This document shows, one piece after another, positions 1 through 42,013 of a stretch of 42,013 nucleotides of DNA (position 1 is the first letter of the stretch; the number at the start of each line of letters is the position of its first letter). The DNA is from Candidatus Dojkabacteria bacterium (GTDB lineage: Bacteria; Patescibacteriota; Dojkabacteria; JAHIVN01). The notes beneath the pieces were generated by a model. The model made no database searches, was not told the DNA's origin, and saw nothing but the letters and a program-made list of their open reading frames with translations. The translations under genes and the position numbers were made by a program. The stretch lies in the NCBI GenBank assembly GCA_016932045.1, contig JAFGDO010000032.1:85599-127611 (forward strand), read 5' to 3'.

Positions 1-10
1 AAGTATTGCA

Positions 11-604
11 ATGGTAAAAAATTTACTTTCTATTTCAAAGAACATAAAAAGTGATCCTATTTATCCGCAGGTAGAAAAGCACCTAAATTTTATAGTTCAA
101 CTCCTGAATGACACTACAACAAAAAATGACATCGCTGATGGAAACGTTGAAGTCAAGGTAACAAAGTGTGACCTTAAGACTGTCACTCAGTGTGTACTTG
201 AGGAACTTGACCCAATCAGAAAAGTTGCAGTTTGGAACATAAGTCCTCTGTACAAAACAAAACCTATACAAATTACTTCAGATATCATGTTATGCAAAAA
301 ACTTTTGAAGTACTCAATCAAAGGAGCATTGTACTTCTCGGCCGATGCTACTGTTAACCTTGCATTTGATGAAGATGAAAACTTGAAAAGACCAAGAATA
401 ATTATTACTGTTTCTTCAATGGCAAAAATCCCAAAAGGAGTAAATATACTTGAACCATTTTTTGCCGGAGAATTAGTTACTTTTCCCAAATATGCAGGAA
501 CCGGACTTGAATTTTCAAATGCGAATCTGTTAGCAAGTTATTTAGGCTTTGATTTTAATGCTGAAATACGCAATAATAGTTTAGTAGTAAAAATTATTTT
601 TTAG
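11..604 (+). CDS. Degenerate GHKL/HATPase_c-like protein, possibly 5'-truncated by the window edge
   Basis: The C-terminal segment ILEPFFAGE...GTGLEFSNANLLASYLGFDFNAEI resembles the histidine-kinase F/G2 box region. Codons upstream of the ATG at 11 are open to the window edge, so the true start may lie outside. Confidence 0.5.
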   Translation: MVKNLLSISKNIKSDPIYPQVEKHLNFIVQLLNDTTTKNDIADGNVEVKVTKCDLKTVTQCVLEELDPIRKVAVWNISPLYKTKPIQITSDIMLCKKLLKYSIKGALYFSADATVNLAFDEDENLKRPRIIITVSSMAKIPKGVNILEPFFAGELVTFPKYAGTGLEFSNANLLASYLGFDFNAEIRNNSLVVKIIF

Positions 605-615
605 TTTATAAGCAA

Positions 616-1080
616 ATGCCCCAAAATAATAATAAGAAGCCAAATAGTACAGCTAAATTATCTTTCTGGGATACTGTTAAAAAATCTTTTCGAACTGATG
701 GGTCCAAAAAAATGTTTCCATGGTTCCAGAGCGGACTCTTGCTTGTTGGTTTTGCTGCTGGTGTTTTAGTGACTTCGGGAGTAGATATCATTTCACGCCT
801 CGATTTAGAAGAGAATGATACAAAAGAGGAAGAATCCGAAAATCAAAAATGTATGGATAAGGGAGGAAGGTATGATGAGGATACTCAAAGTTGCATCATG
901 ACAACTGATGATAGAGGAGATGCATGTTCGAAAAATGAAGATTGCGAGGGATGGTGTCTAATTGGCGAAGATGCAACACTTGGTGCTCAAATGAATGGAT
1001 ATTGCAGCGACAACTTTAAGCCAAAAGGCTGCTTTAAGTATATAGACAACGGGAAAGTAAACTCGATCTGCATGCCATGA
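616..1080 (+). CDS. Single-TM membrane protein with Cys-rich extracellular tail
   Basis: One hydrophobic segment (FQSGLLLVGFAAGVLVTSGV), then a Cys-rich tail (CMDKGGRYDEDTQSC...GDACSKNEDCEGWC). Confidence 0.6.
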   Translation: MPQNNNKKPNSTAKLSFWDTVKKSFRTDGSKKMFPWFQSGLLLVGFAAGVLVTSGVDIISRLDLEENDTKEEESENQKCMDKGGRYDEDTQSCIMTTDDRGDACSKNEDCEGWCLIGEDATLGAQMNGYCSDNFKPKGCFKYIDNGKVNSICMP

Positions 1081-1160
1081 CCAATTTAAAATTGAGAATG
1101 AATAATTAAGAATTGGAATTCTCCTTCATTCATTTTTAATTCTTAATTTTTAATTATTAA
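1081..1160. terminator. Imperfect AT-rich inverted repeat between convergent genes, candidate bidirectional terminator
   Basis: Left arm ccaattt...aattaagaatt and right arm aattcttaatt...attaattgg are inverted copies between the stops of the 616 (+) and 1167 (-) genes. Confidence 0.45.
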
Positions 1161-1166
1161 TTGGTT

Positions 1167-2336
1167 TTATTGTTCTTGAGGTTTATCAAGAAGCATCGGT
1201 TCAATATCACTTTTTTCTCCTGAAATCTTCGTTATATCTTTATCTATCTTTTTAAACTCTTTATAGGAACTGTTGTATGAACTTACTGTAGTTCCAAGAT
1301 GTTTACCAAGCTTTAGCATATTCTCGTCGTATGTTTTTATGTGACCTTGCAGTTTAACAACATTCTTAATAATTTCCTGAACTTTTTCCTGAACCTTTAA
1401 GGTGTTCAGTGCCTGAAGAACAGTTTGCAGATATGCAAAAAAGGAATTCGGCGAAACTATGATTACCCTTTTTGAGAAAGCATACTCAATCAGATCTTTA
1501 GAATTTACTTCGTTTCCAACTTTATAAACTAGCAGGTTATAGTATATCCCCTCAGCCGGTATGAACATGAAGGCGAAGTCAACAGTTTTCTCGTCTGGAC
1601 GGATGTATTTACTTGTCTCGTCAATTCTTTCCTTCAGATCCTTTTTAAATTGTCTTATCAGTTTACCTCTTTTCTCTTTGTCTTTTTCCTTCTGAATTTT
1701 ATTGTAGTTTTCAAGTGAAAACTTAGCATCAATAGGGATTATCTTATCCTTTACAAAAATAGCGGCATCAACAATTTCTCCGTCATTAAATTTAAACTGC
1801 ATTTTGTACTGGGAAGGAGGAAGTAAATTCCCAAGTAAAGTTTCCAGAAAATACTCTCCAAGAATTCCCCTTTGTTTTGGATTTTTCAGAATATTCTCTA
1901 GGCTCTGCAACTGATCAGCAAAACCTACAACCTGTTTATTTGTCTCGTCAAGCTTAGTAAGTTTTTCTGTAACTTCTTTCACTATCCCAGCTGTAGTCTT
2001 GTTTATATCCTGTAGATTCCTACTCGATTGCGCAAATTGCTCCTGAAGAGTCTTATTTGACTCGCTCATCTGCTCCCTAAGTGTCTTGTTCTGCTCGCTC
2101 ATTCGATCGTTAAGTTCCCTTGTCAGTTCAGTGATCTGTTTTTGAAGAAGAACTATACTCTGATCCTGCGATTCGTCCCTTTTGAATGTATCAAGTTTTC
2201 GTACTATGAGGAAGAATCCAGTTAGTAAAACAAGACCAATAATAACTGTTATAGCAATAGACAATGCTTCCATTAAAATTTGTACAAACTTAGTTGTTTG
2301 ATTATAGTATATGAGAGAAGGGTAGTAAATAAGCAA
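1167..2336 (-). CDS. rmuC: RmuC family DNA recombination protein
   Basis: N-terminal TM, coiled coil, then the RmuC core (RGILGEYFLETLLGNLLPPSQYKMQ...DAAIFVKDKIIPIDAKFSLENY). The true start may be the internal Met at MEALSIAIT. Confidence 0.88.
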   Translation of the reverse strand: MLIYYPSLIYYNQTTKFVQILMEALSIAITVIIGLVLLTGFFLIVRKLDTFKRDESQDQSIVLLQKQITELTRELNDRMSEQNKTLREQMSESNKTLQEQFAQSSRNLQDINKTTAGIVKEVTEKLTKLDETNKQVVGFADQLQSLENILKNPKQRGILGEYFLETLLGNLLPPSQYKMQFKFNDGEIVDAAIFVKDKIIPIDAKFSLENYNKIQKEKDKEKRGKLIRQFKKDLKERIDETSKYIRPDEKTVDFAFMFIPAEGIYYNLLVYKVGNEVNSKDLIEYAFSKRVIIVSPNSFFAYLQTVLQALNTLKVQEKVQEIIKNVVKLQGHIKTYDENMLKLGKHLGTTVSSYNSSYKEFKKIDKDITKISGEKSDIEPMLLDKPQEQ

Positions 2337-2351
2337 AAACTGATTATCCTT

Positions 2352-2972
2352 TTAATGAATTGGTTCTTCCTCAAGTTTTCTGTTCAAGGAAGGTTCTCTC
2401 CTACGAGCCTCAGCTTCTAGCATTTTTGCAAGTATTGTATTCGCCAGCACATTTGTTATGACCTCGGCCGGGACTCGAAGAGTATCTGTTAAAATAACTG
2501 AAGCTTGAAGTCTTTCAAATATTCTGTCATGGAGCTCCTGTTCATCAGATCTTAGGATAGTGAGAACCGCCTTTGCAACCTTTTCTCTTGCATCTTTAGC
2601 AAGTCTCTCTAAGTCCGGCTCTTTAGACAAAGCAAGAGCGACTACCTCTTTAAAGTTTCCTAGTAGCATATCTAAGGGTCTTGCAACAAATAATCTCATG
2701 CTCTCAGTACCAATATTTCTTACTGGCTCGAAAGTAAGTGTAGGATACATCCATAAATGCTTAGCAAAATCATAAAGATCAATTGCAGATACCTCCTTGT
2801 CCATCATAAGCCTTATGACGTATCTATGTGCAAGTGGGATTGGACTCTCCCCCTCCTGCATTGTTGTTATGTACGCCTCCTGAGCTCCTGCAACTCTCTC
2901 TCGAACAGCTTCATCTATTCCCGTCATATGTTCTCTGATTTCGGCTGGATCAACAATCTCTCGTTCTTCCAT
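2352..2972 (-). CDS. Hypothetical alpha-helical protein
   Basis: Intact 206-aa ORF, probably co-transcribed with rmuC; family not recognised. Confidence 0.6.
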   Translation of the reverse strand: MEEREIVDPAEIREHMTGIDEAVRERVAGAQEAYITTMQEGESPIPLAHRYVIRLMMDKEVSAIDLYDFAKHLWMYPTLTFEPVRNIGTESMRLFVARPLDMLLGNFKEVVALALSKEPDLERLAKDAREKVAKAVLTILRSDEQELHDRIFERLQASVILTDTLRVPAEVITNVLANTILAKMLEAEARRREPSLNRKLEEEPIH

Positions 2973-3093
2973 TTAGGTCTGTTTAACAATTTGAAATTAA
3001 TTTAATATAACACAATATTGATCTGTTATAAAAGAAGCATTGCTTTGAAAATTTATCCTTTAACTTTTTTAAATAATTTAATATCATATAAAT

Positions 3094-3570
3094 ATGGACA
3101 ACCAGACAACCTACTTCCAAAACTACCATGATTTACTCATAAAGCTTACTACTGCTTTCTCAGATCTTCAACCAGAAGAGCTCAGGGATATATTGTTCTT
3201 TCTGAAAGACTTCGAAAATAACAATAAGATTCCCAATGATATAGTGATATATGCTTCTACACTACCCATCGAAGGACTAGAAGTGACATCTGAAGACAAA
3301 GTCTCCCAAATCCTAGTAGGAGGAATTGAAAAATACATTGATCTTAAGTACCCCAAAAAAAGTCTACCACCTGTTGTTGTATTAAAAGGAGGGGTGAGAA
3401 ATATCATCATCTATGGAGAAATCTTTGCAATGGAAGCTTTCATTCGAAAAACTCCAGTCAAAGCAATCGTTCTTGATCTTGAAGAAAGGGATGTGTTTGA
3501 AGTATTCGAACTAAATGAAATGACACCTAAATTCCTTGTACCGCTTGTTAAGGAAATATTGGAAACATAA
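3094..3570 (+). CDS. Hypothetical protein
   Basis: Intact 158-aa ORF with alpha/beta character; family not recognised. Confidence 0.6.
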   Translation: MDNQTTYFQNYHDLLIKLTTAFSDLQPEELRDILFFLKDFENNNKIPNDIVIYASTLPIEGLEVTSEDKVSQILVGGIEKYIDLKYPKKSLPPVVVLKGGVRNIIIYGEIFAMEAFIRKTPVKAIVLDLEERDVFEVFELNEMTPKFLVPLVKEILET

Positions 3571-3682
3571 AAGTAAGTAGCTTTCCATTCATTCGTTGCT
3601 ATTCGCCTTTTGCCATTCGCTCGTCTTCATTAGACCACTTGATCATCCAACCATCTACCATGTAGCGATATAGCATCTTAGC

Positions 3683-3710
3683 TTGTCCTTCCCCCCCTCT
3701 ATGTTATAAT
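3683..3710 (+). promoter_or_regulatory. Candidate sigma70-type promoter of dnaJ
   Basis: TTGTCC, 16-nt spacer, perfect TATAAT, upstream of the dnaJ ATG at 3746. Confidence 0.4.
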
Positions 3711-3745
3711 AACTGGCAGTTTACTTAGTTAATTGCCAACAAAGA

Positions 3746-4882
3746 ATGTCAGACAAAAGAGATTACTACGAAGTTTTGGGTGTAAGTAAAGACGCTTCAA
3801 AACAAGAGATAAAAAAAGCATATAGACAGCTTGCAAAAAAATATCATCCTGATGTAAACAAAGCTTCAGATGCAGAGGAGAAGTTTAAGGAAGTGCAAGA
3901 AGCTTATGACGTACTCAATGATGATCAGAAAAGAGCTGCTTATGATCAGTATGGACATGCAGGCACAAGCGGTTTCGGCACAGGATTTGAGGGCTTTCAA
4001 GGATCCTCAGACTTTTCTGGAGCAGACTTTTCCGGATTTGGAGATTTTGCCGACATTGGAAGCATATTTGACTCATTTTTCGGAGGAGCTTTTGGAAGAG
4101 AGAGGAGAACACAGCGTTCAACAAGGGGCTCAGATATACAAGTTAAGCTGATTCTTGATTTTGAAGAAGCAGTTTTCGGTAAAGAAGAAAAAGTAAAATA
4201 CAGAAGACAAGCACAATGCAAAGACTGTAACGGATCGGGCGCTAAAGGTGGAACCAGCATGGAAACTTGCAAGCAGTGCAATGGACAGGGCAGGGTAACG
4301 AGAGTTCAAAGGAGTTTCATCGGAACTATCCAAACCACGAGTGTATGTCCAGCGTGTCAAGGGAAGGGGCAAGTAATTAAAGAAAAGTGTCAGTCGTGCG
4401 ATGGGCATGGTCACATTACGAAAGAGGAAACCGTAAAACTCAAAATCCCTCAAGGAACACCTGATGGCTTGATTCTGCGTTTTAGACAAAAGGGGAACGC
4501 AGGGATAAACGGCGGCGATTATGGAGACCTTTATGTTCAAATCGAAGTGAAACCCCACAAGTTCTTTGAACGACGAGGAGATGATATATACCTCGAACGA
4601 GAGATAGACGTTGTAACGGCTGTACTCGGAGGAGAAATTAAGGTTCCAACTTTACACGGAGACGTCAATATAAAAGTAAAGGCCGGAACTCAACCTGGAA
4701 CAATACTCCGTCTCTCCGGAAAGGGCGCCCCAAAACTTAGAGGAAGTGGGAACGGGAATGAATATATCCAACTGAAGATTGTAGTACCAAAGAGACTTAC
4801 AAAAGAGCAACGGAAACTTTGGGAGGATCTGGGCAAAACAAAGAATTCTAAGGGAGGAATATTTTCGGGTTTATTCAGCTAG
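3746..4882 (+). CDS. dnaJ: Chaperone protein DnaJ
   Basis: J domain with HPD (YHPDVNK), G/F-rich linker, four CxxCxGxG-type zinc-finger motifs and C-terminal domains. Confidence 0.97.
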
Positions 4883-7247
4883 ATGAAGATTCATTTATAG
4901 AATCCTCTTTGCTGAGACCCAATTTTGAAAAAACCTCTTTTTCACCTCTTTTTGAAAAAATTGGATTTAGAAGGTTTTCCTTTGTTATTTTATGTTTAAT
5001 AGGTAATGTAAAAAAGAATGTGCTTCCCTTGCCCACATTGCTTTTCACGTTAATCTCGCCTCCGTGCAGTTTAACAATACCTTTCACAAGATAAAGTCCA
5101 AGTCCGGTACCACCCGGACGAACTATCTGAGCCATACGCTTTTTCTGAGTCGTGTAATTCCGAATTCTTCCAAATTTTGTAAATAATTTCTTCTTATCTC
5201 CTACGGGAATACCCACACCGGTATCTTTCACATAAACCGTTACAGTTTCTTTCTTCGCATCAGTCCCGCACCAGAGCTCTATATTCCCTTCGTGTGTGTA
5301 CTTTATAGCATTTGAAATAAGATTATCAACCACTTCAGCGATTCTCGTTCTATCAGCCTCTATCGGAGGAATTAGTTTCCTTGTCTGTCTATAAAGCAAC
5401 TTCAGCTTCTTCTCTTCTGCCCTTTCCCTATTTTCTTTTACAACTTGTTTTACAAGTTCAACCATGGAGAACTTTGAAGGATCAAGCTGCATTTGGCCCC
5501 CTTCTATTTTAGTTGCTCCTAAAAACGTATTTATCAATTTAATTTCCCTATCGATTGCCTCATCTGCCGTATCAATATATTTTACAGTTTTCTGTTTTGT
5601 AAGTTTGCGCATTCTAATCAGCATCTTCATATAACCAAGTGCATTTTTCACAATGCTTGACGGAGTTCTGAGCTCATGTCCGACAATATCCATCATATCT
5701 CTCTCCCGCTGTGAAGCCATTTTCAAAGCTTTGTTTTTTCTTTCAAGAAGCTTCGCCTTTCTTTCAAGTTCCTTTGTAGCTTTATCAACTTTTCTCTCAA
5801 GATTCTTGGCAAAATCCTCAACTTGCTCATAGAGCAGAGAACGACCAATAGCAACTGATGCATTTGCAACAATGGATTCGATGAAATTTACATCCTGAAC
5901 AGTAAATGCCGATTCATCTTGCTTTTCGCCAAGTAAAAGTATTCCATTCAGATGAACCTTGCGATTTAAAGGAAAAATAGCTGCAACCTTATTTTTTTTC
6001 ATAAATTTCATAATGCGTTTTAATCTCTCTTTTAACTTCCCTGTTAGGTTAATTTCCAAAACCTCTATTTCTTCTCTGATGATAGGATAGCTAGCCCCAA
6101 AGTCGTCCCAATAGTAGATAATTTCCAGAAGATCTCGGATGCCTCTCCCCAATTTAAGGTCTCTGATTCTTCTAAAAAGAACTTTGCGATTATTTAGGTC
6201 AATAATTATGATACCCGAACCTTCCGGCCGAATGGTTGAATGAAAGATGCTCAGTATATTTGTAACAACTTTGCTTGTATCAAGTTCTGAACTCAGTTTG
6301 TGAATGAGCTTTTCTTTTTCTTCGGAAGGATCAAAGCCGGGATTGATTATTTTGGCATTTATAAATTTACTCAGCTCTGTATTTGCAAAAAGCAGGAAAT
6401 AAATAAAGAGCATGGCTATAAAAAAGCCTGTTATTATGGCTCCTGTTGAGAAAATGCTGCCCCAAACGCTAGTTTGAATAAAGAAAATTGCATAAAAAGC
6501 AATAAAGGGAATAAGGGCAATAAAAGTAATGTAAACAGTACGACCTATAATCATTCGCACTCTTAGAAACCTATAGCGAAGTATGGAGTAATAGGTAAAA
6601 AATAAAAATGCAATCAGACTTAATGGCCCTAAATACCTAATCTCTGGAAATTCTAAAATAGGCAAAAATAAATTCGTCGCTAGAGATGCTACAATTGATA
6701 TTAATGATCCTATTAAGATAAATCGAATTTGTGTCTTTATAACACGATTTTCTTCTTTAGTATAAGTGTTATAAAAAAGATATAAAGAATAGACAAAATA
6801 AATAAAAATAAAAAGAGCAAACGGTTGATATAAAACTCCATTTTCTGATCTTAGCGAGGAATCATCAATAACAACTACTTCCCTTACTACTAGAGGAGAA
6901 AGAGTTCCCAATGAAAGGAGACAAAAGAAAGTTTTCCATATATATGAGATAAATCTGCCTATTCTCGTTGTCGTTTTTCTAAATGATCTTACAAAATCCT
7001 CAAAGAATAAAGCAATTAATGCCGAAGCAAAAAAAGAAATCCTAGATGCCCATAAGCTTATAAAGATATTTCTGAAGAAGATGTCGGTTATCAGAATAGA
7101 TAATACCCATATAACTACACCTATATTTGTTAAAACAAATAGGACCCGCTTCTTTCTCTCTCTCTTCCCTCCAGCTCTCAGAAGTTGCAAGATTATAAAG
7201 ATATTTGAGAAAAGAATAATTGTAAGTATTATAACTTCTAAAGTCAT
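4875..7247 (-). CDS. Sensor histidine kinase with N-terminal multi-TM (7TM-type) domain, GAF-like region, HisKA and HATPase_c
   Basis: H-box VGHELRTP, N-box [12 protein letters not shown]1 DTGVGIP, G2 [12 protein letters not shown]. Start placed at MTLEVIIL (7247), just after the upstream stop, rather than the ORF-track start at 7283. Confidence 0.9.
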
Positions 7248-7248
7248 A

Positions 7249-8514
7249 TTACTGTGCGTAACTCTCAACAAGATCCGCTGCATTTCCTGCAGGATCTTTA
7301 TAACTTTTTAATTTTTTAGCAATTGCTTTTGCCTTTTTTGTATAATAAGATTTATTTAGGATTTCTTCAATACTTGCGATTATATTTTGGGGGGTGTCAG
7401 CTTGCATAATATTAAAATTTTCTCTCCTGGAAAAACCAAGTATGCTGACTTTATTCGCATTTATTCCCATATGCATTTCTTCAAGCCTATTCGCAAAATA
7501 GGCCTGATCTATTGTTATCGGAAATGTAACTTGTGGTTTACCAAAAATTAGCCCTTGCATCATGGTACCTTGCGCTCCACTATTTACAATGACATCAGCG
7601 TATTTGCATACTTTTAGCCCTGGAACAAAATTTCTGATAATCATATCCCTATTATCATGTGGGAATTCTTCCCTTTTGAAATTACCTCCTAAGGCTACAA
7701 CCTTTTTATAGTGAGTCTTTAAGAAAAGTTCTAGTACTCGTTTGTAAATATTTCTCTCAAAAATACTTGTACCAAAGCACAAGTATATCATTTTATTGTT
7801 TCCTTTAAATTTTCTAAGCTTTTCATCTGTCAGATCCGTTTTCATTCTCTCAAATCCTTGCCAGAACAAAGGCCCAATAAAGTGTGTGTCCTTTCGCTCT
7901 TTTCTAAGTGGCTCAAAGCTTTCATCACCTGGAATAAGTACTGACATAGGTTTATACAGTTCGGCTCTAGATTTTATATCAGTACTTAATCCTAGTTTCT
8001 TATATATATCTAGTACCTCACTCAAATAAAGTTGAATAAATTTCCTTTCAAAAATTGGTCTTAAAACTAATCTTAGAATCTTATGAGTCAGTATATCTTT
8101 TGCCAAACATACCCCCATTAACCCTTTTGATTCCGGTAAATATTGAGTATTGATAATTGCTACGACAGGTATCTTAGTAGCATGGTAAGTATGTGGCCCT
8201 AATAATCCGGATGCAGTAACTACTATATTTGGTTGTATCTCTTCTGTTGCCTCTATCTCAGCCCTAAACCAATTCAGGAATTTATCTTTATGAGCTTTTA
8301 AGTAATTAATTGACTGGTCTTTTGGATCATTTAGGTTTATATCGTCGTAGGACTTTACAACAGGATACCCTTGTCTTTCTATCATCCCCTTTGCACTACG
8401 ACCAGAAGTGAAGTAAATCTTATGACCTCTTTTCTTCAAAACTTCTGCTATAGCAAAGCATCTAATAACATGTGTAACCGAACTTCCAGTGAGCGGAGTA
8501 AATAATATTTTCAT
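7249..8514 (-). CDS. MGT/GT1-like glycosyltransferase (UDP-glycosyltransferase/MurG fold)
   Basis: N-terminal GSSVTHVIRCFAIAEVLKKRGHKIYFTSG and a C-terminal donor-site-like region (VIVNSGAQGTMMQGLIFGKPQVTFPITIDQAYFANRLEEMHMG). Confidence 0.85.
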   Translation of the reverse strand: MKILFTPLTGSSVTHVIRCFAIAEVLKKRGHKIYFTSGRSAKGMIERQGYPVVKSYDDINLNDPKDQSINYLKAHKDKFLNWFRAEIEATEEIQPNIVVTASGLLGPHTYHATKIPVVAIINTQYLPESKGLMGVCLAKDILTHKILRLVLRPIFERKFIQLYLSEVLDIYKKLGLSTDIKSRAELYKPMSVLIPGDESFEPLRKERKDTHFIGPLFWQGFERMKTDLTDEKLRKFKGNNKMIYLCFGTSIFERNIYKRVLELFLKTHYKKVVALGGNFKREEFPHDNRDMIIRNFVPGLKVCKYADVIVNSGAQGTMMQGLIFGKPQVTFPITIDQAYFANRLEEMHMGINANKVSILGFSRRENFNIMQADTPQNIIASIEEILNKSYYTKKAKAIAKKLKSYKDPAGNAADLVESYAQ

Positions 8515-8759
8515 ATTTATGCTGTATAAATTAAATGTTAACTTGTCACACTTGTATAATATTTATCAGTCAGACTCTTAGCCATTTAACATTTTCCCAC
8601 TCTTTCCCCTATACTCTCTTCCTCAATTGCATGCGCTATAAAACCAAAACAGTAAAAGATCTCGTATCTTGTTTTCCCGCTTCAACTTTTAACCTGAATT
8701 ATATCTGTATATTTTACCGAATCCACATGTGTGCATAATCGATGAGTATAACATTCTGT

Positions 8760-10178
8760 TCATGTGTCCAACTCCTCCAATTTCCATCTTAACATCTCAA
8801 TCGCCTCTTTCTTTAACCTTCTAAATGATCTCATACTTGTTGCACTATATTCACTTGGATCTTTAAACATAAATCTGGGCTCCCGTTGACGTTTCATTTT
8901 TTCCTCTATGCCTCTTGTATATATTTCAAACCCCAAATCCCACATTATCTGAGATTCAGTTGCCCCCTCAAAAGCCATCATCTGGAGTATCTCGTATTTT
9001 AAGTTATTACTAGTTCTCTTTTTAGTTTCTGTTTCGGGTTTAAAACTTCCTATGCAGTCCTTTAAAAGATACCTTAGTGCACCTATACGCGAACAGGATT
9101 TCCGTCGTGAAAGTTTTTTTACTCTTTCTAATCCAATAAGTTTACTTCTTGCAAGTCGATGGGGGGAAGAAAAGTTCTTTAATGCAAAATTTACATCACA
9201 ATCCAAGATAGTTGAAATTTTAATCCTTCGTGTTTTTATTGAGTCAAGAAAAGTCTGTATTAATAATTCCCTAAACTCATACGTCAATATACTTATTCCC
9301 AAAATTGAGATTGTTATAAATGGCCAGAATAACTTACCATCTAGTATATAGACTGCCACCAGAAAAACAGACAGATTTATAAGACCAAAAGAGAAATTTA
9401 AAATGAATTTAATAACAAACTCCCTTTGTATTTCTAGTTTTTGTTCAAGAATGGTATCGTAAAAGATCAAAACATAAGCACCTATTAACATGCTAGGAAG
9501 AATAAAAAAATTCTGAATAAGAACAACCCTATTTAATACATCAATGTTACCAATATTAAATTGATATAGAATAATTCCAACCATTGCTCCAATAAAGAAT
9601 AAAATTGAAGCTATGAATAGATACCACATTGATTCTCTTTCGTAATGACGATTTGACGAATCACAGGCTTTATAAACCTTATAAAAGGAAACAATGGGGA
9701 CAAAGGTTTTGATAATATTTAGAATTATTCTGGCAAAATAAAAAAATGATACGTACTCTCCTCCGTTAACTGTATCAAGCGTCTCGTTTCTTATAACTGC
9801 GGTATAGTCCGTGATGTAATCAGTGCAGGTGAGCAAGAAACACAAAACAATGTTAACAACTATAACAACTTTTACAAATTTATCGTGCCACTTCGGTGAG
9901 ATACCGAAATCATTTTGAATAGATACCGAAGCTAAAAACCACAGAAAGGTTCCAATTTCCGCGGGTATAAAGATTATTCTTGTGATAAAGACAAGTTCAT
10001 TTATATTATTAACATAACTTCTCAAAAATAATAAGAAGATGTATATCGCTCCAAACGCCATCGCCCCCCCAAAATACACTATGGTTCTTTTTTGTATGTT
10101 TTGAAGAATGATAAAGATCGAAGTAAACAGAAAGATGAGGAACAGTAAAAGAGTAATCAGAAATGCTAAACTAGGCAT
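8760..10178 (-). CDS. Multi-TM sensor-like membrane protein with cytosolic, possibly HTH-type C-terminus
   Basis: Eight or so hydrophobic segments like those of the 4875-7247 kinase N-terminus, then a basic helical tail (...ATESQIMWDLGFEIYTRG...SATSMRSFRRLKKEAIEMLRWKLEEL) with no kinase motifs. Confidence 0.65.
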   Translation of the reverse strand: MPSLAFLITLLLFLIFLFTSIFIILQNIQKRTIVYFGGAMAFGAIYIFLLFLRSYVNNINELVFITRIIFIPAEIGTFLWFLASVSIQNDFGISPKWHDKFVKVVIVVNIVLCFLLTCTDYITDYTAVIRNETLDTVNGGEYVSFFYFARIILNIIKTFVPIVSFYKVYKACDSSNRHYERESMWYLFIASILFFIGAMVGIILYQFNIGNIDVLNRVVLIQNFFILPSMLIGAYVLIFYDTILEQKLEIQREFVIKFILNFSFGLINLSVFLVAVYILDGKLFWPFITISILGISILTYEFRELLIQTFLDSIKTRRIKISTILDCDVNFALKNFSSPHRLARSKLIGLERVKKLSRRKSCSRIGALRYLLKDCIGSFKPETETKKRTSNNLKYEILQMMAFEGATESQIMWDLGFEIYTRGIEEKMKRQREPRFMFKDPSEYSATSMRSFRRLKKEAIEMLRWKLEELDT

Positions 10179-10367
10179 AAGATTTAAATCTGTGTTTATT
10201 TAAAATTCTTCTTTTCTATCATTACTACTTCAGCTTCTCATAAATATCTATTTGTATCAACCTTAATCACAAAATACTTTTTATTATTTACCAGATACAA
10301 ATCCCTAAAGATTTAGGCTGTGGTAACAAAGATATTAATATAACTTATGTTAAAGCTGATTATATCA

Positions 10368-10553
10368 CCTTCCTGTCACTGCAGTCCATACTATAAGATT
10401 AACACATTTCTTCTGTCTCTTTATTTAACTCTAAAATCAGTTTTGCATAAAGAAACTGCCTCAACAATACTGATATACTTCAGTGATACAAATTTAGTAA
10501 CAAGAAGAGCATTTTATTCATGCGATTGCACCTTTTTGTCACCCTTTTGTCAC
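10368..10553. promoter_or_regulatory. Three copies of a CCTTnnTGTCAC-like motif upstream of the 8760-10178 gene
   Basis: ccttcctgtcac at 10368, cctttttgtcac at 10531 and ccttttgtcac at 10543; on the minus strand the first lies next to a TATAAT (ggtgaTATAATca). Confidence 0.35.
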
Positions 10554-10714
10554 TTACTTGCCGAAAATCTTCCTGTACAATCATTCCTAAAGCTACGAAC
10601 GGCTTCCAAACGAAGAGTTCCTATACTGAAATAAATATTATAAATCGAACAATTGAATACACGGATAATTGAATAATTAACCTTTCATTTGTTCTTAATT
10701 TTTAATTAAATATA

Positions 10715-10993
10715 ATGTACTCACCTTACGACCTCCTCAAAATAACAGAGAATGATCTTCATACTTTTAAAAACAACTCAAAGCGCGGGAAGGTAAGAAA
10801 AATCTTAAATCTGGTACTAAATGAACTTCCACCACATTTAAAAAGACAGGTAAAATTCACAAAACCTAATCTGAAACCAGTAAGAGGATTTGAAGATGAC
10901 AAAGTAAAAGGATATGAGATCATCATCAAGAACCATAAAGAAATTGAAAGCTTTGTAAGGAGTTACGTACCTTTCTTCATCATGGAAAAATAA
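10715..10993 (+). CDS. Hypothetical small protein
   Basis: Intact 92-aa ORF with plausible composition and an upstream AT-rich region. Confidence 0.5.
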   Translation: MYSPYDLLKITENDLHTFKNNSKRGKVRKILNLVLNELPPHLKRQVKFTKPNLKPVRGFEDDKVKGYEIIIKNHKEIESFVRSYVPFFIMEK

Positions 10994-11080
10994 TAGCACA
11001 AACACTTCCTTTTACATGACTTGCCTATCCTATATCAATTGTATATAATTTTTATATAACTTATTATATACTTACAGCAT

Positions 11081-11482
11081 ATGGAACCTTCAGGAGAAAT
11101 CACTGTTGAAACACTCGTCCAAACTGCTCTTGAACAAGGATACATAGATGTACCTTATGGGGAAAGCCGATTACCTGTAAACATCCATGGAGTAGTCTCA
11201 ACCAATGGATGTCTTCCCGACGATCACCCAATGCATGGGCATACCTTTTTTGTAGATGTTGAAAACCAGCTGCAAATTGCATTTATAGATGTCGAAGAGG
11301 TATTGGGGGCGACTCAGGCAGAGGGTAACTTTCCTTCTAGACATTTATTTAGAAGTGATGTTAATGGTTACTTTGGATATTGGACTGACGCTTGCTACCC
11401 TCAGTATGTAGCTAACCCCACTTCATTTCCGATGGATGGAGATGTTGGTCTACAACTAAAAGCAATAGTTCAAGCAGCATAG
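11081..11482 (+). CDS. Hypothetical protein
   Basis: Intact 133-aa ORF, globular composition, no recognised family. Confidence 0.5.
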   Translation: MEPSGEITVETLVQTALEQGYIDVPYGESRLPVNIHGVVSTNGCLPDDHPMHGHTFFVDVENQLQIAFIDVEEVLGATQAEGNFPSRHLFRSDVNGYFGYWTDACYPQYVANPTSFPMDGDVGLQLKAIVQAA

Positions 11483-11505
11483 CTTAAGCATTTTTAATCT
11501 CACTT

Positions 11506-12216
11506 CTAAACAATTCTTTCCAGCTTATCAGAGATCCTACCTCTATAAATAACAAAGCCTAATTCCTGAGATATCTCTTCTGATATACAGCGGGTATTGG
11601 AATACTCCTCGTTGATTTTTTTTAAAATACCCCTTTGCTTCTCGCCCAAAGCCAAAGAATTCCTGTGTTTACATAGCAGTAAAAACTCGCAAGTCACGAG
11701 TCCCATACAGAAAGCCCTTGAGGACAAAAAAGTCTTTAAGTCTAGATCTGAGAAAAATGTGTATGCCTTCTTTTCCCCAGATCCAGCTGCCGGATGAGAA
11801 TGTATGTTGAATAGGGGAGTAATCTTTGGATCTTTGGAAATGTCCTGCTGTTTGATCTGTGTTTTGAAGACAGCTTTACCACCTATTAAAACTTGCTTCT
11901 CAAACCATCCTTTCCTTAAGGGGTTAAAAGATAATTGAAATTTATGCCTTGTTATCACATCAGTCTTGGACCCTTTTATAGGTGGTGTAGAAACAACTGT
12001 CCCTCCTGCATCGAAAATAGTAATCGAGTGCTCATATCCAAACTGATCCGTAAATTCTTTCAGCTTTTTTATGCCTTGCAATATCGAAGAATCAAGTACA
12101 ATAGAAGAAGGGTAAGATGAAGCATTTGGCAGCACTCCTGATCTTTGATGGCTGATTATGAATTCCGAGAATTTAAAAAAATTCATGTGTTCCCCAATGT
12201 TGATTACATTAAACAA
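11506..12216 (-). CDS. JAB/JAMM (MPN-like) putative metalloprotease
   Basis: FNIHSHPAAGSGEKKAYTFFSDLDL fits HxH...SxxD of the JAMM motif, with longer spacing than classical. Confidence 0.5.
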   Translation of the reverse strand: MFNVINIGEHMNFFKFSEFIISHQRSGVLPNASSYPSSIVLDSSILQGIKKLKEFTDQFGYEHSITIFDAGGTVVSTPPIKGSKTDVITRHKFQLSFNPLRKGWFEKQVLIGGKAVFKTQIKQQDISKDPKITPLFNIHSHPAAGSGEKKAYTFFSDLDLKTFLSSRAFCMGLVTCEFLLLCKHRNSLALGEKQRGILKKINEEYSNTRCISEEISQELGFVIYRGRISDKLERIV

Positions 12217-13135
12217 ACCCTATCTTCGCTCTATATCCTTGCAAAAATTCCCTGACAGTCATCTTTTTCTTACCTTCAAGCTGCACAACTTCTGGAAGTA
12301 TTACACCGCTTCCAGTTTGTACAAGTAACTGACCATCTCTCACTTCAGTCTGACCCACCTTTCTGCTAATTGTGGTATTTTTGAAACTTGATTTGAATAC
12401 TTTAACTCTTTTGAAACCCCCACTGGTTTCTAACTCTGTCCATGCAACTGATCGCGGATTAAAAGCTCTCACTTTTCTCTCTATCACAATTCCCTCATTT
12501 CCCCAGTCGATTTTTGCTTTTTCTTTTGAAATATCATCTCTGATACAATAAGTTGCGTTTGAGTCATCCTGTTTTTTAGGTTTTATCCTACCGCTAACCC
12601 AATCGGCCATTACTTTTTCAATTTTTTCTGCAGATATCCCTTGTAATCGTTCTGCAAGAGAGCCCCCTGTATCATTTTTACTAATTAAAACTTCTTCTTG
12701 AAATAGGATATCTCCAGTATCAAGTTTCTTCTCCATTAGCTGAATTGTTATACCTGTCTTAGAAAGCCCTTGAAGAATAGCCATCTCAATGGGACAAGCT
12801 CCTCGCAGAACAGGTAGTAACGAAAAATGGATATTTAAGCATCTGTACTCTGGAAAGTTCAGAATGTACTCTCCAAGAAATTGGCCGTAATTACATACAA
12901 GGATAATATCCGGATTTGTTTCTCTCAGTATCTCTTTTGCTTCTAGATTAATGTCCTTTGGCTGATAAGTAAGAACTCCTTCTGCTTTCGCCTCCTTAAA
13001 GATATCTTCTTCTATCAAGTCTTCGTTTGCAGAAAACGCAGTAACAAGTCCCACAACTTGTATTTGCTTCGATTTTAAGAGTTTCCTAAATATAGGTGTC
13101 GGATATGTCTCAGAACCTAAAAAAAGTAACTTAAT
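12209..13135 (-). CDS. fmt: Methionyl-tRNA formyltransferase
   Basis: Formyltransferase core (LNIHFSLLPVLRGACPIEMAILQG, LDTGDILFQEE) and Fmt-like C-terminal domain (RAFNPRSVAWTEL). Start placed at MIKLLFLGSETYPTP (13135). Confidence 0.88.
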   Translation of the reverse strand: MKLLFLGSETYPTPIFRKLLKSKQIQVVGLVTAFSANEDLIEEDIFKEAKAEGVLTYQPKDINLEAKEILRETNPDIILVCNYGQFLGEYILNFPEYRCLNIHFSLLPVLRGACPIEMAILQGLSKTGITIQLMEKKLDTGDILFQEEVLISKNDTGGSLAERLQGISAEKIEKVMADWVSGRIKPKKQDDSNATYCIRDDISKEKAKIDWGNEGIVIERKVRAFNPRSVAWTELETSGGFKRVKVFKSSFKNTTISRKVGQTEVRDGQLLVQTGSGVILPEVVQLEGKKKMTVREFLQGYRAKIGFV

Positions 13136-13324
13136 CATTGTTTTTAATTTAAATTTAAGACCGATCAATTATATGCAATAATTGTTGAAATTCAAAACCC
13201 TTCATTGCGTTGAAAACAATTAAATTGATTAGCCGCCTCGATCGCTTTAATCTCTAGCTTCCCAAGTGTACACAAGGCCAAATCATGATATAATTCGAAC
13301 GACTTCAGATATCAGGATAATTTA

Positions 13325-14095
13325 TTGAAAAGTAAACTAGACAACAGAAAAGATCTTCTTGTAGAACTCGTAAGAACCAACTTCAAATTAAGATACAATA
13401 ATTCTTTTTTGGGGTTTATCTGGGTTTTACTCAAACCACTGATGACATTTATGGTTCTGTATATCGTATTCTCAAAGTTCAAAGGCGGCTGGGTAGAGAA
13501 TTACCAAATGTATCTTCTGCTTGGCATAATCCTTTATACATTTGTGAACGAAGGAATTATCTTCGGGATGAATGGAATCCTCCAAATAGCACACATAATC
13601 CTAAAAGTTAACTTCCCAAGAGAAATTGCTTTGGCATCTTCACTTATCATGGCAGTTATCAACCTCACTATCAACTTATTTATACTTGCACTCTTTGGAT
13701 TATTCAACCCAGTTTCCCCAACGCTAGTAACACTTGGATACTTTATTCTTATCATTGGAGTTATATTTGCACTGATATACGGGATCTCTTTTTTCACTTC
13801 TCTCATACTTGTCAACTTGAGAGATCTTCAGCATATTGCTGAACTTATTATGCAGCTATTATTCTATGCGACACCAATTTTTTACCCCATAGAATCCCTG
13901 CCGGAATATATACAAAAAATTGTAAAATTAAACCCCCTTACAGTTCTGATTCAGGCGGCACGGGAAGCGCTCATTTATGGAAACATCAAATACTTGAATG
14001 AAGTCGGATTGCTCCTTTTTGTATCAATCCTCCTTTTCTTTCTTGGAAGTTTATATTTTAAAAACAATGTAAAGAGAATAGCTGAAAAATTCTAA
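13325..14095 (+). CDS. ABC-2 type polysaccharide exporter permease (Wzm/TagG-like)
   Basis: TTG start; RKDLLVELVRTNFKLRYNNSFLGFIWVLLKPL...; six or so TM segments; paired with the ATPase at 15402. Confidence 0.9.
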   Translation: MKSKLDNRKDLLVELVRTNFKLRYNNSFLGFIWVLLKPLMTFMVLYIVFSKFKGGWVENYQMYLLLGIILYTFVNEGIIFGMNGILQIAHIILKVNFPREIALASSLIMAVINLTINLFILALFGLFNPVSPTLVTLGYFILIIGVIFALIYGISFFTSLILVNLRDLQHIAELIMQLLFYATPIFYPIESLPEYIQKIVKLNPLTVLIQAAREALIYGNIKYLNEVGLLLFVSILLFFLGSLYFKNNVKRIAEKF

Positions 14096-14103
14096 ACTCT
14101 ACC

Positions 14104-15309
14104 ATGAAGAGAAAAGAGCACGTCACAGTCATCATCTTAAATTGGAACGGCAAACATTTCCTCAAAGCGAATCTTTCTTCTGTCCTTAAACAGGATTATC
14201 CCAACTACGAGATTCTAATCGTAGATAACGGTTCTTCCGATGGATCTATAGAATTCATCCAGAAGAAATGTAAAAGATATACAAGAAAACTAAAGCTTCT
14301 AAAAACAGGAGAGAATTTAGGATACGTAGGAGGAAATAATGCAGGCATAAAGAAGGTACTAAAAGAAAATCGGAGTAAATATGTTGTGATTTTGAATAAT
14401 GATATAAAGGTAGAAGAGACTTGGTTGAGTAATCTCATATCAGGCTTTACCAATCCGCAAATCGGAATATGTACCTCGAAAATTCTACTTTACTATCCAT
14501 TCCAACATATCGTACTCATTCCAAGCAAAGAATCTTTACTTTCCTCCATAAAAATAAACGGTCTGGATTATCACGCCCTGGAGTTTAAGGACGGCATCGA
14601 TAAAAAAGGAGAGCTTCTAAAACTTCCAAAACAATTATTTCCCGGACAAATATACAACCTTGCACTTCCCTATAAACCAAACCACGCAAGAAGCGGCAGG
14701 TTGGGGATAAAATACAGTGGGAATGGGATGAAACTTTTTTCAGGCAGCTTAAGAAAAGAGCTTAAAGGAAGCGGAGAATTTAAGGTAAATCTCGAAGGAG
14801 AGTATGTATTAAACAATGCAGGAAGTGACTTCTATGAGAAGAAAATCCTCTTTGAAGATAGATATATTTTTGAATTTGATAGAGAACTCCCTTCAGACGT
14901 TGTGGCGGCAGGATGTGGTGCGGCAATGGCAATCCGATGTGATCTACTTAAAAGTTTTGGGGCCTTTAATGAAAGATACTTCATGTATCTTGAGGACACA
15001 GAGTTGAGTTACAGATTCAAGCAGCAGGGGTTTCTGACAAAGTTTGTAGGCAATGCTGTTTGCTACCATTGGTTCTGGGGAAGCAGTGGTGGTAAAGTCA
15101 CAAAAACACAGACGTTTTATGGTACCCGAAACAGGCTGTGGTTCATAAAGAGATATTTTGGTCTTGGTCAATTTTTGTACTTTTATCTGAGAACTCTCCT
15201 GAGAACCTTTATTTGGGGAATAAAGATTCCTTTTAATAAAAGGGCTCCGATGTATTTCTCCTGTTACGTAAAAGCACTTTTTGAAGCATTAAATTGTGAT
15301 AATAAATAA
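14104..15309 (+). CDS. GT2 glycosyltransferase with internal insertion
   Basis: VTVIILNWNGKHFLKANLSSVLKQDYPNYEILIVDNGSSDGS, NNDIKV, AAGCGAAMAIRCDLLKSFGAFNERYFMYLEDTELSYR. Confidence 0.9.
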   Translation: MKRKEHVTVIILNWNGKHFLKANLSSVLKQDYPNYEILIVDNGSSDGSIEFIQKKCKRYTRKLKLLKTGENLGYVGGNNAGIKKVLKENRSKYVVILNNDIKVEETWLSNLISGFTNPQIGICTSKILLYYPFQHIVLIPSKESLLSSIKINGLDYHALEFKDGIDKKGELLKLPKQLFPGQIYNLALPYKPNHARSGRLGIKYSGNGMKLFSGSLRKELKGSGEFKVNLEGEYVLNNAGSDFYEKKILFEDRYIFEFDRELPSDVVAAGCGAAMAIRCDLLKSFGAFNERYFMYLEDTELSYRFKQQGFLTKFVGNAVCYHWFWGSSGGKVTKTQTFYGTRNRLWFIKRYFGLGQFLYFYLRTLLRTFIWGIKIPFNKRAPMYFSCYVKALFEALNCDNK

Positions 15310-15401
15310 GACCATACGTTTTCAAGGAAGTATTGTTTTAAGGTAAATATACTCTCCACAACGCGAACAACATAATGATATATTTGTGATAAAATGAGAT
15401 C

Positions 15402-16592
15402 ATGACAGACACGACAGTAGCTGTAAAAGTTGATAATGTATCAAAGGAATTCCTAGTACCAACAGAAATTCAGACCACTTTCAAGAGTTACTTTCTTAAT
15501 CCTTTTCGTAAAATTCCCAAGAAGAAATTTACTGCATTAGATAACATCAACTTTTCAGTAAAAAAAGGTGAGTTTATAGGTATAATAGGTGAGAATGGAA
15601 GCGGGAAAAGTACACTGCTTAAGCTGCTTGCAAGTATATACTTACCCGACAAGGGGAAAATAGAAACACATGGAAAAATTGTCCCCTTTCTTGAACTTGG
15701 AGTAGGGTTCAACCCGGATCTGTCTGGTCGTGAAAATATCTTCCTGAATGGAACGATTCTAGGAATGCACAGAGAATATCTTGAAAGCAAGTTTAACGAA
15801 ATAGTAAACTTTGCTGAGATTAGAAAATTCATAGATATGCCCCTTAAAAACTACTCAAGCGGCATGCAAGTAAGACTTGCCTTTTCAATTGCCATTCAAT
15901 CAAATGCTGATATTTACTTACTTGATGAAGTTCTTGCTGTTGGTGATAGGGCATTTCAACAGAAAAGTATAAAAGTCTTCGAGAAACTTAAACAAAATAA
16001 AAAAACTGTATTCTTCGTTTCACATGATCTACCAAGTATAAGAGAATTTTGCAGTAGGGTTATCTATTTAAAGGATCACAAGATAAAAAAGATCGGAGAT
16101 CCTGATAGTACTGTTGATCAATATATATATCAAGATAGTACTGAGGAAATAGAAGAGAACGGCAAGCCAGTAATAAAAAGTCGGAGATTAATATCTATCG
16201 AATCGGTTAAGATTCTTGATAAGCAAGGGAAAATAAGCAAGAATTTCATAAGCAGTGATCAGGTAACTATTTGTGTCGATTATAGGGCTAAAAGTAAGGA
16301 CACTAAAGACGCTATTTTCGGAATAGCATTGTATAGAGAGGATGGAACATATATATATGGAACAAACACACATGCCAAGCAGAAGCAGATTCTGCTTAAA
16401 GCAAGGGGACAGGTCCTGTTCCAATTTAAGCACCTGCCGCTTTTACAAGGTCATTTTTTGGTCACAGTAGCAATCCACAAAGCATCAGGAGAGAATTACG
16501 ACTGGCATGACAAACGTTATGAATTCTGGATAACTAATAACAAAAAAGATGAAGGTCTTGTTGACACAGATGTTGATATAGATATCCGTTAA
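15402..16592 (+). CDS. ABC transporter ATPase (Wzt/TagH-like) with C-terminal Wzt-type substrate-binding domain
   Basis: Walker A GENGSGKST, signature YSSGMQVRLAFSIA, Walker B DIYLLDEVLAVGD, ~150-aa C-terminal beta-rich extension. Confidence 0.92.
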   Translation: MTDTTVAVKVDNVSKEFLVPTEIQTTFKSYFLNPFRKIPKKKFTALDNINFSVKKGEFIGIIGENGSGKSTLLKLLASIYLPDKGKIETHGKIVPFLELGVGFNPDLSGRENIFLNGTILGMHREYLESKFNEIVNFAEIRKFIDMPLKNYSSGMQVRLAFSIAIQSNADIYLLDEVLAVGDRAFQQKSIKVFEKLKQNKKTVFFVSHDLPSIREFCSRVIYLKDHKIKKIGDPDSTVDQYIYQDSTEEIEENGKPVIKSRRLISIESVKILDKQGKISKNFISSDQVTICVDYRAKSKDTKDAIFGIALYREDGTYIYGTNTHAKQKQILLKARGQVLFQFKHLPLLQGHFLVTVAIHKASGENYDWHDKRYEFWITNNKKDEGLVDTDVDIDIR

Positions 16593-16612
16593 AACTTTTA
16601 AAAGATGTTAAT

Positions 16613-17881
16613 ATGAACATTCTCCATATTGTACAACGTTATCATCCAGCAATAGGTGGCTCTGAGCTATATATGCAAAAATTATCCGAACACTTGGCAA
16701 AAGAGAAAAATAACAAAGTAACGGTACTAACAACAAATGTTGTAGACCCAGAAGATTTCTGGAAGCCAGAAGCATCACAACCCAAGCAATTGAAAAAGGT
16801 CGAAAATATAAACAATGTTAAGGTTATCAGGTGTGATACTACCCTTTCACTCATAAAACCACCAATATTATCAAAGATTATAAGGAAACTATTTAATTCT
16901 ATAAACTTTAACCCATTTATAAGGAATAAATTTGATGTGCCCACCTCAATTGAGATGCTTGACTTAATCAACCAAGAGGGCAGGGATACTTTTGATGTTG
17001 TTCATGTTACAGCGATGCCTTATAGTCATTTATTTTATGTCGGATATAAGATTGCCCAAAAAGACAAAGCTAGATTTTTTATTACACCGTTTATTCATCT
17101 TGGTATAAACGAGCACGACGAGATCAGAAAAGAATATTTACGAAAATATCATTTAAAACTTTACCAAGAAGCAGACCGGATTTTTGTTCAAACTAATGCA
17201 GAAAAAGAAGCTTTAATAGGGTTCGTTGAAAGCTTTTCTAAAACATCCTTTAGCAGGAAAAAGGTTATCAAGATCGGCTTAGGTATTGATATGCGAGATT
17301 ACAAGATCTATGATCCTAGTATATTTAGAAAGAAGTACAGACTCGAATATCCGATTGTCTTCTATATTGGAACAAATACATTCGAGAAAGGGACCGTTAC
17401 TCTTCTAAAAGCAATGCAGCTTTTATGGGACAAAGAGATAGATATTCACCTTGTTTTAGCAGGCAAAAAGGTACAGAAATTCGAGAAATTCATTAAAACA
17501 TATCCCTACAAACATAAAGTTATTGAATTAGGGGAAATTACTGGTAAAATAAAACACCAATTATTTTCAAGCGGAGATATTTTTTGCATGGTCTCAAAAA
17601 CTGATTCTTTCGGAATTGTTTACCTTGAAAGTTGGTACTACAAGAAACCAGTTATAGCATGTGACACAAAAGTATTTCGTGAAATAATCGATGAAAATAC
17701 TGATGGTATTTTGTGCGAATTTGACAATGAGGAAGAGCTGGCAAGACAGATAGAATCTCTTGCCAAAAACCCTAGAAAGGCTAGATCTATGGGTTTAAAT
17801 GGCTTTAATAAAGTGAAGAAAAATTACCAACTCTCTCAAAAGTTAGATATAATTAAACAATTTTACAAAAAAAATACTTAA
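16613..17881 (+). CDS. GT4 glycosyltransferase
   Basis: Starts MNILHIVQRYHPAIGGSELYMQKLSEHLAK; C-terminal SKTDSFGIVYLESWYYKKPVIACD donor-binding motif. Confidence 0.9.
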   Translation: MNILHIVQRYHPAIGGSELYMQKLSEHLAKEKNNKVTVLTTNVVDPEDFWKPEASQPKQLKKVENINNVKVIRCDTTLSLIKPPILSKIIRKLFNSINFNPFIRNKFDVPTSIEMLDLINQEGRDTFDVVHVTAMPYSHLFYVGYKIAQKDKARFFITPFIHLGINEHDEIRKEYLRKYHLKLYQEADRIFVQTNAEKEALIGFVESFSKTSFSRKKVIKIGLGIDMRDYKIYDPSIFRKKYRLEYPIVFYIGTNTFEKGTVTLLKAMQLLWDKEIDIHLVLAGKKVQKFEKFIKTYPYKHKVIELGEITGKIKHQLFSSGDIFCMVSKTDSFGIVYLESWYYKKPVIACDTKVFREIIDENTDGILCEFDNEEELARQIESLAKNPRKARSMGLNGFNKVKKNYQLSQKLDIIKQFYKKNT

Positions 17882-17906
17882 GAGTTTATTTTTTATATAG
17901 GTCTTA

Positions 17907-18920
17907 ATGAAAAAAGCATTAATAACAGGTATTTCCGGTCAGGATGGGTACTATTTATCACAACTCCTTTTAGAAAAGGGATACGAGGTCCATGGGCTAG
18001 TTAGAAGAAACAGTCAATTATCGATAGGCAATTTATCCAAGCTCGATGAGAAAATCCAGAAAAAGATAATCATACATTGGGGTGATATAACAGATCATTG
18101 TATTGTCGAAAAGATTATTAAGGATATAAAACCAAAAGAAATGTACCATCTGGCAGCCCAAAGTTTTGTAGGATTAAGCTTCGAAAATCCGCGACATACA
18201 TATAATGTGAATATTGACGGCACACTGAATGTTGCAAATGCAGTTAGAGAATTCTCACCTAAGACAAGGGTATATTTTGCAGCGACATCCGAGATGTTTG
18301 GGAAGGTACAAGAAACTCCCCAAAATGAAAAAACCCCTTTCTATCCAAGGAGTCCTTACGGAGTTTCTAAGTTAGCTGGTTTCTGGACCATGAAAAATTA
18401 CCGAGAAAGTTATGGGCTATTTATGAGCAATGGAATTCTCTTTAATCATGAAAGCGAAGTACGAGGGCCAGAATTTGTTACAAGAAAGATCTGCATGGCT
18501 GTCGCAAATATTTCAAAGAAAAAACAAGAATATTTAGAATTAGGCAATATGGACTCAAGAAGGGATTGGGGACACGCAGCTGACTATGTTTATGGTATGT
18601 GGCTTATGCTGCAATACAAGAAACCCGATGATTTTGTTTTAGCAACTGGAGAGAACCACAGTGTAAGAGATTTTGTTGAACGGGCTTTTAAAGAAGTCGG
18701 CATCGATATCGGGTGGGAAGGAAAAGAGCTTAATGAGAAGGGATTCGATAAGAAAACAAAAAAAGTACTTGTAAAAGTAAATCCAGAGTTCTTCAGGCCA
18801 GCAGATGTTGAAGTCTTGAAAGGCAATTACTCAAAAGCAAAGAAACAACTAGGCTGGAAACCAAGGATAACATTTAATAAACTGGTAAAAGTCATGATGC
18901 AAAATGAATTAAACCAGTAG
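17907..18920 (+). CDS. gmd: GDP-mannose 4,6-dehydratase
   Basis: ALITGISGQDGYYLSQLLLEKGYEVHGLVRR, YxxxK-type PRSPYGVSK, NHESEVRGPEFVTRKI, RRDWGHAADYV. Confidence 0.9.
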   Translation: MKKALITGISGQDGYYLSQLLLEKGYEVHGLVRRNSQLSIGNLSKLDEKIQKKIIIHWGDITDHCIVEKIIKDIKPKEMYHLAAQSFVGLSFENPRHTYNVNIDGTLNVANAVREFSPKTRVYFAATSEMFGKVQETPQNEKTPFYPRSPYGVSKLAGFWTMKNYRESYGLFMSNGILFNHESEVRGPEFVTRKICMAVANISKKKQEYLELGNMDSRRDWGHAADYVYGMWLMLQYKKPDDFVLATGENHSVRDFVERAFKEVGIDIGWEGKELNEKGFDKKTKKVLVKVNPEFFRPADVEVLKGNYSKAKKQLGWKPRITFNKLVKVMMQNELNQ

Positions 18921-18966
18921 TTCTCATAAAGAGCAACACTCAACCTTATATTTTATATTTTTTATC

Positions 18967-19974
18967 ATGACTCCAACTGAAAAAGCGATAAATCTCGAAA
19001 AAGAAGCTAAAGTGCGCAGTAAAAAAAAGAAGATTAATGTCGAGTATCAGAGAGATATCAATATTCTTAAGGGGAAGTCTATCTACAGCATGATGCGAAG
19101 TTTAGATACAGAAAAACCATTATCGGAATTACTTATCTTTCCAAAGAGTCAACAGAAAAATAAATATATAGCAAAAATCTCACAATTTTTTCTAGCAAAG
19201 ATTTATTATGCTGTAAAGAAAATCCTGGAAAAAGTACTTGATACTCAGGACTATATCAATAAACAAAAAAGTGATATTACGGGAAATATTGATGATTTCG
19301 ACTATTTTGACTTTGAAGATAGGTTCAGGGGTCCTAAAAAAAATATTTTTAAAACACAAACTAGATACCTAAACTATCTAAAGGGAAGGAGAAAGGTCCT
19401 AGATATCGGGTGCGGAAGAGGAGAATTTATCCAGTTACTTAAAAATCATAAGATCCCAGGCAAGGGTATCGATATCTATGGACCATTTGTTAAATACTGC
19501 CAGGCAGAGGGATTAGATGTTACTCAATCCGATGCAATAGATTACCTAGAGAGCCTGAACGATAACTCTCTTGACGCAGTTACAGCCTTTCACGTTGTAG
19601 AACATGTCTCTCATAATTATATTGCAAAGATGTTGCACTTGTTGAATAAGAAACTAGTAGATAAAGGTCTCTTCATATTTGAAACCCCAAATCCCCTTTC
19701 CGTTTTTACCATGGTAAGACCATTTTATCTTGATCCTGGACATACAAGACCTGTACACCCCCAAACAATATTATATTTACTAGAAAAGAGTGGATTTATC
19801 GCAAAGAAGGTACTATTCATGGATTATCCTGATAAAAAGGACCGGCTGGAGCAGATGAAAAAAGAAAAAGGGAGCTCTGGTGTAAACCTTGATATTTATA
19901 ATAGGAATATCAAGAAACTGAATAAGATAATATTTGGCGCTCAAAGCTATGCTGTTATTGCAGAAAAACAATAG
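18967..19974 (+). CDS. Class I SAM-dependent methyltransferase (glycan-locus type)
   Basis: FRGPKKNIFKTQTRYLNYLKGRRKVLDIGCGRGEFIQLL motif I; HVVEHV. Confidence 0.85.
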   Translation: MTPTEKAINLEKEAKVRSKKKKINVEYQRDINILKGKSIYSMMRSLDTEKPLSELLIFPKSQQKNKYIAKISQFFLAKIYYAVKKILEKVLDTQDYINKQKSDITGNIDDFDYFDFEDRFRGPKKNIFKTQTRYLNYLKGRRKVLDIGCGRGEFIQLLKNHKIPGKGIDIYGPFVKYCQAEGLDVTQSDAIDYLESLNDNSLDAVTAFHVVEHVSHNYIAKMLHLLNKKLVDKGLFIFETPNPLSVFTMVRPFYLDPGHTRPVHPQTILYLLEKSGFIAKKVLFMDYPDKKDRLEQMKKEKGSSGVNLDIYNRNIKKLNKIIFGAQSYAVIAEKQ

Positions 19975-21043
19975 AATAACAATACACCAATTCGTTCGGG
20001 AGATTACAATTGGAGATGCAACTTCAAATGAGATGCGTTTTATCCAGAGTATCCTTAAAAGGAACGGGTATAGAAGCGACATTTTCGCCTGGAAAATCGA
20101 TAGCAGGATAAAAAACATTTACTATTACAAGAAATATAAACCAAACAAAAATGATATTTTAATATACCATTTAACTGGAAAGGACGACCTTGTACTCCCC
20201 TTTTTAAAAAAATTTCTGAACAGAAAAATTCTGATTTATCACAATATAACTCCCTCACATTTTTTTTCAGGTTACAGCAATAAATTCGTCCGAGATCTTA
20301 CGGAAGGTAGGGAATGTTTGCAAAAGTCTAGCAAAATGTTTGACCTTGCTTTTGGAGACTCAAAATTTAATGCACAAGAATTGAGGAGTATGAACTTTAA
20401 AAATGTCCGCACACTGCCAATTATTTACGACTTTGAAAGATTGGACAATCTACAAGAAGACAGAGTTTTATCAGCGAAACTTAAAAACGAATATATCACA
20501 AACATCGTTTTTATAGGAAGAATAGCTCCCAATAAAAAACAGGATGACCTGATTAAGACATTTTATTTGTACAATAAATATGTGAATGCTTTCTCACGTT
20601 TATTCCTTGTTGGTGCAGATTTCATTGTCCCTAGGTATGTGAATGAAATTAAAAACTTAATAAAAATACTAGAACTAGATTCTTTAGTTACAATTACAGG
20701 CCATATAACTGACCGCGAATGGATAACATATTACAAAAACGCAGATCTGTTTGTATCTATGAGCGAACATGAGGGATTTTTCGTACCAGCACTAGAATGT
20801 ATGCACCTTAAAATACCCATGCTTCTATACAAAAGTACAGCAGTTCCAGATACGGCGAGTAATACTGCTGTATATTTTGACAAGAAGAATTTTGAGGTTG
20901 TGGCTGAAATGATGGATCTTGTGTTGAAAAAAGATGTGAAGACAAGACTTTTTGAGAACTCCAAAAAAAGATTAAAGAATTTCCAGAAAGATAAGATCTC
21001 AAAATTCTTCTTAAGTGAAATAAACAAATTTATAAATAAATGA
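19934..21043 (+). CDS. GT4 glycosyltransferase
   Basis: IVFIGRIAPNKKQDDLIKTF...; SMSEHEGFFVPALECMHLKIPMLLY. Start uncertain; the track start overlaps the upstream methyltransferase by 41 nt. Confidence 0.85.
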   Translation: MALKAMLLLQKNNRITIHQFVREITIGDATSNEMRFIQSILKRNGYRSDIFAWKIDSRIKNIYYYKKYKPNKNDILIYHLTGKDDLVLPFLKKFLNRKILIYHNITPSHFFSGYSNKFVRDLTEGRECLQKSSKMFDLAFGDSKFNAQELRSMNFKNVRTLPIIYDFERLDNLQEDRVLSAKLKNEYITNIVFIGRIAPNKKQDDLIKTFYLYNKYVNAFSRLFLVGADFIVPRYVNEIKNLIKILELDSLVTITGHITDREWITYYKNADLFVSMSEHEGFFVPALECMHLKIPMLLYKSTAVPDTASNTAVYFDKKNFEVVAEMMDLVLKKDVKTRLFENSKKRLKNFQKDKISKFFLSEINKFINK

Positions 21044-22221
21044 AAACACAAAAGAAAAAAATCGGAATAGTCATCCATCGATACGGCCCAGCTGATGAGA
21101 TCACAGGCGGAGCAGAATATCTCACACGGGAAATAGCTGAACACCTAAAAGATAATGTTGAGATAGAAATTATCACCACATGCGCAAAGGATTACCTAAC
21201 CTGGAAAAACGAATACTCCCCCGGTGAAGAAACAATTAATGGGGTAAAGGTTAGACGATTTAAGGTTGATTTTGAAAGGAATCTTGAACTTTTTCTTGAA
21301 ATAGAGGAACAGTTAAAAAACGACAGGTCGAACATTGAACTTGCCATAACCTGGGAAAAAAATCAAGGTCCATATTCCTCCCAATTGTTCGAGTATTTAA
21401 AAGAGAACCACACAGCATACGATCGTCTAATCTTCATTACTTATCTTTATGCAACAACTGTTTTTGGGATAAACATAGCTCCAGAAAAAAGTATACTAAT
21501 TCCAACAGCTCACGACGAACCGCCAATATACTACCGTATATTCAGACAAGTTTTTATAAAACCTTACACAATAGCATTCCTCGCCCCAGAAGAACGTGAT
21601 CTTGTTCATCGTATATTCAGCAACAGGCACATACGACATTCATTAATAGGAGCTGGCGTAGAAATCAACCAGAAACTAGATTATAAGAAGGTAGTAAAGA
21701 AATTCAATCTAAAACGACCTTACATTGTTTTTGCAGGAAGAATCTGTAATGAAAAAGGATGCGGCGAGCTATTTGAATATTTTCATGAATACAAGAAAAA
21801 ATATAAGTCGGATCTCGAACTTGCACTAATGGGAAATGCTCTAATAGATATCCCAAAAGACAAGTCTATAAAATATCTGGGATTTGTAAGTGAGGAAGAA
21901 AAATTCAATGTTATGTCAGGAAGTTTAGCACTAATAAATAATTCTCCCTTTGAAAGTTTATCCCTGATAATTCTTGAATCTTTTTTGTGTAAAAGACCAG
22001 TACTAGCAAATGCAAAATCTCTGGTCATGAAAGGACATTGTGAGAGATCTGGTGGAGGGTATGCTTTCGATGGACAAAATGAATTTTTCCGGTACTTACA
22101 AAAATTAGAAACAAATCAATCCCTATCAAACATTATGGGGGAAAATGGGTACAGATATGTGAAAAGGAATTACAGCTGGGATGTGATGAAAGGGAGGTTC
22201 CTTGCATTAATAAAAGGTTAA
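21040..22221 (+). CDS. GT4 glycosyltransferase
   Basis: KKIGIVIHRYGPADEITGGAEYLTREIAEHLK; YIVFAGRICNEKGCGELFEYF; ATG overlaps the previous stop. Confidence 0.88.
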   Translation: MKTQKKKIGIVIHRYGPADEITGGAEYLTREIAEHLKDNVEIEIITTCAKDYLTWKNEYSPGEETINGVKVRRFKVDFERNLELFLEIEEQLKNDRSNIELAITWEKNQGPYSSQLFEYLKENHTAYDRLIFITYLYATTVFGINIAPEKSILIPTAHDEPPIYYRIFRQVFIKPYTIAFLAPEERDLVHRIFSNRHIRHSLIGAGVEINQKLDYKKVVKKFNLKRPYIVFAGRICNEKGCGELFEYFHEYKKKYKSDLELALMGNALIDIPKDKSIKYLGFVSEEEKFNVMSGSLALINNSPFESLSLIILESFLCKRPVLANAKSLVMKGHCERSGGGYAFDGQNEFFRYLQKLETNQSLSNIMGENGYRYVKRNYSWDVMKGRFLALIKG

Positions 22222-22313
22222 TTCATGCTGTACTAATTGGTCTTGTTATGTCTCTTTTTAGTAGGAAAAAAGAGCTTAAAATCGTTAAAGTTCAATTTTA
22301 CGTTTTATAGCAT

Positions 22314-24173
22314 TTGCATATGGCTTTAAGGGAACCAATTAAAAAGATTTCAATAATCATACCAGTTTATAACGAGGAAAAAACTCTTGCAGAAATACTA
22401 AAAAAGATTGATAAATTATCTTTTGGAGAGATCAGAAAAGAGATAATAGTCATTGATGATGCCTCAAAAGACTCAACTCCAAATATCCTGAAGAATTATT
22501 CGGAGCAAAAAGGATTTAAGGTTCTCAGGAATTCAAAGAATCTCGGAAAAACAAGAACTGTCAAAAGAGGCGTTTTGCTTTCCACCGGTGATGTAGTAGT
22601 CACCCAAGATGCTGACCTCGAATATGAGCCAGAAGATCTTAGAGTAATGCTGGATAAATTTATAAAGGACGATCTTGATGTCGTTTATGGGAATAGATTT
22701 GGTTCTAAACTGAAGAATAAGGGTCCCAACTATCTGGGAAATAAATTCGTAACATTCTTCTCAAACATTTTTACTAGTTTAAGAGGGTTTACGGTTCCAG
22801 ATATGGAAACCTGCTATAAGATGATTAGGGGAGATGTATCTAGAAATATCAGCAAAACCATTGAATCCAAGGACAACTTCAGTATTGAACCAGAGGTAAC
22901 TGCAAAATTGTCTCAGTATCGAGTGAATGATAGAAAGCTACGGGTTGGTATTGTTGATATCTATTACTATCCGCGTACAAGCGCAGAAGGAAAACATCTT
23001 AAGGCACTTCAAGATGGTGTGAAAGCTTTTCTTGCAATTATAAAATTCAATCTGAGATTTAAATTGAAGGACTTTACTTTTCTTTTAAAGAAACTGTTAA
23101 ATGACAGATCTTTGCTCCTGCTCATACTTATATGTATCCTAATGTTTCTTATAAATTATAAGATGCATCCTGCAAAACCATCCTATGATGGAATTACAAG
23201 AGGAGGTTGGTTTGCATGGTGCGACCAACGAAACTACCTACAGATAGCGACAGATCTTTCGAATTTCACACTAAATAGGCGCTTCTTATATGGTTTGGGG
23301 TATCCAGTACTGGCAGCTCCCTTTATACGTCTTTACCCAAAAGATCCCTTTCTAATTCCAAACTTATCTATCTTTGTTATTAGTATCTCGCTCATCTTTT
23401 GTGTAATGCGCAAATATCTAAAATCTGGGAAATACGCCTTTTTAGGAGCACTCCTGCTGATATTTGCAACTCCATTACTTGACTCTATGATAGTTCCGTG
23501 GAACTCAACAGTAAATGTTATTTCTTTTGCAATAATTCTCTACTTTTATTTTAAGCCAAAGTTGAATTATCTTGCATGGATAATCATTGCGTTTTGTTTC
23601 GCGTGGATTTTCTCGGCAAGATATGTAGACATTGTATTCATCGCACCAATGCTTTTATTTCTACTCATTAAGCAGTCTGCAAATTTCAAGTCCTTTGTTT
23701 TGAAATCACTACTATTTTGCTTCAGCTTTATAATATTTATCGCTCCGATACTGTTTGTGCATCACAGATGCTTTGGAAGCATATTTAAAACCCCCTATAT
23801 TTATCACACAACTGAAGACAATGTTTCAGATCAAGATCTCAGCCGATACAGTCTTGAAATCGTTCCAGATAGTTTGCGCACAGTCTTCTTCGGAGATAGA
23901 AATTATGATATTTGGAAATTCCGTCCTTTGTTTCGCGAGGCTCCGATTTTTATATTATGCCCGCTTTCTTTAGTATATTTGCTAAAAAGAAAAAGACTTG
24001 ATCTACTTATGATAGTCTTTTGCATGGTTCTATCTTTTATTTTTTATGCTTCTTTCGGAGGATTCAATGGAGGATCACTTCAATTTGGATGCCTGCATTA
24101 TGTGAAGATGTGGTTTCCTCCACTCGTGCTTTTTACTATGTTTAGCATTAAAGAATTCCTTCAGAAAACCTAA
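22314..24173 (+). CDS. Fusion of DPM1-like GT2 and multi-TM (GT-C-like) domain
   Basis: N-terminal ISIIIPVYNEEKTLAEIL...VIDDASKDST...TQDADLEYEP; C-terminal half with many TM helices and an acidic loop DQRNYLQIA. Confidence 0.82.
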   Translation: MHMALREPIKKISIIIPVYNEEKTLAEILKKIDKLSFGEIRKEIIVIDDASKDSTPNILKNYSEQKGFKVLRNSKNLGKTRTVKRGVLLSTGDVVVTQDADLEYEPEDLRVMLDKFIKDDLDVVYGNRFGSKLKNKGPNYLGNKFVTFFSNIFTSLRGFTVPDMETCYKMIRGDVSRNISKTIESKDNFSIEPEVTAKLSQYRVNDRKLRVGIVDIYYYPRTSAEGKHLKALQDGVKAFLAIIKFNLRFKLKDFTFLLKKLLNDRSLLLLILICILMFLINYKMHPAKPSYDGITRGGWFAWCDQRNYLQIATDLSNFTLNRRFLYGLGYPVLAAPFIRLYPKDPFLIPNLSIFVISISLIFCVMRKYLKSGKYAFLGALLLIFATPLLDSMIVPWNSTVNVISFAIILYFYFKPKLNYLAWIIIAFCFAWIFSARYVDIVFIAPMLLFLLIKQSANFKSFVLKSLLFCFSFIIFIAPILFVHHRCFGSIFKTPYIYHTTEDNVSDQDLSRYSLEIVPDSLRTVFFGDRNYDIWKFRPLFREAPIFILCPLSLVYLLKRKRLDLLMIVFCMVLSFIFYASFGGFNGGSLQFGCLHYVKMWFPPLVLFTMFSIKEFLQKT

Positions 24174-24187
24174 GGGTTATTAAATAT

Positions 24188-26323
24188 ATGCGTATGATTG
24201 AAAAAATTAACACACAAATAAAGATGCTTATTGATTTTATAAGGAAAAGTAGCCCGAAGAATATACATATGCTTGAGATTCTTCTACTTTTGGTATCCAG
24301 TATAAGTGCTGTTGCACTAATCCTCCTGGCATTGGAATTATACGACCCATATTGGTCGCTTTTTATTGGAATCATAATATCTCTTATTATTCTAAAACTA
24401 TTTCATTTCAAAATTGTATTCAGGGATAGTAGATTTTCGATAGTGATATTACTAATTATATTTATCGCACTTTTTCTGCGTTTCAAACCATATATATATC
24501 TTTCCGGAGGACAAGATCAAGGGCTTTACATCAGTATGGCAACACAGTTTGAGGAGCAGAGAGGCATTTATACTATAGATACTGTAAGAGAGAACCTCGA
24601 CGATAAACAAAAACAAATTTACGATGAAGGCATGTTGACAGAGGGATCACTGGTTCCTGGAGTCGCATTTATTGATGCAGAATCCTCGAAATTTCTCATG
24701 CCATTTTACCCTTTACATTCGGTATGGCTGAATGTCTTTAAATCAATCCTCGGAGCTGAAAATAGCGTCTATTCATTAACATTTTTCTCCCTGCTTTCTA
24801 TCTTTGCATTCTATTTACTTGGATATGAAATATCGAACAAGAAAAGATTTGTGGGGTATCTATCAGCCCTTCTATTATCAGTAAATCCCCTTCATGTATT
24901 TTTCTCTAAGTTCCCAGTTACAGAAATAACAGCCTTGGCCTTTACTGCTTTCGGATTCTACTACCTTATAAAATATTACAAGTTTCTAAAAGGTGAGGGA
25001 AAGTTTAACTTACTTTATTTCCTGTTATCCCTGGCAATGTTTAATTGTTTTTTTTATACAAGAACGAGCGGACTTATATATCTTCCGTTCTTCTATCTCT
25101 TAGCTTGGACCACTTTACTATTTGAAAGGAAAAGATTTACTAGGAAGAGTATATTTACCTATCTCCTCTTCCTACTAGCTTTACTCATCATCTCGGCTAT
25201 ATATTATTATAAGTACCTAACTCTTCTATTCATGAGCTATTACCTAGGCATCTCCTCAAGACTTGGAACTCCCAAGCTGTTAATTTTCGGAACAATCATC
25301 TTTGCCTTGTGTTTCTTTTTAATGGTCGCAAATGAACTGCGGAAGCGCCTTGATGGAGAAAAACTCTTACAGATTACTAAAAAGCTCATCTCTATTTGGA
25401 CCATATTATCTATGGTTCTAATTGTCATTTTCAACTTATACAATACATATAAATTAGGTTTCACAGATACATATGTGGGGATACCATTTGATACGTGGTG
25501 GCAAATGACGAATACTGAGTGGAGAGCATTCAAATATACCGCACTGTACAACACTATACTCTACATATCTCCGTTTGGGTTTCTACTATATGTTTACCAA
25601 CTATTTAGGATAAAACAAAAGAGTCTCACTCAAATCCTGTTATTCATTTTTATAAGCTACTTCTTCCTATTCACATCTTACTTGATGCCGTTTGTTTCGT
25701 ACCATTTTTATTATGCAAGATATCTTCTTACTGAAATTGTCCCGTTTATGCTTTTAGCAACAGCACAAATAATGGGCTCAAGATTTAAAAACAAAATTCT
25801 ACGTATGCTTATGTATTTCCTTGTGGCTTTTTCAATCCTATACTCGCTTTTCTTCTCTTTGCCACAACTAAAAGGCGAAGAGGGAGCACACATCCAGTTT
25901 TACAAAGATTTCGATGAGTATGTAAATACAACTGATCTTGTACTTATAAGCATAAACGAAGACTACTCCTGGCCTTCAAATGAACTCATGACTCCATTAA
26001 AATTCTACTTTAATTTCCCTACAATGCGATTGAAGAAAACTGATTACATATACAAAACTGAGCTTATTAATATGTATGAGGATTATAGCGACGTTTATTT
26101 GTTAGTTTCACAAAGAATAGACTCATATAGGGGAGTAGAGTATGTTAAGTCATTGCAATACGAGCAAAGCTTTTTCAGTAGATGCAATGAGAAGCACTTA
26201 TATACCTTCCTTGTGGCTGGCAAATCAAGCCAAGAAACAAAATATCCTTTCTGTAATGACCTTATCCCAACTTCTCACAATACCGGAAGTATAGAGCTAT
26301 ATCTATATCGTGTTGATCTATAA
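24188..26323 (+). CDS. GT-C (PMT/ArnT-like) membrane glycosyltransferase
   Basis: 711 aa, a dozen or so hydrophobic helices, first periplasmic loop SGGQDQGLYISMA. Confidence 0.75.
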   Translation: MRMIEKINTQIKMLIDFIRKSSPKNIHMLEILLLLVSSISAVALILLALELYDPYWSLFIGIIISLIILKLFHFKIVFRDSRFSIVILLIIFIALFLRFKPYIYLSGGQDQGLYISMATQFEEQRGIYTIDTVRENLDDKQKQIYDEGMLTEGSLVPGVAFIDAESSKFLMPFYPLHSVWLNVFKSILGAENSVYSLTFFSLLSIFAFYLLGYEISNKKRFVGYLSALLLSVNPLHVFFSKFPVTEITALAFTAFGFYYLIKYYKFLKGEGKFNLLYFLLSLAMFNCFFYTRTSGLIYLPFFYLLAWTTLLFERKRFTRKSIFTYLLFLLALLIISAIYYYKYLTLLFMSYYLGISSRLGTPKLLIFGTIIFALCFFLMVANELRKRLDGEKLLQITKKLISIWTILSMVLIVIFNLYNTYKLGFTDTYVGIPFDTWWQMTNTEWRAFKYTALYNTILYISPFGFLLYVYQLFRIKQKSLTQILLFIFISYFFLFTSYLMPFVSYHFYYARYLLTEIVPFMLLATAQIMGSRFKNKILRMLMYFLVAFSILYSLFFSLPQLKGEEGAHIQFYKDFDEYVNTTDLVLISINEDYSWPSNELMTPLKFYFNFPTMRLKKTDYIYKTELINMYEDYSDVYLLVSQRIDSYRGVEYVKSLQYEQSFFSRCNEKHLYTFLVAGKSSQETKYPFCNDLIPTSHNTGSIELYLYRVDL

Positions 26324-26335
26324 ATTGATCATATT

Positions 26336-27529
26336 ATGGCCGAAATAAAAGTAAAAATTATATATAGAAATTACATTCCTCTTTATAGCGGATATTGTTC
26401 GTTTTGGCTTGATGATATACCGGGAGTTGAGGTCATCATCCCTGAGGTTAAAACCCATCTAAAGAAATTTTACAAATGGTACTTATTATGCAAAAAAATC
26501 CCCCTAGTTAAAGGTTTATTAAATCTTGGACAGAATCTGCTATTTAATGAGAGAAAAGACAAAGAAGATATTGACCTTTACTTTTTCGCCGGGATTATGC
26601 CCGACAAGAATTTTGGTAAACCCTTTATACTTGACCTTGAGCATGTATATCAACTGTTCAACTTTGTAAACGTAACTGCTAGTAGAAAAAAAGATGTTTT
26701 CAAAATTCTTGAAAGCAAAAATTGCAAAAGGATACTTCCATGGAGTATAGCTGCAGAGAATACACTTAAAAAAATGTACAAAGATGAATATACGAGAATA
26801 ATGAATAAGGTGGAGGTGCTTTATCCTGCTTTGCCTTTATACAAAAAAGTATATAAAGGTAAGGCAGATCACTCAATAGTCAGAAAAGATGATAAAAAAA
26901 TCAAGATTTTATTTGTTGGCAGAGATATTTATCGTAAAGGACTTATGGAAGCACTCATAGCTCTAAAGGAGATAAATAAAAAATTCTCAAAAAAGATAGA
27001 GTTCTACTGTGTATCTGGAGATACCGAGAAACTCAAGAATCAATTCCAGTCGAACAATTTTCACTTCTACCCATTTAATTTCCCACATGATGAAGTCATA
27101 AAAAAGTTCTTTATGACGTGTGATCTTTTTGTTATGCCAACAAGAGTGGACACATTTGGAATGGTTTATCTAGAAGCATTGTCATGTGGTATGCCAATTA
27201 TTGCAACAAAGCAATTTGCTATACCTGAGTTTCTAAAAGACGGGGAAAATGGTTTTTTCGTAGAATCAGATAATTTATTTCTACATAAAAAGCTCATACC
27301 AACAGGTAAGTACTCCGGGATTGGATATAGAGGTATAGAAAAGAAACTGGTGATTGACTTAACCAGAAAACTCAATCTAATCATCGAAAATCCCAATGTT
27401 TTGCGCTCACTAAAAATTGAAGCCCCTAAAGAGTTTGAACCCGGAGGTAAATTTTCGATAATAAAAAGAAATAAGATTTTAGAAAGGATGATTAGAACTT
27501 CAATAAAAGATGGAGAAGATAAGATCTAA
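26336..27529 (+). CDS. GT4 glycosyltransferase
   Basis: IKILFVGRDIYRKGLMEAL...; MPTRVDTFGMVYLEALSCGMPIIAT. Confidence 0.87.
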   Translation: MAEIKVKIIYRNYIPLYSGYCSFWLDDIPGVEVIIPEVKTHLKKFYKWYLLCKKIPLVKGLLNLGQNLLFNERKDKEDIDLYFFAGIMPDKNFGKPFILDLEHVYQLFNFVNVTASRKKDVFKILESKNCKRILPWSIAAENTLKKMYKDEYTRIMNKVEVLYPALPLYKKVYKGKADHSIVRKDDKKIKILFVGRDIYRKGLMEALIALKEINKKFSKKIEFYCVSGDTEKLKNQFQSNNFHFYPFNFPHDEVIKKFFMTCDLFVMPTRVDTFGMVYLEALSCGMPIIATKQFAIPEFLKDGENGFFVESDNLFLHKKLIPTGKYSGIGYRGIEKKLVIDLTRKLNLIIENPNVLRSLKIEAPKEFEPGGKFSIIKRNKILERMIRTSIKDGEDKI

Positions 27530-28439
27530 GAAAATTACATTAGTACTATTCATAATCATTCTACTCGGCCTTGTCTTCTATATATATATAAATTACAGCG
27601 AGTTTTCAAAACTAACAATAAAAAATCCCATCCTACTAATCCCGCTATCTTGCTCAATCATTCTTTTCTTAGCCATCAATGGGCTAGTTAATTATTATTT
27701 ATTGAAAATCTTTAATGTCAAATTGGCCTTTAAAGAGTGGTTTGGACTTTCTGTGATAAATACAATGGGAAATTATTTATTTCCTTTCAGAGGTGGAACT
27801 ATTTCAAACGCAGTCTATCTGAAAGGAAAACACCAATTTCCATATTCTTCTTTCATTAGTATTCTATCGGCTACATATATTTTAGTCTTCTGGGTCATTT
27901 CTATTGTAGGAACCATTTCCCTCCTCATCATCAAATTTATGTATAATGTATTCTCAATCCCCCTAACCGTAGTGTTTATATTTTCTTTTATTTTCCTTAC
28001 TGTAATTATTGCCTTCTCTCCAACTATCAAAGAGACTCCTTATAAAACATTAAATACATTTATTAAAATAATAAATGACTGGAAAGGCATCTCCTCTCAC
28101 AAAAGGACTCTCCTAATAGTAGCCTCGATTACCTTTGTTAACATTTTACTTACGACTTTTAATACTTATCTTGAGTTTCAAATCCTTGGTAAAGAAGTCT
28201 CCTTTATCAAACTAGTCCTCTTATCAGTTTTCTCTTCCTTCTCGCTATTTATTAGTATTACCCCGGGTAACATTGGTATCAGGGAAGCCTTTTCTGCTTA
28301 CTCTGGTAATGTCGTTGGACTGCTTCCAGCTGAAGTAATAACTGTAAGTATTATTGACAGAGCTGTAACATTTGCCCTTTCTTTTATTCTCGGTCTTTAT
28401 TTCTCGTATATACTCACTAAGCGGAGAAAGAAAAATTAG
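27510..28439 (+). CDS. Lysylphosphatidylglycerol synthetase TM/UPF0104-like flippase-type membrane protein
   Basis: Multi-TM ORF with TPGNIGIREAFSAY, typical of the family; start overlaps the upstream GT4. Confidence 0.75.
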   Translation: MEKIRSKKITLVLFIIILLGLVFYIYINYSEFSKLTIKNPILLIPLSCSIILFLAINGLVNYYLLKIFNVKLAFKEWFGLSVINTMGNYLFPFRGGTISNAVYLKGKHQFPYSSFISILSATYILVFWVISIVGTISLLIIKFMYNVFSIPLTVVFIFSFIFLTVIIAFSPTIKETPYKTLNTFIKIINDWKGISSHKRTLLIVASITFVNILLTTFNTYLEFQILGKEVSFIKLVLLSVFSSFSLFISITPGNIGIREAFSAYSGNVVGLLPAEVITVSIIDRAVTFALSFILGLYFSYILTKRRKKN

Positions 28440-29154
28440 ATTTCTTCTTTACTTTGAGTGCAATAAATGCTGAGTGGTAAATATCCAACCTGGACAAAAG
28501 ATTCGGTAAGGGGTAGTATCCCGATCCAAATATCTTCTCGACATCAAAGCTGTGTACTGCAAATAAATGCTTCAACCCGAGAGTAGTAAAAACTCTCTGA
28601 TGCTGCATTGATCTATTTACAGTAAATTCTTCATCTTCGTGATGAACATCAAGGGGATTACCAAGAGAAGATGTCTTTATTGATACATTAGTTAACGAGA
28701 AAGGTGTAAAACCTAGTATTAATGCGAATATATTATGCCAACTCGCTAGGTTTTCAGTAGAAATGACCGCATATCCATCCGGCTTTAATAAACGATAAAT
28801 CTCGGAAACAAAAAAATCTGTATCGAAAATATGCTCTATTACTTGATTAGCATGTATGACATCAAATGAATCCTCTCTGTATGGTAATGACTTATTCAAA
28901 TCACCTCTTTTGACTTGTACTCCGCGCTTTTTTGCTTCTGCAAGCTTTCCACTTTCTATATCGACCCCATATACGTAACTCGTTCCTATCCTTTTTGCCA
29001 ACCTCTCTGTTAACTCACCATCATAACAACCTAAATCCAGAAATTTAGCTGTTTTAGATCTAATTAGTAGATTCTCGATATTCTTCAAGTTTTGTTCATA
29101 GGCATTCTTCCTCAAATTCATTACCTTTCTTATTATTCCCTTATAAATAGACAT
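28417..29154 (-). CDS. Class I SAM-dependent methyltransferase
   Basis: AKFLDLGCYDGELTERLAKRIG; FDVIHANQVIEHIFDTDFFVSEIYRLLKPDGYAVIST. Confidence 0.88.
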   Translation of the reverse strand: MSIYKGIIRKVMNLRKNAYEQNLKNIENLLIRSKTAKFLDLGCYDGELTERLAKRIGTSYVYGVDIESGKLAEAKKRGVQVKRGDLNKSLPYREDSFDVIHANQVIEHIFDTDFFVSEIYRLLKPDGYAVISTENLASWHNIFALILGFTPFSLTNVSIKTSSLGNPLDVHHEDEEFTVNRSMQHQRVFTTLGLKHLFAVHSFDVEKIFGSGYYPLPNLLSRLDIYHSAFIALKVKKKSNFSFSA

Positions 29155-29267
29155 ATCTCCTATAAAATAATAAAATTAGTTGTTGTTTCAACAAGATTTT
29201 TAAATTATACTTGGTTAAGTTTTTAGGATCAACACCTCTAACTAAAATTGTAACTGGAGTTTTAATA

Positions 29268-30368
29268 ATGATGAAAAAAATTTATGTAGTAATCGGTACA
29301 AGAGCTCAGTTCATAAAGGTGGCTCCAATGCTTAGGATGATGCTGGATCAGAATATGAAATATGAGCTTATATTTACAGCCCAACACCAAGAAACAATTG
29401 ACGAAATACTAAAGGTTTATAGGTTACCAAAACCTGATAAAGTACTCTACAAATATACGGAAGCAAATACAAGGTTCCGCTTTGCAAGATGGTTCCTGAA
29501 CATTTTCTTTAAAGTTATCTTTCAATCTAAAAAGTATCTTCCCGAAAAAGGTTATGTATTGACTCATGGCGATACATTTACTGCCTGGTTAGCTGCACTT
29601 ATGGGAAAGCTTGCAGGATGTAAGGTTTGTCACCTTGAATCAGGGCTCAGATCCTATAACATCTTTAAGCCCTTTCCAGAAGAAATTTCGAGATTGATAA
29701 CGTTCACTTTATCTGATGTCTATTTCTGCCCTAACGCTTGGGCAGTAAACAACCTTAAGAAATTCAAGGGAGAAAAGATTAATATGAAAGAAAATCCAAT
29801 GTATGACGGGGTTGTATATGCAATCAAAAATCCCTCAAAAAAGACATTTCCTTTTCAAAAAAAGAAATATGCCATAGTTTCAATTCATAGATATGAAAAC
29901 ATCTTTTCCTCTAGATTTACAGAGGAAATTCTACCCCAGCTTAAAGAAATTTCCCGAAGCATACACCTAGTTTTCACATTACACCCAACGACTAGGGAAA
30001 GGTTAAAAAGTCTGAATTTGTACAAGAAACTCGAGAAAGACAAGAATATAGAGCTGCATGAAAGATTTGATTTCCTCGACTGGATCAGAGTGTGCAATGA
30101 ATCAGAATTCGTAATAACTGACGGCGGAAGTAACCAGGAAGAGCTTAGTTATCTGGGTGTTCCAACAATTCTTTTCAGAACCGAAACAGAAAGGAAAGAA
30201 GGGCTAGGGGAAAACATTGTTTTATCGGAATTAAAGCCAGGAATTATCAACAATTTTGTAGAAAACTATAAAAAATACAAAAGACCTTTTAAGACAACTA
30301 AAATATCGCCATCTCAAACAGTCATTAATTACCTAAAAAAATATAGACTAAACAGAGCAGATTATTAG
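29268..30368 (+). CDS. UDP-N-acetylglucosamine 2-epimerase-like protein (WecB/WbpI type)
   Basis: KKIYVVIGTRAQFIKVAPMLRMM, THGDT, HLESGLRS, PFPEEISR, VSIHRYEN, GSNQEELSYLGVPTILFRTETER. Start placed at 29268 (MMKKIYVV). Confidence 0.87.
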   Translation: MMKKIYVVIGTRAQFIKVAPMLRMMLDQNMKYELIFTAQHQETIDEILKVYRLPKPDKVLYKYTEANTRFRFARWFLNIFFKVIFQSKKYLPEKGYVLTHGDTFTAWLAALMGKLAGCKVCHLESGLRSYNIFKPFPEEISRLITFTLSDVYFCPNAWAVNNLKKFKGEKINMKENPMYDGVVYAIKNPSKKTFPFQKKKYAIVSIHRYENIFSSRFTEEILPQLKEISRSIHLVFTLHPTTRERLKSLNLYKKLEKDKNIELHERFDFLDWIRVCNESEFVITDGGSNQEELSYLGVPTILFRTETERKEGLGENIVLSELKPGIINNFVENYKKYKRPFKTTKISPSQTVINYLKKYRLNRADY

Positions 30369-31043
30369 AAGTCGTGCTTTAAAGTACTTCCCCAGAAAAG
30401 GGAGAGGGGAGAGGACATTAAATATTTTGAAGAATTTAAGATAATGATTCAGAAAGTGTACATTTATACTCTTATATCCTAGCGACTTCAAGATATCTGC
30501 ATACTCCTTTCCATTCCTTACACCTATGTGCCCCGATGTTTGCTTTAAGATACCTAACTTTTTAAATTTTTCTAAAAAATAATCGCTGTTTGGCGTATGT
30601 ATAATCAACTTTCCTCTAGATCTTATAGTTCTTCTTATTTCAGCAAAGATTTCTTTGAGATCTTTATCGTTCAAGTGTTCAACGAAGTCCATTGAAAATG
30701 CCTTGTCGAATTTCCTCTCATTTAACTTGCTGAATTGAATAATATCCATGCAATAAAATCTTGCATTCCCAATTTTTAATTTTTTTCTTCTCTCATTTGC
30801 TTTCTGGATAAATTTTTTTGAGAAGTCCACTCCTATATACTTTTTCACTTTATTATGAATTACATCCATTAGTAATCCATTTCCACATGCATAGTCAACA
30901 ACTATATCTGAAGGGTAAAGCTTAATATACTTCAAGACTCTAGAGATCCTCTCCCCGGGAGACCTGTGATAACTGCTTATATAAGCATCACTTTCATAGA
31001 GTTTAATATTTTTTCTAAGATCTTTCGGGGATTTATACACCAA
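30348..31043 (-). CDS. Class I SAM-dependent methyltransferase
   Basis: DIVVDYACGNGLLMDVIHNKVKKYIGVDFS; FSMDFVEHLNDKDLKEIFAEIRRTIRSRGKLIIHTPN. Confidence 0.85.
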   Translation of the reverse strand: MVYKSPKDLRKNIKLYESDAYISSYHRSPGERISRVLKYIKLYPSDIVVDYACGNGLLMDVIHNKVKKYIGVDFSKKFIQKANERRKKLKIGNARFYCMDIIQFSKLNERKFDKAFSMDFVEHLNDKDLKEIFAEIRRTIRSRGKLIIHTPNSDYFLEKFKKLGILKQTSGHIGVRNGKEYADILKSLGYKSINVHFLNHYLKFFKIFNVLSPLPFLGKYFKARLLIICSV

Positions 31044-31069
31044 ATTACAAGTTTAAGAAATAATTCTAT

Positions 31070-33082
31070 TTAAAACAATTTCTTTATGCTGTTGATCTTT
31101 TGTATTGCAGATTTCATATCTATCTCTATGGTATTGCAATACCACAGGATAGAATCCAATCTAGGCTTATTCTCAAGTTTCGACAAACGATATCCATCTT
31201 CCCTTGTGATAAGTCCCTCTCGTATCTGATTACTTCTAAAGGTATCATTTTCTGTGAATCCAGTTACTGTATAGTAGATGTAATTATAGAAGGACGCTGT
31301 TCCATCACCTATACGCCACGAAGTTTTAGTATCCGGAGAAAGTTCCCAGTTATACTCTTCCAGCAAAGTCTTTTCTATTACCTTTTCGTTCCATGGTATA
31401 AAGCGATACAGATAAACATACTCTTTGGGAACAAAATATGATGATATATAAGCAGTAAAGGTATCAATTAAAGAAGCATTTAAATAGGACGGGTTCGATA
31501 AGTAATGAGAAGCATAAAACCATAAAAGTCTAAATGTGTTTGTAATGCCAATTGCATATGCCTTTTGTACTTCAGGAGTTAAATAAACATTTGCAAATCC
31601 GTACTTAAAATCTGTCTTTTCAAGTGAGTTGTCGGCATATATCACTAAATCAATACCTGTTTCTCCACGAACTTTATTTAGATAGTAAAAGTATTGTTTA
31701 TCCCCTGCCATAAAAAGCGGGACCATACCTATGTGCGGTTTTTTCAACCAAGCGGAAACATTCTTTCGAATATACTCCCTCTTTTTCTGAATATCTGCGG
31801 ACACAAGAATATGCTCAACACCTAGCTTGCCAGTCATTCTAGCTTGATTCCTTCTGCCAAGATCTGTAAGCATCCCCCAATCATAGGAAAACGCGAGTGG
31901 ATTCAATCCCAATTCATTTTTTGCATAGTGAAGTGCATAACTACTATCCCTTCCCCCGCTGAATGAGACAATACAATTTGGCACATCATCTCCTTTATTT
32001 TTAAACTTAGTGATTTCTTCATGTAAAGCTTTCTGCCCTCTCACGTCCCTCTTTTGATAATTATGGCAATAATTGCACACTCCATCATCATCAAAATGAA
32101 TAAAAGGCATGGTCTCCGGTAACAAACACCTCACACAACGCGTAAGTTCCTCTATCCTAGGCTGGTTCCTCGTAAACTCTTCAGTGATTATCTTCTCAAC
32201 CTCTTCTTTATCTTTCTCATTTTTATTAATAATACTACTAAGATGAAGAATGTTTGCCCCCTTTGGATCGAGTACCCGAATTCTTCTTTTCTTCCTCACG
32301 ACCACAAACTCTTTATTGTTTTTCACACCACCATCCAATGAAAAAGGCAAATGAGAATTATCTGACAAGTTTATAATCAAACCACTGCCTGGTTGAATTT
32401 TTGTAATTGAAAAATCATAAGAACTATCACCGAATTCCTTCTTTATAAGAGCCCTTGCAAAAAACTCCTCAGATGTAAAAATATGTATACCACTCGCCTT
32501 ATGCTGTATAAGAAACAAGGAGCCAGTATTTGTTGCGAGCAATAGATGATCTAAATCATCAAATAATGTTCCAGTTGCAAACGATCCCTCAATAAAGCTA
32601 AAAGTTTTTCTGACAGCATTTAAAATATCCTTATCCTCCTTTATAAACTTTCTCAATAATGCATTAATAATCTCAGTATCAACAGTATATTGTCTTTCTA
32701 GAGAATGGAATTCTTCCCATAATTGATCGACATTAACAACAATGCCATTGTGGATAGTAATACAGCCTTGGTTTACAACAGGCTGGTTATTATAACTTAC
32801 ACTAAATGAACCATTTGTTTCCATCCGTGCATGTCCTATTACTGCTTCTATTTCATCAATATTTGAATTGATTAAATCTTTGTAGCCTTTTGATTTTATT
32901 AGCGATGAAGCTGAAATCGGCCTTTTATACACAAGTATGTCCTTCGCGGATGCCAAAGCTACGCCCGAGGCATCTTTCCCTCTAGATTCTGATAATCTTA
33001 ATAAGGTATCAATAATGGAAGTTAACTTTTTCGAAGAATAATAACCTTTTTTTGAGGGAATGACTCCAAATATGCCACACAT
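31070..33082 (-). CDS. Class II glutamine amidotransferase fused to PP-loop N-acetyl-sugar amidotransferase (WbpG/PseA-like)
   Basis: MCGIFGVI N-terminal Cys nucleophile; CVRCLLPETMPFIHFDDDGVCNYC; PP-loop CIVSFSGGRDSSYALHYAKNELGLNPLAFSYDWG. Confidence 0.87.
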   Translation of the reverse strand: MCGIFGVIPSKKGYYSSKKLTSIIDTLLRLSESRGKDASGVALASAKDILVYKRPISASSLIKSKGYKDLINSNIDEIEAVIGHARMETNGSFSVSYNNQPVVNQGCITIHNGIVVNVDQLWEEFHSLERQYTVDTEIINALLRKFIKEDKDILNAVRKTFSFIEGSFATGTLFDDLDHLLLATNTGSLFLIQHKASGIHIFTSEEFFARALIKKEFGDSSYDFSITKIQPGSGLIINLSDNSHLPFSLDGGVKNNKEFVVVRKKRRIRVLDPKGANILHLSSIINKNEKDKEEVEKIITEEFTRNQPRIEELTRCVRCLLPETMPFIHFDDDGVCNYCHNYQKRDVRGQKALHEEITKFKNKGDDVPNCIVSFSGGRDSSYALHYAKNELGLNPLAFSYDWGMLTDLGRRNQARMTGKLGVEHILVSADIQKKREYIRKNVSAWLKKPHIGMVPLFMAGDKQYFYYLNKVRGETGIDLVIYADNSLEKTDFKYGFANVYLTPEVQKAYAIGITNTFRLLWFYASHYLSNPSYLNASLIDTFTAYISSYFVPKEYVYLYRFIPWNEKVIEKTLLEEYNWELSPDTKTSWRIGDGTASFYNYIYYTVTGFTENDTFRSNQIREGLITREDGYRLSKLENKPRLDSILWYCNTIEIDMKSAIQKINSIKKLF

Positions 33083-33132
33083 AATTATTTTCAGTTAAAC
33101 AGAGAAGTCTGAATAAATTTCCATTCTCAATT

Positions 33133-34101
33133 TTACTTTTTCTGGTCGTTGTATCTGAGAGATTTTAAATAATAAAGAATTCGCTCCTGATTTCCTCTAA
33201 CTGAACCTATCATATCAGCTAATAACCCTACTATGAAAAGAATGATACCTAGAATATTTAGGAATCCCCCTATAAAACCAACTGATATATACGGTGAAAA
33301 AGAACCTGTTCGAACGTAGTGAATGAACAAAAACCCATCAAGAAGTAATCCTAAGCAAAATAACCCTAGCCCAAGTAATCCAAAAAACTTTAGAGGCTGG
33401 TAATCTCTAATTGTTCTTAAAATGATTGCTAGAGCCTTTCGAGCATAATCTAAAGCACCTTTAAAAACACGTGACTTTTTATTTCTCCCCTCGAAATATT
33501 TTACTCCTGTAATCGGGACTTCTTTAATAGCCACGTTCTTCATAGAAAGATCTATAAAAACTTCCTGAGTATATGTGAATTGACCAAATACATTTAGATT
33601 TAAAAGGGCTTCTTTTGAATAAGCTCTAAATCCACAAGCAACATCAGAAAATTTTCTACCTAATAAAAAGCTGATAATTTTCGCTACTTGTCTGTTCCCC
33701 CATAAACGTACCGAGCTTATATTCTTTGGCATATCTACTTCCCTTGAAAAGCGAGAGGCGGTTACAAAGTCCGCTTCCTTATCCATTATCGGCTTAATAA
33801 GTTGAGGAATTTTTTCTGAGGGGAATTGCCCATCTGCATCAATCGTAACCATTATATCTCCTCCCAGTTCCAGAGCTTTCAAAACTCCAGTTTGAAATGC
33901 TCCACCGACACCACGATTTTGTACATGTTTAACAACCACCGCACCTTTCTTTTTCGCAATCTCAGCCGTCCTATCCTTTGATCCGTCATCAACTACTAGT
34001 ATCTCTTGTTCAGAAAACCCCTTTACTTTCGGTATGGAAGAAAGTACTTGCCCAATACTTTCTTCTTCATTATATGCAGGCATAAATATCACCAGTTTCA
34101 T
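33133..34101 (-). CDS. GT2 glycosyltransferase with C-terminal TM pair (DPM1/GtrB-like)
   Basis: LVIFMPAYNEEESIGQVLSSIP...VVDDGSKDRT...TIDADGQFPSEKIPQL, two C-terminal TM helices. Confidence 0.92.
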   Translation of the reverse strand: MKLVIFMPAYNEEESIGQVLSSIPKVKGFSEQEILVVDDGSKDRTAEIAKKKGAVVVKHVQNRGVGGAFQTGVLKALELGGDIMVTIDADGQFPSEKIPQLIKPIMDKEADFVTASRFSREVDMPKNISSVRLWGNRQVAKIISFLLGRKFSDVACGFRAYSKEALLNLNVFGQFTYTQEVFIDLSMKNVAIKEVPITGVKYFEGRNKKSRVFKGALDYARKALAIILRTIRDYQPLKFFGLLGLGLFCLGLLLDGFLFIHYVRTGSFSPYISVGFIGGFLNILGIILFIVGLLADMIGSVRGNQERILYYLKSLRYNDQKK

Positions 34102-34119
34102 AACGTCCCAGTTAAGAAA

Positions 34120-35400
34120 TTATCTCCCAATCCCTCTGTAGATTATACCAAGTTTCTCCACCTTTCGTTTGTTAAGTCCATTCATACCATCAACCAAAAC
34201 CTTTATTTTTTTATATTCACCAAGAACTTCATCTAAAACAAGAAATTCATTGTGTGGTGTACAGAGAAATACTGCTTCCGATTTTCTCAGAGCCTCTTTA
34301 AGACTTTTCACGGTAGATAATTCCGCGAAATATGGATCATACACTACAAGCTTCGCACCTAGGGACGTAAGTCTTTTTTGAATTTCAAGGCAAGGACTTT
34401 CTCGTAAGTCCCCAACATTCGCTTTATAGCTCAGGCCAAGGAGTGCAACCTTAGTACCATTGATAGGCATTTTAGCCATATTTAAAGCTTCCTGCAATCT
34501 ACTTACTGCATATTTGGGCATATTATTATTGACATCCCGAGCCATTTTAAGAAAGCTATGATTAAAACCGCTTTTTGCAGCCCTATTTATCAAATAGTAT
34601 GGATCAACTGCTATACAGTGCCCCCCTACACCTCTTCCCGGCCAGTGAATCATGAATGCAAAGGGTTTATTTGAAGCACCCTGAAGAGTCTCAATTAAAT
34701 CTATACCCATAGCGTCAAAGGACATAGCAAGCTCATTCACATAGGCGATATTTATGTCTCTGAATGTATTTTCAACTATCTTAGTAGCCTCAGCTACTTT
34801 TAGACTGGAAACTTCATTTATATCCGCTTTTATGAAGTCTCTATAAAAATCAGCTACTTTTTTAGTATCTTTTCCTGGATATACACCTATATTGCGTGCG
34901 ATATTATATACATTCCATTTCGGATCCCCTGGATTTATTCTTTCTGGACAATGGGCTAGTGTAATATCTTTCCCTACTTTAAGCTTTGAAACCTCCTCTA
35001 TGACTGGAGCTACTATTTCCTCGCATGTACCTGGATTTATAGTAGACTCTACGACAACAATATTACTCGGTCTCAAATACTTTGCAGCTGTCTTACTAGC
35101 TTCTTTCACAGGAGTATAGTCGGGTGTATAGTCATCAAGAACAGGCGTAGGTACACAAATTATAAAAACATCTGAGTTCTTTATCATCCGTTCCTCACTT
35201 GAAACTTTAAGGTCTAGTTCTTTAATATCTTCCGCACAGACCTCATCGTCAATAGGGCACTTTCGCTCCCTGATCTTTTTGATCTTCTCTTTGTTAATAT
35301 CAAATCCAACTGCCTCATACTTCCTACTCCTTGCAATTGCACAAAGTAAGGGAAGCCCAACATAGCCCAGACCAATTACAGAAATCTTTTTGATTTTCAT
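34120..35400 (-). CDS. Nucleotide-sugar dehydrogenase (UDP-ManNAc/UDP-Glc dehydrogenase family)
   Basis: ISVIGLGYVGLPLLCAIA Rossmann motif; HCPERINPGD; GVGGHCIAVDPYYL catalytic Cys region. Confidence 0.93.
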   Translation of the reverse strand: MKIKKISVIGLGYVGLPLLCAIARSRKYEAVGFDINKEKIKKIRERKCPIDDEVCAEDIKELDLKVSSEERMIKNSDVFIICVPTPVLDDYTPDYTPVKEASKTAAKYLRPSNIVVVESTINPGTCEEIVAPVIEEVSKLKVGKDITLAHCPERINPGDPKWNVYNIARNIGVYPGKDTKKVADFYRDFIKADINEVSSLKVAEATKIVENTFRDINIAYVNELAMSFDAMGIDLIETLQGASNKPFAFMIHWPGRGVGGHCIAVDPYYLINRAAKSGFNHSFLKMARDVNNNMPKYAVSRLQEALNMAKMPINGTKVALLGLSYKANVGDLRESPCLEIQKRLTSLGAKLVVYDPYFAELSTVKSLKEALRKSEAVFLCTPHNEFLVLDEVLGEYKKIKVLVDGMNGLNKRKVEKLGIIYRGIGR

Positions 35401-35463
35401 AACTCTCCTAATAATAAGTACGCGTAGAATTCTACTGTAATATATGTCAAAAGTAAAACTCTA

Positions 35464-35503
35464 TAAAAAAAAGGAAGAGACAGATTTCTATCTCTTCCCT
35501 TTA
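35464..35503 (-). terminator. Rho-independent terminator downstream of the subtilisin gene
   Basis: Minus-strand reading gggaagagatagaaatctgtctcttcctttttttt: stem ggaagaga/tctcttcc followed by a U-tract. Confidence 0.75.
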
Positions 35504-35546
35504 TTTGGTAGTTATGATTAGAATAAATTTTTAATCCAACTCACTA

Positions 35547-38234
35547 TCAGTTGTACTTGTTTCTAGTATTAATTCTGCCATCTGTTCCTCTCATAGCTTG
35601 ATACAGGGTACTGTTAAATACAGTCATAGTCACATCTGTAGAGCTACTTCCTCCTTCCATCCAATAACCCCAAGTGTTTCCATCCGTCGAACTACGAGTA
35701 TAAACAGTTGTGTTATCCATTCCTCTTACTGCTTGGTATAATCTCCCAGAAAAAGCTGTCATTGTAATGTTTCCATATGTACTACCGTTTATAACCCAGC
35801 TACTCCAATTTGATCCGTCTGTTGTATAACGTGTCAGTATACTTCTGCCATCCAGCCCTCTAACTGCCTGATACAATCTGTTCGAGCCAGGATTAAACAC
35901 TGTCATTGTGATATTACCATAGGTACTGCCATTAAGTGTCCAAGTACTCCAATTTTCCCCATCGGTTGTGTAGCGCGTTAATATGCTCACACCGTTTAAG
36001 CCTCTTACTGCCTGATATAATCTATCTCCAGATCCAGGATCAAACACACCCATTGAGATATCTCCAGTGGTGCTACCTTTAATCGTCCAAGTGCTCCAAT
36101 TTGATCCGTCTGTTGTATAACGCGTCAATATACTTGTACCATCCAGCCCTCTAACTGCCTGATATAATCTATCTCCTGCACCAGGATTGAATGTTAACAT
36201 TGTTATATTGCCGTAGGTACTACCATTGATTGTCCATGTACTCCAATTTTCTCCATCAGTTGTGTAACGTGTCAATATGCTCGTACCGTCTAATCCTCTT
36301 ACTGCCTGATATAGCCTATCGCCAGATCCAGGGTTAAATACAGTCATTGCGATATCTCCGTATGTGCTGCCTTTTATCGTCCAGGAGCTCCAGCTTGAAC
36401 CATCTGTAGTGTAACGTGTCAGGATGCTCACACCATCTAAACCTTTAACAGCCTGATATAACCTTTCTCCACCACCAGGATTAAATGAAACCATCTCTAT
36501 ATTGCTGGATGAACTTCCATTTTGTCCCCAATTGGTCCAGACATTGTACCAAAGCTCTTCAAAGTTAACGATTCCATATCCAGTTGAATTGTCCTTTCCC
36601 GTTGCACCTATATCTGTAGCTGTTCCAGTTAGGAAAGCTTTAACATTATATGGTGTAGCTGTCGGATTTTTGCTCTTCACAATCGCAGCCGCCGCTGCCA
36701 CCTGTGGACTTGCATAAGAAGTCCCTGCACCATACTGAGCCGAGAAGCTCTTATAGTTGTTTACAGGATCATCGTGACAATCAAACGGGTAGTTAACAAA
36801 ACAAGCGAAACTTTGTTGCCATGCGCTATTTCCTGGATCAGAAGAATCACCTACAGCAGCAACCAGATCTAGATTACTACCTCCATTCGAATAAGAAGCT
36901 CTATCATCACTACTATCTGATGCGCCAACAGCAATAACATTAGTATAAGCAGCAGGATAACTTACTGAATACATCGTAACGTCAGTAGAGTCATTCCCCG
37001 AAGCTGCTACCAAGACAATTCCTGCATTATAAGCATCATTTATGCATCCTTCTAGAAATGAATCATAACCTCCACCACCTAAACTCATGTTTATAACATC
37101 GGCCCCATTAAGCCTTGCATAATCAATCGCATTACAAAGGTCATCGTTATAAAAGCTTGGTCCATAAATATCAGGATATGCAGCGTGAGTTATTCTTTCA
37201 GAACCCTTGATAGGCATAAGCGTGATATTGTGAGCAGGTGATACACTACTGCCCGGAGGATTTGCTGAAGTGTTGTCAATATTTGAAGCTACTGAACCCG
37301 AAACAAAAGTACCATGTCCAAAGTCGTCATTTGGATGACCCGCCTCTGACCACTCACTTGCAGTACATAAAGGATCACCCCAAAGATAATTCATATAGGG
37401 TGCGTATATTGCACAAATCCACTCTTCATATGGATTATACCCTCTGCAGTCATCTATGTAACCGTTCGAATCATCATCATCACCATCTGTACAGCTTGTC
37501 TCATCTGAGTTGTTATAAAGGTTGAAACTTCCTGAAATGTTGAATTCCGGAGCTATATCAAAATCAAATTGAGTTGATTCATCATAGAGGTTACTGTTTC
37601 TATCCTCAACGGCAACACCGGTATCTATCACTGCTACAACGACAGTACTATCTCCTCCACAGCTAGCTCCTGAATTATAACAATCCTGATCCTGCCACAT
37701 CTCTCTTACATTTGCTTTATCATAATACCAATGATTTGTTCCATTATAATCTGCCGGGGTATCTTGATCACTAGCCCTGCCCCATGCAGTTGGATGATAA
37801 ACATAAACGGGCTGAGCGTACTCAACATTTGGATCTAAACTGTATTCATATAATTTACTTTCCAGTTCACTAACTTTTTGTTCTCTTTCAGCGTCACTTA
37901 AACTCTCATCTTTATTGCTTAGACTGATAACTTCTTGGCCTACTCCCTCAACCATAACAGTACGGTAATTCCATCTCTCTTTAGCCTTTAGAGAATTAAC
38001 TGCGTATCCGCCATTCTTTTTTAATGAGCCATCAATGGCCTGTTCACTTGCAGATTCTTTATACTTAACGATAAATCTATTTAATAGGAATTCTTTTTCT
38101 GAAGAGACCATTTCTGAGATCTCTTGAGCTTTCTCAAGTTTTTCTGCATATACACTATTGGGTGGTAAATTTCCTAAAAGAAGAACAGATGATAAAGCAA
38201 GACAAACAAGTGAGAGTAATTTTTTCTTATACAT
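35547..38234 (-). CDS. Secreted S8 subtilisin-family protease with C-terminal seven-unit beta-propeller
   Basis: Signal peptide, propeptide, catalytic VAVIDTGV / FGHGTFVSG / AASGND / GTSYASPQ, then repeated RLYQAVRGLDGxSILTRYTTDGxNWSTWxxxGSTYGxIxM units. Confidence 0.93.
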   Translation of the reverse strand: MYKKKLLSLVCLALSSVLLLGNLPPNSVYAEKLEKAQEISEMVSSEKEFLLNRFIVKYKESASEQAIDGSLKKNGGYAVNSLKAKERWNYRTVMVEGVGQEVISLSNKDESLSDAEREQKVSELESKLYEYSLDPNVEYAQPVYVYHPTAWGRASDQDTPADYNGTNHWYYDKANVREMWQDQDCYNSGASCGGDSTVVVAVIDTGVAVEDRNSNLYDESTQFDFDIAPEFNISGSFNLYNNSDETSCTDGDDDDSNGYIDDCRGYNPYEEWICAIYAPYMNYLWGDPLCTASEWSEAGHPNDDFGHGTFVSGSVASNIDNTSANPPGSSVSPAHNITLMPIKGSERITHAAYPDIYGPSFYNDDLCNAIDYARLNGADVINMSLGGGGYDSFLEGCINDAYNAGIVLVAASGNDSTDVTMYSVSYPAAYTNVIAVGASDSSDDRASYSNGGSNLDLVAAVGDSSDPGNSAWQQSFACFVNYPFDCHDDPVNNYKSFSAQYGAGTSYASPQVAAAAAIVKSKNPTATPYNVKAFLTGTATDIGATGKDNSTGYGIVNFEELWYNVWTNWGQNGSSSSNIEMVSFNPGGGERLYQAVKGLDGVSILTRYTTDGSSWSSWTIKGSTYGDIAMTVFNPGSGDRLYQAVRGLDGTSILTRYTTDGENWSTWTINGSTYGNITMLTFNPGAGDRLYQAVRGLDGTSILTRYTTDGSNWSTWTIKGSTTGDISMGVFDPGSGDRLYQAVRGLNGVSILTRYTTDGENWSTWTLNGSTYGNITMTVFNPGSNRLYQAVRGLDGRSILTRYTTDGSNWSSWVINGSTYGNITMTAFSGRLYQAVRGMDNTTVYTRSSTDGNTWGYWMEGGSSSTDVTMTVFNSTLYQAMRGTDGRINTRNKYN
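35553..36546 (-). repeat. Intragenic tandem repeat of ~135-147 nt encoding ~45-49-aa propeller blades
   Basis: Seven RLYQAV/TLYQAM units, with LTRYTTDG and W..W motifs in the better-conserved ones. Confidence 0.9.
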
Positions 38235-38446
38235 TAACGTTTTATAAAAAAGTAAATTATTAGTTGAAATATGATAAAATTAGATAATTAGTTTGAATTG
38301 TGAATTAAATCTGTATAAAGGTTGGTTTAATAGTATTTATTTTTTTAAACTGCCCGAACCTGAATTCAAATTATTCAATGAAATTAATTAATAAGCTAAC
38401 TTGTAATTCAGGTTAATTATATCATTCTACTACACTCTTAACGACA

Positions 38447-40105
38447 TTGAAACAAGAAAGTTACAAAAAAATTAAAAAAGGACCTCTAATTATTATGCTC
38501 TCTGTTGTTGCTGTCTTTTCTATATTCGGATTATACTATATATATAACAGTTATAGCAAACTACCACTCGCTCAAAGCAATATTTATATAGACAACAAAC
38601 CATCTGATAGTAAAAGTAATATCTATTCAAGTGAATCTTTTGCTATAAAAGAATCCATTCTCCAAGATAAAAGGGTAGAAAATGGTACACATAAAATAAA
38701 AACTACCTCAGAAACTACTATTGCCTCAAACAAAGTCGGTTCAGTTAAAGAGCTGTCATTTGGAGATTTAGCAAGTGGACAATTATTTTCAGTTGACCTT
38801 TCGGCATATGAACTTGACTCTTTTGCCATAAAATGGAGCGGGGGAGAGTTTGAGTGGGGCTTAAATTCATCAGATGAAATTCCAGATCTTGTACCTGCGG
38901 AAGTCAGTGACGAGATAGATCCAAATCAAGAGGAACTTATATCTGATCTTTTATCATTTGACTCAAAGTCATATCTATTTATAAAACCTACTGAGCCTAT
39001 TACCAATTTTAGAATTCATCTAATAAATCCATCAGAAGAAACTCGAGGTTCTCACGTAAGCTCAGCTCCGTCTAATTATAGTTCAGGACCGAAATACTCG
39101 ACTCTAAATATAATCCCTCGGGAAGTGTGGTCAGGAGATCCGAACATAAACGATCCAAGGGTACCTGGGCTTTGTGACATCCTTCTTCCAGGAGATCCGG
39201 ATCGTCCTATCTATTGTGACGAATGCGGCGGCAGTCCATGCGGAGGAAGACTAATATGGGAACCTTATTACTACAGTGTGAATAAAGTTGTAGTTCATCA
39301 TACAGCTGACTCAAACAACAGCCACCCAGATCCCGCTTCACAAGTTAGAGGTATTTATAATTATCATGCTTATAGTGTTCCTTGGTGTGCAAGATATGAA
39401 AACAGCGTTTGCGTCGAGTGGAGAAATGGCTGGGGGGACATTGGTTATAACTACTTGATTGATCACTATGGAAATATTTATGAAGGTAAACTCGGTGGAG
39501 ACGAAGCAAAGGGCTATCACGCATCTAGTGGGAATTATAATAGTATTGGAATATCAATCATTGGCACATATTCAACAGTAACTCCATCACCAGCTGCTCA
39601 AGATGCACTAGTTAAGTTGATAGCAGAAAAAGCTGCATTACATGACTTCACACCTTCCTGGAATTCAACTGTTTTTGGACACAGATATTTCCAAAACACA
39701 GCTTGTCCAGGTGATGCTTTTTATGCCATTCTCCCATCTTTATCGGCAAGCGCTAGCAACTATAAAGATTCTAACTTCTCTGAGATAAAATCAGTTGTCG
39801 CTCATGCAAATCATAATATTGACAATCTAGAATATAGCGAATATCAACTTCTGCTTCGTTTTAACAATGACGTGTCAATGTCAACACTTTCAAGTCTCTT
39901 TCCAGTTTATAATAATGAAGTTGTGAGCTGGAATGGCATAGATCATTATTTGCTAAACGAGGACCAAATTACCCTTCACATCGATTACGACTTCGGAACA
40001 CAATTAAGTAGAGATAGGCTCAAAACTCTTTACAAAATCTTCTGGCTGAGGAATGATGTTGAAGCAGCTGGATTGAATTTTAAGAACTACGTTGCAAATA
40101 AATAA
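38447..40105 (+). CDS. Membrane-anchored/secreted N-acetylmuramoyl-L-alanine amidase (PGRP/amidase_2)
   Basis: TTG start; N-terminal TM; KVVVHHTAD, GDIGYNYLIDHYGNIYEGK, VFGHRYFQNTACPGD zinc-site motifs. Confidence 0.9.
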   Translation: MKQESYKKIKKGPLIIMLSVVAVFSIFGLYYIYNSYSKLPLAQSNIYIDNKPSDSKSNIYSSESFAIKESILQDKRVENGTHKIKTTSETTIASNKVGSVKELSFGDLASGQLFSVDLSAYELDSFAIKWSGGEFEWGLNSSDEIPDLVPAEVSDEIDPNQEELISDLLSFDSKSYLFIKPTEPITNFRIHLINPSEETRGSHVSSAPSNYSSGPKYSTLNIIPREVWSGDPNINDPRVPGLCDILLPGDPDRPIYCDECGGSPCGGRLIWEPYYYSVNKVVVHHTADSNNSHPDPASQVRGIYNYHAYSVPWCARYENSVCVEWRNGWGDIGYNYLIDHYGNIYEGKLGGDEAKGYHASSGNYNSIGISIIGTYSTVTPSPAAQDALVKLIAEKAALHDFTPSWNSTVFGHRYFQNTACPGDAFYAILPSLSASASNYKDSNFSEIKSVVAHANHNIDNLEYSEYQLLLRFNNDVSMSTLSSLFPVYNNEVVSWNGIDHYLLNEDQITLHIDYDFGTQLSRDRLKTLYKIFWLRNDVEAAGLNFKNYVANK

Positions 40106-40117
40106 ACATCTGTCTTC

Positions 40118-41134
40118 TTAGCTTTTTCTAAACTTATAAATCCGGTATCCTATACTATTGAAAACCTTCACGTACTGAGACAAAAATTCTGTGTACTTTC
40201 CTCCAAAACCGCTTTTGAAGTATGAGATGCCAGTAAGAGGATGAGACTCATCTCCTTTTGGAGCGACTCCCCATTGATCATAGAAGCGTTTGCCGCCACC
40301 TGCTAGTCGCTTCATTATTTCCCACTTTAAAAGATACGAGGCTTCACAGTCACGCCCTTTAAGCGTTGCACCACCGTAAATCTCATAGCCCATAACCTCA
40401 TTTACTAAAACTAAATCGGCTGCAACAACCTCACACTTGTATTCAGCAACAAATATCTTTACTAATTCTTCTTTTGATAATTCCTCCCGCATATTTTTGA
40501 AATAGTCCAAATCATGAGCCACAAACTTCGTATGTTTTTCTACCGAAGTTAAAACCTTGTAGAATTTCTCAATACCCTCACTGCCAGTTACTTCTGACAC
40601 GCTAACCCCCTGTCTTACTGCCTTCCTGATATTCCTCCTCCATTTCGGCCTCATAACAGCCATCATCTCCTCCTCGGACTTTGAAATATCAATAATATCC
40701 GTCTGATTAGGCTGTATAGTAGTACCCCTAACCATCCAGCCATCCGACAACAAAGCCTCTTTGAACTCCTTATTCCAATCCGAAACTCCAAGCTTGTTCT
40801 CAGGATCAATCAGGATAAACGCCACCTTCTCTTTATAATATTCACTTAATTTGCTTAATATGTTTCCAATTCGTTTTACATCATTTATCACAGGACCTCG
40901 AGGTATATATGCAAATTTTTCAAAACCCAAAAGCTTCGTGATAGCAGAGTAGGGGAAAGTATGGATAAGTACAAATACGACTGCAACAAGATTCTCGTTT
41001 TCAAAAACTCCTAACCTTTCGACTTTCCAATCATACTTGCTTTTCAATTCTCCCCATGACCAGGACTGCAGAGGAGAGCCTTCCCATTCTTTCCATGCTT
41101 TTTTATATTGTTGTTCTGAAATTGGTTTGATCAT
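40118..41134 (-). CDS. FemAB/FemX-like peptidyltransferase
   Basis: SWSWGELKSKYDWKVERLGVFE, FAYIPRGP, RPKWRRNIRKAVRQGV, LLKWEIMKRLAGGGKRFYDQWGVAP. Confidence 0.87.
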   Translation of the reverse strand: MIKPISEQQYKKAWKEWEGSPLQSWSWGELKSKYDWKVERLGVFENENLVAVVFVLIHTFPYSAITKLLGFEKFAYIPRGPVINDVKRIGNILSKLSEYYKEKVAFILIDPENKLGVSDWNKEFKEALLSDGWMVRGTTIQPNQTDIIDISKSEEEMMAVMRPKWRRNIRKAVRQGVSVSEVTGSEGIEKFYKVLTSVEKHTKFVAHDLDYFKNMREELSKEELVKIFVAEYKCEVVAADLVLVNEVMGYEIYGGATLKGRDCEASYLLKWEIMKRLAGGGKRFYDQWGVAPKGDESHPLTGISYFKSGFGGKYTEFLSQYVKVFNSIGYRIYKFRKS

Positions 41135-41147
41135 TTTCTATTTGTAC

Positions 41148-41167
41148 GTACGGAATATATTCCGTAC
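41148..41167. repeat. 20-bp perfect palindrome GTACGGAATATATTCCGTAC
   Basis: Direct reading; shares core GAATATATTC with 41208-41221 and 41920-41939. Confidence 0.9.
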
Positions 41168-41176
41168 AATTCATGG

Positions 41177-41197
41177 AGAATTTAATAAATTAAATTC
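41177..41197. repeat. AT-rich inverted repeat gaatttaat-aa-attaaattc
   Basis: 9-bp arms with a 2-nt spacer between the two intergenic GAATATATTC palindromes. Confidence 0.7.
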
Positions 41198-41207
41198 CTA
41201 CAAGAGA

Positions 41208-41221
41208 CTGAATATATTCAG
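41208..41221. repeat. 14-bp palindrome CTGAATATATTCAG overlapping the end of a FemAB gene
   Basis: Direct reading; contains the stop codon of the 41218-> minus-strand gene. Confidence 0.85.
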
Positions 41222-42012
41222 CCCCTACGAATTCTATCTATCTTCCTCATCACCTTATACATCAAATACTCCAAACCATCATTCACATAAACACATTGAC
41301 TTGGATATTCTACCACTTGCCCGCCAAATCCCTCTTTGAACTGTTTCAATCCAGGATGGATAAATTCTGCTCCCCACTGATCGTAGTATTTCTTTCCAAT
41401 ACTTTTTGCATATTTGACAGATTCCCACTTCAGGGCATAATTACCATAATACTCCTTACCTCTTTCAGGAGCTCCACCATACATTTCATAACATCCGTCG
41501 CGTGTGAATATCAGCATGTATGCACCAATTGCCTCACTTTCTGCCTTTGCTATAAACATCTCGGCTTTTCCTTCCTCACGAAAAAGCTCCCACACTTTAC
41601 GATAGTAATCTATCTCATGCATCTTATATCCGCGCTCCTCGATAATCTCAGAAAGAATTTTACAGAATTCCTCGATATCTGCCTCCTTTTCAATTCTCAC
41701 CCCTTTCCTTTCTGCTTTCCGAATATATTGCCTGTGCTTCGATCTCATATCTGCAAGCAACCCTTCTTCACTTTTTGTTAAATCTAATATTACCGTTCGA
41801 ATAGGCTGTTCCTGCCTTCCACTCTCTTTAAATCCAACACTCCTATATATTTCAAATATTTTCTCGAATTTCGAATTTTGGATTTGAAAGACTTCTGGGT
41901 CGATTAACACGAAAGACAAGGACCGAATATATTCGGTCCCTATGAGCTTTTGCAATATTTTTGATAAATATTCCTGATTTTTCAGTGAAAACCCGCGCGG
42001 AATGTACCCAAA
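41218..42012 (-). CDS. FemAB/FemX-like peptidyltransferase, 5'-truncated by window end
   Basis: Paralogue of the 40118 gene (DLTKSEEGLLADMRSKHRQYIRKAERKGV, KYYDQWGAEF). The frame stays open beyond 41955, encoding FGYIPRGFSLKNQEYLSKILQ up to the window edge. Confidence 0.87.
   Translation of the reverse strand, partial: FGYIPRGFSLKNQEYLSKILQKLIGTEYIRSLSFVLIDPEVFQIQNSKFEKIFEIYRSVGFKESGRQEQPIRTVILDLTKSEEGLLADMRSKHRQYIRKAERKGVRIEKEADIEEFCKILSEIIEERGYKMHEIDYYRKVWELFREEGKAEMFIAKAESEAIGAYMLIFTRDGCYEMYGGAPERGKEYYGNYALKWESVKYAKSIGKKYYDQWGAEFIHPGLKQFKEGFGGQVVEYPSQCVYVNDGLEYLMYKVMRKIDRIRRG
41920..41939. repeat. 20-bp perfect palindrome GGACCGAATATATTCGGTCC inside a FemAB coding region
   Basis: Direct reading; shares core GAATATATTC with the intergenic palindromes. 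Confidence 0.9.
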
Positions 42013-42013
42013 T

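Follow-up and report, generated by a model that had tools for sequence, protein, structure and literature searches.

Why would a bacterium of the Dojkabacteria secrete a protease that ends in a long array of repeats, and why would the gene lie beside genes for surface glycan synthesis? The question is raised by an 895-residue open reading frame at 35547-38234 on the (-) strand of the window, by which we mean the whole stretch of 42,013 nucleotides analysed here, in a genome of 1.46 Mb that is 94.5% complete. The original prediction described the product as a secreted subtilisin with an intact catalytic domain, carrying a lectin-like propeller next to the glycan locus. Little is known about the ways in which ultra-small Patescibacteria attach to cell surfaces and act there, and a literature search for a Dojkabacteria subtilisin, a Dojkabacteria lectin or subtilase-propeller lectins returned nothing relevant.

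The N-terminal part of the protein has the sequence features of the Peptidase S8 family. The catalytic triad (D204/H307/S506) and the oxyanion-hole Asn (N414) are in place, and the protein has a secretion signal and a probable propeptide in common with the family, the latter matching no family in Pfam. The signal peptide is of the cleavable type and the C-terminus is without an anchor motif; the protein can be read as a secreted subtilase with predicted proteolytic activity, in line with the original description. What distinguishes it from other S8 peptidases is the C-terminal domain, which is covered by no Pfam or NCBIfam model above cut-off; the Pfam matches that do fall within it (phiKZ_gp29PR, IMS_HHH_1 and viral coat models) were rejected as short chance matches to the repeat. 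A full-length AlphaFold2 model, for which only three sequences could be aligned, is uninformative in the protease domain (pLDDT under 50). The features of the protein and of its surroundings are collected in Table 1.

Table 1 Features of the protease-propeller gene and its neighbourhood, in window positions
Feature	Position	Strand	Basis
Signal peptide, residues 1-30	38145..38234	(-)	Hydrophobic N-terminus, sequence read directly; probable cleavage SVYA|EK
Probable propeptide, residues 31-160	37755..38144	(-)	Place ahead of S8 domain
Peptidase_S8 (subtilase) domain, residues 196-554	36573..37649	(-)	Pfam PF00082, E 5.9e-37
Leading half unit, residues 564-590	36465..36545	(-)	Blade HMM match at 564-581 to model 22-39; strands in AlphaFold2 model
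Propeller unit 1, residues 591-639	36318..36464	(-)	Blade HMM E 1.5e-20
Propeller unit 2, residues 640-688	36171..36317	(-)	Blade HMM E 3.4e-20
Propeller unit 3, residues 689-737	36024..36170	(-)	Blade HMM E 8.8e-20
Propeller unit 4, residues 738-785	35880..36023	(-)	Blade HMM E 9.6e-21
Propeller unit 5, residues 786-830	35745..35879	(-)	Blade HMM E 2.8e-22
Propeller unit 6, residues 831-875	35610..35744	(-)	Blade HMM E 1.1e-17; furthest diverged among the six
Trailing half unit, residues 876-895	35550..35609	(-)	Blade HMM match at 877-892 to model 2-17; strands in AlphaFold2 model
Amidase_2 (PGRP-type) cell-wall amidase, apparently membrane-anchored	38447..40105	(+)	Pfam PF01510, E 1.4e-18; upstream, divergently transcribed
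Nucleotide-sugar dehydrogenase (UDP-ManNAc/UDP-Glc dehydrogenase family)	34120..35400	(-)	Pfam; NCBIfam TIGR03026, 374 bits; adjoins protease gene downstream
Surface-glycan locus	13325..34101		Pfam, NCBIfam

With a blade HMM built from this protein and related ones, we could divide the C-terminal domain into a half unit, six whole units (each matched at E 1e-17 to 3e-22) and a final half unit, with unit lengths of 45-49 residues. The repeats proposed earlier are thus real, although what had been counted as seven units of about 47 residues is six whole units and two complementary halves. No further copies of the units were found elsewhere in the genome. An AlphaFold2 model of the propeller, built from three aligned sequences, arranges 28 strands as seven W-motif blades of four strands each, which form a closed ring, with a pLDDT of 89.6 and a pTM of 0.88 in the best of five models, whose mean pLDDT ran from 52 to 90. 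By comparison with Asp-box propellers, the strands of each blade may be read as A (NITMTVF), B (RLYQAVRG), C (ILTRYT) and D (SSWTIKG). In the model, the leading half unit provides strand D of the last blade and then strand A of blade 1, and the last blade receives its strands B and C from the trailing half, so that the two halves together complete the ring. As the chain begins at strand D and ends at strand C, the last blade would be closed in the classical way by the N-terminal D strand, which is the circular "velcro" closure that had been suggested.

The relatives support closure from an independent angle. Copies in two other genomes (G001 and G067) have the ring split in the same way, in those of G049, G055 and G056 the seven units run from strand B to a final strand A, and G001 and G002 also encode rings of seven units whose chain ends lie at other points and which follow different N-termini. 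An open array would not tolerate such shifts, and the same number of units with different chain ends thus argues for a ring. We therefore predict with high confidence that the C-terminal domain is a closed seven-bladed ring.

The ring is homologous to the PLL lectins of Photorhabdus in both fold and sequence. In a Foldseek search with the model, the eleven best PDB matches are all Photorhabdus lectins (PLL5, PHL, PLL2 and PLL4), at E 3.5e-12 to 3.9e-10, TM-scores of 0.75-0.80 and 22-25% identity. At the level of sequence, the outcome depends on the breadth of the profile. A blade profile made from Dojkabacteria alone puts PLL on top, yet only at E 0.0027 and amid sialidases; with the blades of two further genomes added (G410 and G147), the eight best matches are PLL-family sequences, at E 2.9e-15 to 2e-4; and with the more PLL-like blades of G131 and of a second G147 protein, the PLL matches reach E 2e-31 to 2e-21 and all seven blades of PLL2 are matched. 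The blades last added are tied to the Dojkabacteria ring family through matches of E 7.6e-12 and 3.7e-16, and since the broadest profile leans on this bridging link, we consider the middle profile the cleaner evidence. A full-ring profile made from three rows gave no PLL match. The likeness to PLL-type lectins, which had been offered as a family-level analogy, has thus turned out stronger than claimed. With PLL, PLL2-PLL5 and PHL the ring has in common the seven four-stranded W-motif blades and the second Trp of the sugar pocket (the first W of WSxW); it differs from these free-standing lectins in being the C-terminal domain of a secreted protease, and in a family-specific, near-invariant Arg and an Asp-box-like turn. 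The AAL/RSL fucose lectins are likewise multivalent propeller lectins, but they are six-bladed and match the fold less well (TM 0.5-0.65).

The setting of the gene suggests what such a ring could be for. The glycan locus, which encodes a Wzm/Wzt-type ABC exporter, gmd, several GT2/GT4 transferases, a WecB-like epimerase, a WbuX-like amidotransferase and methyltransferases, does adjoin the protease gene as described, but gmd (17907-18920) lies about 17 kb away and the adjacent gene is the nucleotide-sugar dehydrogenase. Dehydrogenase and epimerase, neither of which passes a specific-equivalog cut-off, together suggest an acidic sugar such as ManNAcA. At 31070-33082 a glutamine amidotransferase-like domain is fused to the WbuX-like N-acetyl sugar amidotransferase, which suggests an amidated sugar in the glycan, and two proteins in or near the locus, of 711 and 472 residues (24188-26323 and 8760-10178), match nothing in Pfam or NCBIfam. 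On the other side of the protease gene, two adjacent genes of the FemAB family of peptidoglycan cross-bridge enzymes (40118-41955) lie beside the amidase.

Our preferred reading, to which we assign a probability of roughly 0.6, is that of a glycan-tethered envelope protease with a PLL-superfamily ring as its targeting domain. The ring would present up to seven near-equivalent binding sites between its blades, and multivalent weak binding at these sites would keep the protease attached to a glycan at the surface of the cell envelope; there it may work together with the membrane-anchored cell-wall hydrolase encoded next door. The target would be the producing cell's own envelope or a zone of contact with a partner cell; it is the association with the glycan genes of the cell itself that leads us to lean towards these two.

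Patescibacteria are generally held to be episymbionts, and one could therefore also imagine an epibiont's lytic kit, in which the lectin ring directs the protease, together with the amidase or GH18 enzyme encoded beside it, to a surface glycan of a host or prey cell. The company of cell-wall hydrolases is indeed recurrent: an amidase homologue neighbours the protease-propeller in G001 and in G014, which belongs to a different family and has Wzm/Wzt nearby as well (the amidase is 45% identical to the neighbour in L021 and has homologous pieces in L051), and in four genomes of a further family, f5, the gene directly upstream encodes a GH18 enzyme, so that three of the four Dojkabacteria families have an Amidase_2 or GH18 neighbour. 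In the stretch examined in G067, glycan genes are present and no Amidase_2 or GH18 hydrolase was found. The homologous Photorhabdus lectins, moreover, bind host glycans (PMC5584973, PMC12203525). Two observations speak against a foreign target. The genes lie among those with which the cell makes its own glycan, and the N-terminal membrane anchor of the amidase, with no evident cleavage site, places that enzyme on the producer. We regard a lytic kit as possible, at clearly lower odds than tethering to the producer's surface or contact zone.

The sugar pockets known from the PLLs are changed in this ring. The fucose-binding, hydrophobic (H) site of the PLLs pairs a Ser or Thr in turn T2 with two Trp residues, the first of which lies five residues further along (PMC12203525, PMC5584973), as in S246, W251 and W265 of PLL3 (PMC12203525) or T194/W199/W214 and T338/W343/W355 of PHL (PMC5584973). 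We mapped these positions by ungapped alignment to PLL5, which places the Ser/Thr in the turn following RG, the first Trp at the Y of IYTR and the second at the first W of WSxW. Where the PLLs have the first pocket Trp, five units have Leu, one has Tyr and one has Asn; the turn that bears the Ser/Thr in the PLLs is one residue longer and changed (LDGTS). The second pocket Trp is retained in all complete units. The strict PLL fucose site, with Ser/Thr in T2 and two Trp, is thus absent from this protein. In the relatives, Tyr prevails at the first pocket position, and Thr or Ser is frequent in the turn. At the polar (galactose, P) site of PHL, formed by R91, E93, W107, Q155, S160, G161 and W163, an alignment by hand has the Arg and the last Trp kept, W107 replaced by Tyr and the others changed. 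The Epimerase family matches only gmd and one weak place in the genome, 94.5% complete as noted, and no GDP-fucose synthase was found. Together with the distance to gmd, these findings do not bear out the binding of fucose or the link to gmd that had been put forward. Our own reading of the sequences is that they point to a changed sugar specificity rather than to a loss of binding, the ligand being not fucose but another sugar, perhaps an acidic amino sugar from the adjacent locus.

The degenerate hydrophobic site would also fit a propeller that binds protein or serves a structural role, for instance as a substrate-recruiting ring, and is no lectin. Propellers do bind proteins as well, and LGI1 and sortilin are among the weaker Foldseek matches; in addition, the Arg two residues past the first pocket position, found in 67 of the 70 blades, is not a PLL feature, other residues being found there in PLL, and could be structural. 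We nevertheless find this unlikely: the top matches in fold and sequence are all sugar-binding lectins, the second pocket Trp persists, and an Arg, an aromatic residue and a Trp are retained at polar-site positions.

The blades are, furthermore, kept alike. Units 1-5 are 76-88% identical in protein, and where residues are identical the same codon is used in 14-24 of 32-37 cases, with 44% expected from codon usage, most four-fold synonymous sites being scrambled. Units that stay alike in protein while most of their four-fold sites have drifted indicate that the likeness is held by selection, and for most pairs we reject recent amplification as its cause. The exception is units 3 and 5, with 11 of 14 four-fold sites identical; this pair, and less clearly units 2 and 4, have more codons in common, which fits a two-unit period of 294 bases. 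Selection for alike blades is what equivalent binding sites would require.

C-terminal domains of various kinds are common among secreted subtilases, and the genome itself encodes two other subtilases. The protein might accordingly be an ordinary digestive enzyme with a sticky accessory domain, its proximity to glycan genes being incidental. The recurrence of that proximity makes this improbable. A GT2/GT4 gene lies within 5 kb of seven of the eight protease-propeller genes, compared to 8-17% of random positions, and near the eighth (G001) we recognized, from their sequences, a gene resembling that of a flippase and one for a putative membrane mannosyltransferase. As four of the eight genomes come from one family, the independent lineages are fewer than the genomes; counted by family, an example of glycosyltransferase proximity is found in all four Dojkabacteria families. 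In contrast, none of the propeller-less subtilases of the same genomes, a small control of three, lies within 10 kb of a GT2/GT4 gene. Finally, a sialidase-type (BNR/Asp-box) propeller, suggested by the Asp-box-like turns (T-T-D-G-x-x-W) in each unit, by the propeller fold and by weak BNR and sialidase matches, is very improbable, as bacterial sialidases are six-bladed enzymes whose active site has left no sign here, and they are the best match neither in fold (next best at E 3e-8, TM about 0.5, against 0.75-0.80 for PLL, and 0.5-0.65 for sialidases and six-bladed fucose lectins taken together) nor in sequence (E 1e-3 in the broader profile, against 2e-31 for PLL).

The ring is found in 10 of the 86 genomes of the Dojkabacteria class and in three others of a 381-genome sample of the phylum, a sample that included some of that class. 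Sensitivity depended on the query, since a scan of genome contigs with the single protein found no relatives and one with a three-row alignment found two. Phage, plasmid and viral contigs gave no match, either in a viral-contig scan or by tblastn against phage and plasmid records. The ring of G410 may be a contaminant from another phylum: other genes on its contig (L064, G410:C153), such as the one at 6652-7371 for a prepilin-type protein, do not resemble those of Patescibacteria. A match outside the class, in G147 of a different Patescibacteria family (L062:2883-5273), belongs to a subtilase whose repeats, only about three in number, would not make up a one-chain ring, and adjoins a glycosyltransferase; an amidase suspected in its divergent 403-residue neighbour was dropped, as that protein has no Pfam match.

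Within the class, the architecture varies. One protease-propeller has eight units instead of seven (L007, in G052). In G014, a single-contig assembly, frameshifts and stops interrupt both the subtilase-propeller (L051:9861-13372) and the amidase beside it, as a result of either decay or assembly errors. A gene for a secreted cohesin-like protein directly follows the protease-propeller gene in G049 (L044:11049-11747), and a similar one lies near it in G056 (L046:2609-3295). In G001 and G002, seven-unit rings (L012, L020 and L009) follow two unrelated non-protease N-terminal regions with no Pfam match, one of them on the same G001 contig as a protease-propeller. A ring behind unrelated N-termini indicates a shuffled module, as expected of a targeting module.

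What is new here is a PLL-superfamily ring as the targeting domain of a subtilase in Patescibacteria, which extends the PLL lectin superfamily from Photorhabdus to this phylum, with natural circular permutations of the ring. One could speculate, and we do so tentatively, that a separate branch of PLL-type rings exists in Patescibacteria, its specificity being new, given by an Arg-plus-aromatic site in each blade and directed perhaps at acidic amino sugars. Such rings might be interchangeable modules that target secreted proteases and further proteins of the envelope, and form, with the adjacent amidase or GH18 enzyme and the glycan locus, a glycan-guided system for envelope remodelling or host contact. 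A lectin ring with solved homologues, carried by a secreted protease and encoded beside glycan and wall-hydrolase genes, would offer an expressible, glycan-array-ready handle on the surface contacts of Patescibacteria.
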